DNA from: Hormoscilla sp. GUM202
GTDB lineage: Bacteria; Cyanobacteriota; Cyanobacteriia; Cyanobacteriales; Desertifilaceae
Length of the DNA: 64,000 bases
Direction: 5' to 3'
Assembly: GCA_005518205.2 (NCBI GenBank)
Contig: RFFC02000003.1
Coordinates: forward strand, 154,248 to 218,247
The position numbers and the translations under genes are program-made. Each line of letters opens with the position of its first letter. The stretch's first letter is position 1. Below, piece by piece: positions 1-64,000 of the stretch. Below the pieces are notes generated by a model. It was not told the origin of the DNA and ran no database searches. It saw only the letters and a list, made by a program, of their open reading frames with translations.

Positions 1-640
1 CAAAAAGAAAAGAATCTTATTGTTTTGAATATATACAAAAAGTAACAAGAAAACAAGTTGAAACCTGTTTTAGTCGAATCACCAATTTGTTTCCCAAGTC
101 AATTCATGCTGTTACATCTAAGGGATTCGAGTTGAAAATAATTCTCTTTATCATAGCTTTTTGTATCCAATTTTTATAGGTCGCAACTTGAGTTAATAAT
201 TGTTTTACACTGCTTACAGCCCCTGCCATTATCTCTAAAACCTGGGTCATCAAATTCTGTTTATTGATCGCTAGCGATCCGGACAAAGCCTTTTCCAGGG
301 TACTCAAGTGCAGCACTCGTTCTTTGTTGTTCCCGCTGATAGCTGGCGATCGTCCCGATCTATCTGACTTGCTTTTTCCAACTGACACTCCGTTGCCCAC
401 CCACTCTGCAGATATCTTTTATCTGCAAAAAAATTACTTACATCCCGACGCTCTTGCCTCGGCATACAAGTTTACTTTAGTTTGCCATTTATCCGCAACT
501 CTTCGACAATGTTTTCAGGAAGAATATTTGCTGCCCAAACTTGCAATCTGAGTTGATAATTTTCTTTCAAAATACAACTATCCAGATATTCTCTCGGTCC
601 CAAATCCATAGTCAATTTATCTTCATATTCTCTCCGCACT
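1..640. other. Region without a confident gene
   Basis: I recognise no intact gene. Short open frames exist on both strands but none resembles a known family. Bases 172-194 match 7621-7643 with one mismatch (core GCAACTTGAGTTA), so a small dispersed repeat is present. The distal end, from about 475, may be the decayed 3' part of the methyltransferase remnant that follows. Confidence 0.3.
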
Positions 641-1000
641 ATTATATACAAATCTTGCTGCCTCAGAGTAAATATCAGACACCAAAATGCGATCGGGGGA
701 CATTTCTTGCACCAAAAATCGCGTAAACCGCCCGTAACCGCAAGCAAAATCCAGAAAAGCCGATTCCATCATCCTATCCCAGCCCTTAAACTTCCAATTG
801 ATGATTTGCTCTACTCGGGTCATGACCTCTTGTCCTGACTTGAAATAAGCCAACAGGGCCCGGTCTCGATCGCCCTCGTTCCCACGGCTCCGCCTGGGAA
901 CGCCCTGGCCTCCAGGAGAAAGGCGAACATCTCATGATCGGCATGAATGTTGACATTGAATGATTCTGGACATCTCGCTTCATATTGTATAAAAGCGGCG
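623..1000 (-). pseudogene. Remnant of a SAM-dependent methyltransferase
   Basis: Read on the minus strand, one frame holds a clear methyltransferase motif I (residues FLDFACGYGRFTRFL) followed by VSDIY, an acidic strand-2 end typical of class I SAM methyltransferases. Upstream (higher coordinates, about 880-1000) the continuation PEIAAFIQYEARCPESF lies in another frame. The two parts are separated by a palindromic repeat (about 877-904, arms CGTTCCCA/TGGGAACG), so the gene appears broken by insertion of that repeat and by frameshifts. Downstream of motif I the frame closes quickly at 623. The substrate cannot be deduced. It could be a sugar or lipid methyltransferase of a glycosylation locus. 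Confidence 0.5.
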
Positions 1001-1294
1001 ATCTCTGGATGATTTTCTTGCGAACGCTAGTTTTTTGTTTTTCATGGTTTCTTTTAAATCTTCAATCTGCAATTTCTATTATTAACCACCGGAGCATATC
1101 AACAACTGACAATACATTCCTCTAGTATTCCACTACTCAATCCCCCACTTTCGATCCTGCCACAACTGCCGGACTGAAATTCATTCTAATTTAGCTACAA
1201 TTTGCTTATGGTATTCAGAATATTCCTCAGTAGCTTTTTCCTCTAAAGACAATGATAGCATCTGTGACGTATATATCAGAATTTTTGTCTATCT

Positions 1295-1325
1295 GCCAGC
1301 TCCCCGGGTAACGCCCCCTCCGCTG
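1295..1325. repeat. 31-bp dispersed repeat, identical to 40473-40503
   Basis: The 31 bases at 1295-1325 recur exactly at 40473-40503 in the same orientation (core CCGGGTAACGCCCCCTCCG). A related inverted form lies near 45602-45620. It belongs to a family of GC-rich dispersed sequences scattered in the window. Confidence 0.75.
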
Positions 1326-1358
1326 TTCAGGGCCGGCTACTGGGCTATCACTTTCAGG

Positions 1359-3422
1359 TCAACCAACTCCCAATATCCGATTGTGCGATCGCTTCGGGCT
1401 GCTGTACAGCCTCATATAGCGAGATTCTGTCTGACTTGACTCGGGAGTTTGTACTTCCTGAAAGCAGCGTTTCAGCGCTGATTGCAAAGCTTCCACCTTG
1501 ATTGGCTTAGTAATGTAATCTTCCATCCCAGGAGACAGGCATTTCTGACGGTCATTTGGCATTGCCCCCGCAGTCATGGCCACTATCCGGGGGCGAACCG
1601 GAAGCTGCCATTGCTGGCAAATATATTTCGTCGCTGTCAGACCATCCATTTCTGGCATTTGGATATCCATCAGGATTAAATCGTAGGATTTCTGATACAA
1701 GGCTGACAACACTTCTAAACCGGTGCTGACTACATCAGCGCTATAACCCAAGCGTTCGAGGATCCGCAAGATCACTTTTTGGCTGACGGCGTTATCTTCC
1801 GCCACCAGAATTCTTAAGGGGTTCCTTTTCGCCAAGTCGGTTAACTTAGAGGGGTCGGCAGTCAGATTATCAATAGTTTTGGTGAATCCCGTGTGGGCAA
1901 AAATCTTCATCAGGGCTATTTCCCCCGAATTGCCCAACTCAGCGGGATTGAGCGAGACTTGGTTATAGTCGGCAAGCGTATCAGTCCGTTTCTCTCTCAG
2001 GAAAGTCCATAACCAGTCTTTTACCCGCTGGGTGGCCCGACAGTCATCTTCATTGTAGCGAACGATCGCCTCACAGAAAGCCCGATCGCCCGTTTTCTGC
2101 CACTGGTCGTACCAGTATAGACTCTGGGCGCCACTGGCATCGGAGTCCCGCCACTCAAACCCTACCCAACGGGCGATCGACTTCAGGGAGTAGCTTTCCA
2201 CCGGTAGGATCGCCCCTTGAGTGACTAACTGATGTACGTCCTCCAACCTTGTGATTAGGGGTTCCCACTGGGGTGCTGCTGTCTGATAGCGCCTTGCTAA
2301 CCGCCTCACGGTCTTGACTTCATAATCGCAGAAATGGAAAATGGGAGCGGACGGGTAGCGCCAGACTAACTCAAGAAACTGTTCCCAAATTAACTGATCA
2401 TCAGCCGGTTGTTCTGCTAGCAATGGATAAAACCGGTCTGTTCCCGAAGAGCGATCGACCACCAACAGCCCCAGCAAATAATCCAGATGCAGCTGTGGTT
2501 CTGCCTCTATATCAAAGTATATTTCTACTGGGGCTACTGGCAACAAGGTCAAGTCGGACTTGACCAGGGCCTTCCCCGTAAGAGTTGATTTCGCTTGCAG
2601 CACTAACTGCTGAGCGATCGGCCTGGACCACACCGGTTCCAGCACCGCCGGATCTACAGCCGAAAGCGATTCGGTAGTCGTCAGCCCCAGAGTTTGCAAA
2701 TCATCATAGCGCGATTGACTCACTCCAGCCAACAGGGACAAATGAAGTTCAGACTTAGCAGTTGCATAGCAGCTGCTATACCAGCGACAGAGATTGCAGC
2801 GCTGGCGGGAGATAAACACCTCTGGTTCTGTCCGGGACAATAACATCTGGATACAGGCGTTGAGGGTCTGGAGAAACCGATCCTGCAGTTTTGCCAGATT
2901 TACCTGATAGTCACTTCTACCTCGTAGAATAAGGATTGAAGTTTCCGGCATCAAACCTTGCACTTGTGCCAACACCCAGGCATGAAACGCTGCTACAATC
3001 TGATAATCCAGCTTCGGACGCTTACCCAGTTTGATTTGGTGAGGGATGTAACTCCAAGCACCCAAGTCCGATTTTTCCGGAACGGTGGAAGTAGAGCATT
3101 TTACCAGCAAGTCTGGCCTACTCAGCAGGGTCACTCCCCGATCGTCAGGGTATAAGAGCACTCCTTTGTGAATGCAGTCAACCCCTTGAAGCATTAACTC
3201 CCTTGTTGCATCAGCTCCAGCTTGCCAATCTTCACGGATATACTTGATTTGGTGATAATTCCACTCATTGAGAACAGTTTGGTGGTGCTCCCAACTATCG
3301 CGCATCAGTTTGTGCAGATAGTCACTGGCTTGGTCTTGTCTCGATGGGTCTTCATAAACATCGAGAAAAGCACGCCGGTTACAGCGTTGGTAAAATAGCA
3401 GCAGTCGAGCATCAAGCAGCAT
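1359..3422 (-). CDS. TM0106-family RecB-like nuclease fused to a receiver domain
   Basis: This is a 687-residue protein. Residues about 1-480 match the TM0106/RecB-like nuclease architecture: an N-terminal exonuclease region with the cysteine set CNLCRWYSSC near residue 210, then an RNase H-like fold with YFDIEAEP, HFCDYEV and YNEDDCRAT, which supply the acidic metal-binding residues. After about residue 545 comes a complete two-component receiver domain (LVAEDN, phosphoacceptor LILMDIQMPEMDG, MTAGAM, TKPI). TM0106 proteins normally stop before this point, so the receiver looks like an acquired tail, probably from a hybrid kinase like the one decayed at 4390-5106. Residues STVPEKSD are encoded by a dispersed 20-bp repeat (3068-3088). 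Whether the fusion is functional is unknown. Strand, frame and domains are clear. Confidence 0.8.
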   Translation of the reverse strand: MLLDARLLLFYQRCNRRAFLDVYEDPSRQDQASDYLHKLMRDSWEHHQTVLNEWNYHQIKYIREDWQAGADATRELMLQGVDCIHKGVLLYPDDRGVTLLSRPDLLVKCSTSTVPEKSDLGAWSYIPHQIKLGKRPKLDYQIVAAFHAWVLAQVQGLMPETSILILRGRSDYQVNLAKLQDRFLQTLNACIQMLLSRTEPEVFISRQRCNLCRWYSSCYATAKSELHLSLLAGVSQSRYDDLQTLGLTTTESLSAVDPAVLEPVWSRPIAQQLVLQAKSTLTGKALVKSDLTLLPVAPVEIYFDIEAEPQLHLDYLLGLLVVDRSSGTDRFYPLLAEQPADDQLIWEQFLELVWRYPSAPIFHFCDYEVKTVRRLARRYQTAAPQWEPLITRLEDVHQLVTQGAILPVESYSLKSIARWVGFEWRDSDASGAQSLYWYDQWQKTGDRAFCEAIVRYNEDDCRATQRVKDWLWTFLREKRTDTLADYNQVSLNPAELGNSGEIALMKIFAHTGFTKTIDNLTADPSKLTDLAKRNPLRILVAEDNAVSQKVILRILERLGYSADVVSTGLEVLSALYQKSYDLILMDIQMPEMDGLTATKYICQQWQLPVRPRIVAMTAGAMPNDRQKCLSPGMEDYITKPIKVEALQSALKRCFQEVQTPESSQTESRYMRLYSSPKRSHNRILGVG

Positions 3423-3482
3423 GCCTTTAGATTAGCTTAAATCCCGTGATTGTGTCACTCGTGCATGACGATATCAGACTTC

Positions 3483-4354
3483 GGCGTTGCACATTTTCGG
3501 GATGATGGGTTATTGCAGATTATGATAATCTGCAATTTTACAGTCAGAATTTATGTATAGTATGATGTTTGTTTTCGACCTAGTCATAATATGTGTTATC
3601 ATGGATAGTAAGGCGAAAGAATTAGCTAAAGGAGTCGAACATGAAATGTCCCAGATGTGGTTCTGAAAACATCAATAAAAATGGTCACCGACGCGGCAAA
3701 CAGAATTGAATTTGTAAAGATTGTCGTCGCCAGTTTCTCGAACATTATTATCCGCGCGGTTATTCAGAAGATGTCAAGAAAAATTGTTTGACAATGTACG
3801 TTAATGGCAATGGATTTCGAGGTATTGAAAGGATAACTGGTGTCAGCCATAATACTCAAATTGATTGGGTAAAACAGGCAGCTAAAGAATTACCGTCAAT
3901 CCCTGAAAACTACGATATTCCGGAGGTTGCAGAAATTGACGAGTTGCATACTTATGTCAATAAAAAAAAGAATAAAAAGTGGCTATGGACAGTCGTAAAT
4001 CATTTCAAGCCAGGGATTATAACATGGGTATTAGGCGATCGTTCTGCAGAAACTTTTAAGCCTATGTGGGATATTATAAAATGTTGGCAATGCTTTTTAT
4101 ACGTTACTGATGGATGGCCTGTTTATCCAATGTTTATTGAATATATTGACCATATAGTCAGCAAAACCTACATGACCCGTGTTGAATGTGAAATAGGTCG
4201 ATTAAGACATTATCGAGCTGGATTAAAAAGAAAAACATTATGTTACTCAAAGTCCGAAGAAATGTTGAGGCTTTCAATTAAGTTATTATTGCACTATCTA
4301 CGTTATAATTCTGTACCGGTACCTATTTAAATCATCCCGTAATTGTGCAACGCC
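3483..4354 (+). mobile_element. IS1-like insertion sequence, copy 1 (872 bp)
   Basis: The ends carry inverted repeats (GGCGTTGCACA...CGGGATGAT at the left; ATCATCCCG...TGTGCAACGCC at the right). The element is flanked by a 10-bp direct repeat ATCAGACTTC at 3473-3482 and 4355-4364, a target-site duplication. A second copy lies at 54701-55572 on the other strand with the same length. It sits between the nuclease-receiver gene and a histidine-kinase remnant. Confidence 0.92.
3641..4330 (+). CDS. IS1-family transposase with in-frame TGA
   Basis: The frame starts at ATG 3641 behind an AAAGGAG ribosome site. It encodes the IS1-type zinc finger (MKCPRCGSENI, then CKDC after the stop) and continues to a catalytic DDE domain (EIDELHTY, VTDGW, and a C-terminal RLRHYRAGL helix). 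An in-frame TGA at 3707-3709 (codon 23) interrupts it between the zinc-finger halves. The open frame resumes immediately and has an ATG at 3788. The other copy carries the same TGA, so the stop existed before the last transposition. Either the element uses readthrough or internal initiation, or it is moved in trans. About 230 residues in total, as expected for a fused InsA/InsB transposase. Confidence 0.85.
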
Positions 4355-4389
4355 ATCAGACTTCAACTAGCCTTGCTGTGCACGCTCCG

Positions 4390-5106
4390 GGACCCATACG
4401 CTACCCGAGGGACTGCTGTTGGCAGAAGGAATATTTATCTTCCGTCCCGCTGTCCGGGAACTGGGTCAGAAAATGAAAACGCTGATGGCAGCGGACGCAC
4501 AGAGGAACGAACTGCTGAGGGAGCTAGAACGGAAAAACATCGCGATCGACCTGGCCCCGATCGAAGCCCAATCGGCCACGAGGATCAAATCTGATCCTCG
4601 TTACCTGGCTCCCGCCTGGTAACGCGGGGTGATGAGCCACGAAATCAATACGCCCATGAACAGCGAAGCGTGTGATGGGCATGACAGAATTGCTATTAGA
4701 CAGTCAACTGGATGAAGAGCAGCGGGAGTACGTGCAAACTATCCGCAAAGACGATATCCTCGACTTCTCCAAGATAGAGGCAGGCTTGCTGGATCTCGAA
4801 GTTGGGGATGGTTTCGATCTGCGCGAGTGCATTGAGGACTGCCTAGATTTGGTAGCCCAGAAGGCATCAGAAAAGCAACTGGATCTGGCATAACCCCGCT
4901 GCCCGCCCGGAAAAACACCCAAGACTAGATATACTTCCGGGATTATGCCGTTAAATTCACTCAGTTTGGAGAAGTGGTGGTCTCAGTTACGGCCCGCCTC
5001 AAGGAAAACAACTTGACTCGGGCAGTCAAACCAGGAAGACCAGAAATATGAGGTCATTAGAGCCGAAAGAGATACGGGCATTGGCATTCCAGAAAGCTGC
5101 CATCAT
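4390..5106 (+). pseudogene. Decayed hybrid histidine kinase
   Basis: Fragments in several plus-strand frames line up with a hybrid kinase: a coiled linker (LLRELERKNIAIDLA, then EAQSAT), MSHEIN with the H-box histidine, GMTELLLDSQLDEEQREYV, ILDFSKIEAG and finally the ATP-binding N-box RDTGIGIPES near 5075-5100. The frames are broken by a palindromic repeat (about 4594-4625, GTTACC...GGTAAC), by a deletion in the dimerisation helix and by further shifts. At 5106 the sequence runs directly into an IS607 resolvase fragment. The gene begins just after the IS1-like element, so its 5' sensor part is lost or was displaced. Confidence 0.75.
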
Positions 5107-5313
5107 CTGCTTGAGCGACAACTTGAATACTTGCGCTACCACTATTCAGAAGCGGAATTTATTTCAGAAATTGTCGGAGGGCTTAATTTTAGACGGCGAA
5201 AATGTAAGTCCTTTCTGGAACGAATTGTCAAGCAAGCTATCCAGCGGCTTGTCGTTGCCCACCGCAACAGACTCAGCCCTAAAGGCTACGAACTGGTTGA
5301 GTGGCTATGCTAG
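5107..5313 (+). pseudogene. IS607-type serine resolvase remnant
   Basis: The frame LLERQLEYLRYHYSEAE, followed by GLNFRRRKCKSFLERI and LVVAHRNRLSPKGYELVEWL, ending in a stop, is the middle of an IS607-family TnpA serine recombinase (usual form VVAHRDRL..FGFELIEWL). The N-terminal catalytic serine segment and the C-terminal end are missing. It is fused end to end with the histidine-kinase remnant. Confidence 0.65.
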
Positions 5314-5813
5314 TACAATTTGGAACAGGCAGCAAAGGAACAATTGCTGCTTGCCTGACTAAACCGATCAAACCCTATGGGCTCTACAATACCCCAGCGT
5401 TGGAAGTTAAACTTGGAGAAGAGCCGCAAACTGGGCTGATTATGGGCGAAAATCAAGGCAACTAAGGTATTCAGACCCAGTGCGGGACCGGTGCTAATTG
5501 CCTGGGAGAGCAGTTTCTGTCCCAGACCACGGCGTTGAAAGCTAGGGTCAAGATAAATGCTAATCTCAGCAGTGGCATCATAGGCAGCACGGCCAGAGAA
5601 GAAGGATTGAAAACTCAGCCACCCAGCAATGTTACCCTCTAGTTCTATCACCCACAGGGGGCGAGTGGTAGGAGAATGGTCCGAGTACCAGGCCATGCGG
5701 TCTTCAACGGACACCGGTTCTAGGTCAGCAGTTGCCAGTCGTCTGGGAATGGCGCAATTATAGATCTCGACAATTCTCGGCAGGTCAGCAGCACTGGCAT
5801 CGCGGATAAACAT
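5310..5813 (-). CDS. GNAT-family N-acetyltransferase, altered C-terminus
   Basis: This 167-residue protein starts MFIRDASAADLPRIVEIYN, the opening of the phosphinothricin/methionine-sulfoximine acetyltransferase branch of GNAT. It has the acetyl-CoA binding motif A (QRRGLGQKLL near residue 93) and LFSKFNFQRWG near residue 132. Such proteins usually continue with a conserved tail describing a loss-of-function-sensitive beta strand. Here the last 25 residues are unrelated, and the stop lies against the IS607 remnant, so the 3' end was probably replaced by recombination. It transfers acetyl from acetyl-CoA to an amine. Activity of this truncated form is doubtful. Confidence 0.75.
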   Translation of the reverse strand: MFIRDASAADLPRIVEIYNCAIPRRLATADLEPVSVEDRMAWYSDHSPTTRPLWVIELEGNIAGWLSFQSFFSGRAAYDATAEISIYLDPSFQRRGLGQKLLSQAISTGPALGLNTLVALIFAHNQPSLRLFSKFNFQRWGIVEPIGFDRFSQASSNCSFAACSKLY

Positions 5814-5937
5814 AAATGGCTAAAAGTCTTATATATTCAGGGTTCCAGAGCATTTTCAAATTTTATTTGAAATTTTTGGGAAAAAAGGGTTGACAAACGC
5901 CAGGTTGATATAGCAGAATAGAGAAGGTTACGAAATT

Positions 5938-6011
5938 GGGACTGTAGTTCAATTGGTTAGAGCACCGCCCTGTCACGGCGGAAGTTGCGGGTTCGAGCCC
6001 CGTCAGTCCCG
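5938..6011 (+). tRNA. tRNA-Asp (GTC)
   Basis: The 74-base segment folds as a tRNA. The acceptor stem GGGACTG pairs with CAGTCCC, the D-arm contains AGTTCAATTGGTTAGAGC, the anticodon stem CCGCC/GGCGG encloses loop CTGTCAC with anticodon GTC, and the T-arm contains GGTTCGAGCC. The discriminator base is G, as in tRNA-Asp. CCA is not encoded. Confidence 0.96.
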
Positions 6012-6108
6012 TTCCCAGCAGAGATAGCGTAGAACTGGCGTCCCGCCTGTCCGTCTACCGTTCCGGAAAAATCGGCGTAGGACTTGTCCCGCTTGTCCGG
6101 AGGTTTGT

Positions 6109-6293
6109 ATGGCGAGGTTTGGGACCATAAAAATTATGTTGAAAACCTCAATGGCGAGGTTTGGAACCGGAAAATCCATGTTGAAAACCTCAATGGCGAG
6201 GTTTGGAACCGGAAAATCCATGTTGAAAACCTCAATAGCGAGGTCCGGAGGCGGAAAAATCATGTTGAAAACCTCAATGGCGAGGTCCGGAGA
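6109..6293. repeat. 42-bp tandem repeat, about 4.4 copies
   Basis: Units begin at 6109, 6151, 6193, 6235 and 6277 (partial). Each contains GGCGAGGTTTGG near the start and GTTGAAAACCTCA at the end, so GAGGTTT and AAAACCTC could pair within a unit. The period is a multiple of three and keeps both strands open (14-residue repeats), but no start signals or known protein support coding. The array lies directly 3' of tRNA-Asp. Confidence 0.85.
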
Positions 6294-6327
6294 GCGTAGG
6301 GCGGGCGGATCGCCTGCCAGCGTAGGA

Positions 6328-6484
6328 AAGCACTAAAGTGCTTACTACAAACCCGCAAGCACTTTAGTGCTTACTACGAACCCGCAAGCACTTTAGTGCT
6401 TACTACGAACCCGCAAGCACTTTAGTGCTTACTACGAACCCGCAAGCACTTTAGTGCTTACTACGAACCCGCAAGCACTTTAGT
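6328..6484. repeat. 29-bp palindromic tandem repeat, five copies plus a partial
   Basis: The unit is AAGCACTTTAGTGCTT followed by ACTACGAACCCGC, so each copy has a perfect hairpin (AAGCACT/AGTGCTT). Five copies run head to tail with no spacers, and a truncated copy runs straight into the CYP51 fragment at 6485. Single diverged copies occur near 20196-20230 and around 58465. It is not a CRISPR array. Confidence 0.88.
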
Positions 6485-6805
6485 GGGCTGGGAATGGTTT
6501 CACCTGCCGTATCCCACCGATTGCCAGACTGTTTCCATTTTCCTAACCGCTATGACCCCGATCGCTTTACTCCCGAACGGGCAGAAGACCGCAAATCTCC
6601 CTATACACTCATCGGTTTTGGTGGCGGCAGACATCGTTGCATCGGTCAAGCATTTGCTTACCAACAGGTTAAGGTAATTTGGACTGTGTTGCTGCGGCAG
6701 TTTGAGCTGGAATTAGTGCATCAAAACTATGAACCAGATTACAGCACCTTTGTTGTCGGTCCCCGCCAACCTTGCTTAATACGGTATAGACGTAAATATA
6801 AACCA
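6485..6805 (+). pseudogene. Inverted partial copy of the CYP51 3' end
   Basis: The plus-strand translation from here reproduces the last 106 or so residues of the CYP51 protein encoded at 9492-10856 (minus strand), including the haem motif FGGGRHRCIGQAF. Only two amino-acid differences are visible, both near the start (A to G, C to S). Similarity starts at 6485, next to the hairpin array, and stops at 6805, where a truncated group II intron begins. It has no start codon context and lacks the first three quarters of the enzyme, so it is a recent duplication in opposite orientation. Confidence 0.92.
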
Positions 6806-7227
6806 ACCGGTTTACTTCGTTCCTACAAATGATTGGTTGTAACCTTAGATGGATTCCATGTGCCGGGTTTATTGTCGGTGCTTATTGGTCGGGTGAAGAT
6901 CCGCCAATGACCAGTATCCTTTCCCTTTTTGGGCCAGTGTGTAAGCCTTATTCCACTGGTTCTTAATGACGACACTACAAATCTTCGCTTTATGCTCACC
7001 ATAGTCACTTGCTCGACGATAACCGGTTTAGGCTACCAGTCAGTGCGCCTTTCCTTCCCGCTTCACGGATTGATGCCATCTCTACCGTGGGGAGGGTGCT
7101 GTCACTCCTGCAGAGTCGGGGTGGGCTTTCACTACCATCATCTGTAAGTTCTCGGGGCCAATGTTACTCCGGTAGCAGTCTCCTTTATTGAAACGTGTCA
7201 AGTCAATTTATCCTAAACGAATCGCAC
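6806..7227 (-). mobile_element. 5' part of a group II intron, 3' truncated
   Basis: Read on the minus strand, the segment begins GTGCGATTCG at 7227 and follows the domain I sequence of the complete intron at 24113. The shared landmarks are GAACTTA.AGATGAT, GCAGGAGTGACAGCACC, GGCATCAATCCG, GGTAGCCTAAAC, and ACTGGCCCAAAAAGGGAAAG. It ends near the AGGAACGAAGTAA segment, where it abuts the CYP51 fragment. Domains IV to VI are missing, so it cannot splice. Its 5' exon is the fmdB-like remnant 7228-7479. Confidence 0.88.
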
Positions 7228-7479
7228 CTTCACAGGTAGGACAAAGCATTGGCGGCGTTGCACATTTTGGGGATGATAGTTGTCAGTTGTCAGTTGTCAG
7301 TTGTTAGTTGTCAGTTGTCACTTATCATTATTAACTATTGCGAACGCCGATAACAATCTTCGACCGCGAGGTTATCATCCCGTCGTTGTGCAACGCCGCA
7401 TTGGCTTTCCCGCTTCTGCTAAGGCTATCCATTGCTCGAAAATACCACAATTATCGCACTTAAACTCGTAAAGCGGCAC
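7228..7479 (-). pseudogene. FmdB-family zinc-ribbon gene, 5' remnant
   Basis: From a GTG at 7479 the minus strand reads (V/M)PLYEFKCDNCGIFEQW, and then, once the MITE at 7254-7397 and one 8-bp duplication are removed, IALAEAGKPMLCPTCEG. That is the start of the small FmdB zinc-ribbon family (CxxC...CPxC). The frame then meets the group II intron 5' end at 7227. The remainder of the gene is not in the window, because the intron has lost its 3' half. Confidence 0.75.
7254..7397. mobile_element. MITE of the IS1-like family, 144 bp
   Basis: The inverted ends GGCGTTGCACATTTT and TTGTGCAACGCC match the ends of the IS1-like element. The 8-bp direct repeat GCATTGGC flanks it at 7246-7253 and 7398-7405. 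The inside holds a short run of GTTGTCA heptamers but no transposase. Confidence 0.9.
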
Positions 7480-8360
7480 TAATGTTTACCTCCAAGGTAG
7501 CATTTACGTGGGCAAAATACCGAAATTAGTCAAAATTTGCTAAAATCGCCTTGTTATTTACCCCCAAATAGCATTTTGGCGGAGAAAATTACCCAAAATG
7601 GCTGTCAGAGAGGTAGAATTTTTTATAGGTAGCAACTTGAGTTACTTAATTTGATGACAGCGATGTACATGTTGATATAATACAAATAACGAGGGGATTA
7701 AGATTGTGTTTGCTCAGAGCTGACACCAATTGCAACTAGAGGCAGAGCCTCCAGAGTTTCGTTACCAGGCCGGATCCTGGTAACGAGTATGCCAGTAATC
7801 ACCGAAAGCAAATACTGTCCTGACGGTAAGCTGTCATGCATCTAAACTGCATATTTTGCTATCGAATAAAATCGTGGCAACCCTGCACCCACGTCAGTTC
7901 GACAGTTGTTAGTTGTCAGTAGTCAGTAGTCACAAGTCATTATCAGCTATTGCTCGCGCCCTGCTGACAAGATTCGACCGCGAGGTTATCATCCCGGAGT
8001 TGTGCAACGCCGGTAGTGGAAGTTAAGCTGCGCCGCAAGCACTTAGTAATAAAGGCTGGTTAGTGAGAATACACCAGCTCCCGAATCAATTAATCAGTAC
8101 CTAAAGCCCCACGCCGCTGTCGAGCGATCTCCACCGAAAACCTTATCTGTTCTGGATTTCCAGCGCTGATTTTCGTCGAACTCACGTTGCACCCATAAGC
8201 GCTTCAGCGAGAATGGCCAACGCATGACTATGCAATTTAAATGCATCACAGCAAAACAGGTCAATACACAAATTATTTGGGTTTGCAGGGAGCAGTTATC
8301 TTTACCTTTACTCTCAACTCCATATCTTGCCACTCCCACACTTTCCTGATGCACAAACGG
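7480..8360. other. Non-coding stretch with a MITE-like segment at 7891-8011
   Basis: No convincing gene is visible. Bases 7757-7787 form a palindrome (GTTACCAGG...CCTGGTAAC) of the dispersed family. Bases 7891-8011 start ACGTCAGTTCGACAGTTG, the same end as the element nested at 53071-54428, carry GTYAGT heptamers and finish TTGTGCAACGCC like the IS1-like MITEs, so this looks like a recombinant of two element types. The stretch separates the sterol cluster's 3' end from the fmdB remnant. Confidence 0.6.
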
Positions 8361-9476
8361 CTACTTTGAACAGGTCTTAGCCAAGTGTTCTTCCCACTTA
8401 CGAATCGTTAGTAACTGGAACAAATGCACTGCTGGGTTCAGCTCAATGATGGGTGCATTGAAGTGAGTCTCATACCCCTGTTGTTCTGCTTCGACTGCAA
8501 TCCCATCTTGGCTTAGAAGTGGCTTAATCAAAAGTGGATTAGCAATTTTAAGGACGAGAGTCATCAGCCATTGGGGAATTCGTACTTGTGTAAAGGGGAT
8601 TTTGAGTGCATCGAAATAGAATAAAAAAAAGGTGCGAGTCGTTCGTTCGTCAATCGGTAAAATAAAGCACCAATGTTTGATTTTGCTGTCTGTATTTGAC
8701 CATTGGTAGGGATACTCATAACAAAGTTTCATGGAATTGGTATTAACCCGTTTGCGGTCAACAAATAGCCCAGAAACTTTACCCGTCCCAACTTTGGTGT
8801 CGTAACTGACGAAAACCCTATCTCCCTGTTCCTCGCACTTGGTCAACTTGGCATCAGTGAAGGGGCGATACTGGCGATGCAGATAAGCGTGGGTAAAATC
8901 ACTGACATTATCAATAATCATCGAGTGGTGCGCTTTCCAAGTAAAATCAAGTGGTACGCAGGCCCAACGGTCTTTTCCTTCTAGATCGGGGATATCAGGA
9001 ATCTGTCTCTTGTCAGCTAATGTAGAGTCACCTGGGAAAATCCAAATCAGCCCGTAGCGGACTTTCACCGGATAGATACCGATCTTACAGACTGGCATGG
9101 GTTTATCAAAAAGATCGTGCGGAATATCAACAACTTTTCCTTCTTGATTGTAACCCCAGCCATGATAACAACAGACCAGGCGATCGCCCTCTACTTGACC
9201 TAAAGAAAGTTTCAGTTGACGGTGGGCACAGCGGTTTTTTAAGGCTACTAACTGACCATTTTGTCCGCGATACAGCGCAATGGAAGTCTTCCAAAACTTC
9301 ACCTCAATTACCTGTCCTGGCTTAAGGGCACGGTCATACTCAACGGGGTACCAGTAATCTGGATTCATTCCCGCTGCACGCACTTTTTGGCGGCGATTTT
9401 TCGCCTCACTAAATGAGGGGGGACGACCTTGCGGTGATGTAGATACTTGCTGGTGATTCTCTGTCAATGTACTCAT
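8361..9476 (-). CDS. Rieske oxygenase, candidate sterol C-4 demethylase (SdmA-like)
   Basis: This 371-residue protein has an N-terminal Rieske [2Fe-2S] motif (C83-x-H85 and C102-x2-H105 in RCAHR...CCYHGW). It also has a catalytic mononuclear iron site (N190, D193, H196, H200 in NVSDFTHAYLH). The start ATG 9476 lies 15 bases after the CYP51 stop, so the two are co-transcribed. Rieske oxygenases in bacterial sterol clusters (SdmA of Methylococcus) oxidise a C-4 methyl group in three steps, and the partner reductase SdmB then decarboxylates. The neighbouring SDR at 10905-11909 fits that partner. The assignment to C-4 demethylation rests on context. Another position such as C-7 is possible. The family is well supported, the substrate less so. 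Confidence 0.85.
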   Translation of the reverse strand: MSTLTENHQQVSTSPQGRPPSFSEAKNRRQKVRAAGMNPDYWYPVEYDRALKPGQVIEVKFWKTSIALYRGQNGQLVALKNRCAHRQLKLSLGQVEGDRLVCCYHGWGYNQEGKVVDIPHDLFDKPMPVCKIGIYPVKVRYGLIWIFPGDSTLADKRQIPDIPDLEGKDRWACVPLDFTWKAHHSMIIDNVSDFTHAYLHRQYRPFTDAKLTKCEEQGDRVFVSYDTKVGTGKVSGLFVDRKRVNTNSMKLCYEYPYQWSNTDSKIKHWCFILPIDERTTRTFFLFYFDALKIPFTQVRIPQWLMTLVLKIANPLLIKPLLSQDGIAVEAEQQGYETHFNAPIIELNPAVHLFQLLTIRKWEEHLAKTCSK

Positions 9477-9491
9477 ATTTGATTATTAAAA

Positions 9492-10856
9492 TTAATCTGG
9501 TTTATATTTACGTCTATACCGTATTAAGCAAGGTTGGCGGGGACCGACAACAAAGGTGCTGTAATCTGGTTCATAGTTTTGATGCACTAATTCCAGCTCA
9601 AACTGCCGCAGCAACACAGTCCAAATTACCTTAACCTGTTGGTAAGCAAATGCTTGACCGATGCAACGATGTCTGCCGCCACCAAAACCGATGAGTGTAT
9701 AGGGAGATTTGCGGTCTTCTGCCCGTTCGGGAGTAAAGCGATCGGGGTCATAGCGGTTAGGAAAATGGAAACAGTCTGGCAATCGGTGGCATACGGCAGG
9801 TGAAACCATTGCCAGCCCCCCTGCCCGAACTTGATAACCATTATATTCAAAGTCACGCAATATTTTCCGCATCAACATGATTAAAGGCGGTCGCAATCGT
9901 TCTGCTTCTTTAATCGATCGCTCCAATACTACCAGTTGCCGCAACCCCTCAAGAGAAAAGGTTTCCCTAGGACCGAAAACGGCTTGCTGTTCGGCCATAA
10001 TCCCTGGTAGATATTGCGGATGCTGCAACAGTAAAATTCCCGTCCAGGCAGCCAACACCGCACTGGTATGCTGACCGGCAAAGAGTAGAGTCAGCAATAA
10101 ACCTGTAATATTATCTTCAGATAAAGCCGTGCCATCGGCATAACGAGCAGTCATCAAGGCTTGCAAAAAATCTTCCCCCTCATTTCCTTCGGCTCTTCGA
10201 TTAGCGATAATTGGCGAAATTAGTTCCACCATCCGCACGCGAGCTTTGTCCCGTCGTCGAAAAGAAGGTAAAGGTAAATAGGGTTGAAAAAAAGCTAATA
10301 GATTAATGCCGCCTTCTAAATCATGATATAATTGAGAGAATTCTGTGGTGAGGTGCTGTCGAAATTCATGGCCAATTAGGCAACGACTGGCAATAAACAC
10401 CGTTAATTCATTCATCGCCGCGAGTAAGTCTACTTCTCCTGACTCTCCCCAAGTCTCAAAATAGGCTTTTGCTTCTGTGGCCATAAATCCAGCATAGGCT
10501 TGCATCCGTTCTTCTCGCAGGGCCGGAAAGACAAACCCAAGCTGTTCGCTCATTCTATCGGGGGTCGTGTCATAGGCAATCCCTTTACCAAAAATCGGTA
10601 CCATAAATTGATACGCCTCTTTCTGACTCAACTGGTCGTCAGGGGCGCGAAAAAAGGCTTCGTTCGCTTTCGGTCCCGTTAATAACGTAACCTGAGAACC
10701 TGCTAATAAAAATGAGAAAATTTCTCCAAATTTCTCCTGTCCTCGTTGCAGAAAATTAATTGGATTACGTTGTAACTCTAAAGCGTATCCTAAATAAGGC
10801 AACCCTCCAGGCATCATCGGAGGTGTTTTCTTTTCAGAAATTGTACTGGTTGTCAT
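9492..10856 (-). CDS. cyp51: Sterol 14-alpha-demethylase cytochrome P450 (CYP51)
   Basis: This 454-residue P450 has a eukaryote-like CYP51 signature along its length. There is a proline-rich N-terminus, a B' region (VPIFGKGIAYD), PLPSFRRRDKAR at about 195-206, the oxygen-binding I helix FAGQHTSA (259-266), K-helix ExxR within EAERLRPP, PDRF, and the haem loop FGGGRHRCIG with cysteine 398. It has no membrane anchor. CYP51 removes the 14-alpha methyl group of lanosterol-type sterols as formate, leaving a delta-14 double bond, which the ERG24-type enzyme at 16269 could reduce. I take ATG 10856 as start. An in-frame TTG at 10871 is possible. Spacing is 48 bases from the SDR gene upstream and 15 bases to the Rieske gene downstream. 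A 321-bp inverted copy of its 3' end is at 6485-6805. Confidence 0.95.
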   Translation of the reverse strand: MTTSTISEKKTPPMMPGGLPYLGYALELQRNPINFLQRGQEKFGEIFSFLLAGSQVTLLTGPKANEAFFRAPDDQLSQKEAYQFMVPIFGKGIAYDTTPDRMSEQLGFVFPALREERMQAYAGFMATEAKAYFETWGESGEVDLLAAMNELTVFIASRCLIGHEFRQHLTTEFSQLYHDLEGGINLLAFFQPYLPLPSFRRRDKARVRMVELISPIIANRRAEGNEGEDFLQALMTARYADGTALSEDNITGLLLTLLFAGQHTSAVLAAWTGILLLQHPQYLPGIMAEQQAVFGPRETFSLEGLRQLVVLERSIKEAERLRPPLIMLMRKILRDFEYNGYQVRAGGLAMVSPAVCHRLPDCFHFPNRYDPDRFTPERAEDRKSPYTLIGFGGGRHRCIGQAFAYQQVKVIWTVLLRQFELELVHQNYEPDYSTFVVGPRQPCLIRYRRKYKPD

Positions 10857-10904
10857 GGTTCTTAATTTCAATGTTCTTTGGGGGGCAATTTAAATAAATC
10901 TATT

Positions 10905-11909
10905 TTATTTAGAGGCAATTAAACCTCTGCGGAGAAAGTCATCATAAGCGGATTGAATGCTGGCTTTAATGCTGGTTGGTTGATAGCCGAGTTCGTTTTT
11001 GGCTTTGCTAATATCTGCACGGCGGTGCATTCGCAGGATGCGAACCGCACCAGAAGTAAAACGTCTGGGTACATTGGGGAAAAAGCGGGGTAAAACAAAA
11101 TCGGCGACTTCCGCAATGCCTGACATAATTGGCCCAGGAATTCTTATAGATGGCCGATCGCGTCCTGTCACCTCCTCAAATATATCCATTAACTCATCAA
11201 CCGTGAGAAATTGGCTACTAAAGATATACTTTTGTCCCGGTCTTCCTTTGGACATCGCCAAAATGTGACCTTCCACAATATCCCTAGCAGCAACAAACTC
11301 AAATCCCCCAGGGACATAAGCCAACAGTTTACCATTGGCAAAATCTAAAAGTGTTCGCCCCATGCGGGAAGGTTTGTAATCATGGGGACCTATAATAGCA
11401 CAGGAGACTGCCACAACCACATTCAGACCATTGGCAAAAGCTTTGAGGCACTCATGCTCGACAAAGGTTTTGGTAAAGCCGTAAGGTAGGTGGGGTGAGA
11501 AGGGATAAAAAGGGACTGTTTCATCACTGGGTTTTTCTGGGTTATGACCCACTGCACTGAAAGAGCCAGAAACCACAACTTTAGAAACTCCTGCTTCTAG
11601 GGCAGCTTGGAGAATATGGAGGGTTCCTAAGACATTACAGTCGTAAATCTCTCGCTTCAGCAAGGGATCTCCATCTAGGGTGGAGACCTTGGCGGCACAG
11701 TGGTAAATGCGATCGCATCCTCTGACTGCTGCTTTCATGCCAGTAAAGTCGCGCAGGTCGCCGTAAACCCTTTCGACATCCAAACCCTCCACAGCAGTGT
11801 TATTGCTACCCTCCCGCAGAAGCACGCGAACGCTTTGTCCGTCGTCTAGCAGACGTCGCACCAGATTGGCACCTAAGTGACCGGAAGCACCTGTAACTAT
11901 AATTTTCAT
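10905..11909 (-). CDS. 3beta-HSD-like extended SDR, candidate sterol C-4 decarboxylase (SdmB-like)
   Basis: This 334-residue protein has the Rossmann motif GASGHLG (residues 7-13), an active-site Y143-x3-K147 (PYGFTK), and the overall length of 3beta-hydroxysteroid dehydrogenase/dihydroflavonol reductase relatives. In known bacterial sterol producers an NAD(P)-dependent enzyme of this class (SdmB) oxidises C-3 and decarboxylates the C-4 carboxylate made by the Rieske oxygenase SdmA. In eukaryotes NSDHL/ERG26 does the same. The gene is in line with CYP51 and the Rieske oxygenase. Hopanoid-associated HpnA is a related family, but no hopanoid gene is visible here. Family assignment is secure; the reaction is inferred from context. 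Confidence 0.85.
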   Translation of the reverse strand: MKIIVTGASGHLGANLVRRLLDDGQSVRVLLREGSNNTAVEGLDVERVYGDLRDFTGMKAAVRGCDRIYHCAAKVSTLDGDPLLKREIYDCNVLGTLHILQAALEAGVSKVVVSGSFSAVGHNPEKPSDETVPFYPFSPHLPYGFTKTFVEHECLKAFANGLNVVVAVSCAIIGPHDYKPSRMGRTLLDFANGKLLAYVPGGFEFVAARDIVEGHILAMSKGRPGQKYIFSSQFLTVDELMDIFEEVTGRDRPSIRIPGPIMSGIAEVADFVLPRFFPNVPRRFTSGAVRILRMHRRADISKAKNELGYQPTSIKASIQSAYDDFLRRGLIASK

Positions 11910-11983
11910 TATTTGTTAAGTTTTGTCTAAAATTAACAGATGTAAATTTTAAGCCCCGGCGATCGCCCAATTGAGGACATCTT

Positions 11984-12257
11984 TTACAAGTTTGAAAGAC
12001 CCAAAACGAAGAGCCAAGCCAAATCCCAAATAGGCGTTTTCGCTACTTGTAGAAACATATTACCGGCCATTAGACGGGAACCAATTTTTTGCTGAATTAA
12101 TTTCGTATAGGGTGAGAGATTTTCATTGGCTGTCCGAAACAGAACTAAATCTTGACCAAAGTAATGTAGGGGCTTTACTTTACCCGGAGGGAGTTCACCG
12201 CTGTAACCCACTCGAACCACTCGGAAAAGCTGAAAAGGGAAAGCGTGTAGTCATGAC
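11984..12257 (-). pseudogene. Remnant of a second Rieske oxygenase
   Basis: The minus strand reads RVGYSGELPPGKVKPLHYFG and then QDLVLFRT, the opening of a Rieske oxygenase of the KshA/cholesterol 7-desaturase-like type, distinct from the gene at 8361. A start-like MTTRFPFSAFPS just upstream (ATG at about 12254) is in another frame, separated by a small indel. After FRT the frame continues for about 45 residues but without the Rieske cysteines and histidines, so the core has been deleted. It occupies the ERG2 to SDR interval, suggesting that the cluster once had an additional sterol oxygenase. Confidence 0.6.
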
Positions 12258-12847
12258 ATCTCCTTTGAATCAGAAAATCGAGATTTTTTAGAAGTTGATT
12301 CCCAAAGATTTTTCAGTAACAATTTTCCATAAACTCCGAAGGTGCAAGCAATGGTTTTCCAGTCTAAGGTACTCATAAATGAGTCAGCTAGACCAAAAGG
12401 AAGCATAGAAGGAATAAAACCTCTAGCGTATTCTAGTAACCAAGCTTTTTCTGGAATACATACCGCTTCACTTTGAAACTTGCCAAGAGAATATTTGTCT
12501 CCAGCTTTATGTACAATGCGTTCAAAAGGACGTTCTTCTTTGAAAACCCAGATTTCTCCATCTATAACAGCTTCGTATATTTCTGTCAAATATCTGCCTG
12601 AATGTCCTTTAGTGCCAATGGAAGAGCCACAAATCAAAACATATTCTGTCAAAGACGCATGGAGAACAGCTATACCATACATAGCGCCTCCAGCATTATT
12701 AAACATCCATTGGATTTTTTCGTTAATTTTTCCAGGATACTCTTGTTGTAACCTTACTCTCAAGGTTTCAAACATTTGTTCATAAGGCAAGCCACGACAT
12801 GAGTTAACAATTTCGTGTAACTTATCGGGATCAAAAACGTACTTCAT
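12251..12847 (-). CDS. Sterol C-8 isomerase, ERG2/sigma-1 receptor family
   Basis: The 198-residue protein (start ATG 12847, directly at the conserved YVFDP motif) matches ERG2 and the sigma-1 receptor through its core: FNNAGGAM (49-56), LHASLTEYVL (62-71), GHSGRY (81-86) and LEYARGFIPSMLPFG (138-152), then ADSFMSTLD. E139 corresponds to the conserved glutamate of sigma-1. The other ligand-site acid falls at E92. The usual N-terminal membrane helix is absent. ERG2 moves the sterol double bond from delta-8 to delta-7 after demethylation. The gene follows the cyclase by about 70 bases on the same strand. An upstream in-frame start at 12877 would add 10 residues. Homology is unmistakable; isomerase rather than a binding-only role is inferred from the pathway. 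Confidence 0.92.
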   Translation of the reverse strand: MKYVFDPDKLHEIVNSCRGLPYEQMFETLRVRLQQEYPGKINEKIQWMFNNAGGAMYGIAVLHASLTEYVLICGSSIGTKGHSGRYLTEIYEAVIDGEIWVFKEERPFERIVHKAGDKYSLGKFQSEAVCIPEKAWLLEYARGFIPSMLPFGLADSFMSTLDWKTIACTFGVYGKLLLKNLWESTSKKSRFSDSKEMS

Positions 12848-12917
12848 TACTACTTTGATTTGGTTGTTGACTAGCAAAATTTAATTTTTATATAACATCT
12901 AAGAGATTGAGCAAATC

Positions 12918-14933
12918 TTAAATATTAAGTTTTTTCTGTCGAAGTGACTCATATAAAGCCAATGCCCACACGGGGAAGTAAGCGCGATAGAGCGTATAAT
13001 CCAATAACGCAGTATGGAAAAAGACCCCACTCCAATCCTGTTTTGCCCAACCACCATTTTCTAACTGCATATCAATGAGAAAATTTGCACCTCTGGTAAT
13101 TTCTGGCCAATGATTTGCTTCTGCTTTTAATAAAGCGATCATGGCCCAAGCGGTTTGAGTCACTTGACTTTCAGTATGTTCGACATATTCACCTGACAAA
13201 CAGCCTTGAAAATGCTCTCCCCATCCGCCATCGGGCCTTTGCTTACTAACCAACCAATGACAAGCTTTGCGAATAGCTGGGTCATTAGCAGTATTTGTTG
13301 CTGCGACTAAGCCTTGAACTGCAAACATCGTACCATATATAAAATTCACTCCCCAAAAACCCAACCACGAATCATCTAGCTTTTGCTGTTTTCGTAACCA
13401 TAAGCCACCCCGTTGCATGGCCCTGTCAATTTCATCCCCCATCATTTCCGGGTAACGAATCTGAAATTCCCTGAGTGCCATTATACAGGATGCCGTACAT
13501 TCAATATAGGAATGCTCCGTCATTGAGTTAGCAAACATTTCGGCTGGGTTCATCCACTCTAAGGTTGAGCGAATCTTACGACTTTCGTAACTCCCAAAAC
13601 CACCATCGGCGTTTTGACAGCGAAGGATAAATTTCACAGAATCGAGCAAGCTACAATTGGCAGTGACTTCAGGCGGGGCATCTAATAAGGCAAGGAGTGC
13701 TTCTGCGGTACAATCACTTACAGGCCACCCATGCCAAACGCCAGCAAAGCAAAATCCCCCTTTAGGGTCGATGCGATGAAAATCCTCAATATTGGGAAAA
13801 GTCGTGCGAATTTGCTGAGTGGCAAGAAATTGCTGTGCTTGGAGCAAACTATCTGAGACATCTACATGAGGACTGGTTGCTTGCAAAGCTTGAATGGCAA
13901 AACCCGTATCCCAAGTGCTACTGCGAGCCCCTGTAATTCTCAGTCCAGATTTTTCATCTTGCCAGATCCAGCCTTCAAAGCGTTCTAATGCTTTGTGTAG
14001 GTCGGCATCATTGGGGTCATGTAACCAGAGGGCAATGATATTCAGCAAACCACTCACTGGAGACAGACTGGTATAGTCAGTGGTCTGCAACTCAAAGCGA
14101 ATGCAGTCTATCATTTGCGCGATCGCTTCTTGTCGCCAATCTTTATTATGCCACCGTTCGTAAAGGTTACTGAGTTTGTAGATCGCTTGCAGCACAGGCG
14201 TGGAAGGATGATAAACTTCCTCTGGCCTCAACATCGATCGAGCTGCATTAAAATTTACCTCCTGGTAATCCTCTATATACAACTCCGATCGCAATGTTTC
14301 AATCAATGGCGTGACTGAAACCTGAAACTTTCGCCCATAAATCAAGCCCATGGGCATATAAATGAGTCGCGTGTGGCAGTAAAAATTCCCTGGATGAGCA
14401 GGTATCCATTGAGGCAGCAACCACGCTTCCGGCAAAACTGGATTCACCCCACACCAATCATACAGATTCAGCATCGCTAACCAGAATTTACCCCAGGTTG
14501 GAATAGCCAGCACGCCTCCTTGGTCCCGGATAAATTGGAGTGCAGGTGATAAAAGTGGGTCTTCTTTTTGCACGCCTAATAGACGCGCAGCAACATATAC
14601 AAGGGTTGTGACAAATAAGTAAGGCTGGGATTTGTCATGCAATCCCCATAAATCACAGGAAAGGCGAGTGGTATTGAATTGCTGTAAAATAGCCTGCCGA
14701 CGTTCTGGGGAAATGGGTGTTTGAGTAATGTGACACATTAGCACATACTGCGCTGGCAACATGGGACACCACACAACCTCTCCTTCCCACGAACCATCAG
14801 CTTGTTGTAGGGAAACCAAATACCTCACAGAGCGTTCTAAGGCAGGAGTAACATCGATCGCTTGTTCTCTTAAACTAGATGTTGGTTTCTGGTTCAACGA
14901 TAATCGATCGTGAATTTTGTGAATTTTTGTCAT
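12918..14933 (-). CDS. osc: Oxidosqualene cyclase (lanosterol/cycloartenol synthase type)
   Basis: This 671-residue triterpene cyclase carries the oxidosqualene-cyclase catalytic motif DCTAE (D407-E411, in HGWPVSDCTAE), not the DxDD of squalene-hopene cyclases. It also has the OSC-type YCHTRLIYMPM at about 185-195 and repeated QW motifs (QQADGSW, CQNADGGFG, KQRPDGGWGEHF, LENGGWA). The C-terminus SGVFFHTALLDYTLYR and YFPVWAL matches the end of eukaryotic lanosterol synthases. It protonates and folds 2,3-oxidosqualene into a tetracyclic sterol. The start ATG 14933 overlaps the stop of the epoxidase gene (ATGA) and is preceded by AAGGAGGGAGT, a strong ribosome site, so translation is coupled. 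Whether lanosterol or cycloartenol is made cannot be read by eye. Confidence 0.95.
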   Translation of the reverse strand: MTKIHKIHDRLSLNQKPTSSLREQAIDVTPALERSVRYLVSLQQADGSWEGEVVWCPMLPAQYVLMCHITQTPISPERRQAILQQFNTTRLSCDLWGLHDKSQPYLFVTTLVYVAARLLGVQKEDPLLSPALQFIRDQGGVLAIPTWGKFWLAMLNLYDWCGVNPVLPEAWLLPQWIPAHPGNFYCHTRLIYMPMGLIYGRKFQVSVTPLIETLRSELYIEDYQEVNFNAARSMLRPEEVYHPSTPVLQAIYKLSNLYERWHNKDWRQEAIAQMIDCIRFELQTTDYTSLSPVSGLLNIIALWLHDPNDADLHKALERFEGWIWQDEKSGLRITGARSSTWDTGFAIQALQATSPHVDVSDSLLQAQQFLATQQIRTTFPNIEDFHRIDPKGGFCFAGVWHGWPVSDCTAEALLALLDAPPEVTANCSLLDSVKFILRCQNADGGFGSYESRKIRSTLEWMNPAEMFANSMTEHSYIECTASCIMALREFQIRYPEMMGDEIDRAMQRGGLWLRKQQKLDDSWLGFWGVNFIYGTMFAVQGLVAATNTANDPAIRKACHWLVSKQRPDGGWGEHFQGCLSGEYVEHTESQVTQTAWAMIALLKAEANHWPEITRGANFLIDMQLENGGWAKQDWSGVFFHTALLDYTLYRAYFPVWALALYESLRQKKLNI

Positions 14934-16255
14934 ACTCCCTCCTTGAGACTCATGCTGCCTCTGGGATTCTTCCAAAAACGCGAAACAGCAATTGTCATGG
15001 GTAATCTCAGCCATTGAGCAAAAGCGAGCGAAACCCGAAGCAAATTGCGCCACTGTCCCGTTGCTATATTGTTCTCGAATACAGATTTTACCGCGATCGC
15101 TAATCCTTTGATAAATGAACCAGTAAAATGGAAAATATTGGTTTGCGCTCCCGATAATAAGTGCATTGTGCGAAAGCATTCCGTTGGATCTTCTCGCCAC
15201 ATTTGATAGATAGCTCTACGGATAGCGACAGCACTTTCATCATCGCGGCAAAATACTTGATAAAGTGTAGTTGCCAGCATTTCCGGCACATAAGTTCCGA
15301 AATTGCGCTGATTTTGGTAGTCTTTAAAGCTGTGACTTTCCACAAGCCGTTCTGCATCCATAAAACCAACGGTCATTCCTGTTGCGGTCATGGGATGAAA
15401 ATATCCAGTTGCATCCCCAACCAGAGATAAACCCGGACGACCGTAATAAGTGCGAGAGCTATGCTGGTTTGCCACCCAGACCACTCGATTTTCTGCCAAA
15501 GCCTGACGAAATGCTTCTAGTAATTCCGAAGGGATGATGGAACGATAGGCATCCCATAAATTAGCAAGTTTTTTGGGGACATTCAGTGGCACATCAAGGC
15601 ACATACGAACTTTATTTTCCCCAATGCGATAGATCAATGCAGGTCCAACTCCTCCGAGCAATACATGACCAAAGCCTTCAAAAGGTAACTTAACATTTTC
15701 TAATAACACTCCTGCCATATAAGAAATGGGTTGAGGGTTATGAGAAATTCCCATTGCTTTGCGAGCGATGGAAGCGCGACCATCTGCCCCGACAATGCGA
15801 TCGGCCACAACCGTGAAAGGATCGCCTTGTTGAAAAGATTCAACGCTTAATTGCTGCCCTTGAATTCGAGTGACACGAGCGTGAGAGATAAAATCTATTT
15901 CTTTACGATCGCTCGCGGCTTCTCGCAGCGTAGATACAATAGAATTGTGTTCGCAACTTAATCCTTTCGCACCACTAGGATATTCAAGTCGAATGGGTTT
16001 ACTCCCATCATCTGGAAAAACAACAAAGCCAAGACCCGTATCATAATTCACTGTATCGGGAGAAAGACTCACACCTAGACGTTCTAAAACTTCTAAGGCT
16101 GAGGGATGCAACCATTCTCCGGCTAGTCGTTTTTTATTGTTAGGTTGTGCCTCCAACAACGTGACTTTTGCACCACGACGCGCAAACGCGAGGGCAGTCA
16201 CGCAACCGACTGGACCAGCACCAATTACCGCAACATCAGGGGAGACAATTTTCAT
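14930..16255 (-). CDS. sqmo: FAD-dependent monooxygenase, squalene epoxidase-like
   Basis: This 441-residue flavoprotein shows the dinucleotide motif GAGPVG (12-17), the acid LLEAQ at the end of strand 2, the internal GADGRAS (156-162) and the second FAD motif LVGDATGYFHPMTATGMT (about 278-295). The last strongly resembles the GDA-x-n-HPLTGGGMT of squalene monooxygenases. The C-terminal region is hydrophobic and may lie on the membrane. It is encoded between the sterol reductase and the cyclase, with a 4-base overlap to the cyclase, so its natural role would be conversion of squalene to 2,3-oxidosqualene. Start ATG 16255 was chosen because it precedes the beta strand of the Rossmann fold. An ATG at 16279 adds eight residues. 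Geranylgeranyl-reductase-like or halogenase-like flavoproteins are more remote alternatives. Confidence 0.87.
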   Translation of the reverse strand: MKIVSPDVAVIGAGPVGCVTALAFARRGAKVTLLEAQPNNKKRLAGEWLHPSALEVLERLGVSLSPDTVNYDTGLGFVVFPDDGSKPIRLEYPSGAKGLSCEHNSIVSTLREAASDRKEIDFISHARVTRIQGQQLSVESFQQGDPFTVVADRIVGADGRASIARKAMGISHNPQPISYMAGVLLENVKLPFEGFGHVLLGGVGPALIYRIGENKVRMCLDVPLNVPKKLANLWDAYRSIIPSELLEAFRQALAENRVVWVANQHSSRTYYGRPGLSLVGDATGYFHPMTATGMTVGFMDAERLVESHSFKDYQNQRNFGTYVPEMLATTLYQVFCRDDESAVAIRRAIYQMWREDPTECFRTMHLLSGAQTNIFHFTGSFIKGLAIAVKSVFENNIATGQWRNLLRVSLAFAQWLRLPMTIAVSRFWKNPRGSMSLKEGV

Positions 16256-16268
16256 CTTTAATATACAT

Positions 16269-17375
16269 TTAATATACAAACGGTATCATGCGAAATTTTA
16301 CTTTTGTGCAGTAATCTTGCCACAACTCACCATATTTTGCTTGGCAACGCTGTTCGTCACGCCATGCTCTGTGACATAAAAGTCCCAATAACCAGAGAGG
16401 GAGTAAATAGGGAATCATTGAGTGAAACCCAGAAGTTAATGCGATCGAAAAATAAACTAATATTTCACCTGTATAATTTAGCTTACGACCAATTCCCCAC
16501 CAACCCGATACTAAAAGTTTTCCGGCTAAAGTTTGCGCTGGTTGGCCCCAAATGTTTGCCTGGGGGTTTTTCTTAAAGCGGTGCTTCTGGGCATTGGATC
16601 CACGAAATATTGTCAAACCCACGAGGTACAGCAAAGCGATCGCTATTGCACCGGTTACTGGTATGGGTTCTATCGCATCCACCAAATGCCAGCCGATAAT
16701 ACTGTAAAAGAAAGGAACCAAAACTATGTCACCCCATATTAACATAAACCCTAACTTCTCCGCAATAATATCCCAGGTAGAAAGCATGAACTCTTCATAG
16801 TAATAATGAGTCGCAAGGTACAACCACCAAAACACCTGGAACATCCACATTTGTATGGTAATTTCCCCGTACTTCTGATATTGGAAATAAGCAAATGCTG
16901 CATTGATCAGCCCCAAACCAATTAATGAAGGTTGGTATGCGAACATTTTTAAATCAACTCCCAGCCAAGTTGGGTTTAGTTCCATGCCCAACCATAAATC
17001 ACTGAATATTTTACCCAAGGTTTGCGGTTGATGATTGACCCCCTGTGTTCTTTGTCCCTTTACATACAAAATGCCAGTCCACGTGAAAGCAAATAGGTTA
17101 GCGACGATGAACAAATACCAAAAATCGGTAATTATGGGTGCAAGTGTCAGATGGAATACCAAGGTAGATATCACTACAACCAAAGTCGTTGCCATAAATA
17201 GCAGCAAACCGTTGAGCTTGTATGATTTCCCTGTCCCGTCTGGTTGCAAACAGCCTGTGTATTGTTTCCCTGGCAAGAAGATTGTACCAATAAACATCAC
17301 AGTTACGAAGCCTACAAACATTAGTGAGGCATAACTCAATCCAACTGGAGGAATTAAATTTATCAAGTGATTCAT
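16269..17375 (-). CDS. ERG4/ERG24-family sterol reductase (probable delta-14 reductase)
   Basis: This 368-residue integral membrane protein has about ten hydrophobic segments. It carries both family signatures: GMELNPTWLGVDLKMF (130-145) and LLVSGWWGIGRKLNYTG (287-303). It also has FRGSNAQKHRFKKNP (257-271), the NADPH-binding end KYGELWQDYC and C-terminal RMIPFVY. The family includes fungal ERG24 (C-14), ERG4 (C-24) and plant/animal 7-dehydrosterol reductases. Because CYP51 leaves a delta-14 bond, C-14 reduction is the most economical role; delta-7 or C-24 reduction remains possible. It lies 17 bases after the squalene synthase stop and just before the epoxidase. It should reside in the membrane. 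Confidence 0.92.
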   Translation of the reverse strand: MNHLINLIPPVGLSYASLMFVGFVTVMFIGTIFLPGKQYTGCLQPDGTGKSYKLNGLLLFMATTLVVVISTLVFHLTLAPIITDFWYLFIVANLFAFTWTGILYVKGQRTQGVNHQPQTLGKIFSDLWLGMELNPTWLGVDLKMFAYQPSLIGLGLINAAFAYFQYQKYGEITIQMWMFQVFWWLYLATHYYYEEFMLSTWDIIAEKLGFMLIWGDIVLVPFFYSIIGWHLVDAIEPIPVTGAIAIALLYLVGLTIFRGSNAQKHRFKKNPQANIWGQPAQTLAGKLLVSGWWGIGRKLNYTGEILVYFSIALTSGFHSMIPYLLPLWLLGLLCHRAWRDEQRCQAKYGELWQDYCTKVKFRMIPFVY

Positions 17376-17392
17376 AGATGTGGCGATCGCGT

Positions 17393-18214
17393 TTACTTTC
17401 TACTCATTACCTGTTCAATTAGGTTCATCACTTCACTCCGGCTCAGTTTAGGTTTTCCAAGGCTTAAAACATCTAATGTGGCATGGGCCAATGTCAAGGG
17501 AATGATACAAAAATTTAACGCGGGACCTTTAGGCAGAGATTTAGTATAATCGTCGGCTAGAGAAAGATTCCGACGTGCATACATTTGCATATTCTCTTTC
17601 GTCCAGCCATTAGGAAAGAAATCGACTCCCCGTTCTAAGTCTTCGCTGTTATTGCGGAGAATATTCACAGCTTGCAGACCCCGACCAAATCCAATTGCTT
17701 GGGAACGATTAGTTGCCGTACCGTCGTACCAGGCCCATAAGTCGGATAACAGCAATCCTACAGCACCCGCTACGCTGAATGTATAGCAATCTAAATCGGT
17801 CTGGGTATCAATTTCCCAACCCGTAATTGCCCAGTGAGCCATCCGATCCGCCATCGCTGCGGTGGCATCCCATATCCGTGGACCCACAGTTTCTGGTGCT
17901 AATAAAGCCCATTCATCAATCCGAATTGTCACTTCTGGTAACAGTTGAACATGAGTTTTAAATAGCCTGGAAAACTGCTCAATAGCCGTTTCTCTAGAAG
18001 CAATTGATTGCAATTTTAAACTTATTTCTTTTAATAGCTGAGACTTGGATAAATTATCCATACTGGGATGATCTTCTATTTCATCAATAGCACGCATACA
18101 CAAGTATGCAGAAGCAACTGCTTTTTGCAGATCGTCAGGCAAACCGCTAATGGGAACGTAAAATGTACGACTTGTTTCTTCTAGAATTTTCATAGCTTCT
18201 CTACATGTATTCAT
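17393..18214 (-). CDS. Squalene/phytoene synthase-family prenyltransferase (probable squalene synthase)
   Basis: This is a 273-residue protein from ATG 18214. It has the first acidic motif DEIED (44-48, in RAIDEIEDHP) and the second in ILRNNSEDLERGVDFFP (185-201), the two magnesium-diphosphate sites of head-to-head prenyl synthases. The size fits bacterial single-domain members. It is first in the cluster, so condensation of two farnesyl diphosphates to squalene is the likely job. The open frame extends upstream to 18412, but that part is derived from a dispersed repeat (about 18270-18400) and has no family resemblance, hence the internal start. Phytoene synthase is the main alternative, but the sterol genes immediately downstream favour squalene. 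Confidence 0.85.
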   Translation of the reverse strand: MNTCREAMKILEETSRTFYVPISGLPDDLQKAVASAYLCMRAIDEIEDHPSMDNLSKSQLLKEISLKLQSIASRETAIEQFSRLFKTHVQLLPEVTIRIDEWALLAPETVGPRIWDATAAMADRMAHWAITGWEIDTQTDLDCYTFSVAGAVGLLLSDLWAWYDGTATNRSQAIGFGRGLQAVNILRNNSEDLERGVDFFPNGWTKENMQMYARRNLSLADDYTKSLPKGPALNFCIIPLTLAHATLDVLSLGKPKLSRSEVMNLIEQVMSRK

Positions 18215-18269
18215 TATTTTATACTCACAATAACAACTTAACTCAGTGACATTCATCCCTACAATTGCG

Positions 18270-18400
18270 GATATGTATAGCAGTTCTCGCCCTTTGTGTG
18301 ATATGCGATTGGTGAGATTGCTTCGGGGGGGGGTTAACGCATAAAGCATAAGTTGATCGCGGTTATCCCCCCTCGCAATGACAAATAGGCGATCAAAAAT
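18270..18400. repeat. Dispersed repeat upstream of the sterol cluster
   Basis: The segment has GTGAGATTGCTTCGGGG at about 18314-18330 and CCCTCGCAATGAC at about 18369-18381. The same two blocks in the same order occur at about 34447-34512. The outer blocks are partly complementary (TTGC...GCAA), so it can fold on itself. It lies where the cluster promoter would be expected, between parB and the squalene synthase start. Confidence 0.6.
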
Positions 18401-18434
18401 ATACCACATCAATTTGAGAAACGCTATAACATGG

Positions 18435-19490
18435 TTATTCTTCTTCAGTAAAAAAAATCGTTACTAGTTCTGTCAATAGGGCCTCCAATCGCTTTTGGGT
18501 TTGATGGTTTTGCCAAATTTTGCTGTTTTTTTTATGACTCTTTTTTATTCGTTCGTAAGTAGCATCCAGACGAGTCAATAGAGAAATTCTATCTGGATCT
18601 GGGGCAGCTTTTTCTCCCATCAGCGATTTAACATGTTCCTTAATTTTGCTGAGGGACCATCCCTCAGCGATCGCTTGTTCCAGTACGCCCCGACGTTGTT
18701 CATCATCCTTAATCTTTGCAATCGCTTGAGCTTTAGTATATTTAATCCGAGTTGTCCGGACCGCATCAAGAAGGTCACTTGGCAAATTCAGCAGAGACAG
18801 TCTGCTTTTCACAAACGATTCCCAACTCATCCGGTTCAGACCGTCAAACACCGACTTAACCTTTGCCAACCCTCGTTCTGGATGAGCCCAGATGTTTCGA
18901 GCCTCTGCTCCATCCGGCGATTTATGCTCGGGCAAAACATTTTGCCCACCCTTGCCCTTTTCCCGCTCTGGCCAAACATTTTGCCCAGAGTCCGCATTAG
19001 AGAGAGAATAATTATCTGCTAGGCGCTTCAGCTTGTAAAGAAACTGAGGAACCTGGGCCACCTCAAGCTCTAGTTCAAGAGCCAGTAGTTGCAAAATCGC
19101 TTCTGTCTCCTCAATAGCATTAAGGTCTTCTCTTTGGATATTTTCCAAAAGTGCGATTTCTAGGGCCTCCTTTTGATTCCGTTCCTTAATGACCGCCGGT
19201 ATATATTTGAGCAAAGCCGATTTCGCTGCACGATACCGGCGCTCTCCAGTTACCAGTTCATACAGATTTTCCCCCAAGGGTCGTAGCAGAACTGGTTGCA
19301 GAATACCATGTTGCTTAACGTTGGCAGTCAGATGCTGCATAGCCGCCTCATCAAAATACTGGCGGGGTTGAAATAAGGGCAGTTTAATCTGGTCAAGGGG
19401 AATTTCTCTAACATCCTCGGAAACCATTGCACCATCTGTTCCCTTATCCTCATCCCAAGGCGGAGAATAATTATGGCTGGGGAACTCCAA
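18435..19490 (-). CDS. parB: ParB/Spo0J-family protein
   Basis: The 351-residue protein has a ParB nuclease-like N-domain (LPLFQPRQYFDEAAMQHL, then GILQPVLLRPL and the box GERRYRAAK near residue 81-89). A region IALLENIQREDLNAIEE follows, then an HTH-like middle (AQAIAKIKDDEQRR, SLSKIKEHVKSL). Residues about 165-205 are an odd insert rich in QNVWPE/QNVLPE, derived from GGGCAAAA..TTTTGCCC palindromes, that splits the HTH region. No parA is adjacent, so it is an orphan. It could act in partitioning or as a general DNA-binding ParB-like protein. It is transcribed in the same direction as the sterol genes and ends 20 bases before the 18412 frame. Confidence 0.82.
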   Translation of the reverse strand: MEFPSHNYSPPWDEDKGTDGAMVSEDVREIPLDQIKLPLFQPRQYFDEAAMQHLTANVKQHGILQPVLLRPLGENLYELVTGERRYRAAKSALLKYIPAVIKERNQKEALEIALLENIQREDLNAIEETEAILQLLALELELEVAQVPQFLYKLKRLADNYSLSNADSGQNVWPEREKGKGGQNVLPEHKSPDGAEARNIWAHPERGLAKVKSVFDGLNRMSWESFVKSRLSLLNLPSDLLDAVRTTRIKYTKAQAIAKIKDDEQRRGVLEQAIAEGWSLSKIKEHVKSLMGEKAAPDPDRISLLTRLDATYERIKKSHKKNSKIWQNHQTQKRLEALLTELVTIFFTEEE

Positions 19491-19684
19491 GTAAATAATC
19501 CTCCTTTAGAATCTCGTAGTTTAGATGCACCATCTGGTACGAGGTACGTAGGTCAAGGTTGTTTTCCCTACCTGAATACAGCATAGCTAACTTTATTGAG
19601 TTTTATAACCCCTGTTAAGTTTTTTGTAGTTATACTTTATATAAGCAGAGCTTATGCTCTCGCCGCTGCCTGACCAACAGCCAA

Positions 19685-19720
19685 ACAAAAAGCGCCCCCT
19701 AAGCCTGGGAGCGCTTTCTG
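19685..19720 (-). terminator. Hairpin terminator of the psbA remnant
   Basis: Minus-strand reading gives AAGCGCTCCCAGGCTTAGG and then GGGCGCTTTTTGTTT, a GC-rich stem-loop followed by a T-run, directly after the psbA stop. It is the usual arrangement at the end of a psbA gene. Confidence 0.75.
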
Positions 19721-19734
19721 TTTTCAGCTAATAA

Positions 19735-20170
19735 TTAGCCATTGATAGCCGGAGCGGTCAAAGCAACGGGAGCAGCCTCACCGGAGGCCAAGTCTAAGGG
19801 GAAGTAGAGAGCATTCCGGTGCATTACTTCTATTCTGGTTAGCACAGTTCAGGACAACTCCCCAGGGGCCGATCGCGCGACCTTGTGAATCGATAATGGA
19901 CTGGTTGAAGTTGAAACCGTTCAGGTTGAAGGCCATCGTGCTCACGCCTAGAGCGGTGAACCAGATACCGATCGCCGGCCAGGCACTCAAAAAGAAGTGC
20001 AAGGAACGGCTATTGTTGAAAGAAGCGTATTGGAAGATCAAGCGACCGAAGTAGCCGTGAGCTGCTACGATATTGTAGGTTTCTTCTTCTTGACCGAACT
20101 TGTAGCCATAGTTTTGAGATTCTACTTCTGTGGATTCACGCACCGGAGAAGAAGTCACCAGAGAACCATA
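19735..20170 (-). pseudogene. psbA: psbA (photosystem II D1) 3' fragment with frameshift
   Basis: The minus strand encodes the C-terminal 40 percent of D1, from [20 protein letters not shown], then the fifth transmembrane region ([36 protein letters not shown]). A frameshift follows near 19835, after which the proper tail resumes in another frame ([15 protein letters not shown], then APAING and a stop at 19735). The first 215 or so residues are missing and the sequence begins abruptly at about 20170. As it stands no D1 can be made. The correct terminator is retained. It is probably a relic of an extra psbA copy left by recombination. Confidence 0.93.
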
Positions 20171-20271
20171 ACAACATTACTAGCTACGAAAAATGCCACG
20201 AACCCGCAAGCACATTAATGCTTACTACGAACTATTTATCAGAGCATAGTTGATTAGGAGACGCAGAAGAA

Positions 20272-21717
20272 GTGACTGTCAGAGTTCGCATCGCCCCCAG
20301 TCCGACGGGAAATTTACATATCGGTACCGCTAGAGCGGCAGTCTTTAACTGGTTGTTTGCTCATCATCATGCCGGTACCTTTATCCTGCGCATTGAAGAT
20401 ACCGATGAAAAGCGATCGCGCCCGGAATACACTGAAAATATCATAACGGGCCTCAAATGGCTGGGACTGAACTGGGATGAAGGTCCATTTTTCCAGTCTC
20501 AACGCCTGGATCTCTACAAGCAGGCAGTGCAAACTCTCTTGGATAAAGGATTAGCCTATCGTTGCTACTGCACTAGCGAGGAGTTAGAGGAAATGCGGGC
20601 CGCCCAAAAGGCCAGAGGACAAGCGCCTCGCTACGATAACCGTCATCGTAACCTGAGTCCAGAACAACAAGCGGCTTTTGAGGCGGAAGGGCGCAAACCG
20701 GTGATTCGCTTTCTGATCGATGACTACAGACAAATTGTCTGGAAGGATTTAGTGCGGGGAACAGTTACCTGGCGCGGTAGCGACTTGGGCGGCGATATGG
20801 TAATCGCCAGATCCTCTGAGGCCGGAGAAGTCGGTCAACCTCTATATAACCTGGCGGTGGTGGTGGACGACATAGACATGCAGATCACTCACGTGATCCG
20901 GGGAGAGGACCATATCGCTAACACGGCCAAACAGATTTTGCTTTACGAGGCCATGCCCTCGACTGTGCCAGAGTTCGGCCACACGCCGCTGATCTTGAGT
21001 CAAGAAGGACACAAGTTGTCCAAGCGGGATGGGGTGACTTCTATTTCTGATTTCCAGAAGATGGGTTATCTACCCGAGGCCCTGACTAATTACATGACTC
21101 TGCTGGGTTGGACGCCACCGGATGCGAAGAAGGAAATTTTTACTTTAGAGAAAGTGGCCCCGCAGTTTGACTTCGATCGGGTCAACCAGGCGGGTGCTAA
21201 GTTTGACTGGGATAAGCTCAATTGGCTCAATAGTCAGTATATCCATCGGATAGCTGCTGACCAGTTGTGCGACTGGCTGATTCCCTATTGGCAAGGGGCG
21301 GGCCATGAGTTTAATGTAGAGAGCGATCGCCCCTGGTTAGAAAAGCTGACAGCTTTGATCGGTCCGAGTCTGACTCGTCTGGAAGAAGCCGTGTCTATGA
21401 GTCAGATGTTCTTTATTCCTGCTGTTGAACTAACAGAGGCGGGGCGGGACCAGTTACAGCAAGAGGGTGTAACTGATGTAATTCAAACTATTCTGGATGC
21501 TACCGATAACCAGCAGCTGACAGAAACTGACGCCAAAGACATAATTAAGAAAATCACTAAGGAGAAAAAGGTGAAGAAGGGGTTTGTCATGCGCAGTCTC
21601 CGCGCCGCCTTGACTGGTGACGTCCATGGCCCTGACTTGATCGAATCTTGGTTGCTGCTGGCACAACGGGGACTCGATCGCCCGCGTTTGCAACAGGCCG
21701 TGACAAGCAAAGGATAG
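20272..21717 (+). CDS. gltX: Glutamyl-tRNA synthetase
   Basis: The 481-residue protein opens with [23 protein letters not shown] at a GTG start, containing the class I HIGH signature. It has the KLSKRDG signature (KMSKS equivalent) near residue 248, and ends with the helical anticodon-binding domain. Length and motifs are those of a normal bacterial GluRS. It attaches glutamate to tRNA-Glu, which in cyanobacteria also feeds tetrapyrrole synthesis. A diverged copy of the 29-bp hairpin repeat (AAGCACATTAATGCTT) lies about 45 bases upstream of the start. Confidence 0.97.
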
Positions 21718-21796
21718 GCCAGCTTCTCCCACAAGATTGCTCGCGTAATCAGAACCCTCGAAGCGAAACTGTTATTATTGACTCAGTGCCGCAACA

Positions 21797-21966
21797 TGCA
21801 TAGATTTATCCATTTTCTATGCATGTTTTTCTGATATGCATAGATTTATCCATTTTCTATACATATTCCCTGACAGGACTGGGCAAATTTCACCTTTGCG
21901 CCCAGTGAGTCACCGGTAGCCCGGTGACTCAGGACCGGTAGCCCGGTGACTCAGGACCGGTAGTCC
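21797..21966. repeat. Hairpin repeats after gltX
   Basis: Two tandem copies of a 40-bp unit with inverted arms ATGCATAGA/TCTATGCAT occur at about 21797-21870, followed by T-rich tracts that could end gltX transcription. A related arrangement with ATGTATAGAAAA arms appears at 28437-28505 after recN. From 21905 to 21966 a 22-bp sequence ending GGTAGCCCGGTGACTCAGGA is repeated about 2.5 times, up to the stop of the ABC1 kinase gene. Confidence 0.7.
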
Positions 21967-21972
21967 TCTAAT

Positions 21973-23943
21973 TCAGAGAGGCTCTGTCTCATGAGAAACG
22001 GCCCGATCATTTTGCTCAAAGTCAGCAGGTTCTTCAGTTAACAAGACCTCACGGATAAAACGGGCCACCACTCTTTGAGCCAAACCACCAGCAATTTGCT
22101 GACCCATATCTTGAGTTTCCCGCTTCATCAACAGCTCGGGAATCAAAGGTAAAATCTTCATCGGGTCAAAGCCACGAGTTTCCTGAAGTATGCCCCAAAT
22201 TCTCTGAATATGATCCATGCTTTTCTGCTCGGGCGTCTCAGTTATTGTCAGTGCAGGCGGTTGATGACCATTCATCCCCACCCTTTGGCGCAGTTGGTAA
22301 GTGACGTTAGCAAAAGCATACCGACCAAAAGTATCCACCCCTTTAATAATCTCATCAACCAGGCGATCGCGAATAAAAGCCCCCCGATCGGAGAAAACAA
22401 AGTCGATCGTCTGATTCAGGACCAGATCCAGGTCATAATCTTGACTATCACGAGCATTACGCAACAAATTCTCCAAACGATTCCAGCGGAAACCGCCATC
22501 CTGGAACAAAAGATCCCGCAAAGAAGCCCGTAACTCGGGAGCGGGATCAGTCAACAGCCGCTTAGCCACATAAGGATAAGCCTTACTCAGCACTTTAAAA
22601 TTCGGATCGACATTAATCGCAATCCCCTCTAGAGTGACCAGAGAGCGAATAATCAGAGCATAGTAAGCAGGCACCTGGAAAGGATATTCATACATCACAG
22701 CCGATAGCTGGTCAGTAATGCTCTTAAAATTCAGTTCCGCCACGCTAGCGCCCAAAGCATTATCAAACACGTTTGACAGGGCCGGAATAATCGGCGACAA
22801 GTCAGTGGACGGAGATAAAAACCCCAGCTTCACATAATCCTTCGCCAAACTCTCAAAATCCCGGTTCACCAGATGGACCACAGCTTCAATCAGTCCATAG
22901 CGCTGGCAGTTCTTCACCTGAGACATCATGCCAAAATCCAGGTAAACTAACCTCCCCTCTGGCGATGCCAACAGATTACCCGGGTGCGGATCCCCGTGAA
23001 AAAACCCATGCTCTAGCAGTTGCCGCAAAGAACAATGCACCCCAACTTCAATCAAGTAACGCGCATCCAGACCTTGGGCCGCGATCGCCTCCAGTTGAGT
23101 TAACTTAGTACCGGTCACCCATTCCATCGTCAGCACCCGACGGCCAGTATATTCCCAGTAAATCCGGGGCACGTAAATATTGGGAAGATGGCCGTACAGT
23201 TCGGCGAACCGTTCCGCATTCCGTCCTTCCTGGTTGTAGTTCATTTCCTCATAGATGCGCGATCCAAACTCATCCACGATCCCCGCCAGGTCGCTACGCA
23301 CCCGTTTAATCTTCTTTTTCGCCCAAACTGCCAAACCGCGTAATATATATAGATCTAAAGAGATCTCCTCATTTAAATCCGGTCGCTGCACCTTCACCGC
23401 CACAGTCTCGCCAGTTTTCAGCTTTCCCTTATAGACCTGTCCCAAAGACGCCGCTGCCACCGGATCCCGGCTCAGTTCCCCATACAGATTCTCCGGGCGA
23501 TCGCCCAACTCTTCTTCTATAAACCGGTAAGCCACCTGATTTGGGAAAGGCGGCAACTGGTCCTGCAATTTCGTCAATTCTTCCAGATAAACCGGCGGTA
23601 TCAAATCCGGTCTCGTCGATAGGGCCTGTCCCACCTTAATGTAAGCCGGGCCCAACCAGGTCAGCAACTCCCGCAACTGGACCGCCCGTTTCACCTCATT
23701 TTTTTCCCTCCGGCCCCCATACTGGTCCCACCACAAGCCAGTCGCAAACCTTATAAATGGCCAGACAATCGTCAAACATCTCCCCCACACCTTGAGGGGC
23801 CGGCTGCGGTACTGTGCTATCAACCGCACCGGATCGTAACGGATGATATCAGTTTCCGGTTCCGCCCCGTTCCTCTGCGCCGGTGCAATAGCTTCTCCGT
23901 AGTTTCTGGTCACTAAATCCTTTTCTAGGGTTATACGATTCAT
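21973..23943 (-). CDS. ABC1/UbiB-family atypical kinase
   Basis: The 656-residue protein has the family hallmarks in order: KVGQALSTRPDLIP (KxGQ motif near residue 101), AAASLGQVYKG (A-rich loop replacing the glycine-rich loop), AVKVQRP with the lysine, GDPHPGNLL and LDFGMM (metal binding). A helical C-terminal region follows. Cyanobacterial members act in plastoquinone/tocopherol metabolism and stress and localise to membranes. The start ATG 23943 follows about 170 bases of non-coding sequence in front of the group II intron. The substrate is unknown. Length is normal. Confidence 0.92.
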   Translation of the reverse strand: MNRITLEKDLVTRNYGEAIAPAQRNGAEPETDIIRYDPVRLIAQYRSRPLKVWGRCLTIVWPFIRFATGLWWDQYGGRREKNEVKRAVQLRELLTWLGPAYIKVGQALSTRPDLIPPVYLEELTKLQDQLPPFPNQVAYRFIEEELGDRPENLYGELSRDPVAAASLGQVYKGKLKTGETVAVKVQRPDLNEEISLDLYILRGLAVWAKKKIKRVRSDLAGIVDEFGSRIYEEMNYNQEGRNAERFAELYGHLPNIYVPRIYWEYTGRRVLTMEWVTGTKLTQLEAIAAQGLDARYLIEVGVHCSLRQLLEHGFFHGDPHPGNLLASPEGRLVYLDFGMMSQVKNCQRYGLIEAVVHLVNRDFESLAKDYVKLGFLSPSTDLSPIIPALSNVFDNALGASVAELNFKSITDQLSAVMYEYPFQVPAYYALIIRSLVTLEGIAINVDPNFKVLSKAYPYVAKRLLTDPAPELRASLRDLLFQDGGFRWNRLENLLRNARDSQDYDLDLVLNQTIDFVFSDRGAFIRDRLVDEIIKGVDTFGRYAFANVTYQLRQRVGMNGHQPPALTITETPEQKSMDHIQRIWGILQETRGFDPMKILPLIPELLMKRETQDMGQQIAGGLAQRVVARFIREVLLTEEPADFEQNDRAVSHETEPL

Positions 23944-24112
23944 GGAACTCTCAGGAAATTCTTACTTGCCCGCTCGGCAGCAGCAGGGTAGTCGTCTTTT
24001 AACACGATCATAGAATACTTATCTAGTCTGCCAGTTACAATTGTTAACAATTGTAACAATTTGCTAATGTTCAATACAATGAGCAACAAAGTGGTTCAAT
24101 AGAAGCTGTGCA

Positions 24113-26500
24113 GTGTGATTCGTTTAGTGTAAATCACCGGTGAATAACCGATGAGGGACCATTACCAGGACACCATTAGTCCTGAGAACTTATAGATGAT
24201 ACCGGTGAAAGCCCGGTCCTCCAGGTGCAGGAGTGACAGCACCATCCCTCCGGTAGCGATGGCATCAATCCGGAAAGCGGGAAGGAAAGACGCCCTGACT
24301 GGTAGCCTAAACTGGTCAACGTCGAGCAAGTGCTCATGGGTAATAAGATGAAGACTTGATAAATGTCGTTATTCTAAACCAGTGCAATAAGGCTGACACA
24401 CTGGCCCAAAAGGGAAAGGATAGCGGTCGCTGACAGATTGCACGCCGATCAGCAAGCACTGACAATAAACCCGGCAAATAGAGTCGCCCTAAAAGCACAA
24501 CCAATCGTCTATAGGAACGAGGTAACCTAACTAGACCTCTCTACCACCGGTCGATAACGGTAGAGTAACCACCACAGGTGAAACATCTGCTTACATTTGG
24601 CAGGGAATAGTTGGGAAAGATTGAGTGGAGAAGCAAGCCTGGCTGTAATGGACAGGATAAGCCAACGCCACCACGGTTTCGTAAAAACAGTGAAACAAGT
24701 AGTAGTGAATATGTCACGGAACATCGCAAATAAGCGAATGTATGACTGGAAGGCAGTCCCCTGGCGTAAGCTGGAGAGGATAGTTTTTAAGCTACAAAAG
24801 CGGATCTATAGAGCGGCCCAAAATGGCAATAAACGCAAAGTTCGCATGCTCCAAGGATTGTTGACAAGATCCTGGTCGGCCAAAATGATCGCAGTACGAC
24901 AGGTAACAAGGGAAAAAGACGGCAGGAATAGATGGAGTAATAGCCATCAAACCCTCTGAACGTCAACCAATGGTAAGGTCAATGAAAATCACCGGCGACA
25001 TGAAAGTAAAACCTACTCGCAGAGTATGGATACCTAAACCGGGGAGAAACGAAAAAAGACCACTAGGAATACCAACGATACACGACCGCGCATTACAAGG
25101 AGTAGTCAAGATGGCATTAGAACCCGAATGGGAAGCTACCTTTGAACCAAACTCCTATGGATTCCGACCAGGACGCGGATGTCACGACGCGATTCAGGCG
25201 ATATTCAACAGTATCAAACACTCACCTAAATGGGTATTAGATGCAGACATCGCCAAATGTTTTGATAAAATCAACCACCAATACCTACTGAACAAACTGA
25301 ATACCACATCACGAATCCGCAGAATAATTCGGGGATGGCTAAAAGCCGGCGTGATGGATCGGGGAGTCCTCCAAAGGACGGAAGCAGGAACGCCACAAGG
25401 CGGAGTAATATCACCTCTTCTCGCTAATATAGCCCTCCACGGGCTAGAAGAAAAAGCAAAAGAACAGGTAAAGCAAACCATAAATCAAAGGAGCCAACTA
25501 ACTATAGTCAGGTATGCCGATGATTTCGTAATAATCCACCCCGATCGAAACACAATAGACAGAATAAAGGCAGTAGTGGAAGAATGGCTGGCCAAGATTG
25601 GACTCGAATTAAAAGCCGAAAAAACGCGGATATCCCACACACTTCATGAAAAAAACCCTGGATTCGACTTTCTAGGATTCAATATACGACAATATGAAGT
25701 AGGGAAACACCGCAGCGGGAAAGACACCCATGGGAAAACTCTTGGCTTCAAAACATTAATCAAACCAAGTAACAAGTCCATAGAGGTTCAAAAAACCAAA
25801 ATACGTGAAGTAGTCAAAAGACACAGGGCAGCCCCAACAGCGGCTCTAATAAACAAACTGAACCCAATCATACAGGGATGGAGTAACTACTTCAAAACAG
25901 AAGCCAGCTCAAAGACGTTCAAAGATATGGACGACTACCTCTGGAACCTACTATGGCGCAGGGCGAGACGCCGACACCCGAGAAAGAACCGTCAATGGAT
26001 CGCAAGAAAATATTGGGAAACTCAGGGAGGGAACAATTGGGTATTCTCCGGCAAGACAAAAGACGGCACAACAATCCACCTACTAGATCGCAGTAGTACA
26101 AAAATAGTACGCCACGTAAAGGTAAAAGGGACGGCGAGCCCAATGGACGGAAATCTGGTGTACTGGAGCAAAAGACTAAGAAAAAGCCCAGACGTAAGCA
26201 CAAGAGTAATTAACCTGCTAAAACGTCAAAACGGCAAATGTGAACATTGTGGCCTAACCTTCAGGGAAGGAGATAAATGGGAAGTGGATCACATCCAACC
26301 AATCTCTCTGGGGGGCAAAGATTGGTACACAAACCTACAATTACTACACGATTATTGCCACGACATTAAATCTGCCAAAGATGGCAGCAGAACGGGAAGC
26401 ACCTGGACACAGGATATCGAAACTGAGGAGCCGGATGAGGTGAAAGTCTCACGTCCGGTTTTGAAGACGAGTCGGGAGGGTGACCTCCTGGCTTAGTTTA
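24113..26500 (+). mobile_element. Group II intron with RT-maturase (frameshifted)
   Basis: The ribozyme begins GTGTGATTCG at 24113. Domain I landmarks include GGCATCAATCCGG, GGTAGCCTAAAC and CTGGCCCAAAAGGGAAAGG. The protein gene occupies domain IV. Domain V is GAGCCGGATGAGGTGAAAGT followed by CTCACGTCCGGTT at about 26428-26463. Domain VI is GTCGGGAGG...CCTCCTGGC ending near 26500. It lies between the divergent ABC1 kinase and recN genes, so no coding exon is evident. The 3' boundary is approximate. Confidence 0.88.
24711..26496 (+). pseudogene. ltrA: Group II intron-encoded reverse transcriptase/maturase/HNH, frameshifted
   Basis: The N-terminal part (MSRNIANKRMYDWKAVPW onwards) is in one frame to about 24920. 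The rest, beginning TAGIDGVIAIKPSERQ, is in another frame. A short deletion or shift after VTRE (near 24915) separates them. The second part has RT motifs (PLGIPTIHDRALQ, SYGFRPGRGCHDAI), catalytic RYADDFVII, thumb/maturase X (IIQGWSNYFK) and a C-terminal HNH endonuclease (CEHCGLTF, EVDHIQP, LLHDYCHDIK). As read, a full protein needs a frameshift, so it is either inactive or relies on another copy. Such enzymes splice and mobilise the host intron and could serve the ORF-less introns nearby. Confidence 0.88.
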
Positions 26501-26578
26501 ATAACTTTGCCCACCCTAGGACTCTTTCTCGTTCCGGACATGGGTGGGCGTCTCTAAGCACGACTGACCAGTCGCCGT

Positions 26579-26600
26579 CCGATTTTTCCGGAACGGTAGG
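26579..26600. repeat. Copy of the CCGATTTTTCCGGAACGGT dispersed repeat
   Basis: One of several copies of a 19-20-bp repeat. Others: 3068-3088, 6057-6075 (inverted), about 27375-27395, 30043-30062 (inverted), a degenerate one at 30091-30109, and variants with GGNCCGAAAAATCG at about 58191-58209 and 60037-60060. This copy ends about 18 bases before the recN start. Confidence 0.8.
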
Positions 26601-26617
26601 ACAGTTGGAAATTTGAC

Positions 26618-28387
26618 ATGAGCGAATCTATGCTGGTCGGACTGCGAATAGAAAACTTTGCTCTGATAGATAGTCTAGATTTGCAATTTGGCGCCGGGAT
26701 GACAGTACTCACGGGAGAAACAGGCGCTGGCAAGTCAATCATATTAGAAGCAATAGATGCAGCCTTAGGAGGCAAAGTTAGCAGCAGATCCATCCGTGCG
26801 GGTGCCGATCGCTCAGTAGTGGAAGCAACCTTTGAACTAGATGCTAATGGGATCCAATGGCTGAAAGAACAAGAAATTGAACCGCTAGATGGGTTGTTCT
26901 TAGTCTGTAGCCGAGAACTGGCCAATCCTCAAGAAAACCGGCGCTGGCGTTGGCGCTCGCGACTGAATGGCATAGTAGTAAACCGGCAGCAGATGGAGCA
27001 ATTGCGCCTTCGTATAGTAGAAATCACTGCTCAAGGTCAAACGGTACAACTAGGGCGACCAGCACTCCAGCGGGAATGGCTGGATGTTTACGGCGGGGAG
27101 GTAGTGCTGTCAATGCGCGATGCAGTGGCTGCTGCCTTTGATGCTTGTGAAAAAGCAAGAGAGGCCCTAGATCGGCGGCGGACCACGGATCAGGTGCGGC
27201 TACAAAGAATAGATCAGCTAGAATACCAACTACAGGAACTAACGGCTGCCAACCTAGACAGCCCTGACGAATTGGAGGTGCTAGAAAAAGAAAGCCAGCG
27301 ATTAGCTCACTGTGTAGAATTGCAGCAGCAGTGCTATCAGGTATATCAAGCAATATACCAATGCGATCGGGATTCCGATTTTTCCGGAACGGTGGCAGCA
27401 GCAGACTTGTTGGGTAAAGCCGAGAGAATAATGTCCGAGATGATCGGCTACGATCGTTCACTGCAAGGGATTCTAGAAATGGTTTCTCAGGCACATATTC
27501 AAGTGACTGAAGCAGGCAGACAGTTATTCTCCTATAGCACGGCCCTGGAAAGTGATCCCCAACGACTGGAAGAAATACAAGCGAGAATACGGCAACTCAA
27601 GCTCATTGCCCGCAAGTATGGTCCTACGTTGGCGGAGGCGATCGCCCATTACCAGTGCATATCTTCAGAACTAGAAGAACTAACCAGTAACAGCCAGACC
27701 CTGGATCTGCTAGAAAAAAGCTATGAAGAGGCGAAGCATTACCTGTATGACGCCTGCTCAAAGCTACATATAGAGCGACGAGTAGCAGCAGATAAATTGG
27801 AAACTCATCTGGTAGAACAGCTCAAACCCTTAGCAATGGAAAATGTAAGGTTTAAGGTAACTTTAACGCCAAATACACCTTGCTCCAACGGATCCGATCG
27901 GGTCGTATTTGAGTTGAGCGCCAACCCAGGAGAACCCTTACAACCCTTAGTGGCAACAGCCTCTGGAGGTGAAATGAGCCGCTTTCTCCTCGCCCTGAAA
28001 GCCTGTTTCTCCCAGGTAGACGGCGCTGGGACACTCCTATTCGATGAAATAGATACTGGGGTTTCTGGTCGAGTCGCAGGGGCGATCGCCTCCAAGCTGT
28101 ATCAACTCTCCGGACAGCACCAAATCCTCTGTGTCACCCACCAACCCATTGTGGCAGCGATGGCCGACCATCACTTCCACGTCAACAAACAAGTCATACC
28201 GCAGCCAATGTCGGAAGCAGAACGCACTGTTGTCCAAGTTAAAGAACTCGACAACCAGCAGCGCCACGCCGAACTAGCACAGATGACAGGGGGACAATCA
28301 GCCACTCAAGCCTACGCCTTTGCCGAATCTCTCCTAGCTGAAGCGGCCAAATTGCGTCAATCTCTTGCGATCTACCGGGAATGTTGA
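26618..28387 (+). CDS. recN: DNA repair protein RecN
   Basis: This 589-residue SMC-like ATPase has Walker A GETGAGKS near residue 37, signature ATASGGEMSRFLLALK near 448, Walker B GTLLFDEIDTGVSG near 472 and a coiled-coil middle. RecN organises broken DNA ends for recombination. The start ATG 26618 is used. The residues SDFSGTV in the coiled coil are encoded by an in-frame copy of the dispersed repeat (27375-27395). The remainder is a normal, intact RecN. Confidence 0.95.
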   Translation: MSESMLVGLRIENFALIDSLDLQFGAGMTVLTGETGAGKSIILEAIDAALGGKVSSRSIRAGADRSVVEATFELDANGIQWLKEQEIEPLDGLFLVCSRELANPQENRRWRWRSRLNGIVVNRQQMEQLRLRIVEITAQGQTVQLGRPALQREWLDVYGGEVVLSMRDAVAAAFDACEKAREALDRRRTTDQVRLQRIDQLEYQLQELTAANLDSPDELEVLEKESQRLAHCVELQQQCYQVYQAIYQCDRDSDFSGTVAAADLLGKAERIMSEMIGYDRSLQGILEMVSQAHIQVTEAGRQLFSYSTALESDPQRLEEIQARIRQLKLIARKYGPTLAEAIAHYQCISSELEELTSNSQTLDLLEKSYEEAKHYLYDACSKLHIERRVAADKLETHLVEQLKPLAMENVRFKVTLTPNTPCSNGSDRVVFELSANPGEPLQPLVATASGGEMSRFLLALKACFSQVDGAGTLLFDEIDTGVSGRVAGAIASKLYQLSGQHQILCVTHQPIVAAMADHHFHVNKQVIPQPMSEAERTVVQVKELDNQQRHAELAQMTGGQSATQAYAFAESLLAEAAKLRQSLAIYREC

Positions 28388-28436
28388 CGAAAACCAGCAG
28401 CGCTGCGCCGAACTAGCCAGTCCCGTTAGACGACAT

Positions 28437-28505
28437 GTATATAAATAGGCAAAATCTATGCATATCAAAAAAACATGTATAGAAAATGGCTTTTTCTATA
28501 CATGT
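28437..28505 (+). terminator. Inverted-repeat terminator region after recN
   Basis: The arms ACATGTATAGAAAA and TTTTTCTATACATGT form a long AT-rich hairpin with T-runs about 85 bases after the recN stop. Similar sequences follow gltX at 21797-21870, so this is a shared repeat that may serve as terminator. Confidence 0.5.
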
Positions 28506-28569
28506 TAAGGTTCAAGGCGAAATGTTGACTAAATTGGGCAACATGCGTAACTTGCAACTGGTTTCAACG

Positions 28570-29060
28570 CAAGCGTGATGGGTCTGTGACGGGTGTGTGA
28601 TGGGTCTTGTGACGGGTGAAACCCTTACAGGGCAAGGGGTGTGATGGGTGTGATGGGTCAACTCAATTCTTTATGTTAAAAGCGAAGTAATGTTGATTAA
28701 ATTGAGCAACATGTACAATCTACAACACATGTGTGACGGGTCTGTGACGGGTATGTGATGGATCGCGTGACGGCTGAAACCTTTATGAGGCAAGGGGTGT
28801 GATGGGTGTGATGGGTCAACTCAATTCTTTATATTAAGAGCGAAGTGATAATAGAGATATATAGGGATAGATCGGTGATAAATATAAGGAGGGATTGCGC
28901 GCAACCCATCACATCCATCACTCTTGCGTCACAGACGTGCTGAAATGTAGGCGTACCAAGGGTTTGGCGCGATCGCCGACCCGTTACACATCCGTCACGC
29001 TTCCGACACGCATCCGTCACACTACACCTTATCCATCACACCACTCCTCTCCATCACCCC
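28570..29060. repeat. Iteron-like field of TGATGGG/TGACGGG repeats
   Basis: Between 28570 and 28820 the plus strand holds at least ten TGACGGG or TGATGGG heptamers, arranged in two tandem blocks of about 165-170 bp. Each block finishes GTGATGGGTCAACTCAATTC and is followed by an AT-rich stretch (TTTATRTTAARAGCGAAGT). From 28900 to 29060 the same heptamers appear on the other strand (CCATCAC, CCGTCAC). Opposed direct-repeat arrays around AT-rich DNA are typical of initiator-binding regions. No gene is evident here. Confidence 0.7.
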
Positions 29061-30162
29061 CCTGCATCTACAGCAGCGCGCAAAATATGCCCCATCGGAG
29101 GCAAGCCAATTTATTAAATCATCAACCGAGAAGGGATGGCCCCAGCAGGAACCGGTCCCCTCCGATTTACCTTTGACTACTAGGAAATTTATTTATAAAT
29201 ATTTCAAAAAAAATATTGCTAATCAAAGCTTTGGCGACATCTATCAAAGCCTCACCTCAGCATCAGCAGACCTTGGATGCTATTGCTGCTGTAATAATTA
29301 ATGAAGATGCTCCCAAACAGGTAAACTACAATCATCTAGAGCGTCGGTCCAGTAGAAGTTCTTGACAAAAAAAAGAAAATGTGAATGTACTAAATTTGGT
29401 AGCGCTCATAACAATTGTGAGCTCCGGAGCGACCCCACAGGGCCAGAGCGTGAAAAGCGGGAAAGGAGTAGAAGAACGATTTTTCGTCAATACACGGATT
29501 GCCAAATTTGTCAAGCATTATTAGTGGACCGACGCTCTAGACCAGCGCAACCTTGGGCAGGCGCGATATAGAAGGGTTCACGTCAGAAGACGAACAGGTA
29601 TTTAGAGAATTTGCTGAAGATAGAATGAGCCAATAGCTACCATCCTGATGCTTCAGTATGGCAGCAATTAATCAATCTGCTGGATATCGCTAAGGGACTT
29701 TACCAACCGATCGAGTAACTGGTGACTGGTGACCCCTGGCCCTGCCGCCTAATTGAACATGATGACTGGTGACTGGTGGTCAAGATGTAGCGATGTCCTT
29801 CGACGCCTTCTTTATGCTTCGCAAAAATGAACGGCAACAGGCATTGCCGTGTAAGTCCTGACCACCTGTGCCTTTATAATCGCTTAATGAAGAATAAGAT
29901 ATATAACCTTTAAAAGATATTAAGTCAGTGGTCAATTTTGAAGAAAGAATTTGAAGAAAGAATTTTGACTTATTCGAGTTAAACGTATTCCCCTACAATT
30001 AGCTTTGGGGGTGCCGAGACCTTATGCAGATCTTCAGTATCTACCGTTCCGGAAAAATCGGGATGCATGGGCCTTGACCCCAAACCCGACACCGTTTCTG
30101 AAAAATCGGACCGCCTTGAACTGACGCGGGTCGGAATGTTGCTGTTAGCAAGGAGTATTAAA
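29061..30162. other. Intergenic stretch with a MITE and decayed coding traces
   Basis: Outside the MITE at 29335-29541 I see no recognisable gene. Frame LIKALATSIKASPQHQQTLD with AAVIINEDAPKQVNY before the MITE, and a short frame EDEQVFREFAEDRM after it (about 29590-29630), look like remains of a disrupted gene of unknown kind. A pair of repeat copies lies at 30043-30109. The last bases before 30163 carry the ppa ribosome site. Confidence 0.4.
29335..29541. mobile_element. MITE with TCTAGAGCGTCGGTCCA ends, 207 bp
   Basis: Perfect 17-bp terminal inverted repeats TCTAGAGCGTCGGTCCA are at 29335-29351 and 29525-29541. There is no open frame of note inside. A second, partial and rearranged copy starts at 41875 with the same end and shares internal sequence (CAATACACAGATTG-like, CCCTGTGGGGTC) in inverted order. 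Confidence 0.85.
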
Positions 30163-32287
30163 TTGGATTTATCGCGGATACCAGCCCAACCAAAACCGGG
30201 TTTGCTGAACGTATTGATCGAAATCACAGCCGGAAGCAAAAATAAGTACGAATATGATAAGGATATGCAAGTGCGATTCGTTATAGTATAACGTGGTCAA
30301 ACACGGAATAATAGCCTAGGAAACTAGGAACTCTGGTCATCATGGGGGTTAAATTCCCCTCCCCCAGGTGCGGGGGTGACACCGGTCCTCAGTGCTGCGG
30401 GGCAACATCACCGTGGTGCCGAGCGAGGACTTAAATGTAGGAGAGCTGCTAGTCTAAGGGGCGACTCCGCTAGGAAAGAGGCTTATGGATAGAACAAGCG
30501 AATCTCTGTAAGTATCGTCATCTTAAACCAGCGAAAAGACTGATTACGCTGGCCCAAAATGGGAAAGTAGTTCGCGTGTCAATGTTTTGCATTCATTGAT
30601 ATCGTACCCGAAATAACTACCGGTATACAGGAGAAACCTAAAAGCCTCGCGAAATGATACCAGGGAACGAAGTAACCCCTCGTGTGCTGTCCATTTGGAC
30701 CAGTCAGATGTGAAGCGCAAGCCACGAGTGGGAGAGATGGCTCGAGAAGCTAATGCCTAGGGTAATGCCTATGGATATGCAGACGCGGGTCGGTGATAGT
30801 TGGAAGTCTTGGGTAAAGCCGTCTGAATACGTCATAGGCCCATCACTACGGTGGTTCCGAATGAATGAAGGGGTCAAATCTCATGAGACGAGGGACAACG
30901 GGAGTAATCCCTAGTAATCCTACCCATGATTTGGGCCAACTACCCAGTAGCCGTGTGCGGTGAAAGTCGCATGCACGGTTCCGAAAGGGAGGGTTGAGGA
31001 GTGATTCTCAGCTCGACCCCGACTGCCTTGATCCTGGACCGGGTGCTTTATGCTTCGGTACAATATCCTTACGATTGTGCGAGACGTTAGGGTGTAAACA
31101 GAACAATGGCTTATAACAGAGCTCTGGCCTGTAACAGCCCAACCTGGTTCCATCAGCCAGTAAACTATGTAGTCATTGAAGGTGCAAATCCTTCCCTCCC
31201 GATACAGGAGGTACACCGGTCCTAACTGCTGTGGAGTGACATCACCGGCGGTGGAGAGCAAGGACTTAAATGCAAGCAGCCTGGTAGCCTAAACTGGGTG
31301 CGCTGCTAGGAAAGATACCCAAGGGTAAAACAAGTGAACCTGTGTAAGCCTCGTTATGATAACCCAGCGGAATAAGGCTAAATACGCTGGCCCAAAAGGG
31401 AAAGGTAGTTGCGAATAGTTTTAGTCGTTAACTATTCTGTATTGCAAATGCTCCCGGGGTATAGCAGGGCCCTAAAGGTATCTAGTATTGATTACATGGA
31501 ACGTCATAACCTCTAATGAGCTATCCCTGGTATGTCTATCGGCGGATAAGTTAGATGATAAGCGCAAAGCCATTAGGGGAGGGATGTCCTAAGAAGCTAA
31601 TGCCTGGGGTAATACCTAGGATATGCTGACGTAGGACGGTGATAATAGGAAACAGTTGGAACAAGTAGTCCTGTTTAATATCACGGAACCCAGGTCTTTC
31701 ATTAGGGCTGAGGGTAAACTGCCTCGGATAAATGAGTGGTAAGAATGGTTAGCAGACGCCATGCCACAACCAGAAAGGGACAAACGAACAGACTGCAAGG
31801 CCAAACAGGGGTAACCCTGGAGTAAGCTGCCAATGACAATGGCCTATTACCCAGTAGCCGGATGCGATGAAAGTCGCAAGTCCGGTTCCGAATGGGAGGG
31901 TTGAGAGGCGACTCTCAGCTCGACCCCGACCACGGCTTTGTCCCCAATACCCTAGCCGACGATGGCGACCCCCTCGATGGTATGGTGATGATGGATCAGC
32001 CCACTTTCCCGGGTTGCGTGATAGCGGCGCGGCCAATAGGAATGTTGGAAATGATTGACGGGGGAGATCGGGATGAAAAAATTCTCTGCGTGCCCGACGA
32101 TGACCCGCGCTATGCTGAGGTAAAATCCCTCCAAGATGTGGCACCCCATCGGTTGGATGAAATTGCCGAATTTTTCAGAACTTACAAAAATTTAGAGAAG
32201 AAAGTTACTGAAATCCTCGGCTGGAAAGATGTATCGGAGGTGATGCCTCTGGTGGAAAAATGTATTAACGCGGGAAAAAAACAGTAA
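30163..32287 (+). CDS. ppa: Inorganic pyrophosphatase, gene split by two group II introns
   Basis: Three exons join to a 171-residue family I pyrophosphatase. Exon 1 is 30163-30270, exon 2 is 31025-31076 and exon 3 is 31932-32287. The product begins [20 protein letters not shown]. The joins read [18 protein letters not shown] and VQYPYD(Y)GFVPNTL. Exon 3 supplies [13 protein letters not shown] and the C-terminal helix. The active-site DGDPLD and Y.YDYGF motifs are complete only after splicing. The start is TTG 30163 behind AAGGAG with 7-base spacing; an upstream ATG at 30067 is less likely. The enzyme hydrolyses pyrophosphate and is essential, so both introns must be spliced unless another ppa exists. 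Exons are otherwise undamaged. Confidence 0.94.
30271..31024 (+). mobile_element. ORF-less group II intron 1 in ppa (754 nt)
   Basis: It starts GTGCGATTCG after codon CAA. Domain V is AGCCGTGTGCGGTGAAAGTC and on to CACGGTTCC at about 30950-30982. Domain VI is GGGTTGAGGAGTGATTCTCA and then GCTCGACCC. The 3' end is placed at 31024 because this restores the ppa frame. No protein is encoded; splicing would need a maturase in trans. Confidence 0.92.
31077..31931 (+). mobile_element. ORF-less group II intron 2 in ppa (855 nt)
   Basis: It starts GTGCGAGACG inside the tyrosine codon of the YPYDYGF motif. Domain V is AGCCGGATGCGATGAAAGTC with CAAGTCCGGTTCC at about 31857-31890. Domain VI is GGGTTGAGAGGCGACTCTCA and then GCTCGACCC. 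The end at 31931 restores the reading frame. Exon 2 between the two introns is only 52 bases. The intron belongs to the same class as the copies at 33482 and 50339. Confidence 0.92.
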
Positions 32288-32399
32288 CTGACGGTAGTCT
32301 GAGCTAGCTGGGGTGCGGGTAGGAACCAACTGGCGGCTCAGATAATAAACCATCACACTTCACCTTGCCAAAATCTTCACCTCAAACAGCTAAGAAAGT

Positions 32400-33166
32400 G
32401 ACGATCGCTCCTGATAAATTTACAGTAGAGTTCTGGGGAGTCCGAGGTGAGATTTCTTCCCCGGGCAGGGAGACAATGGGGCTACAGAGGTAATATCTCC
32501 TGCGTGACAATGCGGGTAGGTAATCAATTCTCGATCTTTGATGCGGGCACCGGTGTGAGGGTGCTGGGAAGGCATCTACTCCGCCAGATGCCCGTGGTGG
32601 CCCATCTATTCTTGACTCACTGCCTTTGGGACCGGATCCAAGGATTCCCGTTTTTTGTCTTGGGTTTTATTCCGATAAATCATTTTCACGTTTACGGGGC
32701 GTCGGTAGCTAATGGGGCTTCAGTGGAACAGCGCCTGTTTGAGCAGATGCTGCCTCCCAATTTCCCAGTGATGATTGCGATCGTGGAATCGGATATGAAG
32801 TTTTACGATCTAGAACCGGGGTCGGAACTGGCCATAGGTGAGGTGGAGATTGAAACGGTCTGCCTCAACCCAACTAATTGCGCTACTGGCTACCGGGTGA
32901 GTTGTCAGGGACATACCGCAGTATACGCTACGGATACATTACTGCTAAGCGATCGCTTAGATAAAAATCTCCTGCATTTAGCCCGGAACGCGGATATATT
33001 GATTTACGATGGTACAATAGAGTCGGCAAGCGATCGGTTTCATTCCTTTAACACCGACTGGAAAGATTTTATCTGGAAGACGGGCATTGAAGTGGCAAAG
33101 GCGGCTGGGGTTCAGAAGCTGGTAATTTGTCACCACGACCCCTGCCACAACGATCGGTTTCTATAA
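32400..33166 (+). pseudogene. Decayed MBL-fold metallo-hydrolase
   Basis: The reading starts FTVEFWGVRGEISSPGRETM, typical of cyanobacterial MBL-fold hydrolases, then shifts frame near 32478 to YRGNISCVTMRVGN. From there it is open to 33166. The metal motif THxHxDH reads THCLWDRIQGF: the second histidine is leucine and the third is arginine. The protein also stops at CHHDPCHNDRFL, earlier than relatives. Loss of ligands plus a frameshift indicate a dying gene next to the intron-split ppa. Confidence 0.78.
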
Positions 33167-33276
33167 CTTATGGAAGCTCAATTAAAATCAGTCTTTCCTC
33201 ATGGCTTACTAGCCCGGGAAGGCATGAGTCTGGAAATCGGAAATTGAGCAATTGTTAATTGAGAAATTGTTAATTA

Positions 33277-33435
33277 GGTGTTGCACATTCTCACCGATGA
33301 TAGTTGATAATTTTCGCTCTTTTGCTAATTGCTAATTGCTAATTGTGAATAAACAAAAAAAGAAATTAATAGGCAGATGTCACCGTAAATAATCACTTCA
33401 AAACAATCCCTATCATCACATAATTGTGCAACGCC
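33277..33435. mobile_element. MITE of the IS1-like family, 159 bp
   Basis: Ends GGTGTTGCACATTCTC and ATTGTGCAACGCC. An 8-bp duplication GTTAATTA flanks it at 33269-33276 and 33436-33443. The interior is AT-rich and carries short repeats of TAATTGCTAATTGC type. Confidence 0.88.
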
Positions 33436-33481
33436 GTTAATTATTTATTCATGTCTATAGTAAGTCGTGCAGGATTTATGC

Positions 33482-34413
33482 GTGCGAGACGTTAGAGCGT
33501 AAACAAGTCAGTGACTTGTAACAGCCCAAGTTGGTTTCATTAGCCAATGAACTATGGAGTTTTTGAGGGTCCAAATGCCTCCCTCTGGATACGAGAGGTA
33601 CACTGATCCTAACTGCTGCGGAGCGACATCACTGGCGATGGAAAGCAAGGACTTAAATGTAGGTTACTTGGCAGCCTAAGCTGGGGACGCCGCTAGGAGA
33701 GATACCTGTAACTAAATAAGGTGAACCTGTGTAGACTTCGTGGCTTGCAACCGGCGAAATAAAGCTGTCGCTGGCCCCAAAAAGGGAAGGTGGGTGCAGA
33801 TAGCTGTGCGTAATGGCTATCCTGTATGGCGTGAACCCCTGGAGTGTAACAGGGGTCTAAGGATATCAATATTGACTCCATGAAACGTTATAACCTCAAT
33901 TCAGCAGTCCCTCTGGACAAGTTAGATGTTAAGCGAAAGCGGATTGGGGAGGGATGTCCTAAGAAGCCAAAGCCTGGGGTAATGCCCAGGATATGCTGAC
34001 GTCGGACGGATATGGCGGAAAGTCAAGGGAGAAAGTAGCCCCAAAATGGTACGGTACTAGATGCTGACCCCTTTCAAGGGATTCACGTCAAAAAGTATAC
34101 ATGGTGGATGAAGTCCTCGGCCAGGTAAAGAAGAAAAAGCGGTCCCTCTCGAAGAAGGCCCACGTTAGTAAAGAGTGCATTAATGGGTTAAGCCTTTCGC
34201 CCGCACTCACCCCCCGGCGCCAGGCATCAAGTAGTCTGCTGTAAAGCACAACCACGTAAGGGCAAAATTTCATGAGACAAGGACAGGAAAGGGCAACCTA
34301 ACCAATGTCTACCCATGACAAAGGGTCCGTCAACCAGTAGCCTCCTGCGGTGAAAGTCGCAAGTCCGGTTTTGAAAGGGAGGATTGAGGGGTGACCCTCA
34401 GTTCGACCCATCC
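33482..34413 (+). mobile_element. ORF-less group II intron, about 930 nt
   Basis: It starts GTGCGAGACG, identical to ppa intron 2, and shares GGTACACTGATCCTAACTGC, GGCAGCCTAAGCTGG and CGCTGGCCCCAAAAAGGGA. Domain V is AGCCTCCTGCGGTGAAAGTC with CAAGTCCGG at about 34340-34370. Domain VI ends TTCGACCC. The 3' end is approximate. The upstream sequence ATGTCTATAGTAAGTCGTG could be a short 5' exon, but I cannot recognise a gene across it. Confidence 0.87.
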
Positions 34414-34446
34414 AACTGAGATGGTGTTGAAACTATTATCAGGCGG

Positions 34447-34687
34447 TGAGATTGCTTCGGGGTATCTTTACGGGGCTCATTAACATATCGTAAGAGATCC
34501 CCTCGCAATGACAAAGTATAGTTGGCGTTGCACAACGACACCGATGATAAGAGTTGCTAATTGCTAATTGTTAATGGTTAATTTTGATAGTCATTTGCGG
34601 TCATAAATAGATGTATTTGCTCTTAGCAATTAGCAATTAGCAATTTTAAACAATTGGCTGCTATCATCGGTAAAAATGTGCAACGCC
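34447..34687. mobile_element. Dispersed repeat followed by IS1-like MITE (34524-34687)
   Basis: Bases 34447-34512 repeat the GTGAGATTGCTTCGGGG...CCTCGCAATGAC pair seen upstream of the sterol cluster. A MITE follows with ends GGCGTTGCACAACG (34524) and TGTGCAACGCC (34687). It is flanked by TATAGTT on both sides, consistent with a target duplication. Confidence 0.8.
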
Positions 34688-35395
34688 ATATAGTTTTTGC
34701 AAGTTAGTGTCCCCCACTTCCAAAAATTTGCACAGGCTACGCAATGATTTAGACTCACTATATAGGGTTCGATTGCCTCTGTTGCTCTGAACGCAGCAAT
34801 CGGCAGGATCTATAACGCAATTTAACATTTAACATTGACAATTTTCAGCTGACTGCTGATAGCTGAGGTTGAAACTGTGGGTAAAGGGCTTTGACCAGTT
34901 GGCGGAAATGGGCAATTGGGGGAATCTGGAGCCGATCTCGGGTGGTTACCAATACCACTTCACGAGTCAAGGGTGGAGATGATATACGCTCTTGATGAGA
35001 GTCGGCGATCGCTCTGACGGCCAGGGTCGGGTCAAGGCGTGCCTGCATCAATGCCGATCGGGGTAACAGGGCAATCAGTTCTCCTTGCCGGACTACGCCT
35101 TGAAAGGCATCGAGGGTATTTAACTCCAAAACGGCCTTGAGGGTGAGATTTTGTCTCAAAAAGGCTTCTTGTACCAGGCGTCGCATACCATAGCCATCCT
35201 TAAATACTACTTGCGGTTGGGATGCTAAGTAGTTGGACAAAATTAATTGCACAAAATCGACAAAACTTGTTATACTAGATATAGCTACTCGTACATGTAG
35301 CAGATTTTTGTCAAACTAACGGGGAGTCGGTTTTCATGCTCATCCCCGGCCAGATATATTTGACATAATATGACGATAAATTAGGAGAAATTAAG

Positions 35396-36809
35396 GGCTC
35401 TTCGGTACTTGGGTTGCTAAACTATTGCTAATTTTGAAAAGCTAATAAACATCTTAGCTCAAAATTTTCTATGTTACGAAAACAAAATCCGCACCGTTTA
35501 ACTAACTTAATTTTTTGGTTAATACCTTCAACAATGCCATTAGTTGTTTTTTGCTCAAAATCTGCTGTTATCTCCACTAACCAGCGACGGATTGTTCCTT
35601 GACTTTTGGGAAATAATTCTGCTGATTGTTTCAACCATTCTGCTAAATTCAATAAGCCATCAAACCAATTTATGCTCTCTTCAAATACTTTCCTAAAATT
35701 TTCTTTTAATTCATGCATCTTTTGCAGCTTCGGGAATTCTTTATTGACTTCTTCTAATTGGCTTTTTTGAGCTTCATTTAAATCATCGGAATTAGCAAGA
35801 AGGACATATTTACTGTGATGAAGCACCTTGAGTTTTGCAGTTTTTTTCTTCTTATCATCCATGTTATTAACTTCTTTTTTTGTTTGCTTACGACCATTGT
35901 CTAATTCTTCTTGAACCTGGTTCATTACATGAAATCTATCAGCTACTACCTCGGCGTGAGGCATTAATTTTTCTACCAAAGTTTTATAGGGACGCCATAA
36001 ATCAATGCTAACCTCTTCTATGCCTGATAACACGTCTATTCCCCAAGATAGCAACACTTTTTCAATGGCTTCTTGGGTTCGATCGGGGACTAAAGCTAGA
36101 AGTTGACTATTGTCCAAATCTACTAATACCGCACAATAATTACCTTGTCCTTTTATCAGGCTAATTTCATCAATCCCCAATCGTTTTAAGTCTTGAGGTT
36201 TTTGACCTACCAAACTTTTTTTTAAATCTTTTAACATAGTTTCAATTTCTGACTCACTTACCCCGGTTCTTTCGGCAACACTTTTAATATTACTATGTTT
36301 TACCTGATTCAATATATCGTCGGCAAGTCTTTTAGTATAGTTGCGTTTTGGTTCACAAAAATCCAAAGGCTCACTAAAAATTTTTAAACAATTTTCACAT
36401 TTCATTTTTCGTTTATTTACCTGTAAATAAACATTTTGACCATTCATAGGCAAGTCTTTAATTAGATGTGAATAATAGGAGTGAATTTTCTGACTCATTT
36501 GACCGCAATGAGGGCAGGCTACTTCTGAAGTTAAACTCGCTACGGAGAGGATTTTTCCTAGAGATGTATCTTGTACGAAATGAGTAACTTTAACATCTGG
36601 GATGTTCAGAAAATCTGTTAGTAGTTTGAGTTGTCCTTTTGAAGCCATGATAATTTTACCTCAGTTTTCACTTTGTCCTCAATTTCAGTAAAGCATTAAA
36701 AATGCCAGAAGTCAAGTACAGCAATATGTTTACTCTTCAAGTATAACAATTTTAGTTTAATTTGACGAGTATTTATTTGATAGTTTAGCAACTCAGGTAC
36801 CGAAGAGCC
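35396..36809 (-). mobile_element. ISL3-family insertion sequence (1414 bp)
   Basis: Inverted ends GGCTCTTCGGTAC.TGGGTTGC (left) and GCAACTC.GGTACCGAAGAGCC (right) are flanked by the 8-bp duplication AAATTAAG at 35388-35395 and 36810-36817. It landed between the IS630 left end and its transposase start. Confidence 0.95.
35428..36648 (-). CDS. ISL3-family transposase
   Basis: The 406-residue protein has the N-terminal zinc finger (CPHCGQ...CENCLKIF), a helix-turn-helix segment (IKSVAERTGVSESEIETML) and the ISL3 DDE core (RLGIDEISL, VSIDLWRPYK, ADRFHVMNQVQ). The C-terminal NGIVEGINQKIKLVKRCGFGF-like end (here GFCFRNIENF) is also present. It looks intact and is likely active, as the element has perfect ends. 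Confidence 0.95.
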   Translation of the reverse strand: MASKGQLKLLTDFLNIPDVKVTHFVQDTSLGKILSVASLTSEVACPHCGQMSQKIHSYYSHLIKDLPMNGQNVYLQVNKRKMKCENCLKIFSEPLDFCEPKRNYTKRLADDILNQVKHSNIKSVAERTGVSESEIETMLKDLKKSLVGQKPQDLKRLGIDEISLIKGQGNYCAVLVDLDNSQLLALVPDRTQEAIEKVLLSWGIDVLSGIEEVSIDLWRPYKTLVEKLMPHAEVVADRFHVMNQVQEELDNGRKQTKKEVNNMDDKKKKTAKLKVLHHSKYVLLANSDDLNEAQKSQLEEVNKEFPKLQKMHELKENFRKVFEESINWFDGLLNLAEWLKQSAELFPKSQGTIRRWLVEITADFEQKTTNGIVEGINQKIKLVKRCGFCFRNIENFELRCLLAFQN

Positions 36810-36827
36810 AAATTAAGAAGGATTTTA

Positions 36828-37823
36828 ATGCGCGAAATAAATGAGCTTTCTGCAAAATTGCTCTTACGAATTTATCATCAAAGTCGCCATCATCAAGTTC
36901 GTCAAAGAGCACATTGTTTACTTTTGCGAGATCGAGAACATAAAAAAGTTAAAGAACTTATGGAAATCTTTGATGTTAGTTATAGAACTATCTACAATTG
37001 GATTAAAAATTGGGATTCCGAGGGAATGGTCGGACTATATAATAAGTCTGGAAGAGGTCGTAAGCAAACCTTTAGTCTCGAACAAAAAGAAAAAATTAAA
37101 GCCTGGACTGAAGAAGAACCGAGGCAATTAAAAAAAGTGGTGGCTAAAATCAAAGAAGAATGGGGAATTGAAACAAGTGTTAAAACTGTTCAGAGAATAT
37201 TGAAAACAATGAATATGAGTTGGCATCGGATGCGTAAAGGGGTAGCTGTCAGCCCCCCAGCTCAAGAGTATGAGGAAAAAAAAGCACAACTTGAACAACT
37301 GAAACTGTTAGACAATTTGGGGGAAATTAATTTGTATTATTTAGATGAAAGTGGGTTTTATTTAATCCCTTGTGTCCCTTATGGATGGCAAAATATTGGG
37401 GAATATATAGAAGTACCTAGTCGGAGTAGCCGCAGATTAAATGTATTAGGAATAATGAATCGCCACAATCATTTAGAAGCGTATGTATCTACTCAAAATA
37501 TTAATTCAGATGTAGTCATAGCTTGTATCGATGCATTTTTTCCCACGAGAATGGAAAAGCAAACAGTAATTGTAGTAGACCAAGCATCTGTCCATACTAG
37601 TGATGCTATTCAAGATAAGATTGAAGAATGGAAAGAACGCAATATTACTATATTCCATCTCCCCACTTATTCACCTCATTTGAATTTGATTGAAATCTTG
37701 TGGCGGTTTATTAAATACGAATGGATTGAAATCGATGCTTATTCTTGCTGGAAAAACTTAGTTGATTCCGTTGAAACAATCATAAAAAATTTTGGAGAAA
37801 AATATGTAATTAATTTTGTCTGA
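36828..37823 (+). CDS. IS630-family transposase
   Basis: The 331-residue protein starts ATG 36828 after AAGGA. It has an N-terminal HTH (VKELMEIFDVSYRTIYNWI), a second winged region (PRQLKKVVAKIKEEWG) and the DDE domain (YYLDESGFYL, VVDQASVHTSDAI, PTYSPHLNLIE). Its own promoter has been pushed away by the ISL3 insertion immediately upstream. Coding sequence is intact. Confidence 0.93.
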   Translation: MREINELSAKLLLRIYHQSRHHQVRQRAHCLLLRDREHKKVKELMEIFDVSYRTIYNWIKNWDSEGMVGLYNKSGRGRKQTFSLEQKEKIKAWTEEEPRQLKKVVAKIKEEWGIETSVKTVQRILKTMNMSWHRMRKGVAVSPPAQEYEEKKAQLEQLKLLDNLGEINLYYLDESGFYLIPCVPYGWQNIGEYIEVPSRSSRRLNVLGIMNRHNHLEAYVSTQNINSDVVIACIDAFFPTRMEKQTVIVVDQASVHTSDAIQDKIEEWKERNITIFHLPTYSPHLNLIEILWRFIKYEWIEIDAYSCWKNLVDSVETIIKNFGEKYVINFV

Positions 37824-38508
37824 CTACTTAATAAATTCCAGGACAGATGTTCGTACTGGGTGAGGGGGTGATTCGAGGCCATTAATACCTCGATCGGCTC
37901 GGACAATAGCAGATCTACTACGATCTCGGAACTGACGGTTAAGAAGCGATTTGGCATGACGATCGCCAGATCTACCATGCCGTCTTTGAGCACTTTTAGC
38001 GCCCGATCGCTCCCTAATGACGTGACTCGCAACTGCACTTGAGGGTAGTCTCGACAAAAGGAGAGCAACACTGGCGGTAAAGCATGGGCGCAAACTGAAG
38101 GAATCGCTCCTACACAGAGTTCTGGTTGTTTTCCTGCTAATAATTGAGCTAATTCGGTGGTGGCAGAATCCCACTCTTGACAGATTTTGCGGGCCCTCTT
38201 AAAGAACATTTCTCCTGCTATCGTTAATTTGGCCGAGGCTCCCCTGTGAAACAGTGGCATTCCCAAGTACTCTTCTAGTCCTTGGATTTGGCGGCTAATG
38301 GTCGATTGCGTCACTCCACAATTTCTCGCCGCTTGCTGAAAGTTACCGGTTTCGGCAACAGCTAAAAAAGCTTGTAATTGCTCAACTCGCATGGTTATGT
38401 AGTCTCGACTACATCGATTTATTATTACTTTAGCGCAGTGGAAAATAAGTTTTTGTACCCGTCGATACAACTAATCAGATAGTTTATGGTGGATATAGCA
38501 ATTAGCAT

Positions 38509-40254
38509 TCAAGCTGAGATCACCCGATCGCGCCCGGAGGCTTTAGCGCGGTAAAGTGCGGCATCAGCGGCTGCGATGACTGCATGTAGGGTTTGACCGT
38601 GTTCTGGGAAGCAAGCGACGCCAAAGGAACTGGTGATGCTACCCAGCGGCTGACCGTCATGCTCTAACCGCAGAGACTTGATTCCCGATCGCAGATAAGA
38701 GGCTCGTTGTATGGTATAATCTAGGGTCGCTTCGGGAATGATGACGATAAACTCCTCACCGCCGTAGCGACAAGCCAAGTCTTTACCCCGGATATTCCGA
38801 TTCAAAAACCGCCCCACTTTTCGCAGCACGGTATCCCCAGCTTGGTGACCGAAGGTGTCATTAAATCGCTTAAAATGGTCAACATCCAGCAGGATCATTC
38901 CTAAAGAATGTTGGGAACTAGAGGCTCTTTGGATTTCCCGTGCAGCTGTTTCTTCCAGGTAACGCCGATTAAACAATCCTGTCAGAGGGTCTTGAATACT
39001 CTGGGTGCGCAGAGTTTCCCGCAGTCTCAAGTTCGCCAATGCTAGGGTAATGTGTTCGGCGACGCTGACTGCTAACCGCTCAGTGTCGGGGGTTAATTGC
39101 CCCGACTCTAGGGAACTCAAATATAATAGACCAATGGATTCTCCCTGCATCGTCATCGGTAAGCAGCAATGTTGCCGACCATCGGATGACGGGTGTAGAT
39201 GTTGACAGAGCAATTTTGTCAGTTCTTCATTTGTTCCATGCCGATCTTGGGAGCACCACCCCTTCAGGGAAAACTGCTTCTGGTTGGCGATCGGTGCTTT
39301 GCCCCAACTGGCCACTACCTCAATGAGGTTTTTTTCTGCTGAGAGCGCAAATACTCCACCAACTAAATCGGGAAACAAGGGTGACATTTTTTGGGCAATG
39401 ACCCCGTAGGCTTCCGACAGGGTGAAGCATGCTTGCAGTAACTGAGATAGTTCCGTTAGCAACTGCATCTCCCGGTTGCGCTTTTCTAATTGCTTGACTG
39501 AGATGGTGAGTTGTCCGTTGGCCTGTTGTAATGCTGCTTCCATCCGCTTGCGTTCGGTGATGTCTCGACCGATATAGAGCAAGTTTTTTAACTCTACTAT
39601 GTCACTGTCTACGATCGCACAAGAAAAAGCTACGGAAATTTCTTCTCCTGTTTTTTTCCGACACAGCACTTCTACATATTGCTCTTCCCCTTCACTATAA
39701 CTGACTTTGTGGAGAAATTGACCGTCAGTAATGATCGAGGAAATCGGCTGTCTAAGTAATTCCTTTTCGCTATAGCCAAACATCTCGATCGCTGCTTGAT
39801 TGACTGTTTTGATATTTCCCGCTCTACTGGTCACTAATAAAGCATCTGCCATTGACCGGAGCAGTTGTTCTATATAATTTTGATTAGCTGTAATGGTACT
39901 CAGTAATAAATTAGCCCGGTTGGCACTTTGGACTAATTTTTGTTTCATTTCCATGTTTTCTGTAACATCATTAAATAGGACCATCAGCCCCCCTTCTCTA
40001 TCGTTTTTCAGCACGTAGATGTCAAAATAGACCGGAGAGTCCCGCTCTCCCTGACGGGAAATGCATTGTAATTCAAAACTCATCTGCTGTACTGACATGA
40101 CCTCTTCCAGGGACTTCTCTAACCCGAATAGTTCTGGGAAGCCTTCTCGGACATCTTTTCCCAGTTCTATTTCTGCCGGTGACTCTGCTAATAGTTTCAC
40201 TCCTGATGAGATTTCTATAATCCTTAAGGACCGATCTACTTTTAAGCGTTCCAT
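38509..40254 (-). CDS. Diguanylate cyclase with PAS and GAF sensors
   Basis: This is a 581-residue soluble protein. An N-terminal regulatory region with PAC-like DVTENMEMKQK (about 95-105) is followed by a PAS domain (about 130-240, ending YIGRDITERKRME). A GAF-like domain follows (about 265-410), then GGDEF domain from DPLTGLFNRRYLEE with catalytic RYGGEEFIVI near residue 510. It should make cyclic di-GMP from two GTP. The active loop GGEEF is intact. It lies upstream of nothing obvious on the same strand; the LysR gene begins 117 bases after its stop. Confidence 0.93.
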   Translation of the reverse strand: MERLKVDRSLRIIEISSGVKLLAESPAEIELGKDVREGFPELFGLEKSLEEVMSVQQMSFELQCISRQGERDSPVYFDIYVLKNDREGGLMVLFNDVTENMEMKQKLVQSANRANLLLSTITANQNYIEQLLRSMADALLVTSRAGNIKTVNQAAIEMFGYSEKELLRQPISSIITDGQFLHKVSYSEGEEQYVEVLCRKKTGEEISVAFSCAIVDSDIVELKNLLYIGRDITERKRMEAALQQANGQLTISVKQLEKRNREMQLLTELSQLLQACFTLSEAYGVIAQKMSPLFPDLVGGVFALSAEKNLIEVVASWGKAPIANQKQFSLKGWCSQDRHGTNEELTKLLCQHLHPSSDGRQHCCLPMTMQGESIGLLYLSSLESGQLTPDTERLAVSVAEHITLALANLRLRETLRTQSIQDPLTGLFNRRYLEETAAREIQRASSSQHSLGMILLDVDHFKRFNDTFGHQAGDTVLRKVGRFLNRNIRGKDLACRYGGEEFIVIIPEATLDYTIQRASYLRSGIKSLRLEHDGQPLGSITSSFGVACFPEHGQTLHAVIAAADAALYRAKASGRDRVISA

Positions 40255-40499
40255 GTGGGTGCAGTTAGGCGATGAGTATATTTACTCATTATTGGTGGAT
40301 TTACTGAGTCTGATTAGGCAACTAATGCGTCATTCAGGTAGGCACAGCGATGCTTCAACACCTTCGGCACATTCTCGGCTCGCCATTGTGCCCTCGGTAA
40401 TTTCACCCTTAACCCAATTTGTTTCTCAACCCGACCAGAGCCAATCGAGTGCCGAGATGCTCACCCCAGTCAGCCAGCTCCCCGGGTAACGCCCCCTCC

Positions 40500-40869
40500 G
40501 CTGCGAGATATCTTGTTCGGCTCTCTGGTAAGAGGCATTGGCACTGACGACCCAACAACATTTTTCCACATACGGACTCCAACGAGTTCCCGGTTTAACT
40601 TGCAGTTGTTGGGCTTGAGCAGTGGTGAGGGTTAGTTTCCCCAGGATACTGGTCAGGGTGCGCTGTTTTCCGGTGCGGCGGGAAGTCGCCGTGTTGATAA
40701 AAAAATTCCGGCGTTGAGGCAAGACGTGTTCTTGGGCAAGCGCACGAACGTTTTTCTCAATGCCTTCAAGGGTGGTGAGTTCAGTGGGGTCGGCTTCCTG
40801 GTAGAGAATCGCGGCAATCGCGTCAAGATGTTGCTGGAGTTCAGCCTGAAGAGGGAGTTCATGGGTCAA
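40500..40869 (-). pseudogene. N-terminal fragment of an ISKra4-type transposase
   Basis: The frame from ATG 40869 (MTHELPLQAELQQHLDAIAA, then LTTLEGIEKNVRALAQEHVLPQ, TGKQRTLTSILGKL, SPYVEKCCWVVSAN) matches the beginning of ISKra4-family transposases. At about 40503 it enters the 31-bp repeat shared with position 1295 and the homology ends, so three quarters of the transposase are absent. Confidence 0.75.
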
Positions 40870-41014
40870 GGGTGGTCAACAGTGCCTAAATTATGTACCG
40901 TTTTGAGGGAGACTTGCACTAAGTATAATTACTCATCGCCTAACTGAGATGTACCCTTTCATGTCGCTTTGAGATATAATTTTGGCCGGGGGTATTATTG
41001 TCAGTTCAGGCGAG

Positions 41015-41521
41015 TTATATCAGCCGATCGGCTAGGGTTTCAAACATTAGGTCCACGTCTTGGCCTGTTTTGGCAGAGGTTGCATAGGTGGCTAAGACTT
41101 GCTCCTGGTCCTTAAACTGGATTCTGTCAACCAGTTCGCCAACTTCTAAGGGGTCAAACAGGTCTGACTTATTCAATGATATAATAATTAACCCTTGGGG
41201 ATTGATTGATAAAAAGCGCTCAATATGCTCCCTTAGCCCCTCCAGAGTTTCCTGACGGCTAATATCGGCAACAATTATAGCTCCCATTGCTCCTTGTAAA
41301 TAGGTGGGGACGATCGCTTGAAATTTGGTACTGCCTTCTAAATCCCAGATTAGCATGTGGACCTTCGCTTGTGTTAATTCCAGGGTCTTGCGGGAAATTT
41401 TTACCCCCACGTTGGACAGGTACTCGTCGCTGAATTGACGTTCCACAAAACGGCTAATTATGCTGGTTTTGCCGACCCCGTAGTCCCCTACTAAGCATAT
41501 TTTTTGTGTTATTGTTTCCAT
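41015..41521 (-). CDS. Small Ras-like GTPase
   Basis: The 168-residue protein has P-loop GDYGVGKTS (12-20), the switch II equivalent WDLEGS in place of DTAGQ, NKSDL and a TSAK-like G5 (ATSAKTG). Rab/Rho-like GTPases of this length are common in filamentous cyanobacteria and usually sit beside an OmpA-like membrane protein. The remnant at 41664-42553 fits that partner. The effector and pathway are unknown. Confidence 0.88.
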   Translation of the reverse strand: METITQKICLVGDYGVGKTSIISRFVERQFSDEYLSNVGVKISRKTLELTQAKVHMLIWDLEGSTKFQAIVPTYLQGAMGAIIVADISRQETLEGLREHIERFLSINPQGLIIISLNKSDLFDPLEVGELVDRIQFKDQEQVLATYATSAKTGQDVDLMFETLADRLI

Positions 41522-41561
41522 GATTATCTACTGGTTGCTCCCGGCCCGATCGGATCGACTA

Positions 41562-41661
41562 AGTACATGGACAAAATTAATTTTACACACTCTCTCGCGC
41601 TAGTCTCCATATCCGGAGCATGTCGCCCATGGCTATGTGCAATTATTTTTGTCTAACTACT
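41562..41661. mobile_element. IS630-type MITE, 100 bp
   Basis: Ends AGTACATGGACAAAATTAATT and AATTATTTTTGTCTAACTACT, flanked by TA. The ends match the IS630 element at 35228-37828. It lies between the GTPase gene and the OmpA-like remnant. Confidence 0.82.
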
Positions 41662-41663
41662 TA

Positions 41664-42553
41664 TTACAAGTATAGCATATTTGTAGATCTGCATCTAAAT
41701 CTACTTCTTAGGGGGGAGATAAATATCGACGAGCACGAGTTTAACTCCGGGTAATACTCAGTGGTAATGGTAATGCCATCTATCTGATTGAGCATGTTTG
41801 TGACTCGATCCAGTTCTGCTGCTGTCTGTTTGGGGTCTGGCGGGACTTCCACGGCGATATGCTTATTTTCTAACTCTAGAGCGTCGGTCCATTAATAATG
41901 CTTGACAAATTTTGCAATCTGTGTATTGACGGAAAATCGTTCTTCTGCTTGTTTCCCGCTTTTCACCCTCTGGCCCTGTGGGGTCTCGCTCGGGAGGCTC
42001 AAAATTGTTATTTACGCTACCGAATTTAGTTAGCATTGCTCTGCCTGGTAACGCCCTGGCGCGATCGCATGTGCTACTTCTTCTGGGGCCACTTTTATCT
42101 GTTGGGTAATTGCTGGCGATATTACTGGCGCGATCGCTGCACTCATGGACTTTTTATCCTGTTCGGTTTTATTCTGAATCATGCGATCGATCGTGGGAGA
42201 CAGGGCTTTCACCATTGCCTCCCGATCTAACCGATTTTGCTCTTGCACTGCCTTGGCGCGATCGCCCGGGCTATTTCCACCGGCGATGCTTTGATATACT
42301 CTGCCTCGTTACCTGGCTCCCGCCTGGTAACGCGCGTAATTATCGGTGCTATTGCTACTTCCATTTTGTTTTTTCTCATCCCTGCCTGGATCGCTTTCCT
42401 GATTTCCGGGGCGATCGCCCTACTTATTTCCTTTTGCCACTGTTGTTTTTTTGATGATATCTCCTCTGCAACTATGGAGGCGATCGCCTTCTTTATTTCC
42501 GAACCCTCAATGGCTACTTGTCTTTTGACCATTTCTGCCATCAAACTCTCCAT
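41664..42553 (-). pseudogene. OmpA-like protein gene, decayed
   Basis: From ATG 42553 the frame has repeated AIAPEIRKAIQ-type motifs typical of the long helical region of cyanobacterial OmpA-family proteins associated with small GTPases. It shifts frame near 42245 and resumes DREAMVKALSPTIDRMI and MSAAIAPVISPAITQQI to about 42040. A final fragment VPPDPKQTAAELDRVTNML appears at 41780-41852. Two GTTACC/GGTAAC palindromes and a MITE fragment are embedded in it. The protein cannot be made intact. It would have been co-transcribed with the GTPase. Confidence 0.7.
41875..42030. mobile_element. Partial MITE with TCTAGAGCGTCGGTCCA end
   Basis: One 17-bp end identical to that of the 29335-29541 element starts at 41875. 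The adjoining sequence (TTGACAAATTT, CAATCTGTGTATTGACG) is the complement of that element's other side. The far end is lost in the OmpA-like remnant. Confidence 0.7.
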
Positions 42554-42914
42554 GTTCGAGAGCTACTCTTTTCTATTATATAGTTCTTTTAAATAAGAAT
42601 GATACAGCACTAAATAGCACAATAATCCCGGATAACTTCATCCAAAGATGTGCCTACAGGTGCATACATTCTGGCTCTCTTTAAGGCACTAAAATCATGC
42701 TCAATATCATTGAGGTCGGGAGAGTATTTTGGCAAAAATAATACTTTATGACCTGCTGACTCTACTAAATCTCTAATCACGTTCTTTCTATGAATAGGTG
42801 CATTGTCCATGATTAATATTGAAATAATTTTTAATTCGGGTAATAAATATTTTACTAACCAACCTTCAAATCCATCAGCATTTAGACTACCTCTAAATAA
42901 CATTGGCGCAATTA

Positions 42915-43937
42915 CAGCATTTATCATAAAGATGAGGTACAATAGTGAGGTCAGCAGTAGAACCCTCGAAAACCATGAAGCCCTATTCAGTTGATCTCCG
43001 CCAGAAAATTATAGAAACCTATGAAAATGAGGAGATATCACAAAGACAACTAGCCAAAAGATTCCGAGTAGCATTCAGTTTCGTTATCAAAATTCTCAAG
43101 CAGTACCGGTCCACTGGCAACTTGAAGCCGGGTATTAGCACCGGTCGTCCCCTCAAGCTCAACCAGTCCCAACAGGAAAAGCTCAAAGTTTTAGTAGAGG
43201 AAAATAATGATTGGACATTGTCAGAATATCAGTCAGAATTAGAAAAACAGACGGAGGTAAAAGTCAGCCGTTCCACAATAGACAGAATGATTAAACGGTC
43301 GGGATTGACCGTAAAAAAAAAGGCATTACATCCGACGGAAAAGAGAAGTTCTCGAGTTCAGCAGTTAAGGTTAGACTACTGGAAAGAGATAGAAGGAATT
43401 GAGCCTACTGACCTCATTTTTCTGGATGAATCGGGCTGCAACCTGGCTTTAACACGGATGTATGCCCGCTCACAATGTGGTCTGAGAGCTTATGGAAGTA
43501 AACCCAGTAAGCGAGGACAAAATGTTTCAATAGTTGGGGCAGTTAGTCTCAATGGGATAGTGAGTTCATTGAATATTTTAGGTGCTTATGATAGCTTAAC
43601 ATTTGAGGCATTTGTGATTCGACACTTAGTGCCAAAGCTGTGGAAAGGAGCTTGTGTTGTGATGGACAACTGTACAATTCATAAGGGAGATGTAATCCGA
43701 CAAGCTATTGAAAAAGTGGGGGCGCGGTTAGTCTATCTTCCTCCTTATTCGCCAGACTTCTCTCCAATTGAAAATATTTGGTCAAAGCTGAAGAGTTATC
43801 TCAAGAAACTAGAAGCCAGAACCTATCGGGCCTTAGTAGATGGCATTCAGGAGGGCTTTGCTACCATCAACCTGCAAGATATCCACAACTGGTTCACCCA
43901 CTGTTGCTACTGTACCTCACCATTTTGATAAATGCTA
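42915..43937 (+). mobile_element. IS630-family element, tandem copy 1 (1023 bp)
   Basis: Ends CAGCATTTATCA and TGATAAATGCTA with TA at 42913-42914 and 43938-43939. The next copy follows immediately after the shared TA. Confidence 0.93.
42975..43928 (+). CDS. IS630-family transposase, copy 1
   Basis: The 317-residue protein begins MKPYSVDLRQKIIETYENEE at ATG 42975. It has the HTH (SQRQLAKRFRVAFSFVIKIL), a second DNA-binding segment (WTLSEYQSELEKQ) and the DDE triad (FLDESGCNLAL, VMDNCTIHKGDVI, PPYSPDFSPIE). The reading frame is intact and identical to copy 2. The tracked frame extends 10 codons upstream, but MKPYS is the usual start. Confidence 0.95.
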   Translation: MKPYSVDLRQKIIETYENEEISQRQLAKRFRVAFSFVIKILKQYRSTGNLKPGISTGRPLKLNQSQQEKLKVLVEENNDWTLSEYQSELEKQTEVKVSRSTIDRMIKRSGLTVKKKALHPTEKRSSRVQQLRLDYWKEIEGIEPTDLIFLDESGCNLALTRMYARSQCGLRAYGSKPSKRGQNVSIVGAVSLNGIVSSLNILGAYDSLTFEAFVIRHLVPKLWKGACVVMDNCTIHKGDVIRQAIEKVGARLVYLPPYSPDFSPIENIWSKLKSYLKKLEARTYRALVDGIQEGFATINLQDIHNWFTHCCYCTSPF

Positions 43938-43939
43938 TA

Positions 43940-44962
43940 CAGCATTTATCATAAAGATGAGGTACAATAGTGAGGTCAGCAGTAGAACCCTCGAAAACCA
44001 TGAAGCCCTATTCAGTTGATCTCCGCCAGAAAATTATAGAAACCTATGAAAATGAGGAGATATCACAAAGACAACTAGCCAAAAGATTCCGAGTAGCATT
44101 CAGTTTCGTTATCAAAATTCTCAAGCAGTACCGGTCCACTGGCAACTTGAAGCCGGGTATTAGCACCGGTCGTCCCCTCAAGCTCAACCAGTCCCAACAG
44201 GAAAAGCTCAAAGTTTTAGTAGAGGAAAATAATGATTGGACATTGTCAGAATATCAGTCAGAATTAGAAAAACAGACGGAGGTAAAAGTCAGCCGTTCCA
44301 CAATAGACAGAATGATTAAACGGTCGGGATTGACCGTAAAAAAAAAGGCATTACATCCGACGGAAAAGAGAAGTTCTCGAGTTCAGCAGTTAAGGTTAGA
44401 CTACTGGAAAGAGATAGAAGGAATTGAGCCTACTGACCTCATTTTTCTGGATGAATCGGGCTGCAACCTGGCTTTAACACGGATGTATGCCCGCTCACAA
44501 TGTGGTCTGAGAGCTTATGGAAGTAAACCCAGTAAGCGAGGACAAAATGTTTCAATAGTTGGGGCAGTTAGTCTCAATGGGATAGTGAGTTCATTGAATA
44601 TTTTAGGTGCTTATGATAGCTTAACATTTGAGGCATTTGTGATTCGACACTTAGTGCCAAAGCTGTGGAAAGGAGCTTGTGTTGTGATGGACAACTGTAC
44701 AATTCATAAGGGAGATGTAATCCGACAAGCTATTGAAAAAGTGGGGGCGCGGTTAGTCTATCTTCCTCCTTATTCGCCAGACTTCTCTCCAATTGAAAAT
44801 ATTTGGTCAAAGCTGAAGAGTTATCTCAAGAAACTAGAAGCCAGAACCTATCGGGCCTTAGTAGATGGCATTCAGGAGGGCTTTGCTACCATCAACCTGC
44901 AAGATATCCACAACTGGTTCACCCACTGTTGCTACTGTACCTCACCATTTTGATAAATGCTA
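43940..44962 (+). mobile_element. IS630-family element, tandem copy 2 (1023 bp)
   Basis: Exact repeat of 42915-43937 in the same orientation, separated only by one TA and followed by TA at 44963-44964. Period 1025 bp. Confidence 0.93.
44000..44953 (+). CDS. IS630-family transposase, copy 2
   Basis: The translation is identical to copy 1 over all 317 residues, with the same start context (GAAAACCATGAAGCCC). Identity down to flanking bases shows the duplication is very recent or is maintained by gene conversion. Confidence 0.95.
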   Translation: MKPYSVDLRQKIIETYENEEISQRQLAKRFRVAFSFVIKILKQYRSTGNLKPGISTGRPLKLNQSQQEKLKVLVEENNDWTLSEYQSELEKQTEVKVSRSTIDRMIKRSGLTVKKKALHPTEKRSSRVQQLRLDYWKEIEGIEPTDLIFLDESGCNLALTRMYARSQCGLRAYGSKPSKRGQNVSIVGAVSLNGIVSSLNILGAYDSLTFEAFVIRHLVPKLWKGACVVMDNCTIHKGDVIRQAIEKVGARLVYLPPYSPDFSPIENIWSKLKSYLKKLEARTYRALVDGIQEGFATINLQDIHNWFTHCCYCTSPF

Positions 44963-45671
44963 TAAATCTTTTTCTTTTTTTCTTCGTCCTGCTACTAAAT
45001 TTTCTCTGGTTCCCCGTTTCCCTTGTTTTTCTCCATTTTTTACCTTTTTTCGACCATCCATAAATACAAGACTGAATATCCTCAAACCCTGACTCATCAA
45101 TGAATACAAGACTTTCACTTCCATACATTTTGATAAGGCAAAATTCTATAATACTTTATTCTTTCTTCTCTGTTTCTTTCTCGATACCGGAGTTCTTTTT
45201 TTTTTCGGGTAATTTGTATTTTGTTGAGTGCATACCAGATAGCAGTCGGGTGGACTCCAAATTTTTTAGCTCTCTCTATCAATTTGGCATCAGGATTTTC
45301 TTGGACATCTTTTTCTAATGCTTTCCAATCCAGTTTTCTCTGACGTCGTTCCACCTTGGTTGGCTCTAGGTTTTGACGATTTAACCATCTGTATATAGTG
45401 GCTCGTCCTATTCCAAAAATTTTCGCTGCCTTCGTAATGGAGCCACCATTCTCTAGATAAGTTATAACTTTTTGCCTTAAGTCTAGACTGTACGACATTG
45501 TTATCAATCCTTAAAAATATCCTCTTTTTATTTTAGCTTACTTCTGTCTCGTTTTTAATTAAAATAACAATAAATCTTCTGTTAATTTCCAGATTTTTCC
45601 CGAACAGCGGAGGGTTCCCGGAGCGTACAGTCTCAACAACGGACGATCGCCCTTTACCGGTCCATCCGGCA

Positions 45672-46103
45672 TCAAGCAGTAACGGTATATTCTGTATACA
45701 GAACCTGATATTCCGATCGTCCTTCCAGGTATTGCAGCAACTGACGAAGATGGTCTTTCTGGAGTTGCAAAGGTTGTTTGTCGGGCTGAGGTATCCAGTT
45801 GAGGGGCGGCAGCTTTTCCCTCATCACCGCGACGATCTGCTCAATCCTAATATTACCAGTAATCTTAAAAGACTTGAAGGGCGAACCCTCTTGAGGGAGA
45901 ACAGTCTTGCCATCACGGAGATAGGGACGGGGTGCCAGAAAGGAGGGACACAAGCAAAACACCTTACCAGAAGTGGCCTTTTCCAGCAGCAGCAAGTGAC
46001 CGGCGCGACCCTGCTCAACTTCAAAGCGAATGTTGCTCCCCAGACGCACACAGTCTTGGTAAGGACTCCACATATTCAGGTTGTTAGCAATTACCGGACC
46101 CAT
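45672..46103 (-). CDS. DUF4384-like domain protein, last gene of a CHAT/CHASE2 operon
   Basis: The 143-residue frame from ATG 46103 contains LGSNIRFEVEQGRAGHLLLLEKATSG with CLCPSFLAPRPYLRDGK, a layout resembling DUF4384 (a beta-rich domain found with caspase-like and CHAT proteases). The frame is open upstream to about 46234 (RSLERRETVFPKWGENSALEQLW) without an ATG, so an alternative start cannot be excluded. It begins directly after the adenylate cyclase stop on the same strand. Function unknown; possibly part of a cell-death or signalling complex. Confidence 0.65.
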   Translation of the reverse strand: MGPVIANNLNMWSPYQDCVRLGSNIRFEVEQGRAGHLLLLEKATSGKVFCLCPSFLAPRPYLRDGKTVLPQEGSPFKSFKITGNIRIEQIVAVMREKLPPLNWIPQPDKQPLQLQKDHLRQLLQYLEGRSEYQVLYTEYTVTA

Positions 46104-46235
46104 TTTCTTGGTGGGACGCGCCCAATCTACTAACTGCTGCCAAAGTTGTTCCAGAGCAGAGTTTTCACCCCATTTAGGAAAGACAGTTTCCCGCCGCTCT
46201 AGTGACCTGGGTCTCCCCGTGTAAATTGTGCGACA

Positions 46236-48537
46236 TTACTTTAACGATCTATAGAGTTTCTCAAACATCGCCTGGATATCGGGAGGTTTAGCGGTGAAAT
46301 AAATGTAAAAATCGCCCTTCTCCTCCGCTTCTTTTTCCGTGACCTTAGCATAGATATCTTCGCTGACAGACCCGGTATTGGTAACCAAATTCAGCTTGAT
46401 ATTGGACATGGGAGAGACAACCACAGGGTCTCCTGTGGGATCGCATTTCACCAAACCATCCGATTCCGAAAGCTGAACTAAACTTCCTGGGAAGCTGCTG
46501 TCACCGACATTCTTGCCATCCAGAAGGGCGTATTGGAGGGCTAGGTCGGACTCTAGACATTTAAATACCTCTTCTTTCTTAGGCAGAAACATATTATAAT
46601 CACCCTCGATCCCGCCAATATCATAGATGGTAATTTCATTCTTAACCCCTTTCGGTTTGACCTGCTTTTCGGAATTTACCTTAATAATAGAGGGGTCAGC
46701 ATCATGCAATGTCGGCTCGGAAATCAGAATTTGTCCCCCGGTAGTATAGGATTCGATCCGGTAAGTCAAGTTTACCTGAGAGCCTACTACACCGTACTTA
46801 GTCCGCTTCTCGGAACCAATATTTCCCACCACCACTTCGCCAGTATTGATGCCAATGCCCATTAGCAGAGGTGCATATCCCCACTCTTTCATCTCTTCGT
46901 TCACTTTGACCATCGCTAACTGCATGGCTATGGCACAGGCGATCGCCCTCTGTGGGTCATCATCTCTAGCGGTGGGAGCACCAAAGAGCACCAAAATCCC
47001 ATCCCCCATGAATTCATCGATCGTCCCCTGGTAGGATGTAATGGCATCTGCCATATAGGATAGATAGAAATTAAGAATGTTTACCACCTCTTCGGGGGGC
47101 AATCTTTCCGATGTAGCGGTGAAACCTCTTAAATCAGAGGTAAGGATAGTTATTTTCCGGCGTTCGCCACCCATTTTCAAGCCTTCGGGGTTTTCCAGCA
47201 AGTTGGCAACCACTTCATCAGTCAGGTAACGCCCAAAGGTCTTGCGAATCTTTCCCGCGCTGTTGGCAATGTAACTTGTGACTGCGATCGCAGAACCAGC
47301 GATCGCGACCAAGGGGGGCACCACTGGGAGCCACCAACCTGCCAAGAAAGCCCAATAGGTGGTACCCGACAGCACGCCGATCGAGATCATTCCCGCACTC
47401 ACCCTTTGCAAGTGGAGCCGCGTGCTACCACGCAATATCCAAGTTAGGCTAGCACCAACAAAAGACCAGAGTAGAATCCACAGCCACTCTATTGGTTCCG
47501 ACCAACTCCGGAACAGGGCCCGTGAGTCTAGGGCTGCACTGATGATTTGACTGGTAATATTGCCATGGATCTCTACTCCTGACATCGGCCTGGGGAGCAT
47601 CAGGGGATTGCCACTGTAGGGACTATAGAACAAATCGTTAAAACTCTCCCCCACTGCGCCAATCAAGATTATCCGATCGCGCCCCCAATCGGGCGGTACT
47701 TTCTCTTCTAGGATATCCGTCATCGAGACCATTTCAAAATGTTCGATCGGTCCCCGGTAGTTCAACAATAGCTGAAATCCACGGGCATCCGCTCGCACGT
47801 AGCCACCGTCATTAGCTTCAAAGGGAGTGAATACCTGCTTGCCTAACTTAAATCTTGCCCCATCTAGATCCTCGGCGATAATCCCTTCTGTTTCCAGATA
47901 TAGCAATGCCAGATAGAACCCGAAGCTGAAAACTGTTTCTCCACCACTGGTCATGTACAGATAGTTTCGCCGGACCCTGCTATCTGCATCAACTATCAGG
48001 TCATTTGCACCTACTTGCCCCTTCTCCTTTAGGACTGGAGACGGCCCTACCACTTCCCGGGGGCTAGAGCCCACCACTTTCTGGATCCCAACTATGTTAG
48101 GGCTTTCAGCAAATATCTGGACCAATTCCTGATGACCTGGTTCTACTGGCAGGTCGCGATATATATCTAGCCCGATCGCCCGGGGCTGCATTTCCTGCAA
48201 TTTTGCTAGCAACTGGGCATATACACCATCGGGAATAATCACCTGCCCTATTTTTTGGACATCTATATCATCTATGCCCACTATCGCGATTCTTTCGTCC
48301 CGGGGTGCTTGGGGTCGCCAACGCATATAAGTAGTTAGACAAAAATAATTGCACATAGCCATGGGCGACATGCTCCGGATATGTGCAATTATTTTTGTCT
48401 AACTACTTAACTGCTCCCGTCACCGACGGAGCTGTTATCCACACGCAGCGTTCCGACCAAAATAGCTTGTCCAGTCGCTTAAGGCGGAGCCAAAAATCTT
48501 TTACCCTGCCCCGACCTGATTTTAAGATTGCCCACAT
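46236..48537 (-). pseudogene. CHASE2 sensor-adenylate/guanylate cyclase, 5' end broken by a MITE
   Basis: From MRWRPQAPRDERIAIVGIDD the frame has a CHASE2 domain (to about residue 280), transmembrane segments (WILLWSFVGASLTWIL and a following pair) and a class III cyclase domain (ILTSDLRGFTATSE, DEFMGDGILVLFGAP, GINTGEVVVGNIGS). A long C-terminal tail follows. The natural start is probably ATG 48537 (MWAILKSGRGRVKDFWL), overlapping the DUF928 stop. The MITE at 48330-48407 puts a stop in this frame, and part of the CHASE2 N-terminal region is also missing. A frame starting inside the MITE (48371) could give a shortened protein lacking the first membrane helix. Confidence 0.85.
48330..48407. 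mobile_element. Palindromic IS630-type MITE, 78 bp
   Basis: The sequence is a near-perfect palindrome: AGTAGTTAGACAAAAATAAT at one end and its complement at the other, with CCATGGGCGACATGC near the centre, flanked by TA. It matches the right part of the 41562-41661 MITE. Confidence 0.88.
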
Positions 48538-49385
48538 ATCAATTTTTCTGCATCATTGACAGCTGCATCATTTGGCGATGGTTGTGCTGAGCATTCTAAC
48601 AACGGTTCGGAAGCTATTTCTTGCAGATGTTCTACTGAGATCAATAGCTCTTGCCATTCTCCTGGTTCTGACCTGCGCAACTGTTCTGTCAGCTTCAGAG
48701 TTTCGTGCCATATCAACTCATCTGCATATATTTGAGCATGCTGTTCCGGTTCAGCTTTTTCTAGCTTCCTATTCAGTTCTGGACTCAGTTGCATGCGCCG
48801 CAACCACCCTTCCACAAACGCATCCTGTTCGGGATCCGCCTGGTTGCAATAGATTGCAAACTGCCACAGATAATCCTGACCGATTTCCAGAGCCGCGTTT
48901 TTCGGGATATTCAGTTTATATATGCCAGAATTGTTCCCTGGCAGTTCCAATTCTGCCAGGTAAACTATCTTCCCTTGTTCCTCTGCTATCAAAAATTCTC
49001 CCTCAACAGTAGTTGCTTCATCTGTTATTTTGGGAACGTACACATATATCGTTGGATTTGGGTCGATCGTGGTCTCCACCCGCTCGGGATTCGATGTCGG
49101 CATCAATGCCATCAGGGGCATTTTGTTCTGGGCCAGTTCGCAAGCTTCGTTCCCACCGCGCGAGCCTCCCCCTACTGTTACACTGGTTGCCCCTCGGTCT
49201 TCCGTCTTAGGAAATTTCACTGCCACCCGTTCTGGGTTTGACTCTGCCAGCAGCTGTGACGGCAAGCCCGCAGCGACTGCAACTGCGGTTGAGAGCAGGA
49301 ATGTAAGGATACCCCTTGACCGTTTATATTTTGATGTCCCCATGTTCTCGATCCCTCTTACTTGATTGAACTTACTAGCCCCCAC
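48522..49385 (-). CDS. DUF928 protein, secreted or periplasmic
   Basis: This is a 287-residue protein. A signal-peptide-like segment (GILTFLLSTAVAVAAGLPSQLLAES at about 26-50, given here by position only as a hydrophobic run) is followed by the DUF928 core (NPTIYVYVPK, AELELPGNNSGIYKLNIP, YLWQFAIYC, VEGWLRR). DUF928 genes regularly neighbour CHAT and CHASE2 genes in cyanobacteria. An internal start MGTSKYKRSRG at residue 15 is possible. The stop overlaps the likely natural start of the cyclase gene by 16 bases, indicating translational coupling. Confidence 0.82.
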   Translation of the reverse strand: MGASKFNQVRGIENMGTSKYKRSRGILTFLLSTAVAVAAGLPSQLLAESNPERVAVKFPKTEDRGATSVTVGGGSRGGNEACELAQNKMPLMALMPTSNPERVETTIDPNPTIYVYVPKITDEATTVEGEFLIAEEQGKIVYLAELELPGNNSGIYKLNIPKNAALEIGQDYLWQFAIYCNQADPEQDAFVEGWLRRMQLSPELNRKLEKAEPEQHAQIYADELIWHETLKLTEQLRRSEPGEWQELLISVEHLQEIASEPLLECSAQPSPNDAAVNDAEKLICGQS

Positions 49386-49513
49386 CTCTACTTTCTGGGG
49401 CGCTACGCCCTATTTTTGGCGCGTTTCACGCCTACACTTCCTCCTACTAATGTAATTTCAAATGCCACTGACTACTTTTCGGTTTATAACCCACCGTGCG
49501 AGCACTTATTTTC

Positions 49514-51953
49514 TCACCAGGGGCTACTAATCATGGTAAATGCTGCCCAATAGTAGGGATGTCGTAGATTTTCGTTCCCCAGTTTTGCCAGTGCTGGTGG
49601 CAGGGACAGGCCCCGGTTAGAACCTCGTAACTCACCTCCTTCCAAACGGACTTTTCCCTCGATCATGGCTATTTGGGCCTGCCGCAGGGCCTCGGCTTTG
49701 ATGGGTGCTGTCTGCAAATGCTGATAAAATTCCGTCATCAGCGCTAAAGTCCCGGCATTGCTGACCTGCCAAAGACTGGCTATGGCTGACTTGACACCTG
49801 CCTGTAGCGCTAACCCGGCAAAGCCTAATTCGGCATCTTTATCCCCCACCGCCGTTTTACAGGCACTGAGCACTAATAACTCGATCGGCGTTCTGTTCCA
49901 GTCGATCGATCTCATTCGATCTAATTTTAGCTTACTGTCCCAAAACTGAATGAAGGAGTTGCTTGGTGCCCCGGGTTGAAACTCGGCATGGGTGGCCAGG
50001 TGAACAATTTTATAGTCCTGGGAGGCCAGTTGGGCCTTGAGATTCTGTAGAGTGAAGGTTTCGTTGAGGAAAACTTTTCCCTGCCATAGTTCCTGGGCGA
50101 TCGTTTTTATTTCTACCGGCACAGCTGGCAAGGGATTCAGGTCAGTAAATTCCGATGCTCCCATCGCTAGCACCGGTGAATTTTGTAGCCCTACGTAGTC
50201 CTTCTCAATCAGGTTGAAGGCGGGAATCCTTGAGATGCTGTAGTTTTCCACCAGAAAATCCTTTCCATCATGTAATACTGCCAGTGGTACAGTGCGCAGA
50301 CCACCTCCCAGGCAAAACAGCAGGGTATCTATGTTTTCGTGCGATTCGTTCAGGTATAAGCTGAAAAACCAGTGAAAGCCTGGCTGGTCCCATTAGCCAG
50401 TAACTTTGGTACCATGGGGGTCCAAATCCCCCCCTCCAAGTACGGGAGAGACACCGGTCCTTAATGCTGCGGAGTGACATCACTGCGGTGTGAAGCAAGG
50501 ACTCAAATGTAGGAGAACTGGCAGCTATCGCCGGTAAATCCGCTAAGGAAAGATGCTCATGGCTAGAAAAGCGAACCTATTTAAGCCTCGTTAAGATGAA
50601 CCAGCGCAATAAGGCTGTATCGCTGGCCCAAAAGGGAAATGGTAGTTAGTGTTAGTCTTGTCTTCTGGCTAACAACGTGCTCAAAGAACTCCCGGGGTAT
50701 TGTAGGGGCCTAAAAGCATCAATAATGGTATCAAGGAACGAAATAACCTCCTGTGTGCTGTCTCCGGGTGGGTAGGAAGGGAGGGAGACAAGTTAGATGA
50801 TAAGCGAAAGCCACAGGGGGGGGGATGTCCTAAAAAGCCAATGCCCGAGGTAACGCTCGAGGATATGCTGACATAGGACGGATATGGTAAGAAGTCTTGG
50901 GAGAAAGTAACCCTAAACATGATACAGAGCCGGAGGAGAAATCCGAAAGGTAAATATAATGGACTAAAGCCCTGACCAGGTAAAAACTAGCGCATTCCTA
51001 TTTTATAGGGATTCATGTTAATAAAGAGTGGCACTCATGGGTTTGGCAGTTCTCCCGTCACGAACCGCCCGGGTTAGGCATAAATTTAGTCAATTACGAC
51101 CACCAGAAGGGGAGAAATTTCATGGGACAAGGCCAGAAAGGAGTAATCCAATCAACGGCTACCAGTGACATCGGCTTACCAACCAGTAGCCGACTGCGGT
51201 GAAAGTCGCAAGTCCGGTTCCGAATGGGAGGGTTGAGAGGAGACTCTCAGCTCGACCCCGACCAGCTTCCAGTTTTTCTGCGATCGGAGCCACCATCCAT
51301 CGATATAGTTGCTGGGCTAGTTGCAGGTAGGCGTTAGTGCCGATTTTTCTGGGATTGGCGACTGCACGGCGCAACCTTTTAACTGTCCGTAGCAGAGCCC
51401 GGGAATTAGCGCTTTGGATGTCCCAGGCAACTGGTTTGCTGCCAGGGGTGCTCAACATCATTCTCAGTTGTACTGGTTTGCTGCTAGGGGTGCTCAACGT
51501 CAGTCCCAGTTGTTCGGGTTGGGGAATTGCCCAGATGACTGCTGGCTTTTTGCCAGTTTGGATACCCAGAAGCGACAGCTTGATGGCTATCTGGTCAGGG
51601 GTCATCGATCTCTCTGCCAGGTTGGCCCCAAAGTAATTCTCGTACTGTCCTTCCAATTTTGGCTCGATCTGTGTTACACACTTAACAGCATCTTCTGGAC
51701 TAAGCCTGGTTATAGATAGTGTTTCCCAGAAAGCACCGCCCGATCTATTCCCTGGGGTAATCGAGCGGGCGATCGGGCTCGATAATACCGCCGCCAACAG
51801 CAAAGCCACAAATACGCCTCTTTGCCATCTTCTGGGCTTCGCTGGGAAAGATTTTACCTTCTGAACATCTGCTAGTATTGAAGTAATTATTCTTGTTACT
51901 GATTTCATTTGCTTTACTATTCCTTTTACATTAAGCTGTCGCTCATCCCTCAC
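49514..51953 (-). pseudogene. CHAT-domain protease gene split by an antisense group II intron
   Basis: The 5' part 51953-51264 encodes a membrane-anchored N-terminus (RGVFVALLLAAVLSSPIA) and a linker to IAEKLEA. The 3' part 50338-49514 continues ENIDTLLFCLGGGLRTVPLA, the CHAT core, with catalytic histidine KIVHLATHAEF and cysteine LLVLSACKTAVG, ending YYWAAFTMI. Removing 50339-51263 joins them exactly in frame (LEA|ENIDTLLF). The intron lies on the opposite strand, so it cannot splice from this mRNA and the gene is inactivated. It heads the DUF928/cyclase/DUF4384 operon. Confidence 0.92.
50339..51263 (+). mobile_element. ORF-less group II intron in antisense orientation (925 nt)
   Basis: It starts GTGCGATTCG at 50339. 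Domain V is AGCCGACTGCGGTGAAAGTC with CAAGTCCGGTTCC at about 51187-51222. Domain VI is GGGTTGAGAGGAGACTCTCA and then GCTCGACCC. Both borders are fixed by restoration of the CHAT frame on the other strand, and the 3' end pattern (CCCCGACC) confirms the border placement in ppa. Confidence 0.94.
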
Positions 51954-51959
51954 TGCCTA

Positions 51960-52333
51960 TTTGGGCTGGAGAGCCAATCGTGGCAACCCTCTAAACCATA
52001 AGCATTTCCCAGAATCGCCATTTTTGACTAGGCAATTAAATGCATCACAGCTTAATTATCTTTTTATTCTCCGCAAGTCTAGCTTAAAAATGCTATTATT
52101 GTCAAGTTGCCTTGGGAAATTATCAAAACTTCTGAAGCTAGATATTGCTTTGGTCAATCTATGATAACTACTCTGCTTCGCCATCCATCCCCCAAACTAT
52201 CCTTAATTAAAAAATGATGCTTGAACTGTTGCTGTAGCGTGTGTGCGCAGCGCAATCGCGGGCTAAGGTTTTGGTGAAATCGGGAAGCTGTGAGTGGTGA
52301 TGGGATTAAGGAGTCAGAATTATGAATGAAATA
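51960..52333. other. Intergenic region upstream of the CHAT operon
   Basis: No gene is recognised. The CHAT promoter should be here. A short open frame at 51961-52164 has no family resemblance. Confidence 0.4.
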
Positions 52334-53070
52334 TGTTGCACATTTTTGGGATGATAGCAGCCAATGGTTGAAAATTGCACTTTGGCACTTTGGCTAGGGC
52401 GTGTCATCAATTAAGCCAGACGACAGCGGCAGCGAGGTAGATAGCACCTAAGAAATTGCGAGCAGTTTTATCGTAGCGTGTCGCAATGGCCCTGTATTGC
52501 TTGAGTTTTTGGAAAAAATTTTCGATGATATGCCGCCACTTGTACATATCTTCATCATATTTTCTCTGCTCTGTGCGGTTGCTTTTTGGGGGAATGACAG
52601 CCAAGCAATCCGCCTCAAAGAGGCGGTCAAGAACACGTTCGGCCGCATCATAAGCTTTATCAGCAAGCAGCGCACCGATCTCATGAATGTTATTTAACAG
52701 CACGTCAGCTCCTTGTAAATCGTGGGCTTGGCCAGGAGTAAGATGAAATCCTGTGGGATTGCCCAAGGCATCGCAAGTGGCATGAATCTTTGTCGATAGT
52801 CCTCCTTTGCTACGGCCTATTGCTTGGGTTTCGCACGTATCGAGTCGGGTGTTTTTTTTTGGCACCAGCACTGTGTTGATGGGCACGCACAATAGTGGCA
52901 TCAATGGCGGCATATTCGTTGTCTGCGTCTGAGGCTAAAACATCGAAAACCTGCTTCCAAACCCCCTTTTGAGACCAACGAGGCGGGTATGAATGACCCG
53001 AAAATCGCCAAAACGTTCTGGTAAATCCCGCCAGGGAATTCCCGTTCGATAGCGATATAACACGGCTTCA

Positions 53071-54428
53071 ACGTGAGTTCGACGGACTTTAAACGCTGTA
53101 AGTCTTGCCAGTCCTAACTTCTGGAATATCCAGCTAGGAACTTTATTATCAATAATCAAATACTAATGAGAATTATATGCAACTAGCAGCGATTGTTGAA
53201 AACAGCAGGTGCCAACGTAGTGGCCAAGCAGAATTTTTGGTTTGAGTTCTTGGACTTGTGCCGCCTGCCTGCCGGTCTCGGATGACCAGAGTCGGGCGAT
53301 CGAGCGTGATTGTTTTGCCCAAAAAGAAAGCACCAAACCTATAATAAAGATAGTTCTCACGAGGTTTGGTGTTATGGAAATTAAAAGTCGTCTTGATATT
53401 ACTCAAATTTTTTGCGACGTGGATGATTTTTATCAAAACTTTGAATACTACTGGCAGCAGCAACCTCAGTTGACGGCGATCGCCGGTGAAAAAATCTGCC
53501 GTTCAAGAATGAGTTTGAGTGAAATCATGACCATTGCAATTGCGTTTCACGGTTCTGGCTTTAGAACATTTAAGGAGTTTTATACTCTACAAGTAATCCC
53601 CCACTGGCGTAAAGCTTTTCCAAATTTAGTCAGCTACAGTCGTTTCGTAGAATTAATGCCTTGGTCATTAATGTTATTGTGCTGTTTTATACGGACGAGA
53701 CGTGGCCAAATTACTGGCATTAGTTTCGTAGATTCGACTCCAATTGAAGTCTGTCATCCTTGCCGTTCCAAGTCTCATAAAGTCTTTAAGGGTTTAGTGG
53801 GTTGGGGTAAAAATTCTATGGGATGGCACTACGGTTTCAAGTTGCATTTAATTATTAATGACCAAGGAGAACTACTCGCATTCAAGCTCACACCTGGCAA
53901 TGTTGACGATCGTAAACCGGTTCCTGACTTGACTAAAGATTTGATAGGTAAACTGTTTGGCGAGCGCGGATATATTTCCCAAGAATTCTTTGAAAAATTA
54001 TACGCGCAAGGTTTACAACTGATTACCAGACGAAAAATATGAAACAAAAATTAATTAAGTTAATAGACAAAATATTATTGCGTAAAAGAGCTTTAATTGA
54101 AACAGTTAATGACCAACTAAAGAACATCTTTCAAATCGAACATTCTCGCCACAGAAGTGTGTGGAATTTTTTGGTTAATATGTTAGCTGGATTAACAGCT
54201 TACACCTATTTACCTAAAAAACCATCCCTCGACTTAATGCCAAAAGGCTTACCGGCTCTACCGATGGCTGTTTTTTAAATCTTCTAGAGAACGCTCGGGA
54301 GACTGGCTCGGGATATGGATATTTTTGCTTTTTCGCGACTAGAGCCCATGGGTCGCGGGTTAGTTAGGTGGCTGACAACTGACAACTGACAACTGACAAC
54401 TGACAACTGACAACTGTCGAACTGACGT
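53071..54428 (+). mobile_element. Element carrying an IS982 transposase, inserted in the IS5 transposase
   Basis: Ends ACGTGAGTTCGAC and (complement) ACGTCAGTTCGAC are flanked by GGCTTCA(AC) at 53064-53072 and 54429-54437. Removing it restores LFVEAVLYRYR in the IS5 transposase. The interior has the transposase at 53373-54278 and a run of GACAACT heptamers at 54370-54417. Confidence 0.8.
53373..54278 (+). pseudogene. IS982-family transposase with a frameshift
   Basis: From MEIKSRLDITQIFCDVDDFY the frame has the IS982 DDE core (FVDSTPIEVCHPCR, GWHYGFKLHLIIND, GERGYISQEF) and ends prematurely at TRRKI. The remaining [20 protein letters not shown] with [19 protein letters not shown] lies in the next frame, with the break in an A-run near 54035. 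One base would restore it. It could be a lesion or a slippage site. Upstream ATG 53242 adds unrelated residues and is not the start. Confidence 0.85.
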
Positions 54429-54574
54429 GGCTTCAACAAATAATCGATTGTCTTTGGCCTCCGTGCCGGGGTCCCCCTCTTTACCCGGTAAGAGGTGTTT
54501 GATCCTTTCCCACTGATCCTCTCGCAAGCCATAGCGTTTCATCTCATGCCCACCTTGTTATTACTGGATATCTA

Positions 54575-55572
54575 GGCGTTGCACAATTACGGGATGATTT
54601 AAATAGGTACCGGTACAGAATTATAACGTAGATAGTGCAATAATAACTTAATTGAAAGCCTCAACATTTCTTCGGACTTTGAGTAACATAATGTTTTTCT
54701 GGCGTTGCACAATTACGGGATGATTTAAATAGGTACCGGTACAGAATTATAACGTAGATAGTGCAATAATAACTTAATTGAAAGCCTCAACATTTCTTCG
54801 GACTTTGAGTAACATAATGTTTTTCTTTTTAATCCAGCTCGATAATGTCTTAATCGACCTATTTCACATTCAACACGGGTCATGTAGGTTTTGCTGACTA
54901 TATGGTCAATATATTCAATAAACATTGGATAAACAGGCCATCCATCAGTAACGTATAAAAAGCATTGCCAACATTTTATAATATCCCACATAGGCTTAAA
55001 AGTTTCTGCAGAACGATCGCCTAATACCCATGTTATAATCCCTGGCTTGAAATGATTTACGACTGTCCATAGCCACTTTTTATTCTTTTTTTTATTGACA
55101 TAAGTATGCAACTCGTCAATTTCTGCAACCTCCGGAATATCGTAGTTTTCAGGGATTGACGGTAATTCTTTAGCTGCCTGTTTTACCCAATCAATTTGAG
55201 TATTATGGCTGACACCAGTTATCCTTTCAATACCTCGAAATCCATTGCCATTAACGTACATTGTCAAACAATTTTTCTTGACATCTTCTGAATAACCGCG
55301 CGGATAATAATGTTCGAGAAACTGGCGACGACAATCTTTACAAATTCAATTCTGTTTGCCGCGTCGGTGACCATTTTTATTGATGTTTTCAGAACCACAT
55401 CTGGGACATTTCATGTTCGACTCCTTTAGCTAATTCTTTCGCCTTACTATCCATGATAACACATATTATGACTAGGTCGAAAACAAACATCATACTATAC
55501 ATAAATTCTGACTGTAAAATTGCAGATTATCATAATCTGCAATAACCCATCATCCCGAAAATGTGCAACGCC
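54575..55572 (-). mobile_element. IS1-like insertion sequence, copy 2, with duplicated end
   Basis: The 872-bp element (54701-55572) matches copy 1. An extra 126-bp copy of its 3' end (54575-54700) precedes it in direct orientation. The 8-bp duplication GATATCTA flanks the whole 998-bp unit at 54567-54574 and 55573-55580, so the duplicated end moved with it or arose afterwards inside. The transposase frame is 54725-55414 with the same in-frame TGA at 55346-55348. Confidence 0.9.
54725..55414 (-). CDS. IS1-family transposase with in-frame TGA, copy 2
   Basis: The protein downstream of the TGA is identical to that of copy 1 over 180 residues. The zinc-finger part upstream is also the same. The stop is thus a property of the element family rather than of one decayed copy. 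Confidence 0.85.
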
Positions 55573-55796
55573 GATATCTAAATACTCCATACCCTATTAA
55601 TCGACTTCTGTCAAAAAAATGATTGATGACACGCCCTAATTGAAAAGAGTAAATACATCTATTCATGACAAGAAAATGACTATCGAGATTCACCTTTGAG
55701 TATTAGCCATTAGCAGCCCCTATCATCCCGTAATTGTGCAACCCCGAAATATGAAAGATCGCAGTTCATGCCGATCGCCACTCACTCTAGCAGAAG

Positions 55797-56138
55797 CTAT
55801 TCGCCTGGGACCGCTACTTGGGGTAAACCCATGCTATAATTGAGGACGCGACTGTTGAGGTTGTAGCCGATCTTACCTTGTTCGAGGAGCGATCGCACAA
55901 AATGCTCCAAGTCAGATCCGATGCGGCGTAAGTTATACTCCGTCAGTTCTGCCCCGGCGTAGTCTGACACCAACTCCTCGAATTTTCCGTATACCTGCTG
56001 TAAGGCTCGATCGTTCCAGTTCAACTCATTATCTGGATCTACATCTATGGTTAAGACATTGTCGCTGGGCTTGAGCTCGTTGTTCTCTACTCGGGCTGTA
56101 AAGATGCGGATGTGACGGGTGGTAGACTTAAGCAGCAT
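55797..56138 (-). CDS. ndhM: NAD(P)H-quinone oxidoreductase subunit M
   Basis: The 113-residue protein starts MLLKSTTRHIRIFTARVENN and has NVLTIDVDPDNELNWND, LTEYNLRRIGSDLEHFVRSL and LNYSMGLPQ, the complete cyanobacterial NdhM sequence pattern. NdhM is a cytoplasmic-side subunit of the thylakoid NDH-1 complex for cyclic electron flow and respiration. It is a specific marker of oxygenic phototrophs. Confidence 0.97.
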   Translation of the reverse strand: MLLKSTTRHIRIFTARVENNELKPSDNVLTIDVDPDNELNWNDRALQQVYGKFEELVSDYAGAELTEYNLRRIGSDLEHFVRSLLEQGKIGYNLNSRVLNYSMGLPQVAVPGE

Positions 56139-56215
56139 GGGTTAATCTCATTATTACTCTGACTTTCATTATCTTACGCCACAGAAGCGATCTGTGTGTT
56201 TTTACAGCATTAACG

Positions 56216-56761
56216 CTACTGGCACGCTATCATGCCAGTTTGGCGAGCATAGGCGAAGATGCCCCCAGCATCAATCACTGGTCCCACTTCTCCCAGGGAC
56301 TGGAGTTGGTAAGTCTGGCCCAGGGTATGGTTGTGAAGCTGATTTCGCTCAAAGTCAATGGTTGCTTTCTGACCGGTCTTAAATAGGTCGCAGAGGCGTT
56401 CCGTGCATTCCCAGGGGTACAGTTCTCCGGTGGCAGAACAGTTGCGGAAAAAGATCCGGGCGTAAGACTGGGCCACTACGGCTTTTACGCCGGATGCGCC
56501 CAGGGCAATGGGCGCATGTTCCCGGGAAGAACCACAGCCGAAATTTTCTCCACCGATAATGATGGGATAGTATGTCTTCATCTCCCTAGGGGGGATAAAT
56601 TGGCCGTAGCGGTCCGGCAACCCACTGAGGGCGTAGCTTCCTAGTTTTTCATACTCTTCTGGTTTGGAAGGAACTAGAGTCAGATATTCTGCTGGAATGA
56701 TTTGGTCTGTATCGATATTGTCATCGACCACAAAGATCTGTCCCCGAATTATTTTGCCCAT
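56216..56761 (-). CDS. leuD: 3-isopropylmalate dehydratase small subunit
   Basis: The 181-residue protein has DDNIDTDQIIPAEYLTL and GGENFGCGSSREHAPIAL near 70-87 (the swivelling domain substrate loop), then SYARIFFRNC. The overall length fits the short LeuD type used by cyanobacteria. With LeuC, not seen here, it isomerises isopropylmalate in leucine synthesis. It follows the acyltransferase gene by 25 bases on the same strand, so the two may be co-transcribed. Confidence 0.95.
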   Translation of the reverse strand: MGKIIRGQIFVVDDNIDTDQIIPAEYLTLVPSKPEEYEKLGSYALSGLPDRYGQFIPPREMKTYYPIIIGGENFGCGSSREHAPIALGASGVKAVVAQSYARIFFRNCSATGELYPWECTERLCDLFKTGQKATIDFERNQLHNHTLGQTYQLQSLGEVGPVIDAGGIFAYARQTGMIACQ

Positions 56762-56786
56762 GATTATCTGTTTACTATTGGTTTTC

Positions 56787-57728
56787 TCACTGTGCCATTC
56801 CTTGGTTTAGTAAGGTGGCAGCCACTAAAGAGTCTAGTTCTAGTTGCATCTGGGTACGGACTTCTTCATAGCAGGCATCCACGTAAGCCCGATCTACGGC
56901 CGCTTCCCTACCATAGCGTGGAAAGACGATCGGGGCACAGACGCGAGTGTAAATCTGTACTGGCGGTGGTATATTCGGTAGGGGACCAATTGCTAAACCC
57001 CAAGGCAACCCTAAAAACGCGGGAAACACGCCGATGTCGGGACCAAATATCCACGGCAGGCCCCATGCATGCAGTTGCTTTACCTGTGGGTAGATATCGC
57101 CGAGTACGATCATGGTATCGTGGGCACCAATGGAGATCAGCGGTACGATCGGGGCATTTTCCCGCAATGCTAGCTTGATAAAGCCTTTGCGTCCCGCTAG
57201 GTTAATTTTATGCCGATCGCTGTGGGGGCGGAACATATCCTCTGCCCCTCCCGGATACACCAGTACTGCTGCCTCTCGGCGCAGGGCGGCGATCGCCATT
57301 TGCGGATGGGCCACAAGGGCCCCGGCCTGTACTGCCAGCTGGGCGATGTCAGGAAAAGTCCAAGCCGCTGGGTGCATCAGTCCATAGCTTAAGCGATCGT
57401 AACCTTCTCTGCGGAACCAGTCATACATAAACATGGAGGTATCCGGCGAAGCGAAGCCTCCATTATGGGAACCCACGAACAATATCTTCCCTTGTTCGGG
57501 AACGTGATGCCACCCTGATGTTGTGACCCGAAAGTAGTTGTGATACAGCCATTCGGCTACTGGCATCCAGGATTTGATAAATGCGGGGTCCCGATCGTCT
57601 AAGGACCAGCCATCAAACCGCTGGCGAGATGTGGCGCGATGCTGCTGCGCAGCCGCTACGCGATCGGCATCCCGTAAGTTAGCGAAAGCATTAAAACTAT
57701 TAAACAATGTTTTTCCCGCCTCTAACAC
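56787..57728 (-). CDS. Lysophospholipid/diacylglycerol acyltransferase family protein
   Basis: The 313-residue protein has an acyltransferase block FVGSHNGGFASPDTSMF (about 90-106, variant of the HxxxxD motif), VLVYPGGAEDMFRP near 175 (the EGTR-like second motif) and APIVPLISIGAHDT near 211. This is the pattern of DAGAT/PlsC-like acyltransferases that use acyl-CoA or acyl-ACP. In cyanobacteria such enzymes make triacylglycerol-like or phytyl and wax esters, and could also esterify sterols. The last is only a suggestion prompted by the sterol cluster 40 kb away. Confidence 0.85.
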   Translation of the reverse strand: MLEAGKTLFNSFNAFANLRDADRVAAAQQHRATSRQRFDGWSLDDRDPAFIKSWMPVAEWLYHNYFRVTTSGWHHVPEQGKILFVGSHNGGFASPDTSMFMYDWFRREGYDRLSYGLMHPAAWTFPDIAQLAVQAGALVAHPQMAIAALRREAAVLVYPGGAEDMFRPHSDRHKINLAGRKGFIKLALRENAPIVPLISIGAHDTMIVLGDIYPQVKQLHAWGLPWIFGPDIGVFPAFLGLPWGLAIGPLPNIPPPVQIYTRVCAPIVFPRYGREAAVDRAYVDACYEEVRTQMQLELDSLVAATLLNQGMAQ

Positions 57729-58530
57729 ATTACCTTTTTTAGCATAATTGGTAAAATCGACGAAGGATGATTAATCTTCAATATTCTCTATTGGATATCG
57801 CATTGGGTAGGCTATTGAGGATTTTACCTTGCTTTGCCCGCTATGGCTGCGCCACGCTGCGCGAACAGCAATTCCGTCTTATAAACATCCTCATTTCGGG
57901 CATCCATCGGATAATTTGAGTTGGAAATCTGTTCCCCAAAGGGTTTCTGCTATATCCACATCGACCTTCGGAGTAGAGAAGCACCGGGTTTCTGGCACGG
58001 CACGGGTGCGTTACGACCGAATCTTCCACGGGCCAATGCGCAGTCCCGGTTTAGTCACGGACAGAAGCAGCCTCAACCCCCAATTTTTCTTTCCCACCTG
58101 CATCTTCCAAACTTCCAATTGGCGATGTCATCACCCCCTCATCTCTAGCTGCCATCCCACGGCTGCCAAGAAGGAGTTCGCGATCGGCCCGCGTCCGGTC
58201 CGAAAAATCGAGAAATCCGGAGTTCGATTTTCCTAACAGTGGCGCTTTGGCGGGGAACAGCCAATCGCAAGAAATCTCCAGAAGGTAGTGGGTCACAAGT
58301 AGTAATTTTAGCGCCTACAGAAGCCCTGGACCCCAGTATGTTCACGAGGGCGATCGCCATCCATAAGGAGATACCTAAAATGCCCTTAAAACCAAACACC
58401 ATAGATGCTAGGGTAGAAAACTACCAACAACTGATAGATGGCGTTACTTAAGCCAATAATTACGTTCGTAGTAAGCACGAAGAGTGTTTCCGGGGCGCTT
58501 TAGCGCCTCGAGAGTCCAATTTTAGATAAA
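57729..58530. other. Intergenic region, repeats only
   Basis: No gene is recognised. A variant of the GGAAAAATCGG repeat is at about 58191-58209. A small perfect hairpin GGCGCTTTAGCGCC lies at about 58493-58506 just before the RTX gene, and a TTCGTAGTAAGCAC copy of the hairpin repeat family at about 58466. Confidence 0.45.
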
Positions 58531-59235
58531 ATGATGAGGGCCATAGATCGAGAAAGGCAGAGTGCGGAGAGGAGCTCAGAGGGATTTTCCGTAGATACTA
58601 AGAGTTGTTCATTTGTCTTGTTTTATCGGTCCCGCACCCTGAGGGTATTGTCCTTGAATGATGGGCAAGATTTCACCGAATATCGGCTCCCCTCAGCGCT
58701 TCAGGTTAACGGTCAAGGCGGGCAACTGTATATTGCCGATTATAACGGCAATGGGCAAAACGATGATATTCTGGTTCAGCGTTTTGGAAACGAAGCGCCG
58801 CTATACAGCGTTACCCTGGGGAGCAATGACTACCTTCAAGGGGGAGCAAGAAACGATACCCTCGAAGGGGGTAATGGACGCGACGGGCTTTACGGACACG
58901 GGGGCAAAGACAGCCTCTTAGGGGACAGCGGTAATGATACCCTCTATGGCGGAGCTGGAGACGATCTCCTCAACGGGGGTAAGGGACACGACAGGCTTTA
59001 CGGCAATGAGGGCAGTGATACTTTTGTCTTGGCCCAGAGCATGGGCTGGGATACCATCAGCGACTTTAAGAATAACACGGACTTTATCCAGTTAGGAGGA
59101 GGCTTGAGTTTTGCTGATTTAGAAATTGCCTCTCAGGGCAATTCGACTTTCATTAAGGTCGCGGCTTCTGGGGAAGGGTTGGCAATTTTGTCGGAAATCG
59201 ATTCTAAGCTTATTGGTGCTCGTGATTTTGTTTAG
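58531..59235 (+). CDS. RTX-type calcium-binding repeat protein
   Basis: This is a 234-residue protein. The first half has no clear family. Residues about 110-165 contain glycine/aspartate nonapeptides of the GGxGxDxLx type (GGNGRDGLYG, GNDTLYGGAGDDLLNGG), which form calcium-binding beta rolls. The C-terminus DTFVLAQSMGWDTISDFK with FADLEIASQGNSTFIKV is the usual cap of secreted RTX proteins that leave by type I secretion. The start ATG 58531 is tentative. Its 3' flank (TTACGGTAACGCCGTTGT) also follows the related fragment at 63276. Confidence 0.8.
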   Translation: MMRAIDRERQSAERSSEGFSVDTKSCSFVLFYRSRTLRVLSLNDGQDFTEYRLPSALQVNGQGGQLYIADYNGNGQNDDILVQRFGNEAPLYSVTLGSNDYLQGGARNDTLEGGNGRDGLYGHGGKDSLLGDSGNDTLYGGAGDDLLNGGKGHDRLYGNEGSDTFVLAQSMGWDTISDFKNNTDFIQLGGGLSFADLEIASQGNSTFIKVAASGEGLAILSEIDSKLIGARDFV

Positions 59236-59319
59236 TTACGGTAACGCCGTTGTTCTCCCAGGGGGGCTCCTTGACCGCTATTGTAGGGAACACTAGCGGA
59301 TCCCCCCTCAGCAATCGGG

Positions 59320-59780
59320 TGCGGTCAAAACCCGTTGGTAGGAAGCCTCCTCGCCGGAACCCGTTCCCAGGCGGCGCCGTGGGAACGAGGGGTCCGGCTA
59401 CAGGAACAAAGCCCGGCCCCTGAGCGGGCATGATTACATGGGTGCGGTCAAAACCCGTTGGTAGGAGACCTCCCCGCCCTCACCCTAAAGGGCCCAGCTA
59501 CATGAACAAAGCCCGGCCCCTGAGCGTTAGCGCGCGGGCTATATACATGTATCTGAGATGCACCTGGCTATCAACTACTTATGACCACACCCATTCCCGA
59601 ACTCTGTGTTATGTGTACTTTTTTGTGTTATATAAGGGGGCGATCGCCTCCCGGCCAGATGACATTGTAGCGCACGTAATTCAAAATCTCTGTGTTATGT
59701 GTACTTTTTTGTGTTATAAGGGGGCGATCGCCTGGGTACATCTCACCTTTGCGGCGGGACGATCGGACAGTCCTCGGTAG
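59320..59780. repeat. Two pairs of direct repeats
   Basis: A block GTGCGGTCAAAACCCGTTGG...CAAAGCCCGGCCCCTGAGCG occurs at about 59320-59425 and again at about 59440-59535. The first copy holds an inserted palindrome (CGTTCCCAGGCGGCGCCGTG). A second pair, CTCTGTGTTATGTGTACTTT with TTTGTGTTATA and GGGGGCGATCGCC, is at 59601-59650 and 59681-59732. The first block resembles sequence I associate with the right ends of cyanobacterial IS200/IS605 TnpB elements, but no tnpB is present. Confidence 0.6.
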
Positions 59781-59988
59781 GTAGATGCTCTCGTCCCACG
59801 ACCTCAATGGAACCAAAGTAGAATGGCAAGACAACATGACGCCTCAGAGGATAGACTAAAGCTGTTAACCAAGAGGAAATATCAGAAGTAACCGCAGGTT
59901 TAGATGTTTTCATGGCTGGTTGAGAAAAGTCGAGCCCAAGCAGATCGGGGTTTCCAACTACTACCCATTTAGCCTAAATTTGCTACTG

Positions 59989-60561
59989 CTATTTTTCTTC
60001 TATCTGAATGACAGTTCTTGTGCTGTCACGATCGGTCCGCGGACGGCCCGAAAAATCGGCATCTTGTACCAGTGCCGACTTTTTCCTGCCCCGTCGTTGG
60101 GCAAACCAAGTTTGCAGTTGCTGGCGACATTGGGAGGACATCACTCCCGCTATTACCTGCAATCTATGATTAGAACAAGCGCTATCGGGAATATTGGCAA
60201 CGGTACGAATGGCACCCGTCTTGGGGTCATCAACTCCATAAACCAGAAGACCTAGGCGGGCTTGCACTATGGCCCCGGCACACATGGGACAGGGTTCTAA
60301 GGTGACATATAGGGTGCAGTGGTTCAGGTGCCAGTTTTGTAAGGCTTGCCCTGCGGCCCGAATGGCGATGATTTCCGCGTGGGCCGTGGGATCGAAGTCC
60401 CTCTCTTTGCGGTTCGATGCTGAGGCGATCGCCTGCCCTTCGCTGTCCACAATCACCGCACCTACTGGCACTTCTCCGGCTTCACCTGCTGACTGGGCCA
60501 GTTCTAGGGCCCGATTCATCCATCGCCGATGTCCCTGATAGGTTGGATCTGCAATTAACAT
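59989..60561 (-). CDS. tadA: tRNA-specific adenosine deaminase
   Basis: The 190-residue protein has the deaminase zinc site HAEIIAI (about 62-68, catalytic glutamate) and PCPMCAGAI (about 91-99), and the RHDPKTGA-like loop (VDDPKTGAIRTV). It converts A34 of tRNA-Arg(ACG) to inosine. Core length is usual. The C-terminal tail contains DADFSGRPRTDRDS, encoded by a variant of the dispersed repeat at 60037-60060, so the tail has been extended by that insertion. Confidence 0.95.
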   Translation of the reverse strand: MLIADPTYQGHRRWMNRALELAQSAGEAGEVPVGAVIVDSEGQAIASASNRKERDFDPTAHAEIIAIRAAGQALQNWHLNHCTLYVTLEPCPMCAGAIVQARLGLLVYGVDDPKTGAIRTVANIPDSACSNHRLQVIAGVMSSQCRQQLQTWFAQRRGRKKSALVQDADFSGRPRTDRDSTRTVIQIEEK

Positions 60562-60572
60562 ATCTACTAATT

Positions 60573-60887
60573 TTAGCTGGCTGGCTTAGCTAGCAGGGGG
60601 TCTAGTTGACCTTTTCCGTCTAACTGATAAAGTTCATCACACCCGCCAACATGCTGATTATTAATGAAAATCTGCGGCACCGTCCGGCCACCGTTGGCAC
60701 GGTCTGCCATCCGGTCTCTGGCTTCGGCATCGCCGTCTATCTTATATTCAAGGTATTTGACTCCCTTCCGCCAGAGCAATAATTTGGCTCGGATGCAGAA
60801 GGGACAGCTAGCCCAAGTGTATATTTCTACGTTGGCTTTGATGCGATCGGGATTGCGACCCAATATAGGATTGAGAAAGTCAAGCAT
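60573..60887 (-). CDS. grxC: Glutaredoxin 3
   Basis: The 104-residue protein has the redox site SCPFCIRAK (around residue 28), TVPQIFINNQHVGGCDEL and the glutathione-binding loop. It reduces disulfides with glutathione. It ends 11 bases before the tadA start on the same strand, so the pair is likely one transcript. Confidence 0.95.
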   Translation of the reverse strand: MLDFLNPILGRNPDRIKANVEIYTWASCPFCIRAKLLLWRKGVKYLEYKIDGDAEARDRMADRANGGRTVPQIFINNQHVGGCDELYQLDGKGQLDPLLAKPAS

Positions 60888-61109
60888 TTTCCGAAACTCT
60901 GCTGATTTTGCTTACAATTATACCTGATGAACTTGTGCCTTGCTTCCCCATGGCCAAGTTTGGTCAACTTTACCAGATGCTGTTGGCTGATGGCGTCGCA
61001 GAATTAAGGCAATTTCACTCACCCTCCCGGCCCTCACGGGAGACGATCGAGCTAGTCCATACACCAGTTGAGTAACTGTCGAACTCAAGTCAATACTGTC
61101 TAAGTATTT

Positions 61110-62366
61110 TTACTTACTGCACGACGATCGATCTCCTCCATCCAACAGTTCCAAAACTGCCTTCGGTGACAACTTATCCTTAAACCAAACAATCCTAGCG
61201 GGCGTCTTCCTAATATTAACACCCGCTTTTTCCAGATTCAAGCGTTCGGAAACTGCTAGAATCAAATTATCGCATTCCGCCTTGCGCACCTGAGCAAACT
61301 TCTTCTGCAAATATTCCGGACGCCAATAACCGACAATTTCCAGCAAAAACACCCGTCCATCGGGATGTACCAAACGAAAGTCCGGAACCATAACGCTGTC
61401 CGGAATAGGAATTAAATCAACTTCCCTCTCTAAAACCCACTCCGTTTTCAGTTTTTCCCAGCGGTTAGCAAAAGAAGCCTCTAACATACTATCATAAGGC
61501 TTACCCGGAGGATAGTGACTGACTAAACCACAATCAGAATCGAGACTGAAACGACCCGTTTTCGGTTCACCAGTGTAAAAATCTCGCGTTTGCAGGGTAG
61601 CATGCATGCTCCATCTAGTAACATGAAGTAAAGCAGGGAGAAGTTTAGCTAGGGCCAACCCATATCTAGTGCTAACCTTCAATAAACTCGTCGGACCATC
61701 AACAGTAATCGTAAACCCGTGGTCAGCATCGCCTTCAATATAGGCCATCAACTGAAATAGCTTCAGATAGCGAAATAAAAGTTTATATTCTCCCGGAACA
61801 TTGCGGTGAGCATTCAGAATAATCTGAGTAGCGCGGTAGAAAATCCCTTGCACTTGGGCAAGATTATAGCGATGCAGCAAAGCTTCCGGTTCCGGCGCGT
61901 CGAACTGAGTCAAAATCCGATTCTCTGGCAAGTCCGCATACAACCCCTCCCGGATATGGACGGGTAGCACTTCCCGGTTTAACTCGCCAGAGAGAGTATC
62001 TGCTAGCATTGCTAAAGTTTTTTCCGTTGCTTGGGGACTGGGAACAACGGTGGCAGCTTGCGCAAACACCCGCTGTCGCAACATTGGCGGTTCTAGGGGA
62101 CTAACGATCTCAAAGGTGGAGAAAGCACTTTTGAGGATATGGGCAAGTCCCCGCCTTACTCTAAAATCAGGACTGTCCCCTTCCAATTCCTGTAGGCGCC
62201 TGTCCAGTTCCCCCATGCAGTTGCCAGTCAGGGATTGAAAGCAGTTAATCAATTCAGTCGCCAGGCCCAAATTGCTATTAATGGCCAGTCGCTTGGGGAC
62301 GATCGTCTCCCCATTGTGCCGGTGACTCAGGAGATCGCTGGGTAACATAAGTAGTTCTCTGTTCAC
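61110..62366 (-). CDS. DUF790 family nuclease-like protein
   Basis: This is a 418-residue protein from MNRELLMLPSDLL. The start region, the central NLAQVQGIFYRATQI and C-terminal nuclease-like part (MVPDFRLVHPDGRVFLLEIVGYW, with D and E..GYW of a PD-(D/E)XK fold) fit DUF790, the Bax1-like nuclease partner of XPB-type helicases. The helicase gene is not in the window; it usually sits beside it. Intact. Confidence 0.85.
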   Translation of the reverse strand: MNRELLMLPSDLLSHRHNGETIVPKRLAINSNLGLATELINCFQSLTGNCMGELDRRLQELEGDSPDFRVRRGLAHILKSAFSTFEIVSPLEPPMLRQRVFAQAATVVPSPQATEKTLAMLADTLSGELNREVLPVHIREGLYADLPENRILTQFDAPEPEALLHRYNLAQVQGIFYRATQIILNAHRNVPGEYKLLFRYLKLFQLMAYIEGDADHGFTITVDGPTSLLKVSTRYGLALAKLLPALLHVTRWSMHATLQTRDFYTGEPKTGRFSLDSDCGLVSHYPPGKPYDSMLEASFANRWEKLKTEWVLEREVDLIPIPDSVMVPDFRLVHPDGRVFLLEIVGYWRPEYLQKKFAQVRKAECDNLILAVSERLNLEKAGVNIRKTPARIVWFKDKLSPKAVLELLDGGDRSSCSK

Positions 62367-62488
62367 AGCAAATTTAGCATAAATGTTCTATTGATAAGAA
62401 TAGGTTATCAATAGTGGAGCAACGTAAAGATATTTATATTTGGCCCCCCCTTATATTATTAGGAATATAAAGAACAGGAGAGAGACTG

Positions 62489-62830
62489 ATGACTAAAACT
62501 AAAAAAGAACTTTGGGAAGAGTTCATAAGGGAGTTAATAGACGTGGACACTTATGAGTTCACAAAAAAGTTAATAAACGATTATCTGAACCAAACCATCC
62601 CGAGAAAGAAGTACATAAATTGCGAGAAGCATCGGCAAAAACCAGCTCCTGAGAAATTGGAAGGTCGCGACAACAATTCAGACTTGGAAGCCTGGCAACA
62701 GTATAAATACGACCAGCTCAAAGCACCAATCTGTATTCATCGATATCACCTGTTGGAAGAGGAGAGGAAAAATCTGAGTGCGATCGCGTATGCGCAGAGC
62801 AGGCACACGCGATGCCCAGACGGGCATTAA
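62489..62830 (+). CDS. Hypothetical protein, 113 residues
   Basis: I do not recognise it. ATG 62489 has a good ribosome site (AGGAGAGAG about 6 bases upstream). The protein is charged and helical (MTKTKKELWEEFIRELIDVD, EKHRQKPAPEKLEG) and ends after a HIP1-containing codon run (SAIAYAQSRHTRC). No signal peptide or membrane segment is visible. The last third overlaps, on the other strand, an RTX remnant. Confidence 0.5.
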   Translation: MTKTKKELWEEFIRELIDVDTYEFTKKLINDYLNQTIPRKKYINCEKHRQKPAPEKLEGRDNNSDLEAWQQYKYDQLKAPICIHRYHLLEEERKNLSAIAYAQSRHTRCPDGH

Positions 62831-62842
62831 GCGAGGATCTTT

Positions 62843-62980
62843 CTGAAGTTCCCCGTTACTGTAACTATCGTTTCCAGCATTCCCGATGATGTGATCGTTG
62901 TCATCACTCCCGAAGAGGCTATCGTTGTCATCACTCCCGGTGAGGGTTTGAATCATTGGTATTATGAGGTTTTGACTCAT
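62843..62980 (-). pseudogene. Short RTX repeat remnant
   Basis: From ATG 62980 the minus strand reads MSQNLIIPMIQTLTGSDDND, then SLFGSDDNDHIIGNAGND, the start of a hemolysin-type repeat protein. After SYSNGEL it loses the pattern. Probably the N-terminal end of a gene whose remainder has been deleted, or the displaced start of the fragment at 63276-63798. Confidence 0.6.
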
Positions 62981-63275
62981 CTAGTCCTCCTGCACCTGCA
63001 CCTGCCCTGTTACTGTTACACCCCAGATTCTGTTATCAAATATAAATACCTTATAAGTGACTACTGATTGATAAGCATAAATTATCGATCGCCTGGTTTG
63101 TTAACAAAAAAGCGCCAAGTAATTATGCTTAGTTTGATGGCTCGAGAACATTTGTATACAAAGGAATTTGTTCAAGCACAACGAGATTGTCGGGAGTGCT
63201 GTTCAATGAAATGTATTGGGGGTCCCGGAACGTGCATGAGACAGTGCAATGTAATCGCACTGTCTCACAACGGCG

Positions 63276-63798
63276 TTACCGTAACCCAACAAAATCAGAA
63301 GCATCAATAAGCGTATGATCAATTCCCGACAAAACTGCCAAGATTTGCCCAGAGACCTTGACTTTAATGGAAGTCGAATTGCCCAGATGAGAGGTAATTT
63401 CTAAATTACTCCAACTCCAATCTCCTTCTAACTGGATAGAGTCTATGCCATCCTCAAAGTCGCGGATGGTTGCGAAACCATTTGGGTTCAAGACAAAAGT
63501 ATCCGCACCCTTACCCCCGATGAGGGTATTGTTTCCACTACCCCCGCCGATCCAATCGTCTCCATAACCCCCGTTGAGGTAATCGTCTCCATAACCCCCC
63601 ATGAGAGTATCGTTTTGAGCACCCCCGTCGAGGTAATCGTCTCCACTATCCCCGCTGATGAAATCGTTTCCATCACCCCCGTCGAGGCTATCGTTTCCAT
63701 TACCCCCGCTGATGAAATCGTTTCCATCACCCCCGTCGAGGCTATCGTTTCCATTACCCCCGCTGATGAAATCGTTTCCATTAAGCTGTCGCGCATCC
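63276..63798 (-). pseudogene. RTX calcium-binding protein fragment cut by an intron remnant
   Basis: The minus-strand frame has at least six GGNGNDxLxGG-type nonapeptides (NGNDFISGGNGNDSLDGGDG), then GGYGDDYLNGGYGDDWIGGG. It ends with the cap DTFVLNPNGFATIRDFEDG and a C-terminus much like that of the 58531-59235 protein. There is no start codon: at about 63798 the frame runs into a group II intron fragment. The repeats encode a distinctive out-of-frame METISSAG pattern that is only a shadow. Confidence 0.82.
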
Positions 63799-63925
63799 TG
63801 CAGAGTCGAGGTGGACTTTCACCACCATCATCTATAAGTTCTCCGGGCTAATGGAACCCTGGTGGGAGTCCCTCACCGGTCCCTTGCGGGATATTCACCG
63901 GCGATTTATACCAAACGAATCGCAC
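63798..63925 (-). mobile_element. 5' fragment of a group II intron
   Basis: Read on the minus strand it starts GTGCGATTCG at 63925 and continues GCCGGTGAATATCCCGCAAG, GAACTTATAGATGATGG and CTCTGCAGGA, matching the 5' end of the introns at 24113 and 7227. It ends at about 63798 inside domain I, joined to the RTX fragment. Only about 128 bases remain. Confidence 0.85.
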
Positions 63926-64000
63926 ACTACATTTAGATTAACAAATTTGATAGACTTTTGGCAAGGATTGATGTAGTCCCCGGGCAAGTGGGCAGGCGAT

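What the first reader, a model, noticed from the sequence alone, without database searches (positions are those of the whole stretch)
8361..18214. A near-complete sterol biosynthesis gene cluster in a cyanobacterium
Eight same-strand genes give squalene synthase-like, ERG4/ERG24 reductase, squalene epoxidase-like, oxidosqualene cyclase (DCTAE), ERG2-type isomerase, SdmB-like SDR, CYP51 and SdmA-like Rieske oxygenase. Gaps are mostly 15-70 bases and one junction is an ATGA overlap. The cluster has no spliceosomal introns and lies between parB/psbA/gltX and an fmdB remnant with HIP1 sites, so it belongs to the cyanobacterium rather than to eukaryotic contamination. Known bacterial sterol makers (Methylococcus, Gemmata, Stigmatella) carry subsets of these steps. 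Most cyanobacteria make hopanoids via squalene-hopene cyclase. The predicted product is a 14-demethylated, C-4 demethylated delta-7 type sterol.
Basis: partly seen in the sequence, partly recalled or inferred. Interest (0 to 1): 0.97.

Follow-up and report, generated by a model that had tools for sequence, protein, structure and literature searches.

The report
Trimmed sterol cluster in sponge cyanobacterium
A cyanobacterium whose closest sequenced relatives live in sponges carries eight adjacent intact genes predicted to make sterols, lipids usually linked to animals, plants and fungi, and remnants of two further genes indicate that a longer version was cut down, so the pathway would likely stop at an unfinished cholesterol precursor.

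Summary
Window 8361-18214 has eight intact minus-strand genes: squalene synthase, C-14 sterol reductase, squalene epoxidase, oxidosqualene cyclase, ERG2-type isomerase, SdmB-like, CYP51, SdmA-like. The genome is Hormoscilla, a sponge-symbiont cyanobacterium, almost certainly MAG GUM202_hs. All eight genes recur beside parB in three of three Hormoscilla genomes (the window's included). They hold this genome's only squalene-synthase candidate besides a presumed CrtB, and its only squalene/oxidosqualene cyclase.

The novelty claim needs correcting: a 21-kb sterol cluster in the cyanobacterium Calothrix NIES-4105 was published in 2023, and its cyclase and SdmAB worked in E. coli. Sponge-symbiont sterol clusters are also in print.

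Both are intact at this position in Rivularia and Calothrix rhizosoleniae. Three of three Hormoscilla genomes share the scar; no close intact copy was found in them.

Predicted product: cholesta-7,24-dienol. Nothing here shows expression or sterol production, and recent constraint on some genes is weak.

The parts
17393..18214 (-). Squalene synthase (SQS_PSY family, cyanobacterial type); the genome's only candidate besides a presumed CrtB
   Evidence: PF00494 82.8 bits on the longer ORF; 2 PF00494 hits in the genome; the other, on C50, scores 263 bits and is taken as CrtB; 64-95% identity among the 120 listed of 4656 homologues; second motif NxxxD in 119 of 120
16269..17375 (-). Sterol C-14 reductase (ERG4/ERG24 family)
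   Evidence: 254 bits; 4QUV delta(14)-sterol reductase 230.6 bits; only family member in the genome
14930..16255 (-). Squalene epoxidase (FAD monooxygenase, SE domain); fused to the OSC in Rivularia and Calothrix rhizosoleniae
   Evidence: searches (PF08491 101 bits; squalene monooxygenase 6C6N best), (fusion in relatives)
12918..14933 (-). Oxidosqualene cyclase, predicted lanosterol-forming; starts in an ATGA overlap behind AAGGAGGGAGT
   Evidence: TIGR01787 547 bits over cut-off; TIGR03463 717 bits under its cut-off of 851; 1W6K 492 bits; residue pattern; tree; only PF13243 gene of the genome; junction
12251..12847 (-). ERG2-type sterol C-8 isomerase
   Evidence: (PF04622 193 bits), (named cyanobacterial homologues 63-73% identical)
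12131..12254 (-). Remnant: N-terminal ~43 residues of a deleted KshA-like Rieske oxygenase (frameshifted here)
   Evidence: 13 residues at 92% and 39 at 69% identity to L026:12752-13756; KshA_C and Rieske domains of the intact gene
11952..12124 (-). Remnant: C-terminal ~56 residues of a deleted geranylgeranyl-reductase-family protein (Bsr-type C-24 sterol reductase candidate)
   Evidence: 81-82% identity to L026:14320-15414; TIGR02032 171.7 bits, cut-off 158.8, for the intact gene
10905..11909 (-). SdmB-like SDR reductase/decarboxylase for C-4 demethylation
   Evidence: NF052578 342 bits, cut-off 600; TGxxGxxG and YxxxK seen in the translation, their meaning recalled
9492..10856 (-). CYP51 sterol 14alpha-demethylase
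   Evidence: 442 bits to a solved CYP51; GQHTS and FGGGRHRCIG seen in the translation, their meaning recalled
8361..9476 (-). SdmA-like Rieske 4-methylsterol oxygenase
   Evidence: NF052579 412.5 bits, cut-off 600; PF00355 76.6 bits
6485..6805 (+). Inverted duplicate of the CYP51 3' end (99.4% identical to 9498-9818); a gene piece
   Evidence: the same pair is present in L029

Best explanation
This is an eight-gene sterol cluster of the sponge-symbiont cyanobacterium Hormoscilla, predicted to turn farnesyl diphosphate into a 4-desmethyl, 14-demethylated C27 sterol and likely to stop at cholesta-7,24-dienol, because the gap between ERG2 and sdmB holds only remnants of a Rieske oxygenase gene and of a predicted C-24 reductase gene, as a deletion would leave. 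Inferred route: FPP to squalene (SQS), to 2,3-oxidosqualene (SQE), to lanosterol (OSC), 14-demethylation (CYP51), delta-14 reduction (ERG24-type), removal of the two C-4 methyls (SdmA Rieske oxygenase with SdmB), and delta-8 to delta-7 shift (ERG2-type isomerase). Redox partners would come from the cell's general ferredoxin system, since none is in the cluster. Shown by sequence: the genes, their order, the shared scar, and that the searches found no other squalene synthase candidate than a presumed CrtB and no other squalene or oxidosqualene cyclase gene in the assembly. Inferred: every catalytic step, expression, and the product.
For: Eight intact ORFs with family-level assignments. Same eight genes in the same order in SP12CHS1 and GM7CHS1pb, the latter with 1-bp deletions in two of them. 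All beside parB or parB pieces in three genomes. OSC is the only PF13243 gene. The cluster SQS and one 263-bit homologue, taken as CrtB, are the only PF00494 genes. One ERG4_ERG24. At seven OSC positions 80 of 83 sequences (window included) agree, and the Calothrix NIES-4071 OSC has the same two motif segments; a Calothrix OSC made lanosterol and Calothrix SdmAB removed both C-4 methyls in E. coli (PMC10202945, passages). Scar: Rieske residues 1-43 followed directly by GGR residues 309-364. In G000-G002 all matches of 69-80% identity to either protein are these remnants; everything else is at most 52% over short pieces and 30-33% over the longest ones. The intact GGR scores above the GGR-family cut-off and is closer to GGRs in three Sandaracinaceae/Deltaproteobacteria OSC loci (180-203 bits) than to the four Hormoscilla GGR loci compared (60-75 bits). 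Bsr is a GGR-family C-24 reductase (PMC12004948, passages). Long-term constraint: dN/dS 0.07-0.19 for all eight genes against Rivularia.
Against: No expression or lipid data. SQS dN/dS is 0.75 and 1.05 against SP12 and GM7, and the GM7 comparison as a whole shows little constraint (18 synonymous, 41 nonsynonymous changes summed over the eight genes). CYP51 of SP12 is shortened to 433 residues and its SQS runs on to 279. GM7 has 1-bp deletions in OSC and SdmB and a stop near the end of ERG2 (after 193 of 198 residues); the deletions lie in or beside runs of C as expected for long-read error, but real decay is not excluded. SdmA, SdmB and the OSC (TIGR03463) and SQS (TIGR01559) matches fall below NCBI's curated cut-offs. 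Other GGRs, Rieske proteins and FA-hydroxylase-family proteins exist in the genome and could act on sterols; a DHCR24-type C-24 reductase was not searched for. Native Calothrix sterol data were called inconclusive by their authors.
Confidence: 0.72

Rival explanations
1. The cluster is a decaying relic: Hormoscilla inherited a longer sterol pathway, lost part of it by deletion, and the rest is drifting in the symbiont, making little or no sterol.
For: Deletion scar; SQS dN/dS 0.75-1.05 and weak overall constraint against GM7; truncated CYP51 in SP12; frameshifts in GM7 OSC and SdmB and an early stop in its ERG2; group II intron ends inside the operon in SP12 and GM7.
Against: All eight ORFs intact in the window; strong constraint on SdmB and CYP51 between window and SP12 (dN/dS 0.08 and 0.10, pooled 0.13) and on OSC (0.15); both intron ends lie between genes, not in them.
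Confidence: 0.18
2. The pathway makes a specialised steroid (for example a defensive sponge-associated polyhydroxysterol) rather than a membrane-type sterol, with tailoring enzymes elsewhere in the genome.
For: Related cyanobacterial clusters carry extra Rieske oxygenases, P450s and in one case a carbamoyltransferase; Dysidea herbacea is a source of polyhydroxy sterols by the title of a cited paper.
Against: The Rieske and EBP genes of those clusters are deleted here and no close copies were found in the genome (the EBP search rang in only 1 of 14 control genomes, under the cut-off). Tailoring P450s and carbamoyltransferases elsewhere in the genome were not searched for.
Confidence: 0.07
3. 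Assembly chimera or eukaryotic contamination.
For: The genome is a metagenome bin (2.7% contamination).
Against: Same cluster and parB neighbour in three bins from different sponge samples, one on a 1.3-Mb contig; the listed best OSC relatives that bear an organism name are all bacterial and the window OSC lies among rows whose named members are cyanobacteria (no eukaryotic OSC was in that tree); HIP1 sites at about window density; ATGA overlap and unbroken ORFs.
Confidence: 0.02

Closest known systems
Calothrix sp. NIES-4105 sterol cluster (Lee et al. 2023, PMC10202945)
   Same: Cyanobacterial cluster with OSC, SdmAB, CYP51, C-8 isomerase and oxidosqualene production; its OSC and SdmAB functioned in E. 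coli (passages and one section read).
   Different: 21 kb with several additional genes; the Hormoscilla cluster is 9.9 kb and lacks the Rieske-EBP-GGR block. Its sequence was not compared here directly; a NIES-4071 OSC is 67% identical.
Rivularia sp. MS3 and Calothrix rhizosoleniae SC01 clusters (L026, L025)
   Same: Same gene order as far as the stretches go (SQS is not in the L025 stretch) and 70-89% identical proteins.
   Different: SQE and OSC are one 1114/1115-residue protein; intact Rieske, EBP (EXPERA) and GGR genes lie where Hormoscilla has the scar.
Sponge-symbiont clusters of steroid genes (Ircinia, PMC9531527; SMT-bearing clusters, PMC10070321)
   Same: Bacterial CYP51, C-14 reductase and OSC clusters, and SdmAB-bearing clusters, in sponge symbionts (passages read).
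   Different: None of the passages read concerns Hormoscilla. Non-cyanobacterial loci fetched here by the genome scan mostly have a fused SQE-OSC, an ERG2 match in only two (L053, L055), and an OSC 51-57% identical.
Methylococcus capsulatus SdmAB/CYP51 pathway
   Same: SdmA, SdmB and CYP51 homologues.
   Different: In methanotrophs SdmAB removes one C-4 methyl, and an 8,14-Bsr gives 8(14)-sterols (PMC10202945 passages, PMC13277303 abstract and outline); here an ERG24-type reductase and an ERG2-type isomerase are present.

Membership tests
Bacterial SdmAB-type sterol biosynthesis cluster | Oxidosqualene cyclase with DCTAE and lanosterol-synthase-like residues | tested here: met
   VSDCTAE; TIGR01787 over cut-off, TIGR03463 the best hit but under its cut-off (717 of 851 bits); Val at the lanosterol/cycloartenol switch position, though a CAS-like His sits six residues before the Asp (the meaning of these positions is recalled)
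Bacterial SdmAB-type sterol biosynthesis cluster | SdmA Rieske oxygenase and SdmB SDR in one cluster | tested here: met
   best NCBIfam hits are the SdmA and SdmB models (412.5 and 342.4 bits), both under the 600-bit equivalog cut-offs, so homologues rather than certified equivalogs
Bacterial SdmAB-type sterol biosynthesis cluster | CYP51 | tested here: met
   the top 18 of the 60 listed solved-structure matches (448 in all) are CYP51 / sterol 14-demethylases, 318-442 bits
Bacterial SdmAB-type sterol biosynthesis cluster | Sterol made by the organism | not testable with these tools
   needs lipid analysis of purified cells
Cholesterol-type (C-24-saturated) bacterial sterol pathway | Bsr (GGR-family) C-24 reductase in the cluster or a close copy in the genome | tested here: not met
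   only a C-terminal remnant; other GGR matches at most 52% identical over short stretches and about 30% over the longest. A DHCR24-type reductase was not searched for.
Side-chain-alkylated sterol pathway | Sterol 24-C-methyltransferase (PF08498) | tested here: inconclusive
   0 of 3 Hormoscilla genomes, but the search rang in no control genome either
Hopanoid pathway | Squalene-hopene cyclase | tested here: not met
   one PF13243 gene in the window's genome, the OSC; 3 of 3 Hormoscilla genomes show only the OSC; 19 of the other 36 genomes show distant matches taken as SHC

The most novel reading that the evidence does not exclude
A photosynthetic sponge symbiont has trimmed a cholesterol-type pathway to end at a delta-24, delta-7 sterol that its animal host can finish with its own enzymes: a split sterol assembly line between a cyanobacterium and an animal, in which symbiont carbon enters host membranes as a sterol precursor. 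The cluster holds the genome's sole squalene synthase candidate and replaces hopanoids altogether.
Probability: 0.15. Interest if true: 0.85.

Novelty: new variant of a known kind. Interest (0 to 1): 0.6.

Why it matters
Sterols are used as fossil markers of eukaryotes, and sterol synthesis by cyanobacteria has been controversial, in part because several early reports were traced to fungal contamination (PMC10202945, passage). This is a compact cluster in a sponge symbiont in which no hopanoid cyclase was found, present in three genomes. Its scar gives a specific prediction: an unreduced delta-24 side chain. That makes the question of who makes the sponge's sterols testable by labelling light-grown sponge tissue and separating the trichomes.

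Tried and rejected
Eukaryotic contamination or chimera: rejected (see rivals). Idea that the SQS is disabled because its second Asp-rich motif reads NxxxD: rejected, since 119 of the 120 listed homologues share the N, all cyanobacterial where a source names an organism; one had no recognisable motif. Idea that GM7 proves decay: not accepted, since the 1-bp losses lie in or beside C runs in what its name and contig names suggest is a PacBio assembly. Programmed frameshift making one SQE-OSC protein: no slippery site seen by eye at the junction; a Shine-Dalgarno-like AAGGAGG before the OSC ATG fits reinitiation; not tested further. Polarity of SQE-OSC fusion or fission: left open, since split and fused forms both occur among close relatives. 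Promoter and terminator scans were at chance level (19 found against 19.5 expected; 11 against 10.3). Viral-contig scan: no match. parB in the wider family: 4 of 10 genomes matched, three of them Hormoscilla; the fourth (G004, 48% identity) was not read, so no empty site was examined. The OSC comparison with GM7 is inflated past the frameshift, so one search is used for it. Motif strings for enzymes other than SQS and OSC were copied from the window itself, so finding them there tests nothing; their meaning is recalled. No structure prediction was run.

Counts and rows dropped: one search kept 80 of 246 relatives. Searches list 120 of 2099, 4656 and 769 hits. The tree (quick method, no bootstrap) used 93 rows: window, 32 of 33 chosen loci (GM7 OSC left out as too short), 54 of 56 chosen database proteins (two left out for coverage), 6 SHC rows; no eukaryotic row; 1 of 388 sampled genomes of the class had an OSC at E<=1e-100, and that one is the window's own. 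SQE and OSC fused in 66 of 83 sequences, separate in 14, no SQE found in 2, opposite strand in 1.
Full report
OBSERVATION. The minus strand from 18214 down to 8361 carries eight ORFs, matched to Pfam, NCBIfam and solved structures as squalene synthase, ERG4/ERG24 sterol reductase (closest solved relative a delta-14 reductase), squalene epoxidase, oxidosqualene cyclase, ERG2/sigma-1-receptor-type isomerase, SdmB-like SDR, CYP51 and SdmA-like Rieske oxygenase. Several NCBIfam matches are best hits but under their curated cut-offs (SdmA 413 of 600, SdmB 342 of 600, OSC TIGR03463 717 of 851, SQS TIGR01559 80 of 287). Start positions were chosen by in-frame ATG and agreement with the Rivularia orthologues. 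SQE ends and OSC begins in an ATGA overlap behind AAGGAGGGAGT, in the window and in both other Hormoscilla genomes. The meaning of individual residues is recalled from the families, not tested here.

ORGANISM. The window lies in a 6,869,623-base, 70-contig genome. A scan of named genomes found the OSC at 100% in Hormoscilla sp. SP12CHS1 and at 95% in Hormoscilla sp. GM7CHS1pb. Schorn et al. 2019 report GUM202_hs with 70 scaffolds averaging 98,137 bp, that is 6,869,590 bases (PMC6520454, passages), so the window is almost certainly that genome; this is inference from size. In the main text of that paper 'squalene' does not occur and 'sterol' occurs once, in a cited title on polyhydroxy sterols of Dysidea herbacea. 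In the main text of PMC7313196 neither word occurs. Ten held papers contain both 'Hormoscilla' and 'sterol' (listing only); I opened only PMC6520454 of these. Supplements could not be read. So I found no report of this cluster, within those searches.

GENOME CONTEXT. The OSC is the only PF13243 gene in the genome, the cluster SQS is the only PF00494 gene besides one taken as CrtB by its 263-bit score, and there is one ERG4_ERG24 gene. With the OSC as query, 3 of 3 Hormoscilla genomes gave OSC hits only, while 19 of the 36 other relatives gave distant hits taken as squalene-hopene cyclases. Thus squalene made by this organism has, as far as the assembly goes, one likely source and one cyclase. 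The genome is 95.85% complete, so absence is not proof. In an even draw of 388 genomes of the class, only the window's own had such an OSC at E<=1e-100.

THE SCAR. The gap between ERG2 and SdmB is 341 bp against 13-70 bp for the other non-overlapping junctions. Window 12254-12131 matches residues 1-43 of a Rieske/KshA_C oxygenase, and window 12124-11952 matches residues 309-364 of a GGR-family protein. In Rivularia MS3 (L026) the order at this point is ERG2, Rieske, EBP, GGR, SdmB; in Calothrix rhizosoleniae (L025) ERG2, a Rieske homologue, Cupin_8, EBP, GGR, SdmB. The block missing relative to Rivularia is about 2.36 kb. SP12 has the same junction (98% over 426 bp) with the two remnants in one 96-codon frame; in the window the Rieske part is frameshifted; in GM7 a further stretch is missing. 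In the three genomes all matches of 69-80% identity to the two proteins are these pieces; other matches reach 52% over short pieces and 30-33% over the longest. No EBP-family match was found (its control rang in 1 of 14 genomes, under the cut-off). The intact GGR passes the GGR-family cut-off (171.7 against 158.8 bits) and is closer to GGRs in three Sandaracinaceae/Deltaproteobacteria OSC loci than to the four Hormoscilla GGR loci compared. Bsr, the bacterial C-24 sterol reductase, belongs to this family and is reported from several cyanobacteria (PMC12004948, passages). That the deleted gene was a Bsr is therefore likely, not shown.

PREDICTED PATHWAY. SQS, SQE and OSC give lanosterol; CYP51 and the C-14 reductase remove the 14-methyl and reduce delta-14; SdmA and SdmB remove C-4 methyls; ERG2 shifts delta-8 to delta-7. 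Without the C-24 reductase the side-chain double bond should stay, giving cholesta-7,24-dienol. That Hormoscilla SdmAB removes both methyls is argued by analogy with Calothrix SdmAB (PMC10202945). FA-hydroxylase-family genes exist in all three genomes, but the same family rings in Synechococcus elongatus, and I did not assign a C-5 desaturase. No PF08498 methyltransferase was found, but that search had no positive control. DHCR24-type reductases were not searched for.

EVOLUTION. In a quick tree of 93 rows without eukaryotic sequences the window OSC sits in a starred set of 11 rows with Rivularia and C. rhizosoleniae, inside a larger group whose named members are cyanobacteria. SQE and OSC are fused in 66 of 83 sequences, including those two relatives, and separate in Hormoscilla. 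Against Rivularia all eight genes show dN/dS 0.07-0.19. Against SP12 the pooled value is 0.13, driven by SdmB and CYP51, which are far more divergent (dS 0.25 and 0.33) than OSC (0.01), as recombination would produce. Against GM7 constraint is weak (18 synonymous and 41 nonsynonymous changes summed over genes). Recent selection is thus ambiguous, and this is the main support for the relic rival.

PRIOR WORK. Cyanobacterial OSC genes: PMC4919349 (passages). Calothrix NIES-4105 cluster with working OSC and SdmAB, native sterols seen then lost and called inconclusive: PMC10202945 (passages and one section). Sponge-symbiont steroid clusters: PMC9531527, PMC10070321 (passages). Of PMC13277303 only abstract and outline were seen. 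The Hormoscilla cluster is therefore a member of a known kind, in a trimmed variant that I have not found described.

VERDICT. Observation confirmed; interpretation partly supported; new variant of a known kind; the testable novelty is the shared truncation in a sponge symbiont in which no hopanoid cyclase was found.

Noticed in passing
6485-6805 (+) and 9498-9818 (-): 321-nt inverted duplicate of the CYP51 3' end at 99.4% identity, also present in GM7 (L029). The last CYP51 codons differ between genomes: 433 residues in SP12, 455 in GM7, 454 here.
   Followed up: partly
L024 2460-2525 and L029 17346-17423: Group II intron ends (Rfam) lie between SQS and the C-14 reductase in SP12 and between CYP51 and SdmA in GM7, at different junctions of the same operon.
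   Followed up: partly
L024 SdmB and CYP51: Synonymous divergence from the window is 0.25-0.33 in SdmB and CYP51 but about 0.01 in OSC, pointing to recombination within the cluster.
   Followed up: partly
P0121 (database protein): A 279-residue squalene synthase named Hormoscilla sp. GM102CHS1, 95% identical to the window's, suggests a fourth Hormoscilla genome with at least this gene.
   Followed up: no
L022 (Planktothrix agardhii No.2A plasmid p2): A plasmid carries a sterol-like cluster with OSC, SQS, four annotated P450 genes, three Rieske proteins, an EBP-family protein and a carbamoyltransferase, beside an IS701-type element.
   Followed up: no
L031-L103: Fused SQE-OSC proteins are common in MAGs of many phyla (at least one from a sponge by its title, L041). 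A four-term paper search on such a fusion (20 of 38 papers listed, none opened) showed no obvious report.
   Followed up: partly
6328-6485 and 20198-20233: A 29-nt palindromic unit is repeated in tandem on one side of the cluster, with one diverged copy on the other side.
   Followed up: partly
26425-26502, 30946-31023, 31853-31930: Three group II intron ends (Rfam), the first at the end of a 508-residue reverse-transcriptase-like ORF.
   Followed up: no
42945-43928 and 43970-44953: Two transposase-like ORFs with the same 327-residue translation lie in tandem.
   Followed up: no
L029 3835-6582: parB appears in duplicated, partial copies in GM7 beside the sterol cluster.
   Followed up: no
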